NCBI RefSeq assembly: GCF_003315205.1
Contig: NZ_QNRR01000003.1
Span: 496,001 to 560,000 of the forward strand
Direction of reading: 5' to 3'
DNA length: 64,000 nt
Source of the DNA: Roseimicrobium gellanilyticum
GTDB taxonomy: Bacteria; Verrucomicrobiota; Verrucomicrobiia; Verrucomicrobiales; Verrucomicrobiaceae
Part shown: piece after piece, positions 1 to 64,000 of the stretch
How the letters are laid out: every line of letters begins with the position of its first letter
How positions within the stretch are numbered: the first letter of the stretch is position 1
Notes under the pieces: generated by a model
Told to the model about the DNA's origin: nothing
Databases searched by the model: none
What the model saw: only the letters and a program-made list of their open reading frames with translations
Made by a program: the position numbers and the translations under genes

Positions 1-1514
1 TGCTCGCCAGCGGGGATCGTTTTCATGTGCGCTTCAAGATGGCGCCCGATGCCGGTGCCAGGCTGTACGCCGTGCCCACCGATGGCTCGCTCTGGCTGAG
101 CCGTGAAGAGGCGCTTGCTCATGTCATTCATGGCGACGCGATCAGCAGCTTCTACAAGGTCGAGGAGATCGAGCTCGAAGAACCCAAGGGCAACTTCACC
201 AGCGTAGCCGTGTGCGGCATGACAGGTGAGATGCTTGGGCCGCCCAGCCATCACAGCTACCAGACCACGCTGCACAAGATCCATCGCGAGCAGTTCAGCC
301 ATCTTTCCTTTGAAGATTACAAGCGCCGTGTGCGCACAGAGAGCACTCCTGAGGCCGTGGCGAAATGGAAAGAATCCCTGAAGCATGGCCATCAGTGGAC
401 GTGGCTGAAGGGTGAAGTGGCCGAAGGAGAAGCACCCAAGACCTTCAAGACGCGCAGTGAAATGGAATCCCATTTCCGCTCCCACCATGCCGACACGCTC
501 GTGGGTGAAGTGAGCGAAGCGACTGTCTCGGGAAACATTCCCAAAAAACTGCTCGCTCCGCAACTCTACAATCATCTCCGCCGTGCCGTGGACGAGAGCC
601 GCAAGCATCTGCTGAGTACTGCCCAGCAGCTCTGCAGCGGATTTGAGCGCCATGGCCTGAAACTCTTCAAGCGACGTGGTGGCAAGCTCTGGGTGAGCCG
701 CACGCGCCCGCGCCTGCTGGAAAGCAACGTGGTGCTCTCCGCCCGCATCGCAAAAATGGTGGAGATCATCAAGACTCAGCCTGGTCTTCAGGTGAAGAAG
801 CTCATCGAGAGCGTGGCACCCTCCACGGATGCTCCTGTGACCTCGACGGCTCCCGCAGCTGAAGCTCCAGCCGCCATCACGGAAGAGCCAACGGTGAGCG
901 AACCCGCGGTGGTAGCCGAAGCACTCGGCGCCAGCGCTGGCACAGAACTGCCGCCCATCGAGCCCGCTCCTGAATCTGCCGGTGCTGCTCCGATTGAGGC
1001 CTCTGAGGCGCCAGTCGATGCGGCAATTGCTGCCAGTGAATCTCCGGCTCCAGCCCCAGTGGTCCTTCCTGCTCCTGCTGCGGCAGCTGCGCATCACGAG
1101 TGGACCGGTGACCAACTGCACGCCCTGCAGGACCTGCACTGGCTCAATAGCGAAGGTTACGTCATTGAGTATGCCGATGGTGTGGTATTCCCCGGCGTGA
1201 CTGAACCCCCGCCCCCGAAGCCGAAAGCTGCTCCGGCCAAACCCGCCGCAGGCGCACCCGCTGCGGAGTCGGCCGAAGCTGCTGAGGCACCGGTCGAAAG
1301 CGAGACCGAATCAGCATCTCCCTCTGAGGAAATCGAAACGGACCCTCACGGTGAAGCTGAAACCACGCTCATTGAGGCGGCTGCTGAAACGGAAGCGCCC
1401 GTCGAAGTCGAAGCCGCTGCCTCCGAGCCTTCGCCGGAAGCTTTGGTGGATGAACCTGCCGAAGCAGAAGAGGAAATCCAGCCCGCCGCGGCCGGCGCCG
1501 AAGAAGAGAAGTAA
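1..1514 (+). CDS. Conserved-looking protein of unknown function, 5' end outside window
   Basis: The frame is open from the first bases of the window, so the gene very probably begins upstream; the first usable internal start is GTG at 27. I do not recognise a named family. From the GTG, residues 1-265 look globular, basic and rich in His, Lys and Trp (for example around HGHQWTWLKG). Residues 265-355 form an Ala/Pro/Glu/Thr linker. A short globular motif follows near residues 358-390 (EWTGDQLHALQDLHWL, then EGYVIEYADG), and the last ~100 residues are an Ala/Glu/Pro tail. No signal peptide or membrane segment is visible in this part. The gene converges on hscA with only 23 bp between the stops and no obvious terminator hairpin. 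The tail resembles a disordered acidic linker; its role is not predictable from sequence. Confidence 0.75.
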   Translation, partial: LASGDRFHVRFKMAPDAGARLYAVPTDGSLWLSREEALAHVIHGDAISSFYKVEEIELEEPKGNFTSVAVCGMTGEMLGPPSHHSYQTTLHKIHREQFSHLSFEDYKRRVRTESTPEAVAKWKESLKHGHQWTWLKGEVAEGEAPKTFKTRSEMESHFRSHHADTLVGEVSEATVSGNIPKKLLAPQLYNHLRRAVDESRKHLLSTAQQLCSGFERHGLKLFKRRGGKLWVSRTRPRLLESNVVLSARIAKMVEIIKTQPGLQVKKLIESVAPSTDAPVTSTAPAAEAPAAITEEPTVSEPAVVAEALGASAGTELPPIEPAPESAGAAPIEASEAPVDAAIAASESPAPAPVVLPAPAAAAAHHEWTGDQLHALQDLHWLNSEGYVIEYADGVVFPGVTEPPPPKPKAAPAKPAAGAPAAESAEAAEAPVESETESASPSEEIETDPHGEAETTLIEAAAETEAPVEVEAAASEPSPEALVDEPAEAEEEIQPAAAGAEEEK

Positions 1515-1537
1515 CACCCGGAAAACAGCGAACCGCA

Positions 1538-3319
1538 TCAGGAGAGCTTGCGCTCCAGCGCAGCCTCCATGGCACGCTCGACGAGGAGTACGGCAAGCTG
1601 CTGGGTGGCATCATCCAGCGCTTGATTCGCGGCTTTGAGCGCGCGGGCATCATGCGGCTCGGCCTGCATGACGTGACGCACGTCATGGGCCGCGATTTTG
1701 ATCTTCTCCACCTCGTCCTCCGGTACGAGCCCGGCGCACTGCTCCAGCGCTTCATCCACCGCCCTCAGCAGTTCCTCACTCTTCAACCGCGCCTCTGTCC
1801 AGATACGCTCGTTCATGTCTTCAAAGGCGAAGTCCACGCTTTCCGCGATCATCTTCTCCACCTTCTCGTCATCCACATCCACGGCGGAGTTTTGAATTTC
1901 CAGCACCGTGTCCGTGTTCGTGGCGGTATCGCGCGCGAGCACTTGAAGGATGCCGTTCGCATCGATGGCGAACTGCACGCCCACACGGGCGCTGCCCTTC
2001 GCCCCCGGAGGAAACGGAACTGCAATGCGGCCCAGTTCCCAGTTGTCCTTCGCAAGCTCACGCTCTCCTTGCAGCACACGGATGAGCATCTCCTGCTGAT
2101 TGGCCACCGCATTGGTGAACATCTCCCCGGCACGGCAGGGAATGGTGGAGTTGCGCGGGATGATGATGTTCATCAACCCGCCGAATGTCTCAATACCCAA
2201 TGAGAGAGGCGTGACGTCCAGCAGCACCACATTCTTCAAAGCACCACTGAGGATGCCAGCCTGAATCACGGCGCCAAGCCCCACAGCTTCATCTGGATTC
2301 TGCGAGGTGTTGGGTTCGCGCCCGAAAATCTCCTGCACCACCTGCCGCACCAATGGCATGCGTGTGCTGCCACCAACGAGGATGACATCATCGAGCTCAG
2401 AGCTGGTGATATTTGCGTCCAGCAATGCCCGCTGACAATGTCGACGCGTGCGCTCGATGAGCGATCGCGCAACACTTTCGAGGTCCCTTCGCTGCACACG
2501 CGCAGAGAGATTCCCTGAAGACAGGAAGAAGGGCAGGTCCACTGTGACCTCGGACTCCGTCGAGAGCTTCTTCTTGGCATCTTCCGCCGCTACAGTGAGC
2601 CTCGCTCGTTGAGCGGCATCAAGTGATTCTGACGATGAGCCTGAGCTTTGCAGAATCCACTCGCCCAGGGCACGGTCCACATCATCACCGCCCAACTGCG
2701 TATCGCCCGTGGTAGCCAGCACCTGGAACACACCCTCGCGCATTTCGAGGATGGAGATGTCGAACGTTCCGCCGCCAAGATCGTACACGGCAATCTTCTT
2801 GTTCTCCTCCAGCTTGTCGAGACCGTAGGCGAGCGCTGCGGCGGTGGGCTCGCTTACGATGCGCTCCACCGTGAGTCCCGCCAGCTCTCCCGCACGCTTG
2901 GTTTCATTGCGCTGCGCGTCATTGAAGTAAGCGGGAACTGTGATGACGGCACGGGAGACTTCGATTTCCAAAGCACGCTCGGCGATGCCTTTCAGATGCT
3001 TGAGGATGTCACTGCTGACCTCTGCAGGCGTCCTGCCCAATGCCTTCAGATCATAGACCGGCTGCCACTCCGACTCCCCTGCCCTGCGGCCAATGAGTCG
3101 CTTCACCGAGGTGACAGTCCTCGCCGGTTCGAGCGCCCTCTGCCGCAAGGCCGCCGCCCCCACGGTCACCCGTCCGCCCGCAGCGTAGTGCACGGCGGAG
3201 GGCGTCAGGCGGGAACCTTCGGCGTCTGCGAGCAGAATGGGAAAGCCGCTGTCCACCACGCCCACAAGGGAATTGGTGGTGCCAAGGTCAATGCCGAGAA
3301 TCGGGGAAGCGTTTGCCAT
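1538..3319 (-). CDS. hscA: Hsp70-family chaperone, HscA-like
   Basis: A 593-residue Hsp70 protein. HscA-type Hsp70s help transfer Fe-S clusters from the IscU scaffold to target proteins; DnaK-type ones fold proteins generally. The nucleotide-binding domain opens with GIDLGTTNS at residues 9-17, has a YDLGGGTFD phosphate loop near 180, a GGSTRMP loop near 315, and LLDVTPLSLGIETFGG at the linker to the substrate-binding domain (~350-500). The helical lid is short, and the C-terminus (ERKLS) lacks the EEVD-like tail of DnaK, which suits HscA. The upstream neighbour, 60 bp away, encodes an HscB-like J-protein, which favours HscA over DnaK. No iscU, iscS or ferredoxin gene lies in the window, so an Fe-S role rests on family and pairing only. 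Confidence 0.88.
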   Translation of the reverse strand: MANASPILGIDLGTTNSLVGVVDSGFPILLADAEGSRLTPSAVHYAAGGRVTVGAAALRQRALEPARTVTSVKRLIGRRAGESEWQPVYDLKALGRTPAEVSSDILKHLKGIAERALEIEVSRAVITVPAYFNDAQRNETKRAGELAGLTVERIVSEPTAAALAYGLDKLEENKKIAVYDLGGGTFDISILEMREGVFQVLATTGDTQLGGDDVDRALGEWILQSSGSSSESLDAAQRARLTVAAEDAKKKLSTESEVTVDLPFFLSSGNLSARVQRRDLESVARSLIERTRRHCQRALLDANITSSELDDVILVGGSTRMPLVRQVVQEIFGREPNTSQNPDEAVGLGAVIQAGILSGALKNVVLLDVTPLSLGIETFGGLMNIIIPRNSTIPCRAGEMFTNAVANQQEMLIRVLQGERELAKDNWELGRIAVPFPPGAKGSARVGVQFAIDANGILQVLARDTATNTDTVLEIQNSAVDVDDEKVEKMIAESVDFAFEDMNERIWTEARLKSEELLRAVDEALEQCAGLVPEDEVEKIKIAAHDVRHVMQAEPHDARALKAANQALDDATQQLAVLLVERAMEAALERKLS

Positions 3320-3379
3320 GTCACGGCTTCCATGCCGCGCTCAAGCCGGAAGCGCAAGCGGTCAGACGAGCCGGGCCCG

Positions 3380-3949
3380 CTACATCAGCGCCAGCAGTCG
3401 CTCCCGGATTTGCGCTTGCCACTTAGCCAGATAGGCGAGCCGGGCCTGCGTGGCGGCGATGTCCCTCCACACGTCCCCATCCCCTGAGGCAAGGCGTTCG
3501 TCGAGAGCAGCCAGTGCTGATTCCATTGCCACCTTCTTCTCTTCGACCCCAAAGCCGATCCTCTCGAGACGCTCACGCGACGTCATTTCCTCATTGGCCA
3601 GGAGCGCCTTCGTCAGGGCTGAGGTCGCCTTGGCCTTCTTCTCCAACAGCTTCGCTGAAGCATCCAAGGCACTGCCCAGCTCCATGAATACGGACATCAT
3701 CGACTCATCCAGCGGGACCGTACGCCACGCCTTCGCCTCTTCCGGCGCCGCGATCTCAATGAGGTGCTTCAACCTCTTTTCGGGAGAGCGCAGGGTCTCG
3801 TAGGCCGAATTCACTGCTGCAGCCTTTTCCTCGCTGCCCCCCTGGTCTGGATGCGCCTCACGACTGAGTGCCGCATAGGTGGACTGCAATGCGGCCGCAT
3901 CAATCGCCACACTTCGCGGCATGGAGAAGATGGCATAGGCGTCGGACAT
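3380..3949 (-). CDS. hscB: J-domain co-chaperone, HscB-like
   Basis: A 189-residue protein that should stimulate the ATPase of the Hsp70 encoded next to it. The N-terminus (DAYAIFSMPRSVAID) matches the start of HscB, where the first helix follows a short Phe-containing segment. The J-domain signature HPD lies at residues 33-35, followed by NSAYETLRSPEKR near residue 50, typical of HscB. The C-terminal ~100 residues are helical and charged, like the HscB three-helix bundle. I chose ATG 3949 over a longer frame to 4000 because family members begin within a few residues of this position; the adjacent ATG at 3952 is equally possible. No Shine-Dalgarno site is visible. The gene is divergent from the activase gene and is followed by hscA in the same direction. 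Confidence 0.8.
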   Translation of the reverse strand: MSDAYAIFSMPRSVAIDAAALQSTYAALSREAHPDQGGSEEKAAAVNSAYETLRSPEKRLKHLIEIAAPEEAKAWRTVPLDESMMSVFMELGSALDASAKLLEKKAKATSALTKALLANEEMTSRERLERIGFGVEEKKVAMESALAALDERLASGDGDVWRDIAATQARLAYLAKWQAQIRERLLALM

Positions 3950-3952
3950 CAT

Positions 3953-4084
3953 GGTGCTGTGGCGGGGGCGCATCATTCCCGTGCCGTGCGCACGTCGCAA
4001 GCACGAGCGGGAGGATTATTCAGCAAGTACCGGTTGCCTCCGGCGGAAGCTGCCACACCTTGCACGCGAACCGCCGCTCGTGAC
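3953..4084. promoter_or_regulatory. Divergent intergenic region between hscB and the activase gene
   Basis: About 130 bp separate the divergent starts of the HscB-like and activase genes, so promoters for both should lie here. I see no convincing -35/-10 pair and no clear operator. A short GC-rich inverted repeat (GCCTCCGGCGGAAGC) occurs near 4037-4051, but it is too small to interpret. Confidence 0.3.
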
Positions 4085-7000
4085 ATGTCTACGACGCATC
4101 ATCCGGCGAATCCCTCGCGCAGTTCCGGACTGGTGATCGGACTGGATGTGGGATCGACCACAGTGAAGGCGGTGGTGGTGGCTCCAGATACGAGGGCAAT
4201 CCTGTGGAGCGACTACAGGAGGCACGAAACGAAACAGGTCGCCACGGCAGCGCAGATGCTCTCTGAGATTTGCGAGGCCTTCCCCACTGTGACAACCGAT
4301 GGCATGCACATCTTCATCACCGGCTCGGGAGGCAGTCCGCTGGTGGAGCCATTGGGAGCTACCTTTGTGCAGGAGGTCAATGCCGTCACCCTCGCTGTGG
4401 AGATGCTGCACCCCGAAGCTGGCAGCGTGATCGAACTCGGTGGACAGGATGCCAAGATCATCATCTTCCAACGCGATCCCAAAACGGGCGAGAAGCGGCC
4501 TCTCTGCTCCATGAACGACAAATGCGCGAGCGGTACGGGCGCGACAATCGACAAATGCATACTCAAGGCAGGCCTGCCCCGTGAGCAATTGGCCGGCTTG
4601 CGATTCGATGCCACGAAGCTTCACAAGGTAGCCGCAAAGTGTGGCGTCTTTGCAGAGACAGACATTGTAAACCTCATCAAGTCCGGCATTCCCGCACCGG
4701 AGGTGGTGTGCTCACTGGCCGATGCCATCGTAAATCAGAATCTCTCGGTACTTACACGTGGGAACACGCTGCTTCCGCAGGTGATTCTCTTGGGTGGACC
4801 GAACACCTACCTGCCATTTCTCCAAGACTGCTGGAGGCTGCGCATTCCAGAAACATGGACGCAGCGCGGCATGAGACCTCCGTTGACCGATTCCATCGAA
4901 GACGTCATCGTGGTGCCTGACAATGCACAGTACTACGCAGCTTATGGCGCGGTGTTGTATGGCCTGGACCTGCCCGAGGGAACGGGACGATTCCGCGGCA
5001 TGGCGGCCTTGAGAGAATTTGCCTCATCAAAGGAATCAGCAGCCTCCTCCCGGCAGTCTGGCGCCAGATTGGTTCACAGCGAGAGGGAGGTCCGTGAGTT
5101 CCGCAGAGAGTACGCGGTTCCGAAATTTGAGCGCACGACCTTCGTCCCCGGTGAAACGGTCCGTGCCGTGATCGGGCTCGACGGTGGTTCCACGTCCTCC
5201 AAGGCCGTGCTCGTCAGTCAATCTGGCGAAGTGCTCGCCAAGTCCTACCGCCTCTCGAAGGGCAACCCCATCGAAGATTTCCGCAATCTGCTGACTGACT
5301 TGAACACTCAAGTGGAACAGCAAGGTGCGCAACTCGAAGTGCTCGGCTTCGGCGCCACAGGCTATGCGGCCGATGTCCTGGAGACCGTGGCAGGGGCCGA
5401 TGTGAACATCGTCGAAACCGTCGCACACATGCTGAGTGCGCGACACTTTTTCGGCGAGATCGATGTCATCTGCGATGTCGGAGGACAGGACATCAAGGTG
5501 TTAATGATGCAGAACGGTGACATCAGCGACTTCCGCCTCTCCAATCAATGCTCGGCGGGCAATGGCATGCTGCTGCAGGCGATGGCCGATCAGTTTGGCG
5601 TACCTCTGCGTGAGTATGCGGATACCGCCTTCGCAGCGAAGGGTGCTCCGGTGTTCAGCTATGGCTGTGCGGTCTTCCTCGACAGCGATCGTGTGAATTT
5701 CCAGAAGGAAGGGTACCACCGCGAGGAATTGCTGGCCGGACTCGCGATGGTATTGCCAAAGAACATCTGGCAATACGTGGTACAGATTCCCAGACTCGCC
5801 TCACTGGGCACACGCTTCGTCCTTCAGGGTGGCACCCAATACAACCTTGCAGCCGTGAAGGCGCAGGTGGACTACATCAAAGAACGTGTGCCTGGGGCCG
5901 AAGTGCATGTGCATCCGTATTGTGGCGAAGCAGGCGCCATCGGAGCCGCCATTGAGGTATTGCGCGTGGTGAAGCGCAAGGGAGGCACCAGTTTCATTGG
6001 AATGAGGCAGTCCATGGGCATTGCCTACACCACACGCAATGATGAGAAGACACGCTGCAACTTCTGCCGCAATCATTGCTCGCGCACTTTTGTGGATGCC
6101 CAGGCACCGGATGGACGCAACAGCCGCTACATCTCGGGCTTCTCCTGCGAGAAGGGTACCGTGGAATCCAAGGATGCCATGCTCGCGCTCGTGAAGAAAC
6201 GCAACGCCCTGAAGGAGGAACATCTCAATCTGCTGGAATACGAGGCGCGTGTCGTTTTTCAATCGGTGTACAAGCCAAAGACATTACCGGACGAGGGCTC
6301 ACCGCTGCCCGCCAGAGAAGTCGCGAAAGCGTGGTGGCCGTTCTCGGCCAAGCGCAACGCCCGCTCATTCCAACGCTCGAACACCGCAGCCGCAGAGCGT
6401 CGTCAACACCTGCGCATTGGCATCCCACGTGTGTTGAACCTCTACACGACAGCACCGCTCTTCCGCGCGTACTTCGAGGCGCTCGGCATTCCCTCCAGGA
6501 ACATCTGCTTCTCACCTCCCACGTCAGAAGAGATGTATTTGGAAGGCGCCCGTTACGGTTCGGTGGATCCTTGCTATCCTTCAAAGGTGGTGCAGGCGCA
6601 TCTGCATCACTTGCTCTTCAAGGCACACCAGCCGCCGGAATCATCGCTCGACTACATCTTCTTTCCCAGCATCACCCATCTACCCACCTTCGTCTCGCCG
6701 GTCATGGACTCAGCCTCGTGTCCTATTGTGGCGGGCACACCGAATGTAATGAAGGCGGCTTTCACCAAGGAGCAGCACTATTTTGCAGCGAGGGGAACCG
6801 AATACATCGACAGCGCAGTGACGCTTGAAGAGCCCGCCTATTTCAAGCGTCAGATGTTCGAGATGTGGGGTGAGCGCCTCGGCATCACCGAGGACGAAAG
6901 TGATTTTGCGGTTGATGAAGGATGGGAGGCCCTGCGCCAAATCAACTTGGAACTGGAGCGGCGGGGACTGGAAGTGCTTGAGAAAGCAGAACGCGAAAAC

Positions 7001-7843
7001 AAAATCGTCCTCCTTGTGCTGGCACGTCCCTATCATGCCGATCCCGGGATGAATCACGGACTGCTCGAGGAATTCCAGGCGCTGGGCTATCCGGTATTGA
7101 CCATCCGATCCATCCCCAAGGAACCCGCGTGGCTTTCGCGATGGTTCAGAGAAGATCTCGAATCTGGAAGAATCAGCAATCCTCTCGATATCCGCGACGT
7201 GTGGCCCGAGAACTACTCCACGAACAGTGTGCAGAAGGTGTGGGCTGCAAAATTCGCCGCACGTCATCCGCATGTGGCTGTGCTGGATCTTTCCAGTTTC
7301 AAATGTGGTCACGACGCTCCGACCTACGGATTGATCAGCGACATCATCGCCGCCAGTAAGACACCGTATCTGGCGATGCACGATCTAGATGCCAACAAGC
7401 CGGCGGGGTCGCAGAAAATTCGCGTCAAGACCTACGCTTACACGCTGCGACGCCATCAGGAGATGTTGGAGGACCGTGCAGCGCGTTTCGACGAACTGCA
7501 GCAGCGCCTTGCCGAGCGCCGCAACCAGCTCATGGCTCGGCGCAAAGAAACCCTGGAACGCCAGTATGATGTCGCACGCGCAGACATGGACTGCGCATTC
7601 CATCGCTACCTTGAGGAAGAGGAGTCCGTGTTCGGCATCAGGACCGCAGACCTTTCGAAGGAGTATCCCGCTTCCCCACCCCAGTTCGACCGGACCGCGG
7701 ACATCGCGCCTCAGCCTCCACGTGTGGACTTCCTCACCCGTACGGCCCAATCAGGAGCCAGCTGTCGTGGTGGGTGCTCCGGCTGTGGAACCGGATGCTC
7801 CCCGAAACCACAACTCGCGCCTTCGCTCAACTTCATCGATTGA
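4085..7843 (+). CDS. Large acyl-CoA dehydratase activase-type protein: two BcrA/BadF ATPase domains plus DUF2229-like part
   Basis: A 1,252-residue protein. Activases of this family hold a [4Fe-4S] cluster between two subunits and use ATP to drive electrons into 2-hydroxyacyl-CoA dehydratases or related double-cubane proteins. Two ASKHA ATPase domains are visible: the first starts with GLDVGSTT (~18), the second with GLDGGSTSS (~365). Both keep the cluster ligands: Cys147 (CASGTG) and Cys186 (KCGVFAETD), then Cys489 (CSAGNG) and Cys528 (YGCAVF). The spacing is 39 residues each time, as in HgdC-type activators. A CNFCRNHC motif (658-665) follows, then a DUF2229/HgdB-like region from ~777, and a Cys-rich end (CRGGCSGCGTGC, ~1226-1238). 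ATG 4085 was preferred because the family starts shortly before the first ATPase motif. The next gene starts 4 bp downstream, so the two are surely co-transcribed. Substrate unknown. Confidence 0.85.
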   Translation: MSTTHHPANPSRSSGLVIGLDVGSTTVKAVVVAPDTRAILWSDYRRHETKQVATAAQMLSEICEAFPTVTTDGMHIFITGSGGSPLVEPLGATFVQEVNAVTLAVEMLHPEAGSVIELGGQDAKIIIFQRDPKTGEKRPLCSMNDKCASGTGATIDKCILKAGLPREQLAGLRFDATKLHKVAAKCGVFAETDIVNLIKSGIPAPEVVCSLADAIVNQNLSVLTRGNTLLPQVILLGGPNTYLPFLQDCWRLRIPETWTQRGMRPPLTDSIEDVIVVPDNAQYYAAYGAVLYGLDLPEGTGRFRGMAALREFASSKESAASSRQSGARLVHSEREVREFRREYAVPKFERTTFVPGETVRAVIGLDGGSTSSKAVLVSQSGEVLAKSYRLSKGNPIEDFRNLLTDLNTQVEQQGAQLEVLGFGATGYAADVLETVAGADVNIVETVAHMLSARHFFGEIDVICDVGGQDIKVLMMQNGDISDFRLSNQCSAGNGMLLQAMADQFGVPLREYADTAFAAKGAPVFSYGCAVFLDSDRVNFQKEGYHREELLAGLAMVLPKNIWQYVVQIPRLASLGTRFVLQGGTQYNLAAVKAQVDYIKERVPGAEVHVHPYCGEAGAIGAAIEVLRVVKRKGGTSFIGMRQSMGIAYTTRNDEKTRCNFCRNHCSRTFVDAQAPDGRNSRYISGFSCEKGTVESKDAMLALVKKRNALKEEHLNLLEYEARVVFQSVYKPKTLPDEGSPLPAREVAKAWWPFSAKRNARSFQRSNTAAAERRQHLRIGIPRVLNLYTTAPLFRAYFEALGIPSRNICFSPPTSEEMYLEGARYGSVDPCYPSKVVQAHLHHLLFKAHQPPESSLDYIFFPSITHLPTFVSPVMDSASCPIVAGTPNVMKAAFTKEQHYFAARGTEYIDSAVTLEEPAYFKRQMFEMWGERLGITEDESDFAVDEGWEALRQINLELERRGLEVLEKAERENKIVLLVLARPYHADPGMNHGLLEEFQALGYPVLTIRSIPKEPAWLSRWFREDLESGRISNPLDIRDVWPENYSTNSVQKVWAAKFAARHPHVAVLDLSSFKCGHDAPTYGLISDIIAASKTPYLAMHDLDANKPAGSQKIRVKTYAYTLRRHQEMLEDRAARFDELQQRLAERRNQLMARRKETLERQYDVARADMDCAFHRYLEEEESVFGIRTADLSKEYPASPPQFDRTADIAPQPPRVDFLTRTAQSGASCRGGCSGCGTGCSPKPQLAPSLNFID

Positions 7844-7847
7844 TCTC

Positions 7848-9431
7848 ATGGCCACCACGAATGCTTCACGCACGGATGTCCCCACGCTCGCGGAGATCGA
7901 GGAGGAGATGAAAAGCTTCGAGATCGCAGAACGCAAGCGCCTCGGTCTCGAAGAGCGACCCGCAACTCAATGGCACGACCCAAACCCGCAAATCTTCACG
8001 AAGGCGCAGCGAGCCCACACCACCATCCTGCTTGGTGGTCTCACCATTGCACAGGATGCGTTCGTGAGAGCTGGACTTGAGGGCATCGGCTACCAAATCG
8101 AAGTGCTTCCCTGCCCCGACACGAAAGCTCTGCACCTGGGCAAGGAGTTCGGCAATCGTGGCCAGTGCAATCCCACCTACTTCACCGTGGGCAATCTCAT
8201 CAAGCGTCTCGTTTCCCTGCGTGATGAAGACAAGCTACCTGTGCCGGAGATCGTAAGTCGTTATGTGTTCATGACGGCTGGTGCGTGTGGTCCGTGCCGC
8301 TTCGGCACCTATGCCACGGAATATCGCAAGGCCCTGCGTGACGCGGGTTTCGAGGGGTTCCGCGTACTGCTCTTCCAGCAGCAGGGGGGCTTCAAGCAGG
8401 CAACGGGGAGTGATGTTGGCCTGGAGTTGACTCCCAGGTTCTTCATGCAAATCGTGAAGGCCATCGTCGCTGGCGATGTGCTTAATGCCATCGGATATCG
8501 CATCCGCCCCTACGAAGTGACCAAGGGCGATACCGATGCCGCACTGGAACGCTGCAAGGACATCATGTGCGAAGCGCTCCGGACAAGAAAATCATCCCTG
8601 CTGGCCCTGCGTCGCTGCCGCAAGGAACTGGAACGCATCCCAGTCGACCGCCTCCAGGCAAAACCCAAGGTGATGATCATTGGCGAGTTTTGGGCCATGA
8701 CCACTGAAGGTGACGGCAACTACCATCTGCAGCGATTCCTTGAGCAGGAAGGCGCCGAGGTGGAAGTGCAGGCCGTGAGCGCCTGGCTGCTCTACATGAT
8801 CTGGCAGGGGCAGCGGGACACCAGGCGCCGGCTGGAACTGAAGGAAAAGGACGAAGCAGGCAAAGGCCTCGCAAAGCGGAACGCGCCCAAACTACTTCGC
8901 AGGCTGTGGGCAGCAGACTGCGCATTGCGCTTCATTTTCCAGACGGCAGCACACTGTATCGGGCTTAAGGGTTTTCATCTTCCCGACATGGAAGAGGTCG
9001 CCTCACTGGCACAACCCCACTACGACGTCGAGCTTCGTGGAGGTGAAGGTCACATGGAAGTGGGCAAGCTCATTGAGGCCACGCGGAGCCATCGTGCCCA
9101 CATGATTGTTTCTGTAAAACCCTTTGGCTGCATGCCCAGCTCGGGTGTGTCTGATGGCATCCAGTCACTGGTAGCTACACGCCATCCGGAAATCATCTTC
9201 TGCCCCGTGGAAACCACCGGTGACGGTGCGGTGAATTTTCAGAGCCGGGTGCTCATGTGCCTTTTCCGCGCACGACGCAAAGCACGCGAAGAGTATGACA
9301 TCGCCCTGAAGAAGCGCGGCCTGACAGCGGAAGAGGCCCTCGTAAAGTGCCGCAGTGGAAGGCATCCCTTTGCGCACGCTCCCCATGTCACCGCAGGCTC
9401 GGCCGCAAATATGGTGCTCGCCATGCGCTGA
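7848..9431 (+). CDS. 2-hydroxyacyl-CoA dehydratase/double-cubane-like component
   Basis: A 527-residue soluble protein starting with ATG 7848, 4 bp after the activase stop. It resembles the C-terminal HgdB/DUF2229-type portion of the long single-chain activase-dehydratase proteins of anaerobes, so a fused protein elsewhere is probably represented here by two genes. Conserved-looking Cys residues include the one in RGQCNPTYF (~108) and Cys147 and Cys150 in ACGPCRFGTY, which could ligate an Fe-S cluster; further ones lie in KPFGCMPSSG near residue 427. The N-terminal 55 residues are charged and probably helical. Likely role: electron acceptor or catalytic partner of the upstream activase in a low-potential ATP-driven reduction. 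The real substrate cannot be read from the sequence. The last 16 bp before the convergent lgt-like stop hold no clear terminator. Confidence 0.78.
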   Translation: MATTNASRTDVPTLAEIEEEMKSFEIAERKRLGLEERPATQWHDPNPQIFTKAQRAHTTILLGGLTIAQDAFVRAGLEGIGYQIEVLPCPDTKALHLGKEFGNRGQCNPTYFTVGNLIKRLVSLRDEDKLPVPEIVSRYVFMTAGACGPCRFGTYATEYRKALRDAGFEGFRVLLFQQQGGFKQATGSDVGLELTPRFFMQIVKAIVAGDVLNAIGYRIRPYEVTKGDTDAALERCKDIMCEALRTRKSSLLALRRCRKELERIPVDRLQAKPKVMIIGEFWAMTTEGDGNYHLQRFLEQEGAEVEVQAVSAWLLYMIWQGQRDTRRRLELKEKDEAGKGLAKRNAPKLLRRLWAADCALRFIFQTAAHCIGLKGFHLPDMEEVASLAQPHYDVELRGGEGHMEVGKLIEATRSHRAHMIVSVKPFGCMPSSGVSDGIQSLVATRHPEIIFCPVETTGDGAVNFQSRVLMCLFRARRKAREEYDIALKKRGLTAEEALVKCRSGRHPFAHAPHVTAGSAANMVLAMR

Positions 9432-9447
9432 CCGTCCTGTCTATCGC

Positions 9448-10236
9448 TTAGCTCGCGAGCCACTGTCTCAGCACCAGCGCGCCACCGGCGCCAAGCGCCA
9501 GTGCGCCGGCCACGATCTGATTGATGCGCCACCTGCCCATGATGACATCCGGTCGCTCACGCAACGGTTCCAGGAAAAACCTTCCCACACCGTACCAGGC
9601 TAGCACACCCAGCGCGTAGCTTCCGGGTAGGTAGCTCTTCGTCCAGAGCAGTAGAAATAGCACACCTCCAAGAAGCCACCAGGCCATCTCCATGAACTGG
9701 ACAGGAATGCGCCGCTTCCGGATGCACTGGATGTCGTGCAGGTGCACCCCCAGCGGACTCTGCGTTTCCCGTCCGACACAGCAGCCATTGAACACACACC
9801 CCAGTCGCACCCAAAAACCTCCCGCGAGAATTCCCGCCCCCAGGTGATCCCAAAAGGCTGCCGCGGGCACTCTCAGCAGCCACGCAACAACAAAGGTCAT
9901 GGGCACGAGAGTCAGGAGAGCACCAAAGACACTCCAGCCGCCGCGACTTCCATCCCAAAGAGACTTCCTTCCTGCCTCGCCCCGATATTGCTCCGCATGT
10001 ACCAGCAGATGATACACCCTGGCTCCAAAAAGACCCGCCAGAGCACACGAGAGCGCACCAAGTCCCACACGCAGTGGAGAGAGACCTGAGTGCTGCGCGA
10101 GCGCCCCACACGCGAGCGTGCCCATGTACAGTCCCACGCAGAGGAAGATCTTGTAGGAATTCACCCAATGCCCCGCGATCTTGAAGTAGCGGGGAAAGGC
10201 CTCGTGCATCACAGGATGCTCCACGCGGTCACTCAT
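9448..10236 (-). CDS. Prolipoprotein diacylglyceryl transferase (Lgt) family protein, divergent
   Basis: A 262-residue multi-pass membrane protein. Lgt attaches diacylglycerol to the lipobox Cys of prolipoproteins in the inner membrane. Visible family features are GSRGGWSVFGALL (96-108), RLGCVFNGCCVG (144-155, the R-x-GN/GC signature), a IPVQFMEM segment (~177-184, like HPxQLYE) and RFFLEPLRERPDV (219-231). At the position where canonical Lgt has the essential His of the HGG motif, this protein has Phe104. ATG 10236 is preferred: it overlaps the LspA-like stop as ATGA and has AAAGGAGG six bases upstream, whereas the longer start at 10269 has neither. It is the last gene of a seven-gene operon. 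It may be a dedicated paralogue for the odd lipobox proteins encoded upstream rather than the housekeeping enzyme. Confidence 0.8.
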   Translation of the reverse strand: MSDRVEHPVMHEAFPRYFKIAGHWVNSYKIFLCVGLYMGTLACGALAQHSGLSPLRVGLGALSCALAGLFGARVYHLLVHAEQYRGEAGRKSLWDGSRGGWSVFGALLTLVPMTFVVAWLLRVPAAAFWDHLGAGILAGGFWVRLGCVFNGCCVGRETQSPLGVHLHDIQCIRKRRIPVQFMEMAWWLLGGVLFLLLWTKSYLPGSYALGVLAWYGVGRFFLEPLRERPDVIMGRWRINQIVAGALALGAGGALVLRQWLAS

Positions 10237-10667
10237 ACCGGACCTCCTTTCATCACCGTCAACAGACACATCACCAGCCCGATGCCTCCAATGGTGATGG
10301 CCACATCCGCGAGATTGAAAGCTGGCCAGAATCGCAGACAGATATAGTCACAAATGACGCCACGGCGGGTGACCTCGATGGCATGACTAAGAGCTCCTCC
10401 AAGGAGCAGTCCAGCATACATGCCGCCCGCTGGCATGAGCAGAGTTCCGATGGTCAGAGCCAGGGCTGACAGCATCCACACACCCCAGATCAATCCCGAG
10501 CGTGGCGCATCATGAATGCGGGACAGCCAAATCCTGCCAGATACAAGCCGCAAGCATCCCAGCGCACCCAGGGGCACACTGCGTGCAGCAAGGACACTCC
10601 CCAGCCACGCCTTCACCCCATGGTCCACCACAGGCACAGCAAGGAGGATGGCAATCAACGCAAACAT
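10233..10667 (-). CDS. Signal peptidase II (LspA) family protein
   Basis: A 144-residue membrane protein with about four hydrophobic segments. LspA cleaves signal peptides of prolipoproteins after Lgt has lipidated the Cys. The C-terminal half is diagnostic: GGALSHAIEV (90-99), then RRGVICDY and FNLADVAITIG, with the catalytic Asp pair at 107 and 121. The usual GN-x-x-DR motif is changed to SH-x-x-EV, so it is a divergent member. An N-terminal D-x-x-x-K (15-19) also matches. I prefer ATG 10667, 7 bp after the preceding stop, with GAGTGA as a possible ribosome site; a GTG start at 10688 would overlap the preceding gene. It is coupled to the Lgt-like gene through ATGA. Having lspA and lgt side by side, behind genes for lipobox proteins, suggests a dedicated maturation pair. 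Confidence 0.78.
   Translation of the reverse strand: MFALIAILLAVPVVDHGVKAWLGSVLAARSVPLGALGCLRLVSGRIWLSRIHDAPRSGLIWGVWMLSALALTIGTLLMPAGGMYAGLLLGGALSHAIEVTRRGVICDYICLRFWPAFNLADVAITIGGIGLVMCLLTVMKGGPV
10243..10250 (-). promoter_or_regulatory. Strong Shine-Dalgarno site of the Lgt-like gene
   Basis: On the minus strand this reads AAAGGAGG, six bases before ATG 10236. It decides the start of the Lgt-like protein and is unusual here, because most genes in the window show no such site. It lies inside the end of the LspA-like gene. Confidence 0.7.
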
Positions 10668-10674
10668 GACAGAA

Positions 10675-13353
10675 TCACTCGGAAGCACCTACGGGCTCGG
10701 ACTCGACGACCTCGTATGATCGTGGATGATCGTCATGCATCGCAACACCAAATTGTGCCTGCTCCACCGTTCCCTCGGGATTCACCTCGACTGTCGTCGG
10801 CCAGCAGCGGACTCCGTACTTCCTCGCCTGACGCTGCTCTGAGTCTTGCACCACAGTGAAGGTGAGGCCCAGCTGGCGGCGGATCTCCTCCATTTTTTTC
10901 ACGTCCTTGCCCCCATGGAAGGAAATGATGGTGGGCGCATCTTTCCCGCCCTTCTCGTGAAGTTTTTGCAATCTCTCCAGCTCGGCGAGGGAAGGTGCTG
11001 ACCAGGATTGCCAGAAATTGAGAAATAGCGTCTGACCTCTCATCCGATGCAGTGCAAAGCTCTGCTTCTCGGAATCTCGGAATGCTACATCCGGCGCCGT
11101 GCATCCCGTCTCCACGGCAAGACTCAGTGGCTGCACACGTGGTGGCCCAGCTGAAACCAGATGCTTCTCCAAGGCAGCGGCCATCTCCCCGGCATCGACA
11201 TGTCCTTCAGCCTTCCATACGAACTCACGACGGGCGTTGATAAGGTAGTAGGATGGACGTTTGGAAAGTCCAAACGTGCGCCCCCACCCACCTTCATCGT
11301 CTTCTGCCAGTTGGAGTGACACAGGAAGTTTGGCCTCATCCATGCCCAGCTTGCCTGCCAGCTCCTTTTTGGTGCTGTCAAACGCCCCGGAAGGCAACAC
11401 TACAATCACCTGCAACGCGACATTGCGAAGCTTCATCTTGCCGAAAGCGTCGCGCAGAATCTGCAAGGGTCGTTCCGAAGGCCAATCCGCGAAATACACC
11501 AAAGTGTTCTGTCCTGGTGCCATCTTCTGCGGACGATCGGTTTGCACAGACACATGCCCTGCGATGGCCTGACGCAGCACTGCATCATCCGCAATATCCG
11601 GCATCCAAATCGGGACCGTGACCGGCTCCCACCATGAGGGCACGTCCAGTACAATATCTGGTGCGGGTGCAATGCACGTGGTACCGCCCGTGACATTCCT
11701 CGTCTGCCCATTGGCCAGAATCTGCGTACCCTCCAGACGGAGACATACATGACTGATGCTCGTGATGCCTGGAGGCTTGGGGAAGACAAAGCGGTGCATC
11801 TCCGTGGCTGTGCGCGTCACGCCATTCCAGATGCTGGGAGGAAAGTCCGGATACTCCACCCACGACCATACATGGCGAAGGATGCGCCCTCCCGGAATCC
11901 AGCTCTTCAACGCCGTAAATGCCGTGCGATGCTCTGTCTCACCGATCTCGACAATGGGATTGAGCCTCCCCGGACCTCCTATGTCTCCACGCACGATGAC
12001 CCCATCCACGGTGGTCTCAACTCCGCTGTATCGCACGGTTGATGCACTGTCGAAATTCCTCAAGCCACTGACCAGCTTGCTTCTCGCGTCATTGAACACC
12101 GCCTCCACCGAGTCCTCATTGGCATCGAGCGCCTTGTCGATCTCTGAACGCACAATGTTCGTCGAAGTTCCGCTGGGGATGAACCAGGACTCATCCACAT
12201 CTGGGTCGCCAATACGTCGCAGACTCGCGACCTGAGTACTCGTATTGAGCCGTATGGTGATGGCTTGCTTGAAGCTTACAAATCCGTTCGGTGCCCACCA
12301 CGTGCCTGTCTCCACCTCCACACGACCTGAAATCTCGATGGATCCGGCCTTGAAAGTCAAGGTGGGGCCACTGGAGAAGCGCAGCTTGTAAGTGACGGAC
12401 ACACCCACGCCCCAGTGCTCAATGCGGAGCGTGATACTGCGCGCAGCGACTGACGCACGGATGGCATCTATATCGATGAGTCCCTGCACATACTCCTTTC
12501 TCACCGCAAACGCGAATCCACTGGAGCCAACAAAGGAAGCATTGATGGGCTGCACTCCCGATGCCGGAGCTCCCGCACCAGACAGCTGCAGTGGCAACGC
12601 CAGCACCTGCCCCACCACACCAATCCCCTTGAACTGGGAGAATGGGAAACCTGCGGGCAAATCCACCGGAAGCGTATCGATACCTTCGCGCACGACTTTC
12701 CGAATCTGTGCCGCCAGCACACCGGCCTCAGCGGCACTAAGGCCGCTGGCGGGATCAGCAATGAACCGGATCTTGGAATCCTGGTTGGACGCTTTGACGA
12801 AGAGCCGCGTCTTTCCTTGATACGGTTGGGTCCTGATCTCAAAGGTTGCCTGCACCTCTCCATGCACAGGCTTGGGCAGCTCCCCGGTGTTGTCGTCGGG
12901 ATAGTAGTGCGCTCTGGCAAAGGCATGAAGAATGACCTCTGACGACGAACCTTGGGGAAAGCTCACCTGCAGGGTGGAAATCTGGATGCGCGCCCTTCCC
13001 CGGATCACTTCAGGCGGAATCTCGATCACCTCAATGTTGTCCAAGTCTGCAAAGATGTCCTTGAACTTGCCTGCCACGCCTGGTGGGGAGGTGCTCACGA
13101 ACTGATCCTTGAGATCCTTGATGGGGCGCGGTCCCTTTTCCTGCTGGAACTCAAACACCCAGTCACCAAAGTCGAGCACATGATCTGGAAACCTCCGTGG
13201 CGGATCACCAAGACGCGTGTCCACGCTGTGGAGCAGCTTGAGAGGCGCATTCTCGTAGGCGCCGTTCTGGTGCAGGGTGGCGAGCAGTCCGTTGATCTGC
13301 CTTACCGAGATTTCCACCACCGCTTCGTAGTCTCCTGTCAGGTTGTTGGCCAT
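10675..13353 (-). CDS. Large protein of unknown function with C-terminal TlpA/thioredoxin-like fold, no CXXC (paralogue of 15194-17848)
   Basis: An 892-residue protein, paralogous to the 884-aa product encoded two genes upstream. Both begin with a shared motif, LTGDYEAV then VRQ[IV]NGLLATLHQNG, and share NGFVSFKQ, DESWFI and WIPGGR further on. I do not recognise the N-terminal ~600 residues; they look beta-rich and without signal peptide or membrane segment. Two thioredoxin-like stretches follow: one around 645-770 and a TlpA/AhpC-like domain around 770-870. In the last, the redox motif WC-x-x-C is replaced by WSAPS, while the following helix and the cis-Pro region (RCWPT) are kept, so thiol chemistry is not expected. 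It starts 1 bp after the stop of the third lipobox protein gene. A structural or binding role with that protein is a reasonable inference. Confidence 0.7.
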   Translation of the reverse strand: MANNLTGDYEAVVEISVRQINGLLATLHQNGAYENAPLKLLHSVDTRLGDPPRRFPDHVLDFGDWVFEFQQEKGPRPIKDLKDQFVSTSPPGVAGKFKDIFADLDNIEVIEIPPEVIRGRARIQISTLQVSFPQGSSSEVILHAFARAHYYPDDNTGELPKPVHGEVQATFEIRTQPYQGKTRLFVKASNQDSKIRFIADPASGLSAAEAGVLAAQIRKVVREGIDTLPVDLPAGFPFSQFKGIGVVGQVLALPLQLSGAGAPASGVQPINASFVGSSGFAFAVRKEYVQGLIDIDAIRASVAARSITLRIEHWGVGVSVTYKLRFSSGPTLTFKAGSIEISGRVEVETGTWWAPNGFVSFKQAITIRLNTSTQVASLRRIGDPDVDESWFIPSGTSTNIVRSEIDKALDANEDSVEAVFNDARSKLVSGLRNFDSASTVRYSGVETTVDGVIVRGDIGGPGRLNPIVEIGETEHRTAFTALKSWIPGGRILRHVWSWVEYPDFPPSIWNGVTRTATEMHRFVFPKPPGITSISHVCLRLEGTQILANGQTRNVTGGTTCIAPAPDIVLDVPSWWEPVTVPIWMPDIADDAVLRQAIAGHVSVQTDRPQKMAPGQNTLVYFADWPSERPLQILRDAFGKMKLRNVALQVIVVLPSGAFDSTKKELAGKLGMDEAKLPVSLQLAEDDEGGWGRTFGLSKRPSYYLINARREFVWKAEGHVDAGEMAAALEKHLVSAGPPRVQPLSLAVETGCTAPDVAFRDSEKQSFALHRMRGQTLFLNFWQSWSAPSLAELERLQKLHEKGGKDAPTIISFHGGKDVKKMEEIRRQLGLTFTVVQDSEQRQARKYGVRCWPTTVEVNPEGTVEQAQFGVAMHDDHPRSYEVVESEPVGASE

Positions 13354-13354
13354 A

Positions 13355-14233
13355 TCATGCGACGTCTATGGTTTCGATGAGATAGATGGTGTCGGACACC
13401 ACATAGGGCTGCGCTCCGGGATTGGCAGCGTTGGGAATACGATCCGCCACCGCTGCTTCGGCCGTAGCGCCTTTCACGAAGCAAGTCGCCTGTGACGCGG
13501 GAACGAAACTCTGATTGCGAACAGTTCCCTGGGTGGAATTGATATCGAAGATCACCAGCAGCGGTCTGGAAGGGTCCAGGGTGTATTGCACCACGGGCAG
13601 TGGTAGAGACATGCCTTGGGGTACGGACACCGCCGTTGCCACCATGGTCAGGTCACCCGCTGAGTCATACGGATTACCAACAGCAGCCGGCTGTGAAATG
13701 TAGACCCTGTCCAAGACGAGGCTTCCTGAGTTTGGTCCCCTTACCGTGATAAACACATGGAATCCCCCAGCCGCCAGCACGGCCGGCTCGAGTCGCTGCG
13801 CGAGACAAAAGCCCTCCACAAGAGTTTGATCCATCGACAGGCTGGAAGTAAAGCAGCGCACCGGTGGCAGCGTCGTGGCGGACACCTCCGAGGACGGATC
13901 TGTATCAAACCCACCATAGAGGGCACGCACCTGGAAGCGATACAGCGTACTTGGGAGCAGCCGCTCAGCCCGGGCGCTCGTGACATCTGACATCAAGGTG
14001 ACCGGGACTGTTTCCTGCTCTTTGAAGACATCCACTTCGAACGTCACTCCTGCCACCGCCTCGTGGGTCCACGTGAGGGCCACGAACCCCGGCCCCACTT
14101 CGGTGACCGTCACATCGGCAGGGATGCTGGGAAAGTATCCCCTGGCTTCGAAGCTGCAGCCGGCATAGCCCCACAGCAGCACTACGGGCACGATGATGAA
14201 GGGAACGAGCAGAACTAGAAGTGTCCATTCCAT
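13355..14233 (-). CDS. Lipobox-like, FN3-containing envelope protein (third copy)
   Basis: A 292-residue protein starting at ATG 14233 (MEWTLLVLLVPF); longer in-frame starts run into the preceding gene and lack any signal. The N-terminus is a hydrophobic segment without positive charge, ending in WGYAGC with Cys26, so it resembles a lipoprotein signal with an unusual n-region and Tyr at -3. Residues ~38-130 look like one fibronectin type III domain (ADVTVTEVGPGFVALTWTHE). The C-terminal ~150 residues form a beta-rich domain shared with the other two copies: GFCLAQR, an ISQPAA-x-GNPYDSA segment, and a final IYLIETIDVA. No ribosome site is evident. Likely a cell-envelope protein anchored by the N-terminal segment or lipid. 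Confidence 0.72.
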   Translation of the reverse strand: MEWTLLVLLVPFIIVPVVLLWGYAGCSFEARGYFPSIPADVTVTEVGPGFVALTWTHEAVAGVTFEVDVFKEQETVPVTLMSDVTSARAERLLPSTLYRFQVRALYGGFDTDPSSEVSATTLPPVRCFTSSLSMDQTLVEGFCLAQRLEPAVLAAGGFHVFITVRGPNSGSLVLDRVYISQPAAVGNPYDSAGDLTMVATAVSVPQGMSLPLPVVQYTLDPSRPLLVIFDINSTQGTVRNQSFVPASQATCFVKGATAEAAVADRIPNAANPGAQPYVVSDTIYLIETIDVA

Positions 14234-14294
14234 GGTATTGGTTGGTTGAATGGTGGTCGAATGTGACGCGCAATAATGCTGGCGCAGGAGCGGC

Positions 14295-15197
14295 TCACCC
14301 CACGTCGATGCGCCGCACGAGATAAATGCTCGGTGAAGGGTTGTAAGGTGGTGCGCCGGGATTGGCAGCTGACGGGAGGCGATCCTGCACACCGGCCTCC
14401 GCTGTCGCGAGTTTGAAGAACATGGAGGCATCTGTGCCCGGCACGGGATTGAGATGGCGGACATTCCCCATTCCAGGCTCTGTGCTGATATCGAAGGCCA
14501 CCAGCAGTGGAATGGTTTGATCCAACCCGAATTCCACAATATTCAACTCCTTGACCTCGCCTGCTGCGATGGAAACCCCCGTGGCGACTTCCTTCAGATC
14601 CATCGCAGAGTCATATGCATTTCCAGAGGCCGCCGCATGCGAGATGGTCACGCGATCAATGAGCAGGTTCCCCACAGTAGAACCCTGCAACACCAACCTT
14701 ACCTTGGTGCCACTGCGAAAGAGTCTCACGGGCTCGATGCGCTGAACAATGCAGAAGCCACCGAGGTTTGCCTGATCGCCCGTCAAGGTGGCGCTGAATG
14801 CAGGTTCGAAGTCGAGCGTTGTTCCGGAAGCCCTTTCTGAGGGCGGCGTTTCTTCTTGTGGGTTTTCCCTGGGGGCAGCGGTGATCTCGTATGTGTACTC
14901 GGAATTGTGCAGGAGATCGCTGTTGTCGACATACTCGGTCTCCTCCGTTTCGAAAACGGCTTCCGTCCCCGGTGTTACGCGGTAGATCCTGAATAGAGAG
15001 GGGTATCCCTGCGAATTCACCCAGGTGATTTTGATTTCGCTCACACTGATCCCCATGGCCTTTACATTGGTGGGAGTACGGGGCTTGATCTCATGCAGAC
15101 CGAACACCACATCGCAGCCTGCGAAACCACCCAGCAGGATGATAGGCGCCACTATCAGGGGGACCAGCAACAGCAACAGAATCCACTCAACCGTCAT
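14295..15197 (-). CDS. Lipobox-like, FN3-containing envelope protein (second copy)
   Basis: A 300-residue protein starting at ATG 15197, overlapping the previous stop as ATGA and preceded by AAGGAGG. The signal-like segment (TVEWILLLLLVPLIVAP) has no Lys or Arg and ends in GGFAGC with Cys28. Residues ~38-130 look like an FN3 domain (PTNVKAMGISVSEIKITW). The C-terminal domain is shared with its paralogues: GFCIVQRIEP, ISHAAASGNAYDSA and IYLVRRIDVG. Translational coupling to the large TlpA-like protein gene upstream argues that the products work together. Whether Cys28 is lipidated is inferred from the lipobox resemblance and the Lgt/LspA-like genes in the operon. Confidence 0.75.
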   Translation of the reverse strand: MTVEWILLLLLVPLIVAPIILLGGFAGCDVVFGLHEIKPRTPTNVKAMGISVSEIKITWVNSQGYPSLFRIYRVTPGTEAVFETEETEYVDNSDLLHNSEYTYEITAAPRENPQEETPPSERASGTTLDFEPAFSATLTGDQANLGGFCIVQRIEPVRLFRSGTKVRLVLQGSTVGNLLIDRVTISHAAASGNAYDSAMDLKEVATGVSIAAGEVKELNIVEFGLDQTIPLLVAFDISTEPGMGNVRHLNPVPGTDASMFFKLATAEAGVQDRLPSAANPGAPPYNPSPSIYLVRRIDVG

Positions 15198-17848
15198 AGG
15201 GCCTCCTTGGGTGTAGCTTTTCCAGCAGGTTCCATTTCCCGTTCTGGCACGAGGCCAAAGGTGGCTTCGCGTAGTGCGCCATCACGCCCAATCCGCACAG
15301 CAGTCGGCCAGCAGCGCACACCGAACATGCGCGCAATGCGATGCTCCCCGTCTTGTGTCAGAAGGAAGCGGGCGCCCGATTCCCTAGAGGCCTCATGGAT
15401 GGCCTCCGGGTCCGGACCACCGTGCACCGCGATGATCTCCAGTTTCTCGCCGTCTTTCCCGCCGTCAGCATGGAGACGCTGGCATCTCTGCAATTCCTTG
15501 CGACAAGGCGACGACCATGACTGCCAGAAGAGCAGCAACACCTCTCTTCCCCTGAACCGATGCAAGGCATGCACGGTACCATGCTGATCTTCGAACTCAA
15601 AATCAGGCACCGCTGCTCCACGCTGCAGTGCCAGTGACAGTGGCTTGAACGCTGGTGCCAACGCAGGAGTCAGGTGATACTGCAGCACCTGCACCATCTC
15701 ATCGAGATTGCCTTCCTGCTCTTGCTTCCACACGAATTCACCACGAGCATTCAGCAAGAAGGTCGCGGGAACATCGCCTGCGGCGAACGTCCGGCTCCAT
15801 CCACCGTCCATGTCTTCCGCAAGCTCCACGGAAACGGGAAAGTCCCCCTCCAACTCCCTGAGTCGGGACTCGATTTCACGATAACTGGCCCGCTGGAATG
15901 TCCCGGCAGGAAGCACCCAGACGACGGACAGCGGATGAATTCTGTTTCCAGTCGCCTGAAGCGCTTTTTGGATCACTCGCATGGGGGTCTCGACTTCCAG
16001 CGAGGCGAATCTTACAAGTGTATTGATTCCACGACCTGCTGATGGTCCTCTCTCCCCGAGGACATTCACATAACCGGCAATGATCTCCTCAAGAAACTGC
16101 TCAGGAGGTCGCGGCAGCCAGATGGGCAGGTAGACAATCTCCCACCATGGCGGCTGCACGAGGATGGGTTCGCGCTCGCTGACCTGGCACGTTCGCCCCG
16201 CAACGATAGGTTGTTCCACTCCATTCGCATCAAGCTGGGTTCCTTCTATTTTGAGGCAGACGCGACTCAGTGACTGGGCCTCCGCAGGTTTCGTCAGCAG
16301 GAAGCGGTGCTCCTCCACCCTCTGTTTCACTTCACCGAACCACGGAATCTGATGTTCCTTCACCCATGTCCAGATGAAACGGTCAACCCTCCCTCCGGGT
16401 ATCCAGCTATGCAGCGCAGAGAAGCTCTTGCCATCAGGCGTCTCACGCACGTCCACAATAGGCGCATAATGGTAGCGCGTGGTCACGGAGCCGCGGATGA
16501 CGATACCATGAGGTGTGATCTCAACTGCATCAAACCTTGCCTCTGCAGAATCATCGAAGGACTTCAGTCCGCCATTGAATCTCGCACGGATGCTGGCGAA
16601 CGTGGCGTTGACTTGGGGTGATGCAGACGCAAGGGCATTGGCAATGGCGGACTTCACCGCGCCCACGGCAGTGTTGTGTGAGATGAACCAGGACTCGTCC
16701 ACTACGGGATCACCCGCGGCCTTCAGTGTCACCGTCTGCGTGGGCGCATGCAGTTCCAACGTGACCGACTGTTTGAAACTTACGAACCCATTGGGCAGAG
16801 CGGATGAAGTCGTCAGCGCCACATTCCCTGAGATCTCGATCGTGCCGGCTTTCCATGCCAGGGCAGGACCCGAACTGAAGCTCGCGTGATATGTCCCGGA
16901 GACAAAGAGGATGGTGACGTTGATGCGGAAGGCGCTGAGAGACGCCTTGACCGAGTCCATCAATGGCGCGAGCAGCGCTCCGATGTGATCCTTGCTCACC
17001 GCGATGGCGTATTCACTTCCACCCAGGAACAGATTTTGAATCGTGCCCAATCCCGCCGAAGGCGCCACGCCACCAGACATCTGCATGGGCAGCGCGATGG
17101 CATCTCCCATCCCCTTGAATGCAGCAAACGGGAAATCTTGGGAAATGACAAGGTCCAGGGGCCTCAGCTTGCCTCGCACCAATTTGCGGAGCTCTCCTGA
17201 AATCTTGTCTGACTCCGCAGCGCTCGTGCTCGTGCCAGCATGACGCTCGAAGTAAACTTTCGAATCACTTCCAGAAGGGGTCACCTTCAGGACCCTCTGC
17301 CCCTGCGGATTGGTGGCCGGAGACACCTCGTACGCGATATTCACATCGCCATGAATGGGATCGGGCAGAGTAGCGGTGCCCGGCGCAGGCAGATATCTTG
17401 CGCGTATGGAGGCCCTCACCATCACCTCGGAGTCGGCTCGCGGCCCCAGGGAGATTGTGGGAGATGACACCTGGACTTCCACCTTTCCGTGAAGATCACT
17501 CTGCATGATGAGCCCGGGAATGGATTCCTGGATGGCAATGATCGCTTCTGAGAGTCTGCTGGCCACGCCTGGAGCCGCGACCTTCACCGCATTCTCCCGA
17601 TAGACCTTAAAGGTGCCGCTGTCCTGCCAGAGCTTCTGCCCCGCAATCCACGTATGCAGTCCCCCGATGCCAGGAGACGGTCCAGGCTCGGTGGTCCCCT
17701 GTCCAATCATGTATGCAATGACGTGTGGCAGGGAGGGCGAACGCTGCGGGATATCGCCATTCTGATGGAGAGTGGCCAGCAGACCATTCACCTGACGGAC
17801 GCTGACCTGCAGCACCGCTTCGTAATCGCCTGTAAGTTCGTTCGCCAT
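15194..17848 (-). CDS. Large protein of unknown function with C-terminal TlpA/thioredoxin-like fold (paralogue of 10675-13353)
   Basis: An 884-residue protein that starts 2 bp after the preceding stop. It is the paralogue of the 892-aa product and shares its N-terminal signature (LTGDYEAV, VRQVNGLLATLHQNG), NGFVSFKQ, DESWFI and WIPGGR. The large N-terminal part is not recognised and seems beta-rich. A thioredoxin-like stretch occurs around 640-760 and a TlpA-like domain around 765-870. There the active-site position reads WSSPC: the first Cys of CXXC is lost and the second kept, while RCWPT marks the cis-Pro loop. No signal peptide is visible, so location is uncertain; the neighbours suggest the envelope. 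Its gene is flanked by two lipobox-protein genes, one of them coupled by ATGA. Confidence 0.7.
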   Translation of the reverse strand: MANELTGDYEAVLQVSVRQVNGLLATLHQNGDIPQRSPSLPHVIAYMIGQGTTEPGPSPGIGGLHTWIAGQKLWQDSGTFKVYRENAVKVAAPGVASRLSEAIIAIQESIPGLIMQSDLHGKVEVQVSSPTISLGPRADSEVMVRASIRARYLPAPGTATLPDPIHGDVNIAYEVSPATNPQGQRVLKVTPSGSDSKVYFERHAGTSTSAAESDKISGELRKLVRGKLRPLDLVISQDFPFAAFKGMGDAIALPMQMSGGVAPSAGLGTIQNLFLGGSEYAIAVSKDHIGALLAPLMDSVKASLSAFRINVTILFVSGTYHASFSSGPALAWKAGTIEISGNVALTTSSALPNGFVSFKQSVTLELHAPTQTVTLKAAGDPVVDESWFISHNTAVGAVKSAIANALASASPQVNATFASIRARFNGGLKSFDDSAEARFDAVEITPHGIVIRGSVTTRYHYAPIVDVRETPDGKSFSALHSWIPGGRVDRFIWTWVKEHQIPWFGEVKQRVEEHRFLLTKPAEAQSLSRVCLKIEGTQLDANGVEQPIVAGRTCQVSEREPILVQPPWWEIVYLPIWLPRPPEQFLEEIIAGYVNVLGERGPSAGRGINTLVRFASLEVETPMRVIQKALQATGNRIHPLSVVWVLPAGTFQRASYREIESRLRELEGDFPVSVELAEDMDGGWSRTFAAGDVPATFLLNARGEFVWKQEQEGNLDEMVQVLQYHLTPALAPAFKPLSLALQRGAAVPDFEFEDQHGTVHALHRFRGREVLLLFWQSWSSPCRKELQRCQRLHADGGKDGEKLEIIAVHGGPDPEAIHEASRESGARFLLTQDGEHRIARMFGVRCWPTAVRIGRDGALREATFGLVPEREMEPAGKATPKEAL
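15202..15208 (-). promoter_or_regulatory. Shine-Dalgarno site deciding the start at 15197
   Basis: Reads AAGGAGG on the minus strand, four bases before ATG 15197 and inside the end of the upstream gene. It supports coupled translation of the second FN3/lipobox protein. Confidence 0.6.
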
Positions 17849-17850
17849 GG

Positions 17851-19029
17851 CTAGGCGGCCTCGATTTTTTCGATGAGGTAGAAGTTGTTGGATGGCTGAA
17901 AGTCGGATGCCCTGTTTGCGGTCTGCGCCTGCTGCGTTGCCGCTTTGACATACATCTTGGTCTGGGCATCCACCAAAGGACCGTAACGGACATTGCCCTG
18001 GCCCATCGTGGATGAAACATCGAAGGCGATGAGAAGAGGTTTGGTTTTATCCAACGCGAACGCTGCAGGAGGAAGCGTCACAGAAACGCCCGCGGGCACG
18101 GTGACGTTTGTACCCAGCAGCACGAGCGGCGCCGCAGAATCCCACGCCTCCCCCGAAGGAACCGCATGGGAGATCGTGATGGCAGAAAGGATGAGTGGCC
18201 CTGTCACCGCGCCGCGGATCGTCACTCTCACCTGAGTGCCGCTGTTCGCCAGGCGATCAGTTCCAATGCGCTGCACAAAACAAAAGCCCGGTGCAGCTTG
18301 ATCGGTAGTGAGAGGGACCGGCATGCCCGTGGGCGGAGGGAACACTGGTTTAAAGGACAGTGTGGTCACCGTCACCTTGACATCCGGCACAGATACCACA
18401 CGCTCCGGCACTCCCTTGTTCACGCCATCCACAAAGGCACGGAGGCGGTATTCGTAGGTTGTACCGGGCGTCGTTGTGGTATCTTGATGAGCAGGCGGCG
18501 CGCCTCCGCTTTGTGTTATTTCAAAGTTTGCACCCGCACGTTCAAGAGTGAAGCGCGTGGCCTTGTTCGAATTGTTCTTCCACGTGAGATTGCTCGAGTT
18601 GAGTCCCGGCGTGGCCACCAGATCCGATGGTGCGGCAGGGCGAGTTGTAGCACTTGCTTCCGCAGAGGTGAAGGCTGCGGAGAGCACGGTCCCCGTGACA
18701 TCCGTGGCAATGAGCTGATAAAAGAATGTGGTGCCTTCAGGGAGATCGATGTCATCTGCCTGAGTGCCAGCGATATCTTGTAGCGCAGGGACCGGCGCGA
18801 CACTTCCCGAAGACTCCCCTCGTGAGATGCGGAATTTTGCGGTCGCCTCCGGGTGCGTCCATCGCAGTGTAATTTTCCGGTCGCCTGTCCGCTCTGCGAT
18901 CAGAGACGTCGGCGGTGGCGTCGTGGGTGCTTCACCGGCACCAAAGCTTCCGCATCCGGCGAATCCGCACATCAACACCACCGGCACCAAAACCAGTGGG
19001 GCCAACAGCGCGAGCAGCAGCCATTCCAT
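17851..19029 (-). CDS. Lipobox-like envelope protein with two FN3 domains (first copy)
   Basis: A 392-residue protein and the first gene of the seven-gene operon. The N-terminus (MEWLLLALLAPLVLVPVVLM) is hydrophobic without positive charge and ends in CGFAGC, with Cys26 at the lipobox position. Two FN3-like domains follow, around 38-128 (TSLIAERTGDRKITLRWTHP) and 130-215 (PSDLVATPGLNSSNLTW). The C-terminal ~150 residues are the domain shared with the copies at 13355 and 14295: GFCFVQRIG, ISHAVPSGEAWDSA and NNFYLIEKIEAA. It carries one FN3 domain more than its paralogues. Upstream lies a 245-bp gap with inverted repeats, where the operon promoter should be. Confidence 0.74.
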   Translation of the reverse strand: MEWLLLALLAPLVLVPVVLMCGFAGCGSFGAGEAPTTPPPTSLIAERTGDRKITLRWTHPEATAKFRISRGESSGSVAPVPALQDIAGTQADDIDLPEGTTFFYQLIATDVTGTVLSAAFTSAEASATTRPAAPSDLVATPGLNSSNLTWKNNSNKATRFTLERAGANFEITQSGGAPPAHQDTTTTPGTTYEYRLRAFVDGVNKGVPERVVSVPDVKVTVTTLSFKPVFPPPTGMPVPLTTDQAAPGFCFVQRIGTDRLANSGTQVRVTIRGAVTGPLILSAITISHAVPSGEAWDSAAPLVLLGTNVTVPAGVSVTLPPAAFALDKTKPLLIAFDVSSTMGQGNVRYGPLVDAQTKMYVKAATQQAQTANRASDFQPSNNFYLIEKIEAA

Positions 19030-19274
19030 GGGACGGGGTCATTGAGATGACGCAGACTGTTCGCAATCGCTTCCCCAAGTGACAGAATCACGGAGTCGCG
19101 AATCGAGCGGGGTGCGACAGTCTCCTCCCAATCACGGGAAAATACCCGTAAATAAATGATCAACCTTCCGCAGGTCGTGTGCGGCAATCCGGATTGCTGC
19201 GCACGACCTGCATCTTTGGTCAGCATTTTGGCCTCCCAGTGCAAGTTGACTGCCTCTTGCTCTGGCAGAATCAA
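19030..19274 (-). promoter_or_regulatory. Intergenic region upstream of the FN3/TlpA-like/LspA/Lgt operon
   Basis: This 245-bp gap separates the response regulator stop from the first operon gene. It is one of the longest non-coding stretches in the window. It holds the large inverted repeat at 19170-19211 and a second, small one at 19134-19149 (ACGGG, loop, CCCGT). Between them is an AT-rich patch (about 19150-19165). A promoter reading left, toward the operon, is expected, but I find no convincing -35/-10 pair. Either inverted repeat could be an operator or a terminator of the upstream regulator gene. Confidence 0.35.
19170..19211. repeat. 42-bp inverted repeat (arms of 21 bp, almost no loop)
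   Basis: The left arm GCAGGTCGTGTGCGGCAATCC and its inverted copy at 19191-19211 match at 19 of 21 positions; the two differences become G-U pairs in RNA, so a transcript could pair along nearly its full length. It begins 61 bp downstream of the response regulator gene. No T-run follows on either strand, so a standard intrinsic terminator is unlikely; an operator, an mRNA-processing hairpin or a Rho-type end are alternatives. Confidence 0.6.
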
Positions 19275-19982
19275 TCAGGGCTGTCGCCCTGTGGAAGCAC
19301 TCAATCGATTGGATTCACCCCAGCGAATGGCATGACGCGTCACCGCTGCTCCGTCTTCAAGTTTCAGCTTGGCGCGGATATTCGCGCGATGCACATCTAC
19401 AGTCTTGGGACTGATGCGCATGGCCTCTGCAATCTGCGGAGTGCTGCGTCCTTCACCGAGAAGCTGGAACACTTCAAACTCGCGATCGGTCAAAGCATCA
19501 AGGCCATCCGTACCCTTGGGAGGCGTGCCGCTGGTGAAGGCCTGCAGGATATTGTCCGCAATATCTTCGCTCAGCCAGAGCTTGCCCGCTGCAACCTTGC
19601 GAAGTGCACGCTCGAAGATCTCGTAGTCCGCGCTCTTCATGAGATAACCCTTGGCACCCGCCTTGATGGCGCGGTGCGCATAAAGCGTCTCTTCGTGCAT
19701 GGACAGCACGAGCAGGGGCAGATTGGGATGCAGGGCATGCACATCCTTGATCAGCTCCAGGCCACTCCTGCCCGGCAGCGTGATGTCCACCACGAGCACA
19801 TCTGGCATGTCAGACTCGAGGTGGGTGAGGGCATCCGTGGCATTGGGCGCAGTCCATGCGCATTCAAAGCCGTCGAGACTGTCGATGAACTGCTTCATGC
19901 CTTCTCGCATGAATGTGTGATCATCGACAATGGCCACGCGCTGCACGCCGGCCGTCGTTTCTGGGTTTTCGGTTCGTTTCAT
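19275..19982 (-). CDS. Response regulator, NarL/LuxR family
   Basis: A 235-residue two-component response regulator. The receiver domain (about 14-130) has the acidic pair in IVDDH, the phosphoacceptor Asp66 (VVDITLPG), a Ser/Thr switch in VLSMHE and the conserved Lys in GYLMKS. The output domain (about 163-222) is a LuxR-type helix-turn-helix (LTDREFEVFQLLGEG, then KTVDVHRANIRAKL). It should bind DNA as a phosphorylated dimer. The start codon overlaps the kinase stop as ATGA, so kinase and regulator are translationally coupled. It is directly upstream of the FN3/TlpA-like operon, which makes that operon, or the inverted repeat between them, a plausible target; this is inference. Confidence 0.92.
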   Translation of the reverse strand: MKRTENPETTAGVQRVAIVDDHTFMREGMKQFIDSLDGFECAWTAPNATDALTHLESDMPDVLVVDITLPGRSGLELIKDVHALHPNLPLLVLSMHEETLYAHRAIKAGAKGYLMKSADYEIFERALRKVAAGKLWLSEDIADNILQAFTSGTPPKGTDGLDALTDREFEVFQLLGEGRSTPQIAEAMRISPKTVDVHRANIRAKLKLEDGAAVTRHAIRWGESNRLSASTGRQP

Positions 19983-21748
19983 AAGGCAAGTTCACTCCCC
20001 GTGGCAAGGCTTGCAACAGGGACTTCGCAGACGACTTTGGTGCCTCCTCCCGGCCTCGGCTGGAAGGAGATGCTAGCCCCGAGGACTTCCACACGTCTCT
20101 GCACCATGTGGAGCCCCATGCCCGCATTGCGAGGTGGGCTGGCTGGAAAGGCGACACCGTCATTCAGGACTTCGAGCCGCAGCATACGATCATCCTGCAC
20201 GAGATTGATTTGAATGCGGGTGGCCTGCGCATGCTTGGCTGCATTCACTGCCAGCTCCTGCGCGATGCGATAGACATGCGTGCTCATCTCGGGATCGAAC
20301 TGGGAGATGCCCTCTGAACAATGCACGACACAAGGCACCTGGAATGAACTCGTGATGAAGCGGCTCAGCTCCTGAATGGCCGGGCTCAAGTCTTCCACAC
20401 CACTGGCCACCGGCATGAGGCCTCGCGCAAAGCCACGCACCAGATTGTTCGCCAGGGCGAGATCGGACGCGAGCTCACCCGCCAGCTCTGCCTGGGGAAG
20501 ATGCGCGCCCACCAGGCTCTTGCGCAGCACACCGCTCTTCAGCTTCGCAGCGGCCAGTCGTTGGCACACATCATCATGCAGGTCACTGCCAATGCGCCGA
20601 CGCTCTTCCTCGGCTGCCTGCAGCAATTGTTTGTCCACGGTCTTTCGTTCCGTGACGTCGAAGGCAAAACCCGCCAGTGCATAGGGTTCATTGCGGTGAT
20701 CCTTCACCACGAAGGCACGCACCTGCAGCCAGCGCGCCGGCTTGCCTGCATGCACCAGCCGCAGCTCGACCTCTGCGGACTCCCCACCTTGCTGAAGGTC
20801 GCGAAGCAGCAGCAACAAACGACGACGCTCTTCCTTGGGCACGGCATGCAGCCAGTCCCACCGATGCGTCACCAGTCGGGTACGGCTGCGATTCCAGTAC
20901 ACCTCATAGGCATCATTCACACTGAGATCGGCAGGTTTCTTCAGGGGCGCCATCCAGAAGACGTCCCGGAGATTTTCCATCATCTTCTGCAATTGCGTTT
21001 CCGTGTCGCGCAGATTGGTGGAGGCTTCCAGGAAGCTGCGGGAAATGCGAGCCAGTTCGTCATTGCCACGCAGTGGTTCTGGCAGGGGTGCCCCCGTGCC
21101 CACGGCCTTCGCCTGCGAAATGAGCTGCTGCACGCGGGAGGTCACCAGGTGTTGCAGCAGGAGCCAGAGCAGCAGGCACGCGGCGAGCAGGAGGAAGCTG
21201 CGCGAGATGGTCTGGTTCAGCGCATGAGCACGAGCCTCAGCAATGGCCCGTGCAAGATCGTACTCCATGATGACCAGACCCTTCTCCGTAAAATAGTTCC
21301 CGGTCAGATAGGGGAATACCGACAAGTAGCGCTTGCCCGGATCCACTTCATGAATCTGCCCCTGCATGGTCTGCCTTGCCTTTGCCATGAGAGGTCGTGC
21401 GATCCGCAGTGGCGTAGAGTCCAGCGGAAGGCCCGTCCATTGCCGCTTGGAGGAGTGCTGCACGACATCATGCTGATCACTGATCACACCGCGGACAAGA
21501 TCCGGCGTGGCAGAGACATAGCTCATCTCCAGGTCCACCGCGTGATGCATGCTCCGCGCCAGCAGATGCTGCACCACACCGGACATGCGGGTGCCATCGG
21601 AGTAAGCCAGCAGCTCCAGCGACTTCCTCCGCACCTCCTCCTCACGCCGAAGCTGCATGACATGGTTCGACACCACCAGCGCGGCTCCGAAGAGCAGCAG
21701 GATGGCGGAGAGCCGGAACTGCAGGGTGCTGGCAAATCTCGGCATCAT
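19979..21748 (-). CDS. Membrane-bound sensor histidine kinase, NarX/HPK7 type with PAS domain
   Basis: A 589-residue kinase. A first membrane segment lies at about 10-28, a periplasmic part follows to ~185, and a second membrane segment (LLLAACLLLWLLL) lies near 188-203, then a HAMP-like linker and coiled coil. A PAS domain with C-terminal PAC (about 265-380) precedes a HisKA_3 dimerisation domain with phospho-acceptor His391 in DLHDD. The HATPase_c domain ends the protein, with NAAKHA as the N-box, LEVLNDGVAF as the G1 region and GMGLHMVQRR as G2. ATG 21748 is preferred over GTG 21757 because it overlaps the preceding stop as ATGA, like the next junction. It phosphorylates the coupled LuxR-type regulator; its ligand may be sensed with the substrate-binding protein encoded before it. 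Confidence 0.88.
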   Translation of the reverse strand: MMPRFASTLQFRLSAILLLFGAALVVSNHVMQLRREEEVRRKSLELLAYSDGTRMSGVVQHLLARSMHHAVDLEMSYVSATPDLVRGVISDQHDVVQHSSKRQWTGLPLDSTPLRIARPLMAKARQTMQGQIHEVDPGKRYLSVFPYLTGNYFTEKGLVIMEYDLARAIAEARAHALNQTISRSFLLLAACLLLWLLLQHLVTSRVQQLISQAKAVGTGAPLPEPLRGNDELARISRSFLEASTNLRDTETQLQKMMENLRDVFWMAPLKKPADLSVNDAYEVYWNRSRTRLVTHRWDWLHAVPKEERRRLLLLLRDLQQGGESAEVELRLVHAGKPARWLQVRAFVVKDHRNEPYALAGFAFDVTERKTVDKQLLQAAEEERRRIGSDLHDDVCQRLAAAKLKSGVLRKSLVGAHLPQAELAGELASDLALANNLVRGFARGLMPVASGVEDLSPAIQELSRFITSSFQVPCVVHCSEGISQFDPEMSTHVYRIAQELAVNAAKHAQATRIQINLVQDDRMLRLEVLNDGVAFPASPPRNAGMGLHMVQRRVEVLGASISFQPRPGGGTKVVCEVPVASLATGSELAL

Positions 21749-22713
21749 GGCTGGCACAACCGCGCATCCGTCCAGACATGATCCGTGCGCGGCCTGTCGA
21801 TTACCCCCTTTCTCGCAAGGAACTGGCCAATCTTCTCAATAGTGCCCTCCAATCCCTGCGGACCAGGGCTCAAAAGGGTGACGTTCTCTTCCTTGTTTGG
21901 CTGGTGGAGAAGGGTGAGCACCTCATGTAGACGATCCACCGTGAGCGACTCTCTCCGGGCGATGGCCTCAATCGCCTCTGGGGTCGCCCCTTCCCGGAGC
22001 ATTTCCAGGCCGGTGAAATGCCCATCCACCAGTTGCTTCAACGCCGGCAGGCGGGACTCCAGCACATCCGCCCGTACGGCGAGTACTCGCACGAGTTCAC
22101 GAGGCAACTCCTTGCTACTGAAGATCTCCACCCCGCCGTTCTCGATCACTTTGGAACGAAAGGGCTCGGATGTCACCACGGCATCAAGGCTCTGCTCAAG
22201 GAAGGCACCGGCAGATTCTGCAACATTCAACGGGACCACCTGCACATCCGCCATGCTCAACCCCTCCCTGTCGAGCGCCCGTGACAATACATAGGATCCC
22301 ATCGACGTAAGGCTTACCCCAATGCGGCGTCCTTTCAGGTCCTTGATGCCTGCCACACCCGGCCTCGTCACAATGGCATCAGCACCATTGGAAATATCCA
22401 TCACCAATACGGCCCGGATGTCGTGTCCCTGCTCGGCGAGCCTGAGCATTTCGTCCAAGGTCAGGACGGCGACGTCAGCCGCACCATTTTCGAATGCCCT
22501 CATCGTGGCCGAGGGCCAGGGCATCTCCATGATGGTGATGCTGTCAGGGATGTAGTCCATCTCATCCGCCAGGGCAATGGGCTCCACACCGGGCCACGTG
22601 CCCACCGCCACGGTGAGGGGACTCGTCCATTGCACCGGAGGCCAAAACACCCCGGCAACGGCAAAAATTGCCGCCAGAAAGGCCACAACAACTACTGAAA
22701 GCCGGGATGTCAT
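21745..22713 (-). CDS. Periplasmic substrate-binding-like protein (NMT1/SsuA/TauA fold), probably sensory
   Basis: A 322-residue protein related to the binding proteins of nitrate, sulfonate, taurine and thiamine-precursor ABC transporters. It starts at ATG 22713 (TSRLSVVVVAFLAAIFAVAG), a signal peptide or anchor with no lipobox Cys. Mature features include LTVAVGTWPGVEP, a GAADVAVLTLDEML segment, the IKDLKGRRIGVSLTSMGSYVLSRAL hinge region in two stretches, and LDAVVTSEPF. No ABC permease or ATPase gene accompanies it; instead the stop overlaps the kinase start as ATGA. This three-gene arrangement suggests it presents a small ligand to the histidine kinase rather than feeding a transporter. 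The ligand cannot be inferred. Confidence 0.82.
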   Translation of the reverse strand: MTSRLSVVVVAFLAAIFAVAGVFWPPVQWTSPLTVAVGTWPGVEPIALADEMDYIPDSITIMEMPWPSATMRAFENGAADVAVLTLDEMLRLAEQGHDIRAVLVMDISNGADAIVTRPGVAGIKDLKGRRIGVSLTSMGSYVLSRALDREGLSMADVQVVPLNVAESAGAFLEQSLDAVVTSEPFRSKVIENGGVEIFSSKELPRELVRVLAVRADVLESRLPALKQLVDGHFTGLEMLREGATPEAIEAIARRESLTVDRLHEVLTLLHQPNKEENVTLLSPGPQGLEGTIEKIGQFLARKGVIDRPRTDHVWTDARLCQP

Positions 22714-22770
22714 CTCAAGTATCCATGCAAGAAAACATGCCCAGGACAATAAGGTTCCCGCTTAGACCCT

Positions 22771-22793
22771 AAAAACAAGGCCTTTGTGGCCCC
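22771..22793 (-). terminator. Putative intrinsic terminator of the giant gene
   Basis: Immediately after the giant gene stop, the minus strand reads GGGGCCACAAAGGCC followed by TTGTTTTT. The stem is only four Watson-Crick pairs plus two possible G-U pairs, but the T-run and position fit a terminator that separates this gene from the sensory operon downstream. Confidence 0.45.
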
Positions 22794-25700
22794 TCACATA
22801 CCCAAGGCGAGCAGGATGACTCCCCACTGGGTCTCCAGATAGAAGCCAATCCCAATCAGGGTAGGAACGCTCATCTCTGTGAAGAGGTACAGGGTGAATT
22901 GCGAGCCGAACCCGCTCCAGCAGAGGAAGATCAGATCGTTGGTGCGAGCACCATCATGGAGGATCTCAGAGGGCAGAAGATATGCATAGACTACGGTATC
23001 CGCAGGAAGCTCAAGGGAAGGCACCCCAACCATGCTGCGGGCAGCGGCGGCAAGCTCAAAGCGCTCTGCCGCCCCGTCATTCAGCATCAGACCGAAGAGG
23101 CTCAGCAGATTGGTGGTCTGTCCGATGATGAGGCCCGTGGTCTCCGCGGGGCCACCCACGATGATGTCCTCAGGGAATCCGCCGACCCAGACGTCGAAGA
23201 GATCCACATAGAGAGTGTCACGGTCCGGGCCGCCATCCAGGAAGTCCGCACCCGGACCGCCCACGAGGATGTCATTGCCTGCCTGGCCCAGGAGTCTGTC
23301 GTTGCCATCACCGCCGAAGAGGGAGTCATGATTGGAGCCGCCTTCCAGAATGTCATCTCCCGCCTGGCCAAAGAGCAGGTCCTGGCCACCGCCACCGAGG
23401 ATGCGGTCGCTGCCGCCGAAGGTAGTGCTGGATTCCACCAGCAAGGTCACATGGCCCGGATTGCTGCTGCCACGGGAGTAGGCACCCTGGTCACCGAGGA
23501 GTACGTCGTTGCCTGATTCACCATCGATGAAGTCTCCACCCTTGCCACCGAAGACCACATCACTGCCCGTACCCGCGCGGATGGAATCGGTGCCTCCAGC
23601 GCCATAGTCCGAACTGATGAAGGTAGAGACCACGAGACTGCGGTTGTTACCCCTCACAAGATTGGCCGCGCCATTGTCGCCCATGATGAAGTTGCCACCG
23701 CTGCCGCCACGGATGCTGTCACCGCCTGCACCGCCGAAGAGGAGATCGCCACCGTTGCCCCCGATGATGGTATCGCCGCCACCCGTATTCGGGGTGGTGG
23801 TGCGCACCGTATCGAGTCGGCCGCTGCCGTCATAATCGGCTTCACCATTGTCGCCGAGAATGACTGAGGAATGCGGATTGCCTGCCGTCGTGAGATGATC
23901 GGCCCCCGCGCCACCCATCATCATGTAGGCTCCGGAACCGCCGATGATCGTGTCATTGCCGCCCACTCCTGGCGCCAGAGTCGTTACGAAGTTCAGGATG
24001 GGATATCCTGCAAAGGTGGTCCAGTTGACGCGCCCGTTGTCTCCGAGGAGGACACTGTTGCCCACTCCACTGACAATGTAGTCACTGCCCACACCGCCCA
24101 GAGCGGTGTTGTCACCATGGCCGAGGTTGATCCAGTCATTGCCGCCCACAAACGGATTGAGGCTTTCGGCCAGGAAGATGTGGCCATTGTCAAAGAGGGC
24201 ATAGCCTTCGTCGCCAAGGACAACATCATTGCCGGCTCCGGCGCTGATCTGGTCATCACCAGCACCACCCATGGCAAAGTTGTGGCCTTCACCGAGGTGG
24301 ATGATGTCGCCGGTGCCCACCCCGCTGAACAATGTGGTGACACTGACGGCCACTCCATGGACGAAGACCGCGCCACCTTCGTCACCCAAGACCGTGTCCA
24401 CACCATTGCCCGTCGTGACGAAGTCGGAGCCCACACCGCCAATGACGACGTTGCGGCCATTGCCCGCATCAATGAAGTCGCCTGCGCCCACACCACTGAA
24501 GAGCGTCTCTGCCATCGTAATCACACCATCCGTGAAATAGGCCTGGCCTTCATCTCCCAGAATCACGTCATCACCTTCACCAGCCAGGACTTCATCCGCA
24601 CCGGCTCCGCCAATCACGGTATTATTGCCATTGCCAGTCTTGATGAGGTCATCGTCGCCGACACCCGAATCCTTCGTCACGATGTGGATGAGGAGGCCCG
24701 TGACCGGATCGAAGGTCGCTTCACCGTTGTCTCCCAGGATGACATCGTTTCCTTCACCACTGGTGATGTCATCCGAGCCAGAACCACCCAGCACAGTGTT
24801 GTTGCCGTCGCCCACGACAATGACGTCATCGCCGCCGCAGAACGCATCCCTGGTCGTGATGAAGACCAGGTCTCCCAAGTCATTGAAGGTGGCATTTCCG
24901 TGGTCACCCACCACCACATCACGGTCATCACCACCGGTCACCACGTCTGCACCGGCGCCGCCCATCACGATATTGTCTCCGTGGGCCACAAGGATGACAT
25001 CATCTCCACCAATGCAGGGATCTGAGGTGGTGATGAAGGTCAGGATGCCAGCATCATTGAAGGTCGCATTGCCACTATCGCCCACCACCACGTCGCGATC
25101 ATTGCCCCCGGTGATCTGATCGCCGGCCATACCACCGAGGACGATATTGTCACCATTCAGGGACTTGATGATATCCACGCCACCAATGGTCGGCTCGGTG
25201 GTCGTGATGTATATCAGGATGCCAAGGTCGTTGAACGTGGCGTTGCCGTTGTCACCCACCACCACATCACGGTCGTTGCCCCCAGTGATCTCGTCACCTG
25301 CCACACCGCCGAGCACGATATTGTCACCATTCAGGGACTTGATGATGTCCACGCCACCGATCGTCGGCTCCGTGGTGGTGATGAACGTCAGGATGCCAAG
25401 GTCATTGAAGGTGGCATTGCCATTGTCACCCACCACCACGTCACGGTCATTGCCACCAGTGATTTCGTCAGCACCCACGCCACCCAGCACCGTGTTGTCA
25501 CCATTGCCGGACTTGATGTCATCGTCACCACCGATGGTGGGTGAGGTCGTGGTGATGTAGACCAGGATGCCGGCGGCATTGAAGAGGGCCTTCCCATTGT
25601 CTCCCACAATCACATCGCGATCCTCGCCACCGGTCACATCATCTTTACCCACCCCGGCAATGACGGTGTTGTCTCCATCACCCACCACGATGACGTCATC

Positions 25701-28700
25701 GTCACCGATGGAAGGATCGGTGCTTTCAATCTTGCGCAGGATGCTGATGCCGCCCGTGCTGTCGAATTCGGCCACCCCATTGTCACCCAGCACCACGTCC
25801 GAGGCGGCATCGCCACCAGCGATGATGTTGTCCTTGCCGTTGCCACCCAGCACGGTGTCGACGCCCTTGCCCGCCTGGATGTCATCCGCATAGCATCCGT
25901 CCACTACAGCATCCGAGGTCTGGATCTTCAGGAGCACCCCATTCGCGTCAAAGGTGGCATTGCCATTGTCACCCACAATCACGTCGCGGTCATCACCACC
26001 CGTGATGAAGTCTCCACCCTGGCCAGCCAGCACCGTGTTGCTGCCGTTGCCCACCTTGATGGTGTCCACGTCACCAATCTCCGGACTGGTGGTGGTGATG
26101 TAAATAAGGACACCGGCGGCATTGAATTCAGCGTAGCCGTTGTCCCCCAAGACCACGTCGCTGTCATTGCCGCCGGTGATTTTGTCCTTGCCGAAGCCAC
26201 CGAAGACGGTGTTGCTTCCATCGCCCACTACGATCACGTCATCGTCTCCGATCGAGGGGTCTGTGCTCTGAATCTTGCGCAAAATGCTGATACCGCCCGT
26301 GCTGTCGAACTCGGCAAATCCATTGTCACCCAGCACCACATCCGCCGCAGCGTCACCTCCGGCGATGATGTTATCCTTGCCGTTGCCGCCCAGCACCGTA
26401 TCCGGTCCCATGCCCGCCTGGATGTCGTCGTTATAGACAGTCGCCAGGTAGCTGGCACTGCCAGTGAGCACCACCTCAGCATCCGTCGTGCGAATGGCGA
26501 GCAGCACTCCGCCGTCGTCAAAGGTGGCGCTGCCATTGTCACCCACAATCACGTCACGATGATCACCACCAGTGATGAAGTCTCCTCCCAGGCCCGCCAG
26601 CACCGTATTGCTCCCATTGCCCACCTTGATGGTGTCCACATCACCGATGGTTGGATTCGTCGTGGTGATGCTCACCAGGATGCCTGCCGCATTGAACAAC
26701 GCCTTGCCATTGTCGCCCACCACCACATCGCTGTCATTGCCACCGGTGATGTCATCCTTGCCAAAACCACCAAAGACCGTGTTGCCGCCATCGCCCGCCA
26801 CAATGATGTCGTCTCCGCCGATAGCGGGATCGGTGCTTTCGATTTCACGGAGGATGCTGATACCGCCGACGCTGTCAAACTTGGCAATACCATTGTCACC
26901 GAGCACCACGTCGTCGGCGTTGTCACCACCCGCAATGATATTGTCCTTGCCATTGCCGCCCAGCACCGTGTCAGGCCCCTTGCCCGCCTGGATGTTGTCA
27001 TCGTAGACAGTCGCCAGATAAGTTGGGGTGCCCGTGAGCACCACAGCCGCATCCGAGGTCTGGATGGCGAGCAGCACGCCGCTGCTGTCGAACGAGGCGT
27101 TTCCGTTGTCGCCAATGACCACATCGCGATCATCACCACCAATGATGGAGTCGCCACCCAGGCCGCCGATGATCGTGTTGCTGCCATTGCCCACAGAGAT
27201 GGTGTCCACATCTCCAATGGTCGGGTCGAGCGTCGTGATCTTCTTCAAGGCACCGCTGTCGTAGAACTCTGCGCTGCCATTGTCGCCCACCACCACATCG
27301 CGGTCATTGCCCCCCGTGATGTTGTCCGCCCCAATCCCGCCTAGAACCGTGTTGTCACCGTCGCCAGTCTTGATGACATCATCGCCACCAACCGTGTGGT
27401 CTGAAGTGGTGACCTTCGTCAGGACTCCTTCCGAATTGAATGTGGCATTGCCGTGGTCACCCACGATGACATCCCGGTTGTTTCCACCGGTGATCGCGTC
27501 GGCACCATCGCCACCCAGCACCGTGTTGCTGCCATTGCCCACGAAGATGTAGTCCGCGGCGCCCTTGGGATCAGTGATCAGGTTCGCAATCGTGACGGGG
27601 TCTGTGGTGGTAATGTACAGAAGCATGGCCGTCACAGGATCAAAGGTGGCCTCACCATGGTCACCGAGTACCACATCATCACCATCTGCCGTTCCGGTGG
27701 GCAGGAGGGTGACCTTGTTCACGTTGATGAAGTCCGTGCCTGCTCCACCGAGGACAATATTGTCGCCGCCACCCACATCGATGATGTCCGAGCCGCCAAT
27801 GTGCGGTGCCACGGTCCTGATGGAAGTGACAATACCGACCGCGTTGCGCGCAATGTAGCCGTTGTCCCCCAGAATCACGTCGTCACCGGTGCCTCCGTTG
27901 ATCACGTCCCCACCGGCGCCACCGATGATGATATTGCCCCTGCCATCCGCGCCGCCGGTGATGATATCCACGTCACCCAGGTCGTAGTCCGTGCTGTAGA
28001 TGTCACCCACATCCCCCACAAGTCTCGGGTCTGCGGCGATATTCGCCACCCCGCTGTCGCCCAGGATGACCTTGCCGCCGAGGGGGGCGTTGATGGTGTC
28101 ACCCTTGGCGCCACCCATGATGATATCGAATCCAGAGCCGCCCTCAATGGTGTCCTCACCGCCTATCGTAGGCTCGATGGTGTACACGCGGGTCACCACG
28201 GAGGCATTGTTGCGTTCCACCACACCGTTGTCCCCCAAGATGACGTCATCGCCGGTACCACCGGAGATCTCGTCATCGCCCGCACCACCAATGATGATAT
28301 TGCCTACGCCATCCGCACCACCGATGATTTCATCGTCATCGCCCAGTCCGGGATCCGTGGAGAAGACGTCATTCGTGGCCCCCGCCGCAGTACCGCCAAG
28401 GTTCGCCTCACCATGGTCACCAAAGATGATCTTCCCTCCGACCTGCGCGGTGATGGTATCCTTGCCCGCTCCACCAAAGATCACATCCCTGCCCGCATCA
28501 CCATCAATGATGTCCGTGCCACCGATGGCCGGGAGGCGCGTCGCAAATCGGCGGGCCTGATTGATACCACCGTCCGTCTGGAAGAAGGGCACGTAGAAGA
28601 TGCTGAATGGATCGGTGCTGCGTTCCAGAATGCTGAGGCCCAGGCGGGTCACCAGCGCGCCGGCGGCATTGAAGTACTCGATCACGCCATGGTCGCCGAA

Positions 28701-31700
28701 GATCGCGTCATCACTGCTGCCGCCTTCGATTTCGTCCGTGCCGGCGCCGCCGAAGACCATCAGGGAGTGCGTGGACGTTGATCCGTAGAACTTGTCGTTT
28801 CCGTCGCCAAGGTTCACCGCGAGGTCACCATTGGTCGCGGCATCAAGGTTCACAGTCACCTTGTCATCGCCACCACCGGTGTTCAGGATGGTGATGTTGC
28901 GGAAGCCAGGGCGCTGCGCCGTGCCATCCACGGTGAAGGTGTCGTTCTTGTCGCCCAGGTTGATCTCAGTGACCTCCACATTGTGGAAGGTGATGCCACC
29001 GTCAAAGGTACGCAAATCCGGCTGACCAGGCTGACCGTAGTCGAGTGTGAGGCCGGAGCCCATGTTCAAACCGGATAGATTCTTGAACTCATTCAGACGC
29101 GCGATGATGTCAGCCATCAACGCGCCGTACTCTGCCGCGATGCCGGAGGCATTCACCGGATTACCCAACCGGCCCGTGTCGGCAGACTGGCTGCCATGGT
29201 TGAAGACATGGATGGTATCCACCACCACACCGGACTCGGTGATATCTAGCGTGGGCAGCGCCACATCCGCTTCGGTAGGCAGCTTGATGCCAGGGCTGAG
29301 GGAGCGATCCTGGCCAGGCATTGCATCGCCTTCGATCAGCAGCGGTCCCTGAATCTTCACCGTGGTGTGTGGCTGCGGCGGGAAGGTGTGGATGGACTGG
29401 CCGCCGGTCTCAGCTGGTGCGTTCGGGTTCACACTGAGCTTCACCATGAAGGCATCGTCCCAGTTCGTGGCATCGAAGGTCACCGTTGATACCGTCGCAT
29501 TCTGATTGAGCTGGCCACTGGTGATCGTGCTGCCCACGGCGGCGACGCCAGCCACCTTCAGCTTCGTTGCCGCCTGGGATCCTGCTGCATCCTGGATGCT
29601 GAATGCCCCAAGCCCGGTGGTGTGATCCAGAATCGTCAGCAGATGCGTGTCTGCATCGAAGGTCACCGTCACCTTGCCCGCGTTGCCCGCAGCGGTATTC
29701 ATCCGGTTCACCACATCTGCAAGCGTCACGGCTCCGTCGAGGTTCACACCGAAGCTGGAGCCACTCTTCGTGGAGAAGGTGAGATCATGGGCAGCCGTCC
29801 CATTGGTGGAAAGCAGGAAGTCGTCGGAGCCGATTCCCAAACGGGTGAAGAGCGAGATGCCCAGCTCCACATTGGTGGCGAAACGCGGATCCAAGGGATC
29901 AAAGGCGGAAATCAACGTGTTGCCATCGCTGCGGATGACCACAGTCACCGCGGAGGTTGGGGCCTTGGTCAGCTTGATCGTGTAGTAGTCCGGCGTGGTC
30001 TCGGTCACCGTGGTGACACCATCCGGATTGCCCGAGGCATCCACCGGCGTGACGATGATGCCGCCAGTATTCTTGTCCGTGATTTCCACCGTGATGCGGG
30101 ATTCATCCACCGCGTTGGCGTACACTCCTGCTCCTGAGGAGGAGGAGATGCCGTGGACGATGCGGGCCACCAAGAAACGGGCGTCACCATCATCCTGTGC
30201 CGTCACACGAACCTCGAACGGCTCATTCCAGTTGGATTCGTTGAAGGTGATCGTGTTGCCGGAGATGCGGCCTGCCTGTGCCAGCAGGGCCGCCGCGAAG
30301 GTGAGGAATCCATCCGGATTATTCAGCGTGACGGTCACCGTCTCGCCAGCATTCGGCTTGCGTGTCAACGAGATGAGATAGGTCGCCCCGTTGCCGCCTT
30401 CGATGATTTCCAGTGTGTCCGAATTCTTCGTGACGATGAGGGCCGCCTCATCATTGTCGATCAAGCGCACATCCACCGGCGTGATATCCTTGCGATCGAA
30501 GGCTGCGTTGTTGCTGGTGACGGAATGGATGATGGAAATGGTCTGCTCACCTTCCGCCACGGCGTCATCCACGGCCTTGATGTAGATCGTCTGTGTGCGG
30601 CTCCAGGCGTTCGGGTCGATGCCGGTCTTCGTGGAATCAAACACCAGCACGAGTTCGGAGTAGAAGTTCGCACCATCGGTAGAAACGAGGACCGAGCCGC
30701 CGTTGGGCAGGAACTTCGAACTCGCCAGTGCCGCCGCTACTGTGAGATACACCACGGTGGGATCGGACGGCGCATTCGCCGCCATGTTCAGCGTATAACT
30801 ATCCGTCAGCGAGATGCCGGAGTCGAGCTCACCCACCATCGTGCTGCCATTCGATTGGGTCACCACGACCACACCCGTCGGGCCCTGAGCCACGCTCGCC
30901 GGGATGCCCGAGGCAAAGACGCCATCGAAATCAGGGTCATCACTGAAGAGGCTGTGATTGATCACACTGCTGCGGCCTTCCGTGGAAGCGGCCACCACCG
31001 GCGTGGTAACATCCCCAGCCACATAGAAAGTGTCACTGCCCGCGCCACCCACCAGTGTGGTGACCAGATCTGGATGCGTGCTGAGCACATAGAAGTGGTC
31101 ATCACCCTCCATCCCGTCCACCTGCACCTTCTGCACCGACTTGAAGCTCACGTTCAGACCCGCGCCGAGCACGCCGTCCTTCGTGATGACGAACACGTCT
31201 GCCGCTTCCGTTCCGATGACCACCAGCGTGTTCGTACCCGCGCCGCCATCAATGCCCACCGGCGCGTTCATGTTGTACTCCACAAGGTCATCGCCATCAC
31301 CGCCGTTCACTTCCGTGTCACCGGAAGCGATGTGGTTGGTGCCCTTCAGCAGGAAGGCGCGTACCACGAAGTAATCGTTGCCGTCCTCGCCGTAGAGCTT
31401 GAGGGTCGCCTTGTTGCTGAAGACATTGAAGATGTCATCACCATCACCACCGTAGGCCACGCTGGCGAAGCTGATGCCACGGCTGAGGAAGCCCACGGTG
31501 GTTTCGATGGTGCCAATCTCGTCGCCTGGAGCCACCATATTCGGAGACACGCGGGTGGCGCCAAACACCTGGCCAAACTGGAAGAAGTCGCGACCGCTGC
31601 CGCCATCGAGCGTCATCAGTGCGCTGTTGTCATCCACGTAGAAACGATCATCGCCGTTCGCACCATTGATGCGCAGCACGTTGATGGAGGAGTCATAGTT

Positions 31701-34700
31701 GATGCGCTCGTACTCGTCCCCGAAGAGGCTGGTCGCGCCCGCCGGAGGCGTAAGCACGAAGAGAGCACCCGTCGATGCGCCCAACTCAGGCAGCACGGTG
31801 CCGGAGCTGAATGTCTGGCTGATCCAAGCCGAGCCATTCCACTGGTACACACCCGCAAACACCGTCGCGGACTGATCCGCAGTGAGCCGGAAGAGCGCAC
31901 CCACACTGGCGCCAGCCGCCGGGAGAGCTGTGCCCGAGGGAGCCTCCTGCACCACCCAGCGGGAGCCATTCCAGCGGTACACATTCTGCCAGGCCTGCAT
32001 CGCCGCCACGAAGCCGGCACGCACCAGGAAGATGTCCGCGGCACCGGTACCATTGATGGTGAGCACATCCGCCCCGTCATCTGCGGCCCCACTGTCATGA
32101 ATGCGGATGAGAATATCCTCAGCGGCAGACGTGTTGATCACATAGTGGTCCGTGCCCGCCTGACCATCCACATCCACACGGTTGCGATACTGCGGGTTCT
32201 CATGGCCATTCGCCAGTGAGCCAGGTCCGGTCTGCGCAGGCAGGAACTTGTGCGCCACATCAAGCGAGGGCAGGCGATCCAAGGTGATAAGGTCATCCCC
32301 TGCGCCACCCCAGATGCGGAAGTGGCCCACCAGCGCCTCAGGGCGCAGCGTGATGGTATCAGCCGCCGCGCCACCGTAGATGTCCGTGGTGGTAGCGGCA
32401 GAGAGGGAACCCTCAATCAAAATCTCGACTGGTGAACCAGCTCCGGGGGCTGCGTGATTCCCCTTGAGCTCCATGGTCGTTCCCGCGATGAGCTTGCTGC
32501 CGGCGGAGAGGAAGATGTCATGGGTGGCCCGCAGAGTGATGGAAGTGCCCGCCTCAAGGGTGGAACTGCCGATGACATCCATGTCACCACCAACCTCCGC
32601 CAGAATGAAGGTGGCGGTCTTGATACTGCTGGCACCGCTCACCTCAAAATTGCCGCCCACAGCGGCGGTAAATGAAGAGCCTGCCACGAACTTCGATACA
32701 CCCGTAAGCTGGAAGTCCGACCCTGCGGTCAACTGCACATAGGACGATGTCGCCGTGATGGTGCTGGCACCACTCACGATGATGCTACCGGTCGCCTTCG
32801 CGGTGAAGGTGGTGCCCGCAATGATCTTCGCCTTGTCCGCCGTGATGCTGGCAGTACCAGAAGCCTCTTCCTTGTTGAAGTCCGCCTCAAGATGGATGGC
32901 CGAAGTGGCGGTGATTTCCACGCCCTGCTGGATCTCCACCGCATCCCCAGCCAGCACCGTGATGGCACCCTGGATAGTGTACACCACCACATCACCATCC
33001 ACGAGTCCGCTTGAAGCACCTACGTCAATGGTATTCGCTGTGGCATTCACCTTCGTGCCATCGAACGTCACACGCTTGGGGTCGATACCATGCTCCGTAG
33101 CGACAGTGAGGAAGTGCAGCAGCGCGGTGTTCGTGGGTGTGCTGAGGTCAATCACACTGCCCCCCGCATCCAGCAACCGGATGGTGGTGCCATCCACCAC
33201 CTTGACCTTGTACGTGGCTCCAGAGAGGAGATTCACGAGCGGGGAACCCACACTGCCGGTGGTGATGAGCTTGATGCCCGTGAGAATCCTCACGAAGTCC
33301 GCCGTGGCGTCGCTGCCATCCTTGGAGAGGATGAGGATTTGATCCTTTGCGATGATGTCCTGACTGATAGTGACCGGGCTCTGGTTGTTGAAGACCACAG
33401 AGCCGCCTGATTCAAAGCCCGCAGCCGCACTACCTGCCGCGCCGCCCGTGACACCACCCACCGTGACGGCACCAGTATTCTGGATGAAGAGACTGCCTGT
33501 GGTCGCCTTGCCCTTGATGTTCCCCGTGCGGGTGGTGATGGGACGCAGCTCGCTGCCAATATGGTCCCTCGCGAGGAGCCACAGGCTGCCAGACACGGCA
33601 TTGTCTCCGCTGGCAAGACCATTGTAGATGCTGCCAAACGCATTGGTGACGAATGCCGTCGAGCCGGTTCCAGCGGTGACCACGCTCAGGTAGAGATCTC
33701 CCGAGGTCTCCATGAGGAAGGTGTTGTCAGAGCTGGAGGAGGTCAGCAGTCCTACCACGCCGGCATTGTTGTAGTCGCTGTTGACGTCGAGATCATTGTT
33801 CAGGTCGCCAATGGAACCGATGGTCGCGGTGAGCGTGATGTGGTTGCCCAGGACATTCGCCTTCAGACGTGGACCAGTGGTCACATCGCCGGCACCGGTC
33901 GGGTTCGCAGGGTTGTAGAAGACAGGCGCGGTGGGATCCACGACGTCTGCTGCATCCAGGATGGAAAGTTGCGCCTTCAGGTCGACATCACCATTCTTCG
34001 AGAGCACGACTCGCAGGTTCATGTTGCCCGCAGTCTCAGCGATCCAGATGCTGCCCTCCGCCACGGCCGTGAGCGTGCCGGAGTCTGCCACGTCCACCTC
34101 AAGGTGATCCGCCGGCCCTCCAGAGACACCGGCCTCACCGATGGCCGCGCCTGCCTTGAGTTCAACCAACATGCCCTTCACCTTGGTGAAGTTGTTGTTC
34201 AAGGCATCAATGATGGAGCCATCCGCCTCGAGGTGCACCGTTCCCTCCTGGGAGTACACACTCTCAATCTCCATGTTCCCGGCAGTGTTTCCAGAAACAT
34301 GCTCGGAGATATACACATCCCCCGAGGCGCGGGCTGTCAACGTGCCACCCGCGAAGAGATTGGTGAAAAAGGGCGTGGTGTACGAGCCGATGGGGCCGAG
34401 CGCAGACTCCAGGATGGTATTGCCGCCGACAATGTTGGCCGCGCCGGGTGCACCGGCGTTGATGATATCGAGCGCACTCTTGATGCGCACGCTGCCCGGT
34501 GCCCCTGCGGTACCGGCCGTGACCTGCGCGATGCGCATTGTGGTATCCAACAAATTGTATTTCGCGGAACCAAGGAAGACATTGCTGCTCGCGGTCGCGG
34601 TGATGGTACCGGTCGCGTAGATGTTCACGTCATCGTTCTGCTCAATGACGATCGCCGTCACCGTGGGAACGCTGCCGCGGGTGAACTCCAGCGTGGCGGC

Positions 34701-37700
34701 AGTGGCTTCCGTCGTCACTTTGTCATACACGGACAGGGTGAGCGTCGAGGCCGTCACCGCAGCCACCTTGAAGTACTCATCTCCCGTGGCATTGGCCGAG
34801 CTGCCGGCAATGCGCACCAGCGAGCCTACCACATAGCCATCTGTGATCCAGCTGCCGGAAGTCCGGGTGATGGTATCCGCCTTGCGGGTGCCATCTTGAT
34901 TGTAACCATTGTAGCTGAAGGTGACCTCCACCTGCTGTGATGTGCCCTGCTTGGCAAAGCGCGGGTCGAGCACGATGGGCAGGATGGTGACGGCACGGCC
35001 GCTTTCGGCGATGAGCGTATCGGTGGCGACCAGGGTGATGGTATCCCCACTGACGGAGAAGATGGTGTAGTAGGAGAGCCCCGGTGTCGTATTGCCCGTG
35101 GCTCCGGTGACCTTGATGGTCATGCCCGCGGTGAGCCCCGCCCAGGCGCTGCCGTTGGAAGTGCGAATGGTCGCCTTGTTGCCACCATTCGTGGGAGTGA
35201 AGTTCACCGTAGCGTTGATCTTCGCGCCACCGAGGAAGGAGACATCCGCGCGCTCCGCGGCCGCCATGGCTACGACCTCATTCGCGGTGAACACATGACC
35301 ATCCAGAAGGATGGTGACCGGTGCCGTGGTACTGCCCGCCTGTCCTCCGACGATTTCCAGCGTGACATTCGTGCCCACGATGTTCGGAGATTCATCTTCC
35401 GCACGAGTGCTGGTCACCGGCTTGAGCAGGCCTGCTCCCACCAGGCGGGTGAGCTCATCTTCCGTCCACACCTTGATGCTCGCCCGGATTTCCTGCTTCT
35501 TCGCGGTCGTGGCCACGTAGACAAAGCTCGGATTAAAGCTGGAGGGCAGCGTGCCGCCGAAGTAGGTGGTGAACTGATCCTTCAGCACCTTGTACTGCAC
35601 GGTGCGGGCGTTCTCGATCGTTGCGATGGCATTCTGCACCTCGGTCGCATTCATCCCCTCGCCTGCATAGAAGGCCTCATAGTAGGCCCGCTCTGTCGCG
35701 GTAAGGAGCACCTTGTCTGCAGCAACGTTGTAGCTTGCATGGAACTGCCAGAAGGTGCGGTATTCCTGCTGCTTGCCGGCTTCATAGGCACTGATGATGG
35801 AGAGAATCTTGTTCTCCGCAGCGCCGGTGTAGACAAGGTTGCCATTGATGTCCTTCGTGTAGTTCGTCAGAGCCAGTGAACCCCATACTCCGGCCCGCAG
35901 GGCATTGTAGGAACGTTCATCACGCACGCGGGTGCTGTTCGCGTCGATCAGCGAACCATTGTCCACCCGGATCCAGACCGTGCCCGTGGTGATGACCTGG
36001 TTGATGAGCATGTTGCCAGCGCTTTCACGCAGGAAGACATTGCCCTTCGCGTTCACGGTGACGTCGAGGATGTCGGTCGCGGTGGCCCCTGGTGCGAGCA
36101 CACCGGAGTTGATGACTATCGGGCGGGCGGTGTCCATGCCCACGCCACCAGCGAGCGCGGTCATATTGAGCTTGCCGCCAGTCACAGTACCACCATACCA
36201 GGTGTTGCTGTCCTGCCTGGCCACTTTGATGGCGCCTTCGGCCTTGAGCACCACCGCGCCTCCGTTGGTGGCCGTGATTTGATCCACATGCAGATCGCCG
36301 ACAGTCTCATTGAGGTAGATGCCGCCATCCAGCGTCACGGCCTTCAAGCTTGGCCGTGCCGTCACTTCCGCCCACTTGCTGGTGTCACCGTAGTTCGCGG
36401 TGCCGAGGTTCACCTCAGCAGGGCCACCAAGGTAGCGATAGTACCTGTCACCATGCTGCACCACATCCTGGGTGGTGGGCAGCACCTCAGACCAGAGGGC
36501 CTTGTTGAAGTAGTCGGTGCTGGCGAGATTGATGGTAGCTGTGTTACCCAGATACTGGTACACGCTGCCTGCCCTGCCCTGACCGATGAAATCGCTCGCA
36601 AGGCGAACGGTGCTGTACTTGATCACCGCCTGCGATCCGGCCGAGGACAGGAAGTTGAACTCAGGAGTATTGAGGTACTTGCTGCCCTGAGTGCTGACAT
36701 ACAGGAAGGCAACATCTGTAATGTTGGTCTTCAACGGGCTGGTCGGTGTGCCGATGCCCGTGCCCGCCTTGAGATCAATCCGGCGGCCGCTCACCGAGGC
36801 ATCGCCACCCACGGCAGTGATGGATCCATTGGTGTGAATGGTGGTGACACCCGTGGGATTGAGCACGGCACCGTTGATCTCAACGCTTCCACCGTTCTCC
36901 GACTTGACGGTGATGGTGCCTTCCTGACCGCCGATGAATCTGATGTTGATGCTCTTGGCGGCAGCAATCGAATGCGTGTGCATGATGGACTGCCCCACGA
37001 TCTGCTGATAGTCGCTGACGTAGATGTGGCTGCCATACCACGTCCAGTAGTCATCGTGATACACCTCCTGCACCCCCGTATCGCTCGTGGTGATCGTGGT
37101 CTGCTTGTAGTTGTACGGATCCGTGGCGCTGGTCGCTCCGCTCAGGTCGGCCGTTTCAGAAACGTACTTGTAATAGTAGGGACCGCTACCCGCATAGTGA
37201 GGAGTTCCCTGCACCTGAATGGAATCCCACTCAATGTTCTCAGTGGCGAAGACGTCAGGGATGAATCCGCCCCAGGATCCTGACTCCACGTGCTTTCTCT
37301 TGATGAGGTTCTGGTCGACCTCGGTGGTCCATCCGTAGCGCCAGCCTGAGGCTGGATTGTAGAAGTGACTGTAGCCGCCCAACAGGGTGGTCGTTCCTGG
37401 GTGGGAGGGATTGGAGGAGCCATTGGTGGAGAGGCTCACGCCCGTGGAGGTCCACTGGTAGATGGAAGTGTAGGGCGTGTTGGCTGTGTGGCCATCCGTC
37501 GTCCCGGCGGATGGCGAGCCACCTGCCTTGTCGTAGATCACCAGCGTTCCCGCGCCGCGCTGGGAGACATCCAGGCGGTTCACCAGGATGTCCTTGGAGG
37601 TGTTGTTCGTGATGGTGATGGTGGCGTAGCCGCCGAGAATCCGGATTTCACCCGTACCGGTGTTCAAGACGTTGCCGAAGAGTTCCACGTGCCCGCCGCT

Positions 37701-40700
37701 GGCGCGGAGCTCTTCCACTTCAAAGCGGTCCTCGATGGTATTGAAGTACACCGAGAAACCTGGATAGGTGGAGGATGTGCGGTTGAGATAGAGGCGGCCT
37801 GCCTGGCCCGCATTCATCATGGCCTGCGCTTCGGCGAGTGCCAGGCTGTTATCGAGAACGAGGTTGTAGGTGTCGCGACCGCTCTGGATGACGCCGTTGA
37901 CGTTGATGTACTCTGCTTCGATGTGGATGCGATCACCATACAGGTTGTAGTTCGCCAGATCCCTGAAGCCCGGGGCAAACGACTCCCGGATGAGCATGTG
38001 GTTTGCCTTGATGAGGTTGACCCCCGAGGTGTTGGCCAGCGCGTAGTTGACGGTACCCTGCGAGAGCGTCTGACCAGCGAACCACCAGCCAGCGGGCAGC
38101 GGGACGAGACCGAAGAAGCTGTGGTTGTACAGGCCGGCCCCAAGCACGATGTCGTTGAGCGCATCCACCAGGGCGGCCTGACGCTGGTAGTCGCTGAGGG
38201 TGGTATTCTGCAGCGTTTGCTTGGTCGCCGTATCGATTTTGCTCCACAGGAGGTAGGAGATAAGGTCCCCTCCCGCAGAGAGACGATTCAGCAGGTAGTC
38301 GAAATTCTTGATATCCGTGATGTTGAAGAGCACGCCAATCGTGGAAGCGAAGGCGAGATTCCACTGTGTGGATCCTTCGACCGCAGGGACCACCCCCGGT
38401 GCGGTGGCTGCACCTGCATTGTACGTGCCGGAGGTGGCAGGTCCCAGCAGACTGGCTGGCTCTCCACCGATGGCGTAAGTTGTAAGACCACTCACGTAGA
38501 CATCACCACCGGCGATGACCGTGAGATTCTTTGCGCGCACGGCACCGAAGATATTGATGCTGGCAGTGCCGCTGGTGTGGGTCTCGAGCAGGACATTGCC
38601 CAGATCATTGTACAATCCTGTGCCGCCCGCATCTGGACCCAGCACCGTGATGCCTGGCCACGGATAGGTGCCACCACCAGGAGCCGAGACAGAGTTTACG
38701 TTCAGCGTGTTCCTGACAATGATCTGCGGAGTGTTGCTCCCCGTCGGCGGTGGCGGCACTGCGAAGCTGGCGGTCCTCGCTACTTCATGCAGATCCACGC
38801 CGCCATGGTTGAGACTGTTGTCGATGCCCGCCTGGATGGCATTGACCGCGTTGACATCCGCCTGGCTGGTCATCAGCTTGCCATTGTAGAAGAGGCCCAC
38901 CACCACGGAAGGAATGGTGATGCCCTTCAGCTCGATGAAGAAGGGCGTATTGTTGATGATCTCGACCGTGACATCACTTGGTGCGAGGAATGTACCGGTG
39001 CCGTAGAGCTGGTCTGCATCCACCTCAATGCGGCCACCCTGTGCCCAGATGGGATCCACCACCACCACCATCACTTCACGGGTGGCGAAGAACTCTACCA
39101 TGTTACCGGTGACCGGATCCCGGACCAGGGTCCTCTGACCATTGGCCGTGAGCTCAATCTGCAGCCTGTTGATTTCCGCCTCGTAGAAGGCCTTCAGCGT
39201 AGCGTTCTTGGCTCCGAACTGTGCCAGGATGATGCGTGCCTCGCGAAGCTGCTGCACCAAGTTACTCTCGAGTTGACGAACTCCCGGAGTGAAGGAAATG
39301 CCGGGGCTGGCGGTGAATCCAGTGATCGAGGGAGAACCGGCGCTGGTGCTCCAGGTATTGAGCACGAGCGACTGATCACGGGTGATGCCAGTCTCGACGG
39401 TGCCGTTCATCTCCACGAAGCCTTGGGCTTCGGCCAGGATGTTCCCTGCATATTGTTCGGCACTGCTGCCCCCCAGGGCATCCGCAATGCCGCTCACCCA
39501 GCTCACCGTCTTCGCCTTGCCCACCATCGTGGCGATGGCATCCTTGCCCGCGAAGAGACCGGCCTGGCGCGCCGTTTGCAGGAGCGAATTCAGGCTGATG
39601 GTGATCTTGTTCTGCGCGAAGAGGAACGCGCTCGCATCAATATCCGAAATCGGGATGGCGGATCCAGCAAAGCCGTCCCAGCGGGCTTCAATCTTGTAGA
39701 CGTCCGCCGCATTCACGATGTCCAGCTCCGAACCACGTCCAGCGCTGAGGTTGAGATTGCCATAGGCACGCAGATGCGTGGGTAGGGCCGCAGTGCCGGA
39801 CTCGATGATGATCGAGTTCTGGGGAGTGATGCGCACCAGCGTTTCACCAAGAGCGACCGTGGCTGCGCCGAAGGTATCCGCAGACACTGTCACCTTCACA
39901 TCCGCCTGGCCACGGGCGGAAAGGTCAAGCGCACCAGGGCTGAGGAGCACCGCACCGGGGCCGATACGAACGATGGCCTCCATCAGGTCCGTCACGAAGG
40001 TAGCGTCTGCTCCGGCACCAGACAAAGCCCCGGCGGTGAGGAACGCAACGGTATCCACCGCATTGATGATGTTAAACGCCCGGAGCTTGAAGATGCGCTC
40101 ATTCGAGATGATACCCACCACCTCAAGCCTTGCATTTGCGGCAATGGCGACCTCTGTGGATAGGCTGACGTGAATGTCACTGGTGGCCCCAGCAGCGCTC
40201 GCGATGCCACCGGTGGTGCCATAGATGTTGTCACCGTCGGAATCAGGCCGGTCGATGCGGTTCGTGGCGCTGATGTCGATGCTGCGCGCCTTGATATTCG
40301 CGCCAGTCTTCACATAAGCATCCACCGAGGAAGTCACGTCGCTGTCAGCATCCGCACCGGAACCGGAAAGGAACCCATAAGCATCCGTTTTGACGCGTGT
40401 GTTGAAGGTGGCCTGATGCGTGGCGACCAGGGTGAACAGACCTGTGCCACGGGTGGTCAGGTCGATGTTTCTTGTGGAAGAACCTTCGCCAATCCCGGCT
40501 GCAGTCGTGCTGGTGTTGTGAGTTGTCGGCTCGGCAGCGGCCGCTCCCACCACACCACCGGCGCCGGCGGTGGTCTCCGCATAGTTGTTGTCGTTGCCGG
40601 AGGCGCTGATGGAGAGCGTGGAGCCGGTGAGTTTCACACGGTCTCCGAAGTAGCTGTTGGTGGTACTTGTGGAGGAGGCGGTGGATTTGGTGATCCCCAC

Positions 40701-43700
40701 GGCCACCAGACCGCCACCCGCCACACTGCTGGACAGAGCACGCTGCTTCGTATTGGCAGAAGCGGAAATGAGCGTGCCGTCACGGATGGTCAGCGTGCTG
40801 TCATCCATCACGTAGCTGCGGACCACGCTGGTGCTCGTGGAAGAGGTCACTGTGGCATCCACGCCAATGAGCAAACCACCCGTGGAGCCGGTGGCAGTGG
40901 CGTAGGCAGAATCACCGGAAGCGGGCAGCGACTGCAGTGCGATCACCGTGAGGCTGTTCGCGTTGATCGTACCGCCAATATAGGCAGCCACCGTCGGAAC
41001 ATTCGTGCCCGCCTGGGGAGCGACAGTCGCAATCGCCTTGGATACACCCACGGCAGCACCCGTGCTGATCGTGAGGCTGGCTGCGATGGCTTCCGCCTTT
41101 GGCGTGGCCTGTGCCGTGATGACAATCGCCTTCGCATTGATGCCGGTGACCGAGGAGGTGGTGGCATACGCTTCCACGCGTGGATTCACCATGGCGGTCG
41201 CCACGGAGCCCGAGGCCGCAATCGCGATACCGCCCACGGCAACCGAGGTCGCCTGCACTTCGGCCTTCGCGCTGGAAGTGTTCGTGGCAGAAATGTTCAG
41301 GTCACCATCAATGCTGAGCGTGCTGTTGTCGACGTAGGCTCGGGTGGTGGTCGTGATGTAGGAATTGGCCTCGGCACCACCACCCGCAAGGCTGAGCCCA
41401 GCGGTGCTGTAGGAGGCTGCCACCGCCGCTGCTTGAGAAGTGGTCGTAGCCGTGGCAGTCTCCGTGGCAGTGATGGTCAGTCCACCCGTGGTCGTCGTGA
41501 TGGTGGAGTTGAGCACATAGGCTTCCACCACATTCTTGATGGTGCTGGTGCTGATGGCCACACCGATGGAAATCGCATTCCCATTGGCGCCCACGGCCGC
41601 GGCGACTGCAGCGGCTCCACCCTTTGTAGTGATGGTTGACGTGTCAGTGGCGGTGAGTGTCACACCACCTGCATTGGTGGTGATGCCGGTGCCGCGGCTC
41701 TGCTGGATGAAGGCCTTCACCGTCGCGGCGATCTTATTGTACACACCCACGCCTGCTCCCGAGGCGGCAGTGGCACTGCCACCACCGGCGAGGGCCACTG
41801 AGGTGCTTTCCACTTCCGCAGTGATCGTCGCGTTCTCCGTCGCGGACAGGCTCATGCTGCCGCGAGCAGTGGCCTGGGAACCGATAATGCTGGCCGTCAC
41901 CGTCACGGCCTGCTCGGTGCCATCCGCAAAGTGTCCGATGTGGTTCGTGGCTGTCGAAGATCCAACTGCCACACCCACTCCTGCGATCCCAGCGCCCAGC
42001 GCCGCGGCAATCGACTGGATCTTCGCGGTGATAGTGGTGGTGTCTCCCGCGGTGAGGGTAAGATTCGCCGCGCTCAGCACCGTGCTGTCATCAATGTGAG
42101 CACTGGTCTTGGTGAGGATGACGTTCTTCGCATCTGCTCCCGCACCGCTGATGGCCACGCCAGCGAGGGCACCTGCGGCGAGGCCAAAACTCGCCGCGAC
42201 GGACTTGGCATCAATGGTCGCGCTCTGTGTCGAGGTGAGGGTAATGCCTCCCGCCTGAACCAGCGTCCAGAGTGTGGTGTCCGCATAGTTCTCACGACGG
42301 AGGTCGCGGGACCCAGCAGCGCCAATGTACTGGTAGATGGCGCCAGCGGTGCCGCCGATCTTCTTCCACTTGCTCGTGTCACCGTAGTCTACCCTGGAGA
42401 GATCGTAGTTCGTCAGCGTCGTGGTGCCGATATACACATAAGTGGAGCCAGCCGTGCCGCCCACCTTCGCCCAGCGCGCCGTGTTGCTGTAGTTTTCGGC
42501 ATTGATATTGAAGTTCTGCGACACTGCACCCGAGGCGATGAAGCGGTACACATCCGTGCCATTCACCAGGACGAAGTTGCCGTAGGCGACGGTGCGGTTG
42601 TTGACCGGTGGCGTTCCCGTGGTGGTCGCAGTGAAGTTGGCGACCGCATAGCTATCATCCAGCTTCACCGTCTGGCCTTCAGAAAGGGTGACCTTCTTCG
42701 TGCCGAATCCATCCACAGCAGAGGTGTAGGTGCCAACGGCGTAGTTCGGGTCCAGCTTCACGCGGTCACCCACGCGCAGGGCAGTGGAGGCATTCAGGGA
42801 AGACTTGCCTGGCTCCGTGCTCACGCCAAGCAGCGTGCCACTGGCGGGAGCGTTCTTGATATACGTTTCAACTTCATTGCTAATCGTGTTCTCCGCGAGG
42901 CCGACACCAATCGCGATGGCCACACCCACCTTGCCCACGCCACCTGCGATGGCCACGGCGCCCACTTTGGCGGTGATGCTGGAAGTATCCGTGGCCGTCA
43001 GCGTCACCGCCGTGGCGCGAATGCCCGTAGTACCTACACCATCTATGTAGGCCTTGACCAGTGCCGCGCTCTTGTTCACCGAAGATGCGCCCGCACCACC
43101 GAGGCCAACGCCGACGGTACCGCCACCCGCCACTGCCGCAGAACCGGAACCCACCATCGCGTCAATCGTGAGGGTGGAGGTCGCCGTCTGTGTCAGGGCG
43201 CCGCGCGCGTCGATGCTGGAGTTCAGCACATAGGCCTGCACTTCAACCGGGCTGCGCGTGCCATTCAGTTCATATCCCAGGTGATTCCGTGCGAGTGCGG
43301 CGCCGATGGAGGCGCCAATACCACCGGTGCCACCGATTGCGATGGCAAGGGAGGCGGCAATGATCTCGGCATCAATGTCCGAGTCATTCCTGGCCTCAAT
43401 GGTCACATTCCGTGCCGCCACAATGACGCTGTCCTGAATGTACGCGTTGGTCTTGGTGAGGATGACGTTCGTGGACTCCGCACCGGCGCCGGAAAGACCA
43501 CCCGAGTTCGTGCCGAAGGAGGCCGCCAGCGAAGCGGCGAACGCCAGCGTATCGATGGTATTATCGCTCTTCGCGTGGATCCAGAGGTCACCATTGGTGG
43601 AATTCGTGGTGACCACACCGTTGCCACCGGCGTTCTTGATGTAGGCCAGCGCTTCGCTGCTGATGGTGTTGCGGGCCAGCGCCACACCGATGGCAATCGA

Positions 43701-46700
43701 GACGTCCGCGCCCTTGTTGGCAACGGCGGCGGCAATCGAGACAGCGCCCGCCTCGGCGAAGATCTTGGAGGTGTCTTCCGCCTTGTACTCGATGCTGGAA
43801 GCACTGATGCCATTCACCAGCGAGGACGAGGTCTGTGCCACACCATCTGCAAAGGCGTGTGCGAGCAGTGCCACCTTGTTTTCCGTGTGCACACCAGAGC
43901 CGCTCAGAGCCGCCGCACCGCCGGGTCCCGCAGAGATGCCAATGGCGCCTGCACCCACCCGCGCCTCAATATCCGCATTCGCGACAGCAGACACCGTGAG
44001 GCTGCCTGTCGTGATGATGGAAGAGTTCAGGCCGTAGGCGCGCACCTGGTTGCCCACACGGTCTCCGTCCGAATCATAACCGATGAAGTTTTTCGATACC
44101 GCCGCACCGATGGACATCGCCCCACCCGCTACCGCAATCACCAGCGCCTCGATGTCGGAGTCGTCCGTGGCCGAAAGCGCGACATTGCCACCGGTATTGA
44201 GGGTGCTGTTGTCGAGGTAGGCGTTGGCATTGCCCAGCAGCACGTTGATGGACTCCGCGCCCGCTCCGCTGAGCGCCACTGCCGTGCTGGAACCGGCCGC
44301 AATCGAAACCGAGGCCGCCACGGACAGCGCCGTGACCGAGCGATCCACCACGGCGGTCACGGAGGCGCCTCCGAAGGAACTCACATCCGCATTGACGATG
44401 TTCGCAGTGACATTGCTATTGATGTTGTTCCGCGCCATCGAGACGCCGATGGCCACACTTCCTGACAGGCTGCCACCCGTGGCAACTGCGACGGAGGCGC
44501 CTACGGCCCGCGCGATGATTTCGGAAGTGTCACTACCGCTGACGACGATGGAGCCGCCAGTGCTGCGAATGGGAGCTGCATCACCCACCAGGGCACGACG
44601 GCGGTTCTTGATGGAGGCGGTGACATTGCCGTTGATGGTGTTCAACGTGATGGCCCCCGTCGCCGCCACGCTGATGGAAGTGCCGCCCGACGGGCTCGAC
44701 ACAGCAACTGAAGCTCCCAAAGCAAGTGCCCAGATGCTGTTGCCCGTGTTTGTGGCCGCCACATGGATGCCGCCATTCGCCACCACGCTCATGCCATCAA
44801 TGTAGGCGGTGGTGGTGGAGTTGATGCCGTTGTCTGAGACCGAAACGCCGAAGGCCGCGCCAGCCGGTTTCTTCAAGTTGATGGCCAAACCGAATCCACC
44901 GGAGAAGGCCCTGATGGAAGAGCCGTTCGTGGCGGTGACCTTGACCGCAGGGCTCGTGGCGCTGGTGGCATTGAGCGTAGCGGTGCCGGAGCCGCTGATA
45001 TAGGCCTCCGTCGTGACGCGGATGCGATTGATGGCCACCGATGCGCCAAGGGCAAAGTTCCCCGCTGCGGCACCACCTACGCTGACATTCAGAACGCTGG
45101 CACTGCTGGTGGCGGTGACTTCCGTCTGGCCGGTGGTGATGACGCCAGTGATGTTTTCAATGGCGGCGCGCACCACATTGCCAAGAGTCGATGTGTCATT
45201 GTACGGGTCGTTCCCGATGTACGTGTAGGACACCGAGGCTCCAATCGCACCCGAGACCGCAGTGGCTCCGAGACCGGAAATTGCGACGGAACCCGTGATG
45301 GTGTTGATGGTGGAGGAATCACTCGCCATCACGCTGAGCTTGCCACCCGCAAAAATTTCGACGCCGTTGTAACGTGTGGTGACGAGGTTCAGGTTGCCGA
45401 TATTGGCGATGCGGGCCTCGACGATGTTGTGGATCCAGTTCAGCGAAACGGAACCGGCGCCCGCGATGTCCGAAGCGCCACCGCCGCTCACGGCCATGGC
45501 AGAAATCTGCGCATCAAGCCCAGGAGGCAGGGTGGAGGGCTTGGCAAACTTCGCCTCCACACTCAGGTCGGTGCCTGCGAATACCATCGAGTTGTCAATG
45601 TACGCCTTGATGCTGGTGCCGATGTCATTCACCGCAAAGGACAGACCCACACCGCCCTTGCCGCCGAAGCTGACGGAAACAAAGCCGGCAAGGGTGGCGG
45701 CCGAGCTCATGTCAAACGCCGACACCGTGACGCTGGTATCGGCTTCCACATCCGAGGCGGCCTTGATGTAAGCCTCGACGACATTCTTGATGATGTTCAC
45801 CGCGATGGAGCCGCCCGCCGCGATGCCGCTGGCTCCACTGGCTCCCGCACCGCCGGCCACCACATTGATGATGCGGGCCTTTTCTGTCGCGCTCACCGTC
45901 ACGGCTCCCGTGAGGGATTGCACTTTGGCATTCTCGATGCCCGCCTTGATGACGTTGCGAATGTCCGCCACACCGACAGAGGCGCCAATGGCCGTGCCGC
46001 CGGTCCCGCTGAGCGAGAGGGCGCCGGTGCCCATGTCGATATGGGAGGTGTCTTCCGCAAGGACACTGATGCCTCCACCTGCGACGATCGACTTTGTGCC
46101 GGTGATGTCCTTGATGTGAGCATCCACGCTCATGCGGATGAAGCTCAGTGCGACAGAGCCCGATCCGCTCACCTTCGTGCCACCACCACCTCCCACGGTG
46201 ACTGCCACGATCTGCGCGCCAATCGGCACCGGCAGCGGAAGCAACTCACCATTAGCCGCCACTTCTCTCGGTTTCACAATGAAGCGGTGCGTCGAGCCCG
46301 TGCCTGCGTTGAGCAGTTCGACGTACTTCGGCGTCGTCAGCAGGGCATCCGCGCGAATTGCGGCCAGGCGAATGCGATCGGTGCCAACCTTGATGACATA
46401 GTAGGTCTGGCCGTCCACCAGCCCCCCGATGCTCGTGCCACCACCATTCTTATAGATGACCGCATCACCTGTCTCGAGTCCATGGTCACTGCCCAGGTTG
46501 ATGGTGCTGGCATTGTTGTTGTGGACCGTGATCGCAGTGCCTGCTGAGTCAACTGCGAGGAAGGTGGTTTGCAGACGTGTCAGGCTGTGTCCCGTGCCCA
46601 CGCCGCCTGACACCACGATGAAGGTGGCCGGATTGGCGATGGTGGAGAGCCTGAGGACGTTGTCATCGATCTTGGTGACATAGTACACCCTGCCATCCAC

Positions 46701-49700
46701 AAGGCCCGTCAGGTTGTCCGCCGCATTCTCTCCACTGTGATACACCACATAGTCGCCGGTGTTGAAGCCATGCGCCTTGCCCAGGTTGGTCTTGTTGGTC
46801 TCCGTAACCGTCACATCCCCTGGGTTGAACTGAACCCGGGTGCTGGCATCCACCGCGAAGAATCGGTGGTTCGCTCCTGTGCCCTTGTTCGCCAACTGGA
46901 TGGCGATACCAGCCTGCGCATTGGCCAGGGAGGTGGCCAGCATGATGGTGTTGGCATCAAGGACGATGACAAAGTAGGTCGTGTACGTCGTAAGCCCGCT
47001 GATGGGAGTGGCACTCTGCTGGTAGGCGACTTCCTGACCAGTGGTGAAGCCATGCGGCGTGCTGAACCGGATGCTGTCCGAGAAGAAGCTGGCCTGCGAG
47101 CCGGGTGCGAAGACAATGTTCTCCACTTCCAGCGGGCCGAGATCATCCAGCGTGGCAGGATCCTGATACCCAGCGAGCACCTGCACACGGCCACCCGCAG
47201 TCACGGTGGAAGAGTCGATGTAGGCGGTGACCGCGCTCTTGAGCGTGGTATCCGCATTTCCGGCTGAGGGCGTCGGCATGCTGGCCGGGCCATCAAGGAA
47301 GGAGATGACATTGGGATCCGGGGAGGTGCCACCTGCCATCTGATCCTGGATGGTGCCTCCCACATAATTGTAGGCGATCGTGGCTCCAATGCCTGCTCCC
47401 GTGCCCCCGGCGATGCCGCCAGACAAAGCCACGACATACATGGTGGCCGACTCCGATGCGGTCACAATCACATCCCCCAGCGTCGCTGTGACCGTGGAGT
47501 TATAGATGTGCGCATCCACCGCATTCGCGATCGAGTTCACCGAGATGGCACCCGCGCCGTTGATGGAGGTGCCTCCGGAGGTGCCGGCTCCAGCCGCACC
47601 GATGGCAATCATGAGCGGGGTGGACACCGCCTTCACCGTCACATGGCCACCGCTGGAAGTCACGGTTGAGCCACCGATGTAAGCCGTGAGGCCGTTGGTG
47701 ACGCGATTGTAGCTGACGGAAGCGGCGGCAGCGCCGCGCCCCGAAGACGACATGGAGAAGCCACCGGTGAAGGCATCCACCTCCGATTTGTCCTCAGCCA
47801 GCAGGGAGATGTTACCGCTCGCAGTGACGGTGGAGGAGCTGGCGATGTAGCTTTCCACCGAGGTCACGATCTCGTTCGCCGCGACGGAGCCTGCTCCAGT
47901 GAAAAACGGCTGGCCGGTGGATGCCGCCACGCCAAGGGCGATGCCGATGATCTCCGGACGGGAACTGGCGCTGAGCGTCACCTTGCCCGCGGAAGCCGTG
48001 ACCTTGGACCCGCTGATGGACGAACGGGAAGAATTGGTGATGGTGTTGAAGGCAAACGCCGCACCCGCCGCAATAGAAGATCCACTGGTGATACTTATCG
48101 CGCCCGAGCCCGAGTAGATCGAGGAGGTGTCATTCACCGTAAGCGAAATGTCTCCTGAGGTAGCCGTCACTGAGCCGCCGACCGTCTTATTACCCAAGAT
48201 ATAGGAGCGTGTGGCAACTCCGATAGTGTTCCTGGTAACGGAAATCTCCAACTGGAAGCCGCCCGGCGGCTTGGGGGTCGCCCCGCTGTACGCCACGGCA
48301 GCCGCGACGGCGATGATCTCACCCACGGTGGAAGACGATACCGTCAGGGAGGTCGCGGAGAGATCCGTGTCCTCGAGATAGGCCTCGGTCACACCGGCGA
48401 CTTCATTGATGGCAACAGCCGCTCCGATACCAACACGGCCACCGTATCCAAGCGTGCCGCCAACACCCACGATCATGGAGTCATTCAGCGCCGTTACCGT
48501 GGCCGAACCCGTTGTTGTGACCGTCGATCCCTTCACGAATGCCCGGGTGTCATTCTCGATGTCATTGTAGGCCACCGAGCCGGTGACATTGAAACTGGTA
48601 CCGGACAGGTTGTTGGCCAGGACCACGCCGAGACCCGCGGCCAGCGCGATGTAAGTGGGTTTGACATCACCCGTGCCGAATTCCAGCGAGGGCAATTCTG
48701 CCTTCACCAGCAGATTGCCAGACAGGGTGATGCTCGATGCTTCAATGTAGGCCTTGGTTTCATTGTCAGCCAGGTTGTACGCGACCGAGCCCGCCAGTGC
48801 ACCCGGAGCATTGGCCATCGGGTCGTTCGCGGAAATGGCCACCGCACCGGCCAATGCCATGAGCTGGGTGGAATTGGTGGCCACGATGGACAGCCCCGCA
48901 CCGGAGGAGATCACTGCCTTGCGGACAAACGCATAGGTGTTGTCCGTGAAGTCATTCATGGTGAAGTCACCCGAAATACCAATGCCGAACTCGCCTGCGC
49001 CACCCGTGAATTTCGCATTCGGATCCGACGGATCCACCGGCGTGCTCGTGCTGTAGGTTCCTGCGATGCCAACGTTGGCGCTGTAGCCCGAACTGGTCGC
49101 CTTCACGGCAATCGACCCACCGGAATTGATGTTCCCGCTGTCATCGGTGGCGCTCGCGTCATCCGGGTCGTTGCCGATGTACGCCTTGGTTGTGCGATTG
49201 ACGATGGCAATCGGTATGGAGGCGCCCACACCCACGCTCTGGGAGCGGAGGAAGCCACCAGCAATATTCACGATGCGCACGTCATCCGAGGCGAGCACAC
49301 TGAGAGACTCTGCCACGGTAATGGGTTGATTCCCGCTGTCCGTCAGGGCCACTCCGTTTGCTCCGCGAAGAGTCGTGGGTCCGCTCAGCACCGTAATGAC
49401 CGCACCATCGTCGATGCTGGCCACCGTGAGATGGTCGACGGTGATCACCGCAGACACACCCACGCCACCGAACTTGCTCGCGGAGCCGCCGGACTGCGCA
49501 AAGTTGATCGCACCAGAGCTGCTCGAGGCGGACACGTACAGAGTCTTTGCCTTCAGCATCACCCCCGTGCGAATCTGCGCGGTGGTCGTGGTGTTGTAAT
49601 TGAGGATGAGAACCGCGGCGCCTATGGCATTGCCGGACTTGAGCCCATAGAATGCGGTGCCGGGAATGAATGGCAGACCAAGGTAGCTGATGTTCCCAAC

Positions 49701-52700
49701 CAGGTTGACAGTCTGCACCTCGGACACCGCCTGCACCAGCACCTCCTGGTCTCCACGCACGACAGCATTGGTGCCATCGATGGAAGTCAGTTGATTGACC
49801 TTCGCAAACTGATCAATGAAGGCGTGGGCGGAGGGATTGATCTCGAAGTAGTTGATCCCAGCAGCAATGGCGATGTCCTGCGAGATGGCACTTGCCTGTC
49901 CCCACGAAGTAAAGAATCCGTTCTGAATGCCGCCGTTCGGATTCACCTTGGAGACGATGGACCCAATCACAGGACCAATCAGTCCTGGCCCATTGTCCGA
50001 GCTCTGCCCCACATCTGCCCACTTGATGTCATAGGGCAGGCTGGTTTTCGAATAAATGGAGAGCACCTTGGCCGCATCCACTTCGGCATACTTGCCAATG
50101 TAGGCCTGGGAATCGTAAGTCAGGTCGGCGACGGTGATGCCGATGGCGAGGCCCTTCTTCTTCACTTCATCCGGCGCATTCGAATAATCGACACCGGCGA
50201 TGGCGGAGGTCTGGGGGGTGTCGATGGTATGTGCGCTGACAAGGATATTACCGGCAATGGATTTCACCACCGCGTGGTCGCCTGCGGTCGCCGTGGAAGT
50301 GGCGGAGTCACCGATGCGCGCCGAGGTGGTGTGCGTCTGCTCTCCATAGGTGATGGATCCCGCGATGCCATTCGTCTTGTCCATCGTGCCGAGGGACGCC
50401 TTCAGCTTGGCAATCCACAGGTTGCGGATGGCACGAACGGGAGCGGAAACTGCCCACACGCCCTTGATGATGGCATTCGCGATGCCACCGCTGCCCGCGG
50501 CACCGCTGGAGACAAACAGGTTGCGTCCATAGTTTGCAGAGTTCCAGCCTCCCGCGGCCTTGGACTTATCGACATCCTTGGAGAAGGTGAAGACACGGGA
50601 TTCGGCGGCTACCTTGATGTCGCCATTTGCGATCACCGTTCCATCCACCCAGGCATCGGCCTTGCTGTCGAACAGGGAGACCGTGACCGCGATGCCAACT
50701 ACGCCGTTGCGGAAGGAGCCAGCCGTCGCGGTAAGCGCGTGGTTCCAGACGGTCTCGGCGATCACGGAGACATTTCCACCGGCATTGATGGTCGAGCCCT
50801 TCTGCAGATGCGTCTTGGATTCCGCGCTGGAGTCAGCGATGGCCAGAGCCACATTCACCGGGAACCCATCACTCCGGCTGAGCTTCAGCACCACGGCAGT
50901 GCCGGTGAGGAGGCTGGTGGAATCCGTGGTGAATGACGCATCTCCCTTGGTGGTGATGGTCACGCCATTCTGCACCGTGAGGTTCGCCTTCGGGCTGGAC
51001 TCGAGATAGACCACCCCCAGACCCGCCACGAACACCATCGCGGAAGCCTGCGTGTGCGCGCGAGCCAGCACCTTGAGATCATCGGCGACAATGGAGGTGG
51101 TGCCATTGATTTCCACCGTGGCCGTGGCGGTGGAGACGGAGGCCGCCGCAGGCAGGCCGAGTGCACCTCCAAGCAGCGTTCCTACGAGCGGCGCAGGAAT
51201 GTTCTCCATACTCTCCGGCAGGAAGCTGGTGCGTTGGGTGGCGCGGGCCACTGCCTCAATCACCACATTGCCGCCCTTGATGGTCGCCGAGTTGATGATC
51301 ACCTTCGCCTCGGCGTTGACGATCTTGATCGTCCAGTCGTCCGCATAGCCAAGAGTGCCGGCCCGGAGCTGGATGTCTCCCGCAGCAAAGCTTGTCGACC
51401 CATGCGCCAGCAAACGGGCTCCCGTATTGATGGTAATGGTCTCGATATGATTCTCACGCCGGCCGTTGGGCCGGCCCGGCTCAGTGGTGGTGGGAATGAA
51501 GAAGATGCCACCCGATGCTCCCGTGGAGGCGCCATTCAGATGGTCGCTCACCACCTGTCGCGTGGAGATCGTCTTGTTCGCAGCGACCGAGATGGTTTCA
51601 GCATCGGCGGTCAGGATTTTGCCCGGAAGATACAGGTCGTCATTAAACGAAATCGAGTCGCGTCCCTTGCCGCCTACAATAAGAAGGCTCGCGGCCATTG
51701 TCAGCGTCCCCACAACAGTGAAGGTATCGTCCCCGTCTCCGCCAAACAGGGAGAGGATGACGGTGGGGTCGTTGATGACAATCGTGCTGAAGCTGCCGTT
51801 CAGGCTCTCAATCTTCAACTTCCCGGGAGTATCACGGGACAGGCGGATTTGATTGTCGACATTGGGAGCCTTGAGAACGTACGATGCCGTCGTCGAGGAA
51901 TCTTCAATCGTCTCGAAGTTGCTCAACTGGAGGGAAGCGAAGTTGCCCCCGCTGACGGTGACCAAGTCGGTGCCGGAGCCCCCATCCAACTCAAGCACCG
52001 CGGTGAAGTCATTGTTCGAGCCACCTGCACGAGCGGCGAGGTCCACCGTAATCTCATCCGTACCACCACCGGCCAGGATGCGCAGGCGTGTGGTTGGCTC
52101 ACTGAAGGTGATGGTCTGCGGACCGAGCACGAGTTCCAGACGCTGGCCAGTACCCGGACGCAAGGTGATGGTGTCATCGTTGTCCGTTGCCAGGAAGGTG
52201 CGGATGGCCACCGTGGCACTGTCTGTCACCGTTTCGAACCCGCCGTAAGTGAGCTCACTGTAGGTCCCATTGATGGAGAGAGTATCCGTCTGGGCTCCGC
52301 CCAAAAGGATGAGCGGCGTGGTGACGTTGACGCCACCATTCAAAGTAAAGGTATCATTTCCGCCCGCGCCATCCACCGTGAGGGACCCACCGGCCATCGA
52401 GGCGGAAACGGTTCCAAGACCCGAGGTGGCGATTTGGATGTTGCTGGAAGGTGTGGTGATCGTGATGGCATCCACCCCGGTGGTACCATTGACATACAAA
52501 TGCGGGGCATCCTCGATCCCTCTATAGGAGAGGAAGGTCGTGCCATTGAAGGTGAAGCTGCCCTTCGTGTTGTCCACGACGTCCTTGCTAAAGACAAAGG
52601 TCTGCGCGGCAGCACCGATGGTGGTTTGCACTTCCAGGCGATTGATGTTCGGGATGCCCACCACATCCGGCACCTCGGCAATGCCCGCGGGGCTTCCATC

Positions 52701-55700
52701 AATGGTGAAGCCCAAAGCGCCATCGGGCGTGAACATCTGCACGATGACAGTGTTGCTACCGCCAATCAGTTCGATGCCGAGGTAGTTAAGCGGTTCGACC
52801 ACCCTGACGGTAGTGAATTTGGAGTTCGAACTGGTCACCTGAATGTTACCGCTCGCCTTGGACACCACCGCCACGTTGTCGGCCTGTGGCAGGCGAACGA
52901 CCCGCTCATTTGCCTGGGAGCGGTCCTCCACCGACTCCACACGGATGTACTGCACGCCCATGTCATCCCGGCTCACGATGCCGCTGTCAGTCGTGGAGGC
53001 TATATATTGAGCGAGATCGAATTTCGCACCGGCACGGTACTGTACTGTAGTCGGACCGCCGCTCAACGTGATCCCGTGAGCATCGCGGGTAGTGATGGTG
53101 TTGCCAGCCAGATCCACACCCAGGACCGGATCGAAAACAAGAGCACGCTGCAGGGTGTGCGTCGTGCTCGGCAGGCTCAGGCCTCCGTCGGTCAGCCTGA
53201 CCGTATCCGGCGTGGCGCGCATCGCATACTCATAGGTCAGCGCGAGTTGCAGGGTAGTCGCGGACGTGGCCACTACATAATAGACCGCGCCACTGACCAG
53301 CGGTCCGATGCTCCGGTTGGCTCCGCTATTATAGAGGACTGCCTGACCGGTGGTGAATCCATGGGCCGTGGCGAAGACCAGGGTGTCTTCCAGGAGACCG
53401 GCTGGAGGAACGACAAACGACTTGGCTGAACCCAGCAGGAGGTAGTGCTCTGAGCCGTTGGCAATATTGGTGAGGTCCACCGGCGTGGCGGGAGAGGACG
53501 TCAGGGCGAGCTGGAGCTTCTTCGAATCCGTGGCGTGCGGGATGACGATGTAGCTGGTCCCATCCGTGAGGCCCGCCACCACCGTGCCCGCGGCCATGAT
53601 CAGGGAGTCGGTGCCGTCCTGGCCATCAAAGAGGAATCCCGTGTCCGCATTGAGGAGCTGGGGGTCGACGGTGAGTTCGTCGTTACCATTCCCCCCCCGG
53701 ATGGTCAGGGAGTCGGCCAGCCCCTGGACGGTGATGGCGCCAAAGGTGGATGGGCTTTCCAGCACCACCGTGTCCGCCGCGCTGCCTCGCTTGAGGCGCA
53801 TGGTATCAGAACTGGTCGTACCGAGAATCTGGAGGTTGGACGGATTGCGGATGCCAACATAGTTGACCACCGTCGTCCCACCGACCGTGACCGACCCATT
53901 TGAGGTATCGGGAGTGACATTGAAGACCACCGACTGGAGCCCAGCCACTGCTTGCACTTCCACCACGACCGCGTCGGCGTTTTCAGGATTGCCGGTGAGG
54001 GTACCAGCCAAGCGGGCACCGTCACGGAACAAGAATGAGTTGTCCGATCCAGTCCCGGTTGTGATGTTTTGAACATTGGTAAAATTCACTACACCAGCCG
54101 CACTAGGAGTGACCTTCAGATTGCCGGCTCCCACTCCGGTCAGCGTCCAGGCACCGCCGAGTTCAGGTCCGATGACGGTGTTGGTTCCGGTTCCCAGATC
54201 GAGGGTGACCGTCACTCCATTGTCCGCCGCCAGTTTCTTGAGGTCGACGATGTCATCACCGGCGCCGGTGTTGATGATCAGATTCTGTAGCCCGGTGGCA
54301 GACAGGGGGGCATCAATCGTCACCCGGTCATTCCAGGATCCGGCGACATCGTTGGTACCGGTGTTGATGGTGACCGTCTGGATATTCTTGAAGACGATAT
54401 ACTCGAAAGCGGCACCACCGCTCGTGCCCGCGATGCGAAGCTGGTCAGGTCCGACGTCCGATCCGACACGGTCGATCGTGATGACATCCACTCCGCCCGG
54501 CGTCACAAAAGTGAAACTCGGATTTGCGACAGTTAATCCTCCGGGGGTAGTACCCGTGACCGAGGCGCCATTCACATAAACGGGCTCAAGGCCGGTGAAG
54601 GAGACCTGGGTGTTACCGGACTGGATGACTCCATCCCCGTAAACTTGGCCAGGGGTGTAACTGCCACCAGTGGCTCCATTGAGGATTAGGGAATCGAACC
54701 CGCCAACCCCACCATGAAACTCGACCGAGAGCGGCACATCACCGCGCGTCATGTCGATCGTAAGGGTGTCATCCGTGGCATCGCTGCCGTGGAAAATCAG
54801 GCCTGTAACGCCTTGGGATTTGAGGTAATCCGGGCGGAAACTCCAGAGATCGACGTCTCCGGATACGAAAATGCCGAGCCTATTGTCAGCCGTTAGGTAA
54901 GCTGCATAGCCGGAATACGTTGAATTTGAGTCAAGAACAGCAGAGGGGAGATTGGCGCCAGCCGGAGGGCCGTGGGCAGCATGCAGGGTCTCGACCATTT
55001 GCTCAGGGGTGGGATTGGAGATGTCTCCAGTGGTCCCTTCCTGTGAAATTGTATCCGCCGGAGTCGGGGCAGTTGTGGGCGTCGACTCCTGGCTCGAGTC
55101 AGCTAGAACGTGCTGCTGCTCGGCACCGCCCGTCGGGTCATTTTCAACCGTCGTGGGGAGGATGGGCTGCTCGAGATCCGCGCCCAAAATCGGAGCAGGT
55201 TGCTCCTCAAAAATGCTCGTCGTTTCGCCGCCCGCACCCTCTTCGGAAGCCGCAGGAGCGGGAGTTTCGGCGTCTTCGTTGCTCTCAGGGTTGAGAGAAA
55301 ATTCGTCCTCTTCGTGGAGGTCGTCAGCCGAATCCGTCACGGGAGTCTCCGTTTCGGAAGGCAGGGTCACAGGCGTTTGGGCCTCGGGGAGCTGTGGCAA
55401 CACCCCGGTTTCGAGGGGTTCCGTGGGGTCCTCCAGCGGTTGGGTATCACCAAACATGTAGTCCGTTTCGGCGGAATCCTGCGAGGATTGCGAGTCCGTT
55501 TCGGGTGCCTGCCAGAGCGCCATTTCGGTCTGCTGGTAGGGATCTTGTTGGGGCTGCTCCTGCACTGTTTGGGGTGCATCCGTCAACGGCACCACCGCGT
55601 CTACCGGACCGGCAGAGAGCAGGATGCGAGGCTCCAGAATCTCCAAAAGATACGCGCCCACGTACTCCCCCTTCAGCCGCATGGGCCGAGTGGCGTAGGT

Positions 55701-55730
55701 TGGCGTGCGTGATTTTTTGGTGCGCTCCAT
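22794..55730 (-). CDS. Giant LEPR-XLL surface protein/adhesin with RTX-like, Calx-beta and beta-solenoid repeats
   Basis: A single frame of 10,978 residues (roughly 1.1 MDa) without frameshift or stop. ATG 55730 is chosen; GTG 55757 would add nine residues. Order: basic N-terminus; LEPRILLSA at 32-40; acidic Pro/Glu/Thr linker to ~265; beta-rich GG-x-G region to ~1395; a long array of ~100-residue adhesin-like beta repeats (~1400-5340); filamentous-hemagglutinin-like region (~5340-7770); short RTX-like part; Calx-beta-like domains (~8300-8770); 29 Ca-binding-type GD-x-G units (~8950-10850); and a ~120-residue tail with hydrophobic patches. I count only about four Cys, as expected for a secreted protein. 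No classical cleavable signal peptide is evident; the LEPR-XLL motif, known from very long proteins of Planctomycetes and relatives, may replace it. Probable function: adhesion, matrix or cell-surface filament. The export genes directly upstream are its likely machinery. Confidence 0.9.
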   Translation of the reverse strand: MERTKKSRTPTYATRPMRLKGEYVGAYLLEILEPRILLSAGPVDAVVPLTDAPQTVQEQPQQDPYQQTEMALWQAPETDSQSSQDSAETDYMFGDTQPLEDPTEPLETGVLPQLPEAQTPVTLPSETETPVTDSADDLHEEDEFSLNPESNEDAETPAPAASEEGAGGETTSIFEEQPAPILGADLEQPILPTTVENDPTGGAEQQHVLADSSQESTPTTAPTPADTISQEGTTGDISNPTPEQMVETLHAAHGPPAGANLPSAVLDSNSTYSGYAAYLTADNRLGIFVSGDVDLWSFRPDYLKSQGVTGLIFHGSDATDDTLTIDMTRGDVPLSVEFHGGVGGFDSLILNGATGGSYTPGQVYGDGVIQSGNTQVSFTGLEPVYVNGASVTGTTPGGLTVANPSFTFVTPGGVDVITIDRVGSDVGPDQLRIAGTSGGAAFEYIVFKNIQTVTINTGTNDVAGSWNDRVTIDAPLSATGLQNLIINTGAGDDIVDLKKLAADNGVTVTLDLGTGTNTVIGPELGGAWTLTGVGAGNLKVTPSAAGVVNFTNVQNITTGTGSDNSFLFRDGARLAGTLTGNPENADAVVVEVQAVAGLQSVVFNVTPDTSNGSVTVGGTTVVNYVGIRNPSNLQILGTTSSDTMRLKRGSAADTVVLESPSTFGAITVQGLADSLTIRGGNGNDELTVDPQLLNADTGFLFDGQDGTDSLIMAAGTVVAGLTDGTSYIVIPHATDSKKLQLALTSSPATPVDLTNIANGSEHYLLLGSAKSFVVPPAGLLEDTLVFATAHGFTTGQAVLYNSGANRSIGPLVSGAVYYVVATSATTLQLALTYEYAMRATPDTVRLTDGGLSLPSTTHTLQRALVFDPVLGVDLAGNTITTRDAHGITLSGGPTTVQYRAGAKFDLAQYIASTTDSGIVSRDDMGVQYIRVESVEDRSQANERVVRLPQADNVAVVSKASGNIQVTSSNSKFTTVRVVEPLNYLGIELIGGSNTVIVQMFTPDGALGFTIDGSPAGIAEVPDVVGIPNINRLEVQTTIGAAAQTFVFSKDVVDNTKGSFTFNGTTFLSYRGIEDAPHLYVNGTTGVDAITITTPSSNIQIATSGLGTVSASMAGGSLTVDGAGGNDTFTLNGGVNVTTPLILLGGAQTDTLSINGTYSELTYGGFETVTDSATVAIRTFLATDNDDTITLRPGTGQRLELVLGPQTITFSEPTTRLRILAGGGTDEITVDLAARAGGSNNDFTAVLELDGGSGTDLVTVSGGNFASLQLSNFETIEDSSTTASYVLKAPNVDNQIRLSRDTPGKLKIESLNGSFSTIVINDPTVILSLFGGDGDDTFTVVGTLTMAASLLIVGGKGRDSISFNDDLYLPGKILTADAETISVAANKTISTRQVVSDHLNGASTGASGGIFFIPTTTEPGRPNGRRENHIETITINTGARLLAHGSTSFAAGDIQLRAGTLGYADDWTIKIVNAEAKVIINSATIKGGNVVIEAVARATQRTSFLPESMENIPAPLVGTLLGGALGLPAAASVSTATATVEINGTTSIVADDLKVLARAHTQASAMVFVAGLGVVYLESSPKANLTVQNGVTITTKGDASFTTDSTSLLTGTAVVLKLSRSDGFPVNVALAIADSSAESKTHLQKGSTINAGGNVSVIAETVWNHALTATAGSFRNGVVGIAVTVSLFDSKADAWVDGTVIANGDIKVAAESRVFTFSKDVDKSKAAGGWNSANYGRNLFVSSGAAGSGGIANAIIKGVWAVSAPVRAIRNLWIAKLKASLGTMDKTNGIAGSITYGEQTHTTSARIGDSATSTATAGDHAVVKSIAGNILVSAHTIDTPQTSAIAGVDYSNAPDEVKKKGLAIGITVADLTYDSQAYIGKYAEVDAAKVLSIYSKTSLPYDIKWADVGQSSDNGPGLIGPVIGSIVSKVNPNGGIQNGFFTSWGQASAISQDIAIAAGINYFEINPSAHAFIDQFAKVNQLTSIDGTNAVVRGDQEVLVQAVSEVQTVNLVGNISYLGLPFIPGTAFYGLKSGNAIGAAVLILNYNTTTTAQIRTGVMLKAKTLYVSASSSSGAINFAQSGGSASKFGGVGVSAVITVDHLTVASIDDGAVITVLSGPTTLRGANGVALTDSGNQPITVAESLSVLASDDVRIVNIAGGFLRSQSVGVGASIPIAIVNRTTKAYIGNDPDDASATDDSGNINSGGSIAVKATSSGYSANVGIAGTYSTSTPVDPSDPNAKFTGGAGEFGIGISGDFTMNDFTDNTYAFVRKAVISSGAGLSIVATNSTQLMALAGAVAISANDPMANAPGALAGSVAYNLADNETKAYIEASSITLSGNLLVKAELPSLEFGTGDVKPTYIALAAGLGVVLANNLSGTSFNVTGSVAYNDIENDTRAFVKGSTVTTTGSATVTALNDSMIVGVGGTLGYGGRVGIGAAVAINEVAGVTEAYLEDTDLSATSLTVSSSTVGEIIAVAAAVAYSGATPKPPGGFQLEISVTRNTIGVATRSYILGNKTVGGSVTATSGDISLTVNDTSSIYSGSGAISITSGSSIAAGAAFAFNTITNSSRSSISGSKVTASAGKVTLSASSRPEIIGIALGVAASTGQPFFTGAGSVAANEIVTSVESYIASSSTVTASGNISLLAEDKSEVDAFTGGFSMSSSGRGAAAASVSYNRVTNGLTAYIGGSTVTSSGGHVTVKAVSTPLMIAIGAAGAGTSGGTSINGAGAISVNSIANAVDAHIYNSTVTATLGDVIVTASESATMYVVALSGGIAGGTGAGIGATIAYNYVGGTIQDQMAGGTSPDPNVISFLDGPASMPTPSAGNADTTLKSAVTAYIDSSTVTAGGRVQVLAGYQDPATLDDLGPLEVENIVFAPGSQASFFSDSIRFSTPHGFTTGQEVAYQQSATPISGLTTYTTYFVIVLDANTIMLATSLANAQAGIAIQLANKGTGANHRFFAVDASTRVQFNPGDVTVTETNKTNLGKAHGFNTGDYVVYHSGENAADNLTGLVDGRVYYVTKIDDNVLRLSTIANPATFIVVSGGVGTGHSLTRLQTTFLAVDSAGTAITVHNNNASTINLGSDHGLETGDAVIYKNGGGTSIGGLVDGQTYYVIKVGTDRIRLAAIRADALLTTPKYVELLNAGTGSTHRFIVKPREVAANGELLPLPVPIGAQIVAVTVGGGGGTKVSGSGSVALSFIRMSVDAHIKDITGTKSIVAGGGISVLAEDTSHIDMGTGALSLSGTGGTAIGASVGVADIRNVIKAGIENAKVQSLTGAVTVSATEKARIINVVAGGAGASGASGIAAGGSIAVNIIKNVVEAYIKAASDVEADTSVTVSAFDMSSAATLAGFVSVSFGGKGGVGLSFAVNDIGTSIKAYIDNSMVFAGTDLSVEAKFAKPSTLPPGLDAQISAMAVSGGGASDIAGAGSVSLNWIHNIVEARIANIGNLNLVTTRYNGVEIFAGGKLSVMASDSSTINTITGSVAISGLGATAVSGAIGASVSYTYIGNDPYNDTSTLGNVVRAAIENITGVITTGQTEVTATSSASVLNVSVGGAAAGNFALGASVAINRIRVTTEAYISGSGTATLNATSATSPAVKVTATNGSSIRAFSGGFGLAINLKKPAGAAFGVSVSDNGINSTTTAYIDGMSVVANGGIHVAATNTGNSIWALALGASVAVSSPSGGTSISVAATGAITLNTINGNVTASIKNRRRALVGDAAPIRSTGGSIVVSGSDTSEIIARAVGASVAVATGGSLSGSVAIGVSMARNNINSNVTANIVNADVSSFGGASVTAVVDRSVTALSVAASVSIAAGSSTAVALSGAGAESINVLLGNANAYLDNSTLNTGGNVALSATDDSDIEALVIAVAGGAMSIGAAVSKNFIGYDSDGDRVGNQVRAYGLNSSIITTGSLTVSAVANADIEARVGAGAIGISAGPGGAAALSGSGVHTENKVALLAHAFADGVAQTSSSLVNGISASSIEYKAEDTSKIFAEAGAVSIAAAVANKGADVSIAIGVALARNTISSEALAYIKNAGGNGVVTTNSTNGDLWIHAKSDNTIDTLAFAASLAASFGTNSGGLSGAGAESTNVILTKTNAYIQDSVIVAARNVTIEARNDSDIDAEIIAASLAIAIGGTGGIGASIGAALARNHLGYELNGTRSPVEVQAYVLNSSIDARGALTQTATSTLTIDAMVGSGSAAVAGGGTVGVGLGGAGASSVNKSAALVKAYIDGVGTTGIRATAVTLTATDTSSITAKVGAVAIAGGVGKVGVAIAIGVGLAENTISNEVETYIKNAPASGTLLGVSTEPGKSSLNASTALRVGDRVKLDPNYAVGTYTSAVDGFGTKKVTLSEGQTVKLDDSYAVANFTATTTGTPPVNNRTVAYGNFVLVNGTDVYRFIASGAVSQNFNINAENYSNTARWAKVGGTAGSTYVYIGTTTLTNYDLSRVDYGDTSKWKKIGGTAGAIYQYIGAAGSRDLRRENYADTTLWTLVQAGGITLTSTQSATIDAKSVAASFGLAAGALAGVAISGAGADAKNVILTKTSAHIDDSTVLSAANLTLTAGDTTTITAKIQSIAAALGAGIAGVGVAVGSSTATNHIGHFADGTEQAVTVTASIIGSQATARGSMSLSATENATITAEVESTSVALAGGGSATAASGAGVGVYNKIAATVKAFIQQSRGTGITTNAGGVTLTATDTSTITTKGGAAAVAAAVGANGNAISIGVAISTSTIKNVVEAYVLNSTITTTTGGLTITATETATATTTSQAAAVAASYSTAGLSLAGGGAEANSYITTTTRAYVDNSTLSIDGDLNISATNTSSAKAEVQATSVAVGGIAIAASGSVATAMVNPRVEAYATTSSVTGINAKAIVITAQATPKAEAIAASLTISTGAAVGVSKAIATVAPQAGTNVPTVAAYIGGTINANSLTVIALQSLPASGDSAYATATGSTGGLLIGVDATVTSSTSTSVVRSYVMDDSTLTIRDGTLISASANTKQRALSSSVAGGGLVAVGITKSTASSTSTTNSYFGDRVKLTGSTLSISASGNDNNYAETTAGAGGVVGAAAAEPTTHNTSTTAAGIGEGSSTRNIDLTTRGTGLFTLVATHQATFNTRVKTDAYGFLSGSGADADSDVTSSVDAYVKTGANIKARSIDISATNRIDRPDSDGDNIYGTTGGIASAAGATSDIHVSLSTEVAIAANARLEVVGIISNERIFKLRAFNIINAVDTVAFLTAGALSGAGADATFVTDLMEAIVRIGPGAVLLSPGALDLSARGQADVKVTVSADTFGAATVALGETLVRITPQNSIIIESGTAALPTHLRAYGNLNLSAGRGSELDIVNAADVYKIEARWDGFAGSAIPISDIDASAFLFAQNKITISLNSLLQTARQAGLFAGKDAIATMVGKAKTVSWVSGIADALGGSSAEQYAGNILAEAQGFVEMNGTVETGITRDQSLVLNTWSTSAGSPSITGFTASPGISFTPGVRQLESNLVQQLREARIILAQFGAKNATLKAFYEAEINRLQIELTANGQRTLVRDPVTGNMVEFFATREVMVVVVDPIWAQGGRIEVDADQLYGTGTFLAPSDVTVEIINNTPFFIELKGITIPSVVVGLFYNGKLMTSQADVNAVNAIQAGIDNSLNHGGVDLHEVARTASFAVPPPPTGSNTPQIIVRNTLNVNSVSAPGGGTYPWPGITVLGPDAGGTGLYNDLGNVLLETHTSGTASINIFGAVRAKNLTVIAGGDVYVSGLTTYAIGGEPASLLGPATSGTYNAGAATAPGVVPAVEGSTQWNLAFASTIGVLFNITDIKNFDYLLNRLSAGGDLISYLLWSKIDTATKQTLQNTTLSDYQRQAALVDALNDIVLGAGLYNHSFFGLVPLPAGWWFAGQTLSQGTVNYALANTSGVNLIKANHMLIRESFAPGFRDLANYNLYGDRIHIEAEYINVNGVIQSGRDTYNLVLDNSLALAEAQAMMNAGQAGRLYLNRTSSTYPGFSVYFNTIEDRFEVEELRASGGHVELFGNVLNTGTGEIRILGGYATITITNNTSKDILVNRLDVSQRGAGTLVIYDKAGGSPSAGTTDGHTANTPYTSIYQWTSTGVSLSTNGSSNPSHPGTTTLLGGYSHFYNPASGWRYGWTTEVDQNLIKRKHVESGSWGGFIPDVFATENIEWDSIQVQGTPHYAGSGPYYYKYVSETADLSGATSATDPYNYKQTTITTSDTGVQEVYHDDYWTWYGSHIYVSDYQQIVGQSIMHTHSIAAAKSINIRFIGGQEGTITVKSENGGSVEINGAVLNPTGVTTIHTNGSITAVGGDASVSGRRIDLKAGTGIGTPTSPLKTNITDVAFLYVSTQGSKYLNTPEFNFLSSAGSQAVIKYSTVRLASDFIGQGRAGSVYQYLGNTATINLASTDYFNKALWSEVLPTTQDVVQHGDRYYRYLGGPAEVNLGTANYGDTSKWAEVTARPSLKAVTLDGGIYLNETVGDLHVDQITATNGGAVVLKAEGAIKVARQDSNTWYGGTVTGGKLNMTALAGGVGMDTARPIVINSGVLAPGATATDILDVTVNAKGNVFLRESAGNMLINQVITTGTVWIRVDNGSLIDANSTRVRDERSYNALRAGVWGSLALTNYTKDINGNLVYTGAAENKILSIISAYEAGKQQEYRTFWQFHASYNVAADKVLLTATERAYYEAFYAGEGMNATEVQNAIATIENARTVQYKVLKDQFTTYFGGTLPSSFNPSFVYVATTAKKQEIRASIKVWTEDELTRLVGAGLLKPVTSTRAEDESPNIVGTNVTLEIVGGQAGSTTAPVTILLDGHVFTANEVVAMAAAERADVSFLGGAKINATVNFTPTNGGNKATIRTSNGSAWAGLTAGMTIKVTGATGNTTPGLSYYTIFSVSGDTITLVATDTLIAESGRAVTILPIVLDPRFAKQGTSQQVEVTFSYNGYNQDGTRKADTITRTSGSWITDGYVVGSLVRIAGSSANATGDEYFKVAAVTASTLTLSVYDKVTTEATAATLEFTRGSVPTVTAIVIEQNDDVNIYATGTITATASSNVFLGSAKYNLLDTTMRIAQVTAGTAGAPGSVRIKSALDIINAGAPGAANIVGGNTILESALGPIGSYTTPFFTNLFAGGTLTARASGDVYISEHVSGNTAGNMEIESVYSQEGTVHLEADGSIIDALNNNFTKVKGMLVELKAGAAIGEAGVSGGPADHLEVDVADSGTLTAVAEGSIWIAETAGNMNLRVVLSKNGDVDLKAQLSILDAADVVDPTAPVFYNPANPTGAGDVTTGPRLKANVLGNHITLTATIGSIGDLNNDLDVNSDYNNAGVVGLLTSSSSDNTFLMETSGDLYLSVVTAGTGSTAFVTNAFGSIYNGLASGDNAVSGSLWLLARDHIGSELRPITTRTGNIKGKATTGSLFIQNTGAVTVGGVTGGAAGSAAAGFESGGSVVFNNQSPVTISQDIIAKDQILILSKDGSDATADFVRILTGIKLITTGSVGSPLVNLLSGATYKVKVVDGTTIRLLDAGGSVIDLSTPTNTALLHFLTVATEHGIDPKRVTFDGTKVNATANTIDVGASSGLVDGDVVVYTIQGAITVLAGDAVEIQQGVEITATSAIHLEADFNKEEASGTASITADKAKIIAGTTFTAKATGSIIVSGASTITATSSYVQLTAGSDFQLTGVSKFVAGSSFTAAVGGNFEVSGASSIKTATFILAEVGGDMDVIGSSTLEAGTSITLRATHDIFLSAGSKLIAGTTMELKGNHAAPGAGSPVEILIEGSLSAATTTDIYGGAAADTITLRPEALVGHFRIWGGAGDDLITLDRLPSLDVAHKFLPAQTGPGSLANGHENPQYRNRVDVDGQAGTDHYVINTSAAEDILIRIHDSGAADDGADVLTINGTGAADIFLVRAGFVAAMQAWQNVYRWNGSRWVVQEAPSGTALPAAGASVGALFRLTADQSATVFAGVYQWNGSAWISQTFSSGTVLPELGASTGALFVLTPPAGATSLFGDEYERINYDSSINVLRINGANGDDRFYVDDNSALMTLDGGSGRDFFQFGQVFGATRVSPNMVAPGDEIGTIETTVGFLSRGISFASVAYGGDGDDIFNVFSNKATLKLYGEDGNDYFVVRAFLLKGTNHIASGDTEVNGGDGDDLVEYNMNAPVGIDGGAGTNTLVVIGTEAADVFVITKDGVLGAGLNVSFKSVQKVQVDGMEGDDHFYVLSTHPDLVTTLVGGAGSDTFYVAGDVTTPVVAASTEGRSSVINHSLFSDDPDFDGVFASGIPASVAQGPTGVVVVTQSNGSTMVGELDSGISLTDSYTLNMAANAPSDPTVVYLTVAAALASSKFLPNGGSVLVSTDGANFYSELVLVFDSTKTGIDPNAWSRTQTIYIKAVDDAVAEGEQTISIIHSVTSNNAAFDRKDITPVDVRLIDNDEAALIVTKNSDTLEIIEGGNGATYLISLTRKPNAGETVTVTLNNPDGFLTFAAALLAQAGRISGNTITFNESNWNEPFEVRVTAQDDGDARFLVARIVHGISSSSGAGVYANAVDESRITVEITDKNTGGIIVTPVDASGNPDGVTTVTETTPDYYTIKLTKAPTSAVTVVIRSDGNTLISAFDPLDPRFATNVELGISLFTRLGIGSDDFLLSTNGTAAHDLTFSTKSGSSFGVNLDGAVTLADVVNRMNTAAGNAGKVTVTFDADTHLLTILDHTTGLGAFSIQDAAGSQAATKLKVAGVAAVGSTITSGQLNQNATVSTVTFDATNWDDAFMVKLSVNPNAPAETGGQSIHTFPPQPHTTVKIQGPLLIEGDAMPGQDRSLSPGIKLPTEADVALPTLDITESGVVVDTIHVFNHGSQSADTGRLGNPVNASGIAAEYGALMADIIARLNEFKNLSGLNMGSGLTLDYGQPGQPDLRTFDGGITFHNVEVTEINLGDKNDTFTVDGTAQRPGFRNITILNTGGGDDKVTVNLDAATNGDLAVNLGDGNDKFYGSTSTHSLMVFGGAGTDEIEGGSSDDAIFGDHGVIEYFNAAGALVTRLGLSILERSTDPFSIFYVPFFQTDGGINQARRFATRLPAIGGTDIIDGDAGRDVIFGGAGKDTITAQVGGKIIFGDHGEANLGGTAAGATNDVFSTDPGLGDDDEIIGGADGVGNIIIGGAGDDEISGGTGDDVILGDNGVVERNNASVVTRVYTIEPTIGGEDTIEGGSGFDIIMGGAKGDTINAPLGGKVILGDSGVANIAADPRLVGDVGDIYSTDYDLGDVDIITGGADGRGNIIIGGAGGDVINGGTGDDVILGDNGYIARNAVGIVTSIRTVAPHIGGSDIIDVGGGDNIVLGGAGTDFINVNKVTLLPTGTADGDDVVLGDHGEATFDPVTAMLLYITTTDPVTIANLITDPKGAADYIFVGNGSNTVLGGDGADAITGGNNRDVIVGDHGNATFNSEGVLTKVTTSDHTVGGDDVIKTGDGDNTVLGGIGADNITGGNDRDVVVGDNGSAEFYDSGALKKITTLDPTIGDVDTISVGNGSNTIIGGLGGDSIIGGDDRDVVIGDNGNASFDSSGVLLAIQTSDAAVVLTGTPTYLATVYDDNIQAGKGPDTVLGGNGKDNIIAGGDNADDVVLGDNGIAKFDSVGGISILREIESTDPAIGGDDIIVAGDGGNTVFGGFGKDDITGGNDSDVVVGDNGKALFNAAGILVSITTTNPTIGDVDTIKVGNGSNTVLAGLGGDFITGGDHRDVIVGDNGSATFDDGGVLLAIRTTDAEVVLTGSASYLATVYNDDIQAGMGPDTVLGGNGKDNIIAGGDAAADVVLGDNGFAEFDSTGGISILRKIQSTDPSIGDDDVIVVGDGSNTVFGGFGKDKITGGNDSDVVLGDNGYAEFNAAGVLIYITTTSPEIGDVDTIKVGNGSNTVLAGQGGDFITGGDDRDVIVGDNGNATFDANGVLLKIQTSDAVVDGCYADDIQAGKGVDTVLGGNGKDNIIAGGDAASDVVLGDNGVAEFDSTGGISILRKIESTDPSIGDDDVIVVGDGDNTVIAGVGKDDVTGGEDRDVIVGDNGKALFNAAGILVYITTTSPTIGGDDDIKSGNGDNTVLGGVGADEITGGNDRDVVVGDNGNATFNDLGILTFITTTEPTIGGVDIIKSLNGDNIVLGGVAGDEITGGNDRDVVVGDNGNATFNDLGILIYITTTEPTIGGVDIIKSLNGDNIVLGGMAGDQITGGNDRDVVVGDSGNATFNDAGILTFITTSDPCIGGDDVILVAHGDNIVMGGAGADVVTGGDDRDVVVGDHGNATFNDLGDLVFITTRDAFCGGDDVIVVGDGNNTVLGGSGSDDITSGEGNDVILGDNGEATFDPVTGLLIHIVTKDSGVGDDDLIKTGNGNNTVIGGAGADEVLAGEGDDVILGDEGQAYFTDGVITMAETLFSGVGAGDFIDAGNGRNVVIGGVGSDFVTTGNGVDTVLGDEGGAVFVHGVAVSVTTLFSGVGTGDIIHLGEGHNFAMGGAGDDQISAGAGNDVVLGDEGYALFDNGHIFLAESLNPFVGGNDWINLGHGDNTALGGVGSDYIVSGVGNSVLLGDNGRVNWTTFAGYPILNFVTTLAPGVGGNDTIIGGSGAYMMMGGAGADHLTTAGNPHSSVILGDNGEADYDGSGRLDTVRTTTPNTGGGDTIIGGNGGDLLFGGAGGDSIRGGSGGNFIMGDNGAANLVRGNNRSLVVSTFISSDYGAGGTDSIRAGTGSDVVFGGKGGDFIDGESGNDVLLGDQGAYSRGSSNPGHVTLLVESSTTFGGSDRILGGGGQDLLFGQAGDDILEGGSNHDSLFGGDGNDRLLGQAGNDILVGGPGADFLDGGPDRDTLYVDLFDVWVGGFPEDIIVGGPAETTGLIIGQTTNLLSLFGLMLNDGAAERFELAAAARSMVGVPSLELPADTVVYAYLLPSEILHDGARTNDLIFLCWSGFGSQFTLYLFTEMSVPTLIGIGFYLETQWGVILLALGM
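23170..28900 (-). repeat. Array of 29 RTX-like units, core period 58 residues (174 bp)
   Basis: The C-terminal part consists of units with a GG-x-G-x-D nonapeptide-like segment, then [VI][VL]GD[NHE]GxAxF and a short ITT-type strand. I count 29 GD-x-G landmarks. Around 25141-25490 consecutive units are exactly 174 bp apart and nearly identical in DNA. The last ~90 residues (before 23170) change to classical RTX nonapeptides (DILEGGSNHDSLFGGDGND). Such motifs bind Ca2+ and fold outside the cell; that is family knowledge. Confidence 0.85.
25571..27240 (-). repeat. Higher-order repeat: three copies of a ~543-570 bp block inside the RTX-like array
   Basis: Blocks made of three or more shorter units recur. 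The landmark at 25821 (GATGATGTTGTCCTTGCC) returns at 26364 and, slightly changed, at 26934; a second landmark occurs at 25571, 26114 and 26684. The spacings are 543 and 570 bp. The 27-bp difference is a nine-residue insert present in two copies (VLTGSASYLATVY type) and absent from the third. This indicates recent duplication of whole blocks. Confidence 0.75.
29430..30830 (-). other. Calx-beta-like domain region of the giant protein
   Basis: About 465 residues with several Calx-beta-like segments. Recognisable parts are AVDDAVAEGEQTISI, VRLIDNDEAAL, a ITEKxTG-type end (VEITDKNTGGI) and VTETTPDYYTIKLTKAP. These beta-sandwich domains bind Ca2+ and are common as spacers in large adhesins. A part resembling a flagellin/hook-like internal segment (LLSTNGTAAHDLTF onwards) is inserted near 29800-29600. 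Confidence 0.65.
30830..39700 (-). other. Filamentous-hemagglutinin-like and beta-solenoid part of the giant protein
   Basis: This stretch lacks the regular repeat seen on either side. It has many short parallel-beta-helix motifs (LTVIAGGDVYVSG, GGTLTARASGDVYISE, VHLEADGSIID, LKAGTGIGTPTSP) like those of filamentous hemagglutinins and other solenoid exoproteins. Toward 31700-30830 it turns into RTX-like GGDGDD segments. Two W-motif units (36360-36563) are embedded. Confidence 0.6.
36360..36563 (-). repeat. Two further W-motif units in the giant protein
   Basis: Encodes YQYLG followed by DYFNKALWSEV, and YRYLGG followed by NYGDTSKWAEV. They match the three tandem units at 42258-42550 although nearly 6 kb apart in the gene. 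Confidence 0.65.
42258..42550 (-). repeat. Three tandem W-motif units in the giant protein
   Basis: Units of about 30 residues follow the pattern Y-x-[YF]I-x-x-x ... [DN]-x-x-x-x-[ND]Y-x-[DN]T-x-x-W-x-x-[VIL]. Examples are DYGDTSKWKKIGG and ENYADTTLWTLV. Two more units lie at 36360-36563 (DYFNKALWSEV, NYGDTSKWAEV). Trp, rare elsewhere in the protein, recurs at one fixed place. Binding of a carbohydrate or other ligand is possible but not shown. Confidence 0.7.
46271..47075 (-). repeat. Three HGF/YYV-motif units within the giant protein
   Basis: Three ~75-residue units share HG[FL]-x-TG-x-x-V-x-Y, then GL[VT]-x-G-x-x-Y[YF]V and a strand such as LRLS or IRLA, ending with GTG-x-x-H. A related unit lies at 53240-53390 (HGFTTGQAVLYNSG, SGAVYYVVAT). 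The motif is distinct from both neighbouring repeat families, so it appears to be an inserted module type. Confidence 0.7.
53240..53390 (-). repeat. Isolated HGF/YYV-motif unit near the N-terminus of the giant protein
   Basis: Encodes HGFTTGQAVLYNSG and VSGAVYYVVATSATTLQLAL, matching the three units at 46271-47075. A weaker half-unit follows it upstream in the gene (around 53440-53570, SYIVIPHATDSKKLQLAL). Confidence 0.6.
54930..55610 (-). other. Acidic, disordered linker after the LEPR-XLL motif
   Basis: About 225 residues rich in Pro, Glu, Gln, Thr, Ser and Asp (DPTEPLETGVLPQLPEAQTP is typical), without repeats or hydrophobic segments. It separates the N-terminal motif from the folded body and could span the envelope or a translocation channel. 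Confidence 0.7.
55611..55637 (-). other. LEPR-XLL motif (LEPRILLSA) of the giant protein
   Basis: Residues 32-40 counted from ATG 55730 read LEPRILLSA, preceded by GAYLLEI and a basic N-terminus with RTKKSR. The motif defines the N-terminal region of very long repetitive proteins in Planctomycetes and related phyla and is thought to be linked to sorting; the mechanism is not known to me. Confidence 0.85.
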
Positions 55731-55854
55731 GAACCGGGAGAGGAGGCATGAGGCCACAACGTGGCTACATAAACCAAAGTACTAAATTTTGGAACAGACT
55801 AAACACAAACGGTTTTTCGAGAATTTCGATAAATAAAGCAATACCTAGGGAGTT
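55731..55854 (-). promoter_or_regulatory. AT-rich leader between the SecA-like and giant genes
   Basis: About 124 bp, strikingly AT-rich compared with the surrounding genes, notably at 55775-55850. It is the largest gap within the export gene set and the probable site of an extra promoter or long 5' leader for the giant gene. A possible -35-like TTGTGT with a poorly matching -10 region can be drawn on the minus strand, but this is weak. No strong hairpin that would end the upstream transcript is seen. Confidence 0.4.
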
Positions 55855-57876
55855 TCATGATGCCTTTTGGCGGGCGCCGCCCTTGGCAAATCCCAGTCCT
55901 CTGCCGATTTCCGCCTCGGCCAGCATGACCTGACGGCGGCTTTTGGAAGCCAGAGATTGGGCACGATACTGGGCCCAACGGAGCATGACTTTTCCCAGGA
56001 AACTACCCATCCCGGAGCTTCCGGGGACGCCCCTTCGGGCCATGGTCCAAACCCAGAAACGCCGCAAAACGGACGGCAGAAAACGCACGAAAAGCGGGTC
56101 TTCCCCACTGTAGATCGCGAGCACGGACCCGGGATCTCCCTGGCGGGCAGCACGCCCAAAAAGCTGCCGATCCACCCGCGCACTCTCGTGCGGCTCAGAA
56201 GCGATCACATGGAGTCCACCAAGATCTGCCACCCCTGCTTCCAGTCGAATGTCGGTGCCTCGACCGGCCATGTTTGTGGCGATGGTGATGCGGGAGCGGT
56301 GGCCCGCCTGCATGACAGTCATGGCCTCCTCCTTATGCCGCCGGGCATTGAGAATATGACAATTCAGCCCCTCCCCAACGAGATGCTCAGCCAAGGACTC
56401 ACTGGTTTCCACGCTCCTCAGACCAATCAAAATCGGCTGCCCCCGGGCATGCCGGGCCTTCGTTTCAATCGCAATCGCTTGGTTTTTGGCGTCGCGACTG
56501 GGGTAGAAATGCCAGCCCAAGCTCTGCCTTTGGGACGGTAAGTGGCGGGGAATGGTGAGCGTGGGCAGGCCATAAGTGCGCCAGATCTCCGCCGCCACCT
56601 CCTTCACCGTACCCGATGCGCCGGCGAGGTTTTCATACTTGCAGAAGAAACTCTGGAAGGAGACTCGCGCCATGGTTTCGCTCGCACCCGAAAGGGGCAC
56701 GCCCTCCTTGGCCTCCATCATTTGATGCAGTCCTTGGCGCCAGGTGCGCATGGGCATGGGGCGTCCAGTGGCCTCATCCACGATGACGACCTTCCCCTCC
56801 TCGACCACATACTGTACGTCCTTCTTGAAAAACTCCCGGGCCTCCAAGGCCAGCCTCAAGAGCTCCGCACGGCGGGAGGGACTAGCCCAGAGGAGGGCCT
56901 CTGGGACCTCATATTCCATGGCAAACTTCTCCAACTCCTCGAGCTCAATTTCGATGCCCTTGCGCACCCGATTCACCTCATAGTCCACCCCCGAAACCAT
57001 CCTCTCCGCAACCTTCCAAGCCGCCGCACAGGCATTCTCAAGCTGCCCGGCAGGAAGGGCACGACTGATGATGAGCGGAGTGACAGCCTCGTCGATGAGA
57101 GCGTTATCCGCCTCATCGATGAGGGCGAAATACAGCCCGCGCTGCACCGGCTCCCCCTGCGGGGCACGTCCGGCCCCGGTCATCTGGGCCAGCGCCAATC
57201 GGGCTCCAGATTCCTCCAGCCCCTGCATCCGCAGCCGATCCCGAAGATAGTCTGCCGCAGCCTCCTTGGCGGTGGTGTAGGTGACGGCCCGACCGTACGC
57301 GCGACGTCGATCAGGATCCGTCGTGTCTCCAAGCACGCGCCCCACGGACAGACCCGCCCTGATATAGAAAGCCTCGAGCTGCTCGGCATCGCGGCCCGCG
57401 AGGTAGTCATTCGCGGTGATCACGTGGCAGGGCCGCCCTGTCCAAGCCTGGTAGGCTGCCGTCAGGGCTAGGGCGAGAGTCTTCCCCTCCCCTGTCTCCA
57501 CCTCGGTCAAAAATCCACGCGCCAGCGCGGCGGAGGTCATGAGTTGCACCCCATACGGTGACAGGCCCAGCTCCCGGTGTGCCACCACCGCCAGCAGAGC
57601 CAGCCCTTCTTCCAAAGTCTCATCCACGTCCGATGGATTCGCCCTGCGGCGCTGGCGCATCTCCACGAGCCGTTCATTCAGGGTGCCGTCCTTCAGTTCA
57701 GCATATTGCTGGCGAAGCTGGTCCATGCGCTCCGCGGACGCCTTGATCTTCTTCAGGTGCCGGGGGGCCCGCTTAAACCATCCCAGAATGTGATGGCTCA
57801 CCGCGTCCAGACCCCGGGGTCGCGGAGCGCGCCGTCTCTCATGGACGGTGCGCTGTCGGTCGGTGGGCGTCGGCAT
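55855..57876 (-). CDS. Truncated SecA-like translocation ATPase
   Basis: A 673-residue relative of the SecA motor that pushes preproteins through SecYEG. The first nucleotide-binding domain has TGEGKT (128-133) and the DEAD box LIDEADNALIDEA (252-264, Asp-Glu at 254-255). The preprotein-crosslinking region lies between (about 200-370), and the second nucleotide domain has TNMAGRGTDI (534-543) and QLFGRAARQGDPGS (571-584), where canonical SecA has RGRSGRQG. The protein stops just after the start of the long scaffold helix (RRQVMLAEAEIGRG). The helical wing, the two-helix finger and the zinc-binding tail of ordinary SecA (~900 residues) are missing. The N-terminus has ~20 extra basic residues. 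It is encoded between the membrane fusion genes and the giant gene and is the only ATPase of the set, so a motor or chaperone role in exporting the giant protein is inferred. Confidence 0.85.
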   Translation of the reverse strand: MPTPTDRQRTVHERRRAPRPRGLDAVSHHILGWFKRAPRHLKKIKASAERMDQLRQQYAELKDGTLNERLVEMRQRRRANPSDVDETLEEGLALLAVVAHRELGLSPYGVQLMTSAALARGFLTEVETGEGKTLALALTAAYQAWTGRPCHVITANDYLAGRDAEQLEAFYIRAGLSVGRVLGDTTDPDRRRAYGRAVTYTTAKEAAADYLRDRLRMQGLEESGARLALAQMTGAGRAPQGEPVQRGLYFALIDEADNALIDEAVTPLIISRALPAGQLENACAAAWKVAERMVSGVDYEVNRVRKGIEIELEELEKFAMEYEVPEALLWASPSRRAELLRLALEAREFFKKDVQYVVEEGKVVIVDEATGRPMPMRTWRQGLHQMMEAKEGVPLSGASETMARVSFQSFFCKYENLAGASGTVKEVAAEIWRTYGLPTLTIPRHLPSQRQSLGWHFYPSRDAKNQAIAIETKARHARGQPILIGLRSVETSESLAEHLVGEGLNCHILNARRHKEEAMTVMQAGHRSRITIATNMAGRGTDIRLEAGVADLGGLHVIASEPHESARVDRQLFGRAARQGDPGSVLAIYSGEDPLFVRFLPSVLRRFWVWTMARRGVPGSSGMGSFLGKVMLRWAQYRAQSLASKSRRQVMLAEAEIGRGLGFAKGGARQKAS

Positions 57877-57925
57877 GGCAGGGGAAGTCGGGCGGACAGG
57901 AAAGCGGAAAGCACACCATCGTGAA

Positions 57926-60073
57926 TCACACCCGGTAGTTGCGCTGGAAGAGCTGGCGCAGACTCCGCACCCACTGGGAAAGGAGCGGCTCCCACGGCAA
58001 ATCCAGACGGGCTACTCCCTGCTGGCCATGCACCAGGATCGTGCCGGACTGGGGAACCAGAAACGCACGCACTTCGAAAAACGGCTCCGAGCTCAGTGCG
58101 CCCGGGGCCCCATTTGCTCCGCCCGCACCTTGCCCCCCCTGACGTTGCCGATCCTGCCTCGATGCGGGATGGTCCGCTGGGATGGCTTGCAGGTCCGAAA
58201 CTCCCAACGTCCTCTCCTCCTGGCCGCGGACCTTCACACCCGTTTCACGGATGTTTCCGCCAAACAAGCGCGCGACCTCTGCCTGACGGACCACGGCAGC
58301 CATGTAGAATTTTCCCTCACCCTGCACCACGCCGAGTTCGGTGCCGCGTTGCAGTGTCGCCCCCAGCACAGTGGCCAGCTCTGGCGAAATCCACCTGCCT
58401 GCCACCGGCGCCCGGACCAGCAGAGACTCCTTCTGCTCAGCGAGCTTGTGCTGACGGACGAGCAGGGCCTGATGGTACTCCTCAAGGCTCAGCCTGCGAA
58501 CAGGGTCAGCCTCCAGTGCCTCGCGCTTCATCGTTTGCAGCCGCTTGAGGTCCAGCCGGAGCAGTTCAATTTCCTGATCCAGATCAAAACTGACCATCTT
58601 CACCAAGGGCTGCCCTTGGGTGACCATGGTACCCGAGGGGACCATGACCTCGACCAAATCACCGGCACTACCAGCATAGACCCGTGCAAAGGGATCCGAG
58701 CGAATGACCCCGTCCGCACGAAAGTGGCTAGGCAGCGGCACCCAGGCGATGACGCCGATAATGGTGACGAGTAGAATGGCACATAGTCCCACGGCCAACT
58801 GGCGCCTGCCCTCCAACCGCGGACTGGTCAGCAGGTACTGGATGGCCTTGAAGACCGGCATCACGAGCCAGAGGATCGAGAAGCCAATCGCCAGCAGGAT
58901 ACCGACGATGAAGAACCATTTCGAAACGAGCAACAGGATGCCCGCCAACAGCAGGATCCTGTAGATAAAGGACGCGACAAAATAGAAGGCCAGCCAGAAT
59001 GTCTCTGTACGAGACTCAGCCGGATTGACCGCATTCGGCACGCGGAAGAGATAACGCTCCACCAGATACAGCGTCGTCCGTGAGGCGCGAGCCTGGAGAT
59101 TCGGTACCTCCAGGAGATCGGAAAGGATATGGTACCCATCGAACCTCAAGAGCGGGTTCAGGTTGAAGAGCAGCGTTCCGACAGACGCGATGATGATGAC
59201 GTTATAGGCGAGAGCATGCACCAACCCTTCTCCGGTATTCGCCCAGATGATCGCTGCCAGCGAAGCCAGGATAACCTCCACGATCATGCCCGCCGCCCCC
59301 ACCAGCGCCCGCTTGCCCTTCTCCCGAAACGCCCAACTCGAGGACGCATCGACATAGGGCAGCGGATTGAAGAGAAGCAGCATGATGCCCATCTGCGGCA
59401 CCTCGCCACCAAACTTCCGGCAGAAGTATCCGTGGCCAAACTCGTGGAGCCCCTTGATCACGATGATGGAGGCATACAACCAGGGAAGATTCGACGCGCC
59501 CAGCAGACCTCCACTCTCAGCACGGAACTGCCCCCAGTTCTCCACAATCGCCTTCACTCCCAGCACCAGCAGCGCGCTCCAAAGCACCAACCCCACCTTG
59601 CCAATCAGCCACCCCACCGCAGGCAGGGTGCGCTGGAGAAATCGGTCCGGATTGATAAGCGGAATGCGGAGGAAAAAGAGATTCGCCCACTGCGTGGCGA
59701 CCTGTCGGCTTTGCTCCTTCCGTTGCGCCTCGAACAAGGCGGCGACATCCCCCTCCAGATCGCTACGCAGCAGCCCGGCTTGATGAAGTTGTGAGAGAAG
59801 CTGCACCACCTCACCCTGACCTGGCGCCTCCTCCGGCGCGATCTTGAGGCTGCGCTCCCATGCTTCACCCACCGTACGCGAACGCTCCAGCTCGCAGATG
59901 AAGCGGTAGGCCGGCGGCCGGATGCGGAAAAAGCGATTCCCCAACGAGTCCTGCACCACGTACCACCGCATCCCACGAAAACGCTGGGGAAAGATTTCCA
60001 CACCCGGCCGCAGGCATACGCGGCGATCCTCCACGCGGTGCCAGGATTCGTCGAAAGTGGGCGGACGATTCAT
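57926..60073 (-). CDS. M50 site-2-protease-like membrane protein fused to an HlyD-type adaptor
   Basis: A 715-residue fusion. Residues ~15-105 resemble a PqqD-like winged helix. Membrane segments follow from ~155, with zinc-site HEFGH at 210-214 inside IKGLHEFGHGYF and the third ligand Asp312 in NPLLRFDGYH, so the metalloprotease site looks intact. More membrane segments run to ~445. The periplasmic part is HlyD-like: a lipoyl-like half (VIRSDPFARVYAGSAGDLVEV), a short coiled coil (~500-545), a second half (LLVRAPVAGRWISPE) and a beta domain; a Gln/Gly-rich loop lies near 635. Such M50-HlyD fusions occur beside peptide or protein export genes. It could form the inner-membrane base of the exporter, processing or gripping the cargo. 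Confidence 0.85.
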   Translation of the reverse strand: MNRPPTFDESWHRVEDRRVCLRPGVEIFPQRFRGMRWYVVQDSLGNRFFRIRPPAYRFICELERSRTVGEAWERSLKIAPEEAPGQGEVVQLLSQLHQAGLLRSDLEGDVAALFEAQRKEQSRQVATQWANLFFLRIPLINPDRFLQRTLPAVGWLIGKVGLVLWSALLVLGVKAIVENWGQFRAESGGLLGASNLPWLYASIIVIKGLHEFGHGYFCRKFGGEVPQMGIMLLLFNPLPYVDASSSWAFREKGKRALVGAAGMIVEVILASLAAIIWANTGEGLVHALAYNVIIIASVGTLLFNLNPLLRFDGYHILSDLLEVPNLQARASRTTLYLVERYLFRVPNAVNPAESRTETFWLAFYFVASFIYRILLLAGILLLVSKWFFIVGILLAIGFSILWLVMPVFKAIQYLLTSPRLEGRRQLAVGLCAILLVTIIGVIAWVPLPSHFRADGVIRSDPFARVYAGSAGDLVEVMVPSGTMVTQGQPLVKMVSFDLDQEIELLRLDLKRLQTMKREALEADPVRRLSLEEYHQALLVRQHKLAEQKESLLVRAPVAGRWISPELATVLGATLQRGTELGVVQGEGKFYMAAVVRQAEVARLFGGNIRETGVKVRGQEERTLGVSDLQAIPADHPASRQDRQRQGGQGAGGANGAPGALSSEPFFEVRAFLVPQSGTILVHGQQGVARLDLPWEPLLSQWVRSLRQLFQRNYRV

Positions 60074-60093
60074 GTGAGGCTACATCCGTCAAA

Positions 60094-61917
60094 CTAGACC
60101 CAGAGCCAGAGACGCAGTGCCTCCACCAGGCGGTGAGTACCGATCCAGAGCAGGGATCGCTTCTCCGTCGAGATCTTGCACAGACCACTCATGCCCGGGC
60201 GCCACCACGCCTGGGGTTCACCGAGCACCTGGGCACGCAACACAAACACGGTTCCTTCTGGTCGCACTTCAGCCACCGGTTCAAAGCGATCCACCTTCAC
60301 CGAGTAGTGCTCTCCCGGCCGGCTGGCAAATGCGAGGTCACCCTCCAAACCTGCAGAGAGGTAGGAGATGTCGCGTTCATCCACCTGGAGTTGACCGAAG
60401 AGGTCTTTGATTTGCACCACCTTCAGCAGCAACTCGCCGCTCTGCACCGGAGAAGAAAGCCGCTCGCGAAGATCTCCCTCTACAATCACGCCATCAAAAG
60501 GTGCGGTGATTTCCGTGAGCTGCAGCCTGCGGCGGATGACAGCCAGCTTCGCGTCGGCCTGCTGCATTTCTGATTGCGCCACGAGCATCTGGGCCAACTT
60601 GCCTTCGCCCTGGTTGCTGCGGACTTCGCGCTCACTCTTGTTACGCAGGGCGACCGTGTCCGCCTCTTCCAGCAGGAGTTCCTTCTTGTCGAGGCGCACC
60701 AGTACATCACCCTTCTTCACCATGTCGCCGACATGAAAGGAGGCCTCTTCAATGTACCCGGGGAATGGCGCGGCAATCAACGAGGCGGCATCCGTCTTCA
60801 GGATGAAGGGCGCCTTGACCTTGTAGTCCACGCGGATCAACGCGAGCGCGAGGAAGGTCACGCAGGTGCATACCACCGCCAGCTTCATACCCGTGTGGTC
60901 CGGACCAAGCCAGCCGGCCGCCTTGCGGCGCAATGCACGCCACGAGCGCTTGCCAATCCAGCCAGTACGTGAATGCAGATTCTCCAATCGCGGCGCAACC
61001 AGATCTGAGAGCAGGCGCACGCGCTCCAGCTCTCCATGTTCCCACGCCCCTTCTTCGACCGCACGCTCCAGGCACACAACACCGCGCACCTCCTGCTGAT
61101 GACGCAGCGGCACTGAGGTGACCGACACGCCCTCGCGTGCGGTGGAGAACTTCCGATGCTCCCGGCTCACCACAGAGGTGCCTGACAGCTCGGGCCAGCA
61201 CACTTCATTGTCCTGGTCCGAAGCTTCCTCCATCACCTGCTGGAGTGCGAGTGCTTCCTGCGAACCGGCGGAAATGCGTCCGCCATGGCTGGTGGCACAC
61301 AGCTTGAGATCCTGCCCTTCCAACCAGGCCAGCGACACACGTGAGGCCCGCATGGGTGCGGCGAGTTCGTTGCACAAGCGCAGACTCGCTTCCTGGAAAT
61401 GGTTGCTCTCGCCAAGCGCCAGTCCCAAGTCCATGACCTGGGAAAGGTTGAGCAGCTTCTCTTCACTGCGCTGTGCATGCCGCCGGCTCTGATATTGATC
61501 CGCCAGCGCCCGTGCTTCCTTGGAGACGAGTTCTCTCAGCGATTCCTCAGCTTCGTCCGCCTGTATTTCGGCGACCATCCAGAGCGGAGGCAGTCCTTCG
61601 CGGGCGGGAAACGCGAGTGCCTGGTACTTCCGTCCCAGCAATCCCGGGAGGGAACTGAACTCGGATGACGTGGCGTTGCACAATTCGCCGGTCAATCCCG
61701 ACTGCGCGATGCGCTTGGCCGCACCCGGTGGCGACTGGGCCAGCACGCGAAATTCACTTCCCGCTCCTCCACCCACCAGCAGGCAGATCGATTCCGCCTG
61801 CAGACGCGACCGGGTGTATTCACAGAGACGGCCCCAGAAAATCCCCGGTTCACCGGCAAACTCCGCCAGGGATTCATAACCGGAAGTGGGAGCAGTCTCC
61901 GTGAGTTCGGATTTCAT
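60094..61917 (-). CDS. GAF-domain protein with one membrane segment and HlyD-type adaptor
   Basis: A 607-residue protein. The cytoplasmic part has two GAF-like domains, about 20-140 and 160-315 (SLRLCNELAAPMRASRVSLA and VPLRHQQEVRGVVCLER are typical). One membrane segment lies at 344-361 (MKLAVVCTCVTFLALAL). The periplasmic part is a membrane fusion protein: lipoyl-like halves IAAPFPGYIEEASFHVGDMVKKGD (in two stretches) and ITAPFDGVIVEGDLRE, a coiled coil between, and a beta-barrel part with QVDERDISYLSAGLEG. It joins sensing of a small molecule in the cytoplasm to an export adaptor. It is encoded 20 bp upstream of the M50-HlyD gene; both adaptors may build a hetero-oligomeric channel with the TolC-family protein. 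Confidence 0.85.
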   Translation of the reverse strand: MKSELTETAPTSGYESLAEFAGEPGIFWGRLCEYTRSRLQAESICLLVGGGAGSEFRVLAQSPPGAAKRIAQSGLTGELCNATSSEFSSLPGLLGRKYQALAFPAREGLPPLWMVAEIQADEAEESLRELVSKEARALADQYQSRRHAQRSEEKLLNLSQVMDLGLALGESNHFQEASLRLCNELAAPMRASRVSLAWLEGQDLKLCATSHGGRISAGSQEALALQQVMEEASDQDNEVCWPELSGTSVVSREHRKFSTAREGVSVTSVPLRHQQEVRGVVCLERAVEEGAWEHGELERVRLLSDLVAPRLENLHSRTGWIGKRSWRALRRKAAGWLGPDHTGMKLAVVCTCVTFLALALIRVDYKVKAPFILKTDAASLIAAPFPGYIEEASFHVGDMVKKGDVLVRLDKKELLLEEADTVALRNKSEREVRSNQGEGKLAQMLVAQSEMQQADAKLAVIRRRLQLTEITAPFDGVIVEGDLRERLSSPVQSGELLLKVVQIKDLFGQLQVDERDISYLSAGLEGDLAFASRPGEHYSVKVDRFEPVAEVRPEGTVFVLRAQVLGEPQAWWRPGMSGLCKISTEKRSLLWIGTHRLVEALRLWLWV

Positions 61918-61954
61918 GAAGGCCAGATAGAATCAACCGCCAAGGCAAGCACCG

Positions 61955-62767
61955 TCACGACTGGGCCGGGGCCGTCTTTCCCGGCGGTGGGGGAAACGCC
62001 GCCTGCACTCGCAGGCCGGGACGGATGGTGCCCTCCTTGTTATCCAGCAACAACCTCACGCGGAAGAGCCCACTGCGGGCATCGACTTCAGGGTCGATGA
62101 AATTGACCTTCGCCTTCAAACTCTTCACGTTTGGCATCTCGGGAAACTGCACAGCGAATTCCTGGCCCAGACTGATGGCCGGAAGTTGCGATGCCTCCAG
62201 GTGGAAGAGAAGCAGCACCTGATCCGTGGTCATCACTTGCAGGATGGGGTCGTTCTCACTGATGGACTCGCCCGACTCCTTGAACTTCCGCACGACCACG
62301 CCGGTGAGCGGGGAGAGGATCTCGCGCTCCGCGAGTTCCGCTTTCGCAATGCTCAGCTCTGCCTGGAGACGTTTCAGCTCCACCTCTTTCGCGAGGGCAT
62401 CATCGCGACTCGAGACATTTTGATCAAAGAGACGCTTGGCTGCATTGTAGTCGAACTGCGCCTTGCTGATCATCTGCTCGTACCGTTCCACGGCGAGCTG
62501 CTGCTTCTCCGATTGAAGATTGACCAGAGGCTGCCCCTCCTTGATTCGGTCCCCTTCTTCCACCTGGATCTTGCGGATGATTTCGCGGATGGAAGCGCTG
62601 ATGGTCACAGCACGAAAGGGTTTCACGACACCCTCGCTGAGTGCGGGCGCATCTGCTGCGTCTCCGAAAGGCGCCATGCAACAGGTCGCGACCACCAGCA
62701 GCGCCAGCACACCCCGGCTCCGTGGCCGCTGCATGATTGGGCGAACTGGCAGGGGAATCTCAGGCAT
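61955..62767 (-). CDS. Periplasmic adaptor, HlyD/RND-MFP family
   Basis: A 270-residue membrane fusion protein. A signal sequence lies at ~12-37 (RPRSRGVLALLVVATCC, cleavage likely near GDAADA); the start at 62767 is the longest, and ATG 62734 gives a more typical signal peptide. After it come the lipoyl-like half SASIREIIRKIQVEEGDRIK, a helical hairpin (~75-145, VERYEQMISKAQFDYNAAK), the second lipoyl half ILSPLTGVVVRKFKESGE and a beta-barrel domain (VLLLFHLEASQLPAISLGQE). The hairpin should contact the TolC-family channel encoded just upstream (20 bp gap). No inner-membrane pump of the RND or ABC type is encoded nearby. Confidence 0.85.
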   Translation of the reverse strand: MPEIPLPVRPIMQRPRSRGVLALLVVATCCMAPFGDAADAPALSEGVVKPFRAVTISASIREIIRKIQVEEGDRIKEGQPLVNLQSEKQQLAVERYEQMISKAQFDYNAAKRLFDQNVSSRDDALAKEVELKRLQAELSIAKAELAEREILSPLTGVVVRKFKESGESISENDPILQVMTTDQVLLLFHLEASQLPAISLGQEFAVQFPEMPNVKSLKAKVNFIDPEVDARSGLFRVRLLLDNKEGTIRPGLRVQAAFPPPPGKTAPAQS

Positions 62768-62787
62768 GTGTTACGGACTCGACTGGC

Positions 62788-64000
62788 TTATTTCTGGGAC
62801 GGCACGGCACGCGCCTCTTTGTCATCGCTTTCCACGACAATGCCCTGCTTCTCCAACATCTGGCCCGTCACCAGCCAGAGATCCACTTGATCCTTGTTGA
62901 GGTCCGCGAGGGCAGCCAGTTCGCGGCTGCGAGTCTGGGAATACTCCTCCTGATACTGCAGCACCTGATAGCTCGTGGACACGCCCTCGGCGAGTTTCTT
63001 CACTTCACCCTCCATGGTCTGGAAGGCGACCTCGCGGCTCTTGCGAGCGGAGACCAGACGTTGACGATCCATTTCGATGCGGCTCAACACCGTATCCAGT
63101 TCCAGGGAGATTTGGGCCTTCACCCGATCCACATCAATAATCGCCTGTGTCTCCTGGTGCGCCGCGAGGCGGGCCTGCGAACGGTTGCGCTTGAAGCCCA
63201 GCGGCACGGAGAATGTCACGCCCACCGTCCACTCTGGACCTTGTCCATCCAACGCCCTGTCATAGGATCGACCGGTGCCGCCAGCGAGACCATGCACCCC
63301 GGCGCTGGCGATGAGGTCCAGGCGCGGACGGGATTGATTTTCCGCAAGCAAGGTCTGGTGCCGGCGCTGGTCCACAATCTCCATCGCCTGGAGGATGTCA
63401 TACCGGGCCGCAGACGCCTTGCCCAGCAACTCTTCGCGGGAGGAAACTTCTACCGAGTCCTTCAGTCGATCGGCAGGACGGATTCTCAAGCTCTTCGCGG
63501 CATCCGTACCCTTCTTGAAAAGAACCTGCAGAGTATTCTGGCGCTCGATGTACTGGGTCTCTGCGAGCAATGCTCCGTCCTTGCGCTCATACACAGCGGC
63601 CTCCGCGGCGAGTACGTCATTTGGCTGAATCACACCCTGCTCGCTCCGCTTCTTGTTATCACTGTACAGCTTCTGCGCCAGTTCGATGGAGTCACGTTGC
63701 ACCGCCATGTTCTCGTACGTAAAGATGACATCGTAGTAGAGCTTCATGGCATTTCCTACCGTGGCAGCCGTCCGGGAGCGCCACTCCAAATCCGCCACGC
63801 GCATGTTAGATTTGGCAATCCTCAACTCGGCCAGGTTCGCCGTGGAGCCAAAGTCCTTCAAAAGGGGTTGGGTCAACGTCAGACCGGAAAACGTTTCGTA
63901 CTCCGGATTGAAGAGCCCGGGCGGCATGTTGCGATTCAGCGTGTTGTCCAGCACGCGAAGACTGCTGCCCAGTTCGAGGGTGGTGCCCCACGGGACCTTC
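62788..64000 (-). CDS. TolC-family outer membrane channel protein, 5' end outside window
   Basis: The last 404 codons of a gene that continues beyond the window edge; the frame is open to base 63999. Features of outer membrane efflux proteins are clear: GLTLTQPLLKDFG, then ELRIAKSNMRVADLEWRS and the helical repeats with FTYENMAVQRDSIELAQKLY and QGVIQPNDVLAAEAAVYERK, and a second repeat with GVTFSVPLGFKRNRSQARLA and ISLELDTVLSRIEMDRQRL. The C-terminus (EARAVPSQK) is charged and lacks the final Phe of many outer membrane proteins. As the first gene seen of the export set, it would form the exit duct for the giant protein together with the adaptors. Confidence 0.88.
   Translation of the reverse strand, partial: KVPWGTTLELGSSLRVLDNTLNRNMPPGLFNPEYETFSGLTLTQPLLKDFGSTANLAELRIAKSNMRVADLEWRSRTAATVGNAMKLYYDVIFTYENMAVQRDSIELAQKLYSDNKKRSEQGVIQPNDVLAAEAAVYERKDGALLAETQYIERQNTLQVLFKKGTDAAKSLRIRPADRLKDSVEVSSREELLGKASAARYDILQAMEIVDQRRHQTLLAENQSRPRLDLIASAGVHGLAGGTGRSYDRALDGQGPEWTVGVTFSVPLGFKRNRSQARLAAHQETQAIIDVDRVKAQISLELDTVLSRIEMDRQRLVSARKSREVAFQTMEGEVKKLAEGVSTSYQVLQYQEEYSQTRSRELAALADLNKDQVDLWLVTGQMLEKQGIVVESDDKEARAVPSQK

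Follow-up and report, generated by a model that had tools for sequence, protein, structure and literature searches.

A candidate private lipoprotein-processing module with reversed charge distribution in its Lgt and LspA homologues in Roseimicrobium gellanilyticum

The operon and its surroundings

The window analysed here is a stretch of 64 000 nucleotides of the Roseimicrobium gellanilyticum genome (contig NZ_QNRR01000003.1, positions 496 001 to 560 000), and all coordinates below are positions within it. It contains a minus-strand operon whose parts and positions were all found as given in a preliminary description of this DNA. The operon opens with FN3-A (17851–19029), a candidate substrate recognized by the fn3 profile (26.5 bits), by alignment and by an exact match to the signal pattern discussed below; its signal, MEWLLLALLAPLVLVPVVLMCGFAGC (coding bases 18952–19029), starts with MEW and ends with GFAGC. 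Large protein 1 (884 aa; 15194–17848) follows, and its gene overlaps by 4 nt that of the second candidate substrate, FN3-B (14295–15197), with the signal MTVEWILLLLLVPLIVAPIILLGGFAGC (coding bases 15114–15197; starting MTVEW, ending GFAGC). FN3-C (13355–14233), the third candidate substrate, carries the signal MEWTLLVLLVPFIIVPVVLLWGYAGC (coding bases 14156–14233; starting MEW, ending GYAGC); we place its start at the ATG at 14233, and the mechanical open reading frame, which runs to 14539, exceeds the gene. Downstream lie large protein 2 (892 aa; 10675–13353), a paralogue of large protein 1, and then LspA2 (10233–10667; PF01252, 45 bits), a private signal peptidase II homologue, and Lgt2 (9448–10236; PF01790, 102 bits), a private diacylglyceryl transferase homologue with the motifs GGWSVFG and RLGCVFNGCCVGR. 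The end of lspA2 and the start of lgt2 share 4 nt (ATGA); the lgt2 start is the ATG at 10236, preceded by AGGAGGT, and the program-listed frame has a 5′ extension. The two profile matches bear out the earlier statement that divergent Lgt and LspA family members reside in the FN3 operon.

Just upstream, on the same strand, is a NarL-type response regulator (19275–19982), a possible regulator of the operon whose synteny with it is conserved in the congener. Next comes a histidine kinase with HAMP, PAS and HisKA_3 domains (19979–21757), possibly the corresponding sensor, and its gene overlaps that of an NMT1-type substrate-binding protein (21745–22749, minus strand), a putative member of the module.

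The large proteins

The large proteins form a part of the module absent from the preliminary description. Residues 1–475 of large protein 1 were modelled with AF2 (pLDDT 76.8). With VIA, the model gave Z-scores of 17.1 to P47 (347 residues), 16.7 to OrfX3 and 13.9 to BPI, and Foldseek gave E-values of 3e-11 to CETP and 5e-11 to OrfX3. Foldseek TM-scores were low, perhaps reflecting a differing relative angle of the two TULIP domains, and E-value, Z-score and coverage were used instead. On the strength of the model, large protein 1 is predicted to be a double TULIP lipid-binding protein, with a beta-sandwich and two thioredoxin-like folds in addition (Z-score 19.4 for the Trx-like domain). Large protein 2 is approximately 40% identical to it and has an AhpC/TSA match (55.9 bits, residues 750–865), with both Trx cysteines lost (WSAPS). 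The P47 profile matched neither of the window's two large proteins at E ≤ 1, nor three of their relatives at E ≤ 0.1. A hydrophobic N-terminus is absent from all 13 TULIP proteins examined, and they lack a signal peptide.

An N-terminal signal without lysine or arginine

The three FN3 proteins had been described as sharing an N-terminus free of Lys and Arg that ends in G[FY]AGC. This holds, and the pattern can be written EW-x18-G[FY]AGC, placing Phe or Tyr at position −3. The signal was sought by a DNA pattern search of the 7.93 Mb genome and among the candidate signals in a 484 kb sample of it. The pattern search yielded four exact matches, and the other 12 places listed had two mismatches each. 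The fourth match answers the suggestion that further proteins might carry the signal: it lies elsewhere in the genome, outside the operon, beside a third copy of the large protein. In the 484 kb sample, these four were the only candidate signals with Phe or Tyr at −3, and they made up four of the five that lack Lys and Arg altogether; nearly all other candidate signals of the genome have one to four such residues in the n-region. Among the 387 genomes of its order that were searched, this genus alone had the pattern in its hydrophobic form; the few remaining matches could not be read as hydrophobic segments, and a reversed-pattern control gave no match in any genome listed.

With the relatives described below included, the consensus becomes [E/D]W, approximately 20 hydrophobic residues without Lys or Arg, and then [FY][AVIT]GC. 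No Lys or Arg precedes the hydrophobic run in any of 15 substrate signals, while Asp or Glu does so in 13. Gly-Cys is invariant in all 15, giving the small −1 residue and the Cys at +1 seen in type II signals; the positively charged n-region, another feature of type II signals, is absent. Nor is there positive charge in the residues that directly follow the Cys, so the signal alone predicts an N-out orientation only weakly.

Recurrence of the module

The enzyme pair of the operon are not the only copies in the genome: a canonical lgt (236 bits) and a canonical lspA (121 bits) lie elsewhere, as the preliminary description had proposed to check, so the first objection named there to a separate route falls away. 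The trio of atypical signal, LspA2 and Lgt2 occurs in eight genomes from three phyla, again alongside housekeeping copies. We define the module as a signal protein, a large TULIP protein, LspA2 and Lgt2; beyond the window, it is found in the congener (G056), Smaragdicoccus, two Acidobacteriota, Mycolicibacterium, a second Mycobacteriaceae genome and an Actinobacteria MAG. The LspA2 proteins form one clade apart from housekeeping LspAs (support 95/95), and the Lgt2 proteins likewise (100/99). Each of the eight genomes that encode the atypical signal has two LspAs, whereas the three mycobacterial genomes that have the TULIP protein without the signal have one LspA each; tag and second LspA thus occur together and are missing together (8/8 versus 0/3 genomes). 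The Lgt2 of the window is 60% identical to that of a Mycobacteriaceae genome, indicating that the module is transferred horizontally in one piece. Scans of viral contigs revealed no relatives, and a plasmid search returned no match with FN3-B and generic ResA/TlpA matches only with the large protein. When the order was searched with the large proteins, thioredoxin-like domains alone matched outside the genus.

This pattern bears on whether LspA2 and Lgt2 might simply be redundant copies of the usual kind, or might confer resistance to LspA inhibitors. Further paralogues of Lgt and LspA do occur in unrelated contexts, and LspA is targeted by globomycin-type inhibitors, for which gene clusters are known (PMC9943842); the latter favours the resistance version. 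However, no biosynthetic genes were seen near the operon, the pair is accompanied by the same substrates and TULIP protein in different phyla, and the other Lgt paralogues counted have the normal charge pattern (see below), so that we give this explanation almost no weight. Two further kinds of candidate were set aside. The paralogues L123, L124, L126, L211 and L212 were considered as additional private systems and rejected because they sit in other contexts, with normal charge in the two that were counted (L123 and L124). In the passages found on lipidated-peptide (RiPP) gene clusters that use the lipoprotein pathway, the signal is canonical and positively charged, and no dedicated Lgt/LspA pair is named (PMC12636315).

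Active sites of Lgt2 and LspA2

Lgt2 matches PF01790 with 102 bits (cut-off 24.9) over profile positions 3–235 of 240; searching its sequence directly against solved structures gave no match. Aligned with the canonical Lgt of the same genome, it keeps the equivalents of E. coli Arg143, Tyr235, Arg239 and Glu202, residues whose roles have been described (PMC8689077); the exceptions among private Lgts, both of them conservative, are Lys for Arg143 in L062 and Asp for Glu202 in L063. In all private Lgts, Phe or Tyr replaces His103 of His103-Gly-Gly and Cys replaces Asn146, both essential in the E. coli enzyme (PMC8689077). We did not accept this odd motif as proof of new chemistry, since at least 19 genomes have an Lgt with the same changes and no other. 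LspA2 matches PF01252 with 44.9 bits (cut-off 25), aligns to the solved LspA structures 5dir, 9emz and 6ryo, and has the catalytic dyad D107 and D121, with both Asp present in every LspA2. The GN..DR helix motif near the active site is replaced by SH..EV in the LspA2 of the window, while its Asn and Asp are kept in those of L060–L063; the NTG loop is missing or shortened in the private proteins. From the retained residues we infer that Lgt2 could transfer diacylglyceryl onto the substrate Cys and that LspA2 could cleave before it; the replaced His103, Asn146 and GN..DR residues count against the proposed route.

The N-terminal segment might instead be an uncleaved membrane anchor in which the Gly-Cys is structural, with Lgt2 and LspA2 acting on another target or as chaperones. 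A hydrophobic run of approximately 20 residues is enough to span a membrane, and conservation on both sides of the Cys is as for an interacting helix. Yet the Cys is found in all 15 substrates, which diverge in the remainder of their sequence, a second LspA is present exactly where the atypical signal is, and that LspA always has both catalytic Asp residues; we therefore regard an uncleaved anchor as very unlikely. Judged from sequence, the operon very probably encodes a dedicated lipoprotein route with dedicated recognition of a private signal.

Charge distribution and membrane orientation

In both Lgt2 and LspA2, the loops that are canonically cytoplasmic are stripped of Lys and Arg and those that are canonically periplasmic are enriched in them. 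We scored this as the K/R count of the former minus that of the latter. Scores ranged from −15 to −12 in the eight Lgt2 proteins versus −4 to +10 in 37 other Lgts, and from −14 to −6 in the eight LspA2 proteins versus −3 to +5 in 37 housekeeping LspAs, with no overlap in either family. Per 100 residues, LspA2 has 5 K/R in canonically cytoplasmic versus 15 in canonically periplasmic loops, compared with 20 versus 7 for housekeeping LspA. Since the private proteins form one clade per enzyme, the reversal counts once for each family and not eight times, and the positive-inside rule holds as a tendency. With this in mind, the charge pattern suggests that the membrane parts of the module (substrate, LspA2 and Lgt2) are probably inverted and work on the cytoplasmic face. 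The dedicated route proposed in the preliminary description is thus supported by the housekeeping pair, the recurrence and the clades, while its tacit periplasmic orientation is opposed by the reversed charge.

A dedicated route in the normal orientation would have the signal N-in/C-out and both enzymes facing the periplasm, the charges having changed for some other reason; for example, the proteins might use a special insertase or sit among unusual lipids, or positively charged outer loops might bind substrate or anionic headgroups. This reading accounts just as well for everything that points to a private pair, and the Arg residues of the outer loops are in part catalytic. What counts against inversion is that FN3, laminin-G and TlpA-like domains usually lie outside the cytoplasm, the first two being typical of secreted proteins. 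Against this, three unrelated membrane proteins lack inside positive charge in every member, two of the three have gained outside positive charge in every member, and the constant TULIP partner has no export signal. We consider the normal orientation unlikely, although less so than the alternatives above.

A proposed inside-out route

We envisage a self-contained lipoprotein module in which one or more proteins carry the private N-terminal signal. The signal would insert N-out/C-in; Lgt2 would lipidate the substrate at the Cys and LspA2 would cut before it, the two enzymes sitting upside down, facing the cytoplasm, and performing the same chemistry on the inner membrane face. The signal-less TULIP protein would also be on the cytoplasmic side, where the processed proteins would work with it, and either the lipid anchor or a lipid could be accommodated in its hydrophobic tube; a role as carrier is a tentative suggestion. 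For the route as a whole, with lipidation and signal cleavage on the cytoplasmic face and a cytoplasmic TULIP protein then serving the products, the balance of the sequence evidence is modestly favourable.

What is new here is the reversed K/R distribution in both private enzymes; an open-access literature search returned no inverted Lgt or LspA and no private pair. If a dedicated Lgt–LspA pair does serve its own signal, then the lipoprotein pathway can become private. Bacterial lipoproteins are regarded as extracytoplasmic, and to our knowledge an inside-out route, if true, would be the first intracellular one in bacteria. Inversion would mean that intracellular lipoproteins exist as an unrecognized class and that, in the course of evolution, a whole multi-enzyme pathway has turned over in the membrane. 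The module also ties TULIP lipid-binding proteins to protein lipidation, offering a handle on P47/OrfX-like function, and the generality of the E. coli active-site model is called into question by the many Lgts that lack His103 and Asn146 yet are the only one in their genome.

Comparison with known systems

The module shares with canonical Lgt–LspA maturation of type II signals its enzyme families, the LspA dyad, the Gly-Cys cleavage box and most Lgt substrate-binding residues. It differs in its private clades, the lack of a positive n-region, Phe/Tyr at −3, a fixed partner protein and the reversed K/R distribution in both enzymes. The GCC-type Lgt of Verrucomicrobiota, the sole Lgt of those 19 or more genomes, likewise has Tyr/Phe for His103 and the GC..NGCC.G motif, but shows a normal positive-inside pattern, has a housekeeping role and falls outside the private clade. 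The large protein shares the double TULIP fold of P47/OrfX2/OrfX3, BPI, LBP and CETP (Z-score 17 to P47), yet is approximately 10% identical to them, has no Pfam P47 match, and adds a beta-sandwich, two Trx-like domains and coupling to a lipoprotein-processing pair; unlike in P47/OrfX systems, there is no sign of a neurotoxin cluster at the operon.

PEP-CTERM and exosortase form a dedicated sorting pair. MYXO-CTERM and myxosortase are presented as such a pair in PMC11980579. Both resemble the module in that a membrane protease of their own occurs together with a private tag, whereas here the tag is N-terminal, the enzymes are of the Lgt and LspA families, the substrate set is tiny and the genes are adjacent. 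Finally, the homologues YdgE/YdgF and YdgQ/YdgL are oppositely oriented, and their K/R biases are distinct, at 6 to 7 (PMC3962082), so that there, too, opposite orientation of homologues goes with K/R bias. Those proteins are antiparallel partners, while the present case concerns a whole pathway of three proteins, in which the orientation is predicted and the bias runs from 6 to 15.

The operon and its private signal

The gene order on the reverse strand is FN3-A (17851-19029), a first copy of a large protein (15194-17848), FN3-B (14295-15197), FN3-C (13355-14233), a second copy of the large protein (10675-13353), the signal peptidase II homologue LspA2 (10233-10667) and the diacylglyceryl transferase homologue Lgt2 (9448-10236), with 4-nt overlaps at some of the junctions. 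These coordinates match the preliminary description, which placed three FN3 proteins, an LspA homologue and an Lgt homologue in this region. Encoded upstream are a two-component system (response regulator and histidine kinase) and an NMT1-type binding protein. Between FN3-A and the response-regulator gene lies an imperfect inverted repeat (19168-19212; GCAGGTCGTGCG...GCACACGACCTGC), a possible operator or terminator. Beside the module, one uninterrupted reading frame spans 10,987 codons (22794-55757, reverse strand). Its product has LEPRILLSA, a motif of the LEPR type, at the N-terminus and numerous GGxGxD-like repeats nearer the C-terminus, and is probably a giant adhesin-like protein. On the other strand, and convergent with the operon, lie genes for a large acyl-CoA dehydratase activase-like protein (BcrAD type) and a companion (3764-9431), which are syntenic in the congener.

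The three FN3 proteins have the N-termini MEWLLLALLAPLVLVPVVLMCGFAGC, MTVEWILLLLLVPLIVAPIILLGGFAGC and MEWTLLVLLVPFIIVPVVLLWGYAGC. An exact DNA-pattern search for EW-x18-G[FY]AGC matched four sites in the genome, the three operon genes and one about 150 kb away. At that fourth site the signal gene precedes another large-protein gene, the third copy. Across the order (387 genomes), only this genus had the hydrophobic form of the pattern. When 484 kb of the window's genome were searched with loose criteria for N-termini resembling those of lipoproteins, 20 candidates emerged. Only the four private signals had Phe or Tyr at -3; they accounted for four of the five candidates without Lys or Arg, and ranked, apart from one, as the top four in hydrophobicity. 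A second, canonical pair, raised in the preliminary description as a point to check, is present: its lgt, on contig 13, scores 236 bits compared with 102 for Lgt2, and its lspA, on contig 12, scores 121 bits compared with 43 for LspA2. The operon copies are therefore not the only ones in the genome, and the first condition that the preliminary description named as refuting a private system does not hold.

Recurrence of the module in other genomes

Both the operon, here with four FN3 proteins, and the second locus recur in the congener (G056). Scanning 84,980 species for the large protein revealed seven more loci. In five of these, from Smaragdicoccus (L059), Acidobacteria (L060), Pyrinomonadaceae (L061), Mycolicibacterium (L062) and an Actinobacteria MAG (L063), it is found beside an LspA, a GCC-type Lgt (with Tyr/Phe in place of His103 and a GC..NGCC.G motif, as in a large class of Verrucomicrobiota Lgts) and a protein whose N-terminus resembles those of the window, such as MTDWLALAVVVLAVVATFVLLFGFAGC, MTYWAFVLTPLVVLLIVLLFRFVGC and MIDWAVVLTPLLVLPIVLLFRFIGC. 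The bodies of these candidate substrates differ (FN3 or laminin-G) while the head is common to all, and the large-protein gene adjoins a substrate gene in every module found. A second Mycobacteriaceae genome (G1128) has the order MAEWLVLALLVPAIVVPVVLLFGFAGC protein, large protein, LspA2, Lgt2.

At three mycobacterial loci, the large protein instead adjoins a small partner without any such signal (L064:12633-13316, L065:12607-13299 and L180:1-923), one of which has HELAH and a weak match to M91 metallopeptidases (effector-peptidase). These genomes have one LspA each, and the two tested for Lgt (L064 and L065) have one Lgt each. By contrast, two LspAs are present in every one of the eight genomes that encode the private signal (8/8 versus 0/3, one-sided probability 1/165), and all seven tested have at least two Lgts, the second in the L063 MAG being a contig-end fragment only. 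The module is rare: besides the window's genome, the large protein occurs in one of 387 genomes of the order, and it was found in 1/247 Acidobacteriota and 4/301 genomes of the mycobacterial family. This rarity, together with 60% identity between Lgt2 of the window and of G1128, points to horizontal transfer of the module as a unit.

The large protein

None of 13 copies of the large protein has a hydrophobic N-terminus. AlphaFold2 models comprise two TULIP domains, a beta-sandwich and two thioredoxin-like folds. Residues 1-475 of the predicted model match P47 (Z 17.1 over 347 residues), OrfX3 (16.7), BPI (13.9), LBP (13.0) and CETP (12.1). The C-terminal domain resembles ResA (Z 18 to 19); in the window copies, its cysteines are missing or only one remains. 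By its predicted fold the protein is thus of a lipid-binding type, and no export signal is visible in it.

LspA2 and Lgt2 as enzymes

In trees with seven private members each, the private Lgts and LspAs form single clades apart from their housekeeping counterparts (support 100/99 and 95/95, respectively). LspA2 aligns with solved LspA structures and keeps both aspartates of the catalytic dyad. Lgt2 keeps equivalents of Arg143, Glu202, Tyr235 and Arg239, apart from conservative substitutions in one or two members, while Phe/Tyr replaces His103 and Cys replaces Asn146. Roles for these residues come from the E. coli enzyme, where His103 and Asn146 are held essential (PMC8689077), so the replacements could signify lost activity. 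However, they also mark a large class of Verrucomicrobiota Lgts, and in 19 Verrucomicrobiota genomes (L096-L120) the sole Lgt lacks both equivalents, with YGG and GCxxNGCC instead. The changes in Lgt2 are thus compatible with activity. Other paralogues include a third Lgt-like gene in the congener (L126:8371-9102), directly behind a radical-SAM-like gene and with a charge pattern that is normal by eye, and lone Lgt-like and LspA-like genes in unrelated contexts in other Verrucomicrobiota (L212:6967-7740 and L211:6755-7381).

Charge distribution and orientation

Normal LspA and Lgt follow the positive-inside rule. On alignments of each family, Lys and Arg were counted in the loops that are canonically cytoplasmic and in those that are canonically periplasmic. 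Subtracting the periplasmic from the cytoplasmic count gave -14 to -6 in eight private LspAs, where the start codons of G056 and L062 are less certain, and -3 to +5 in 37 housekeeping LspAs; for Lgt the result was -15 to -12 in eight private members and -4 to +10 in 37 others, among them sole Lgts of the GCC type and housekeeping Lgts from the module genomes; because the private enzymes are one clade each, such member-by-member statistics overstate the case for inversion. The N-terminus of LspA2 in the window cannot be extended to add charge, owing to an in-frame stop 24 nt upstream of the ATG. Expressed per 100 residues, cytoplasmic versus periplasmic densities were 5 versus 15 for LspA2 and 20 versus 7 for housekeeping LspA, and 7 versus 16 for Lgt2 and 27 versus 8 for the other Lgts, mirror images in both families. 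The substrates follow the same trend: none of 15 has Lys or Arg ahead of the hydrophobic run, 13 have Asp or Glu there, and two have Arg at -4.

Flipping the enzymes alone would place their active sites on the wrong side of the substrate, whereas flipping all three keeps the geometry. Homologues with biases for opposite orientations are known, such as YdgQ/YdgL and YdgE/YdgF, with biases of 6 to 7 (PMC3962082). Judging from these sequence features, the whole pathway is somewhat more likely inverted in the membrane than not, although the flanks directly after the substrate Cys lack positive charge. The mostly extracellular occurrence of FN3 and laminin-G domains likewise argues against inversion.

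Proposed mechanism and comparison with known systems

In an inverted pathway, the private head would insert N-out/C-in. On the cytoplasmic side of the membrane, Lgt2 would attach diacylglycerol to the substrate Cys and LspA2 would cleave ahead of it, and the processed product or its lipid would be bound by the TULIP protein. The upstream two-component system may control the operon. As a guess, the candidate FN3/laminin-G lipoproteins might act on an internal membrane or a lipid body, or be released when cells lyse. The open literature searched describes neither a private signal served by a dedicated Lgt-LspA pair nor an inverted Lgt or LspA. LspA2 and Lgt2 themselves belong to known enzyme families; their inversion, if proven, would be categorically new.
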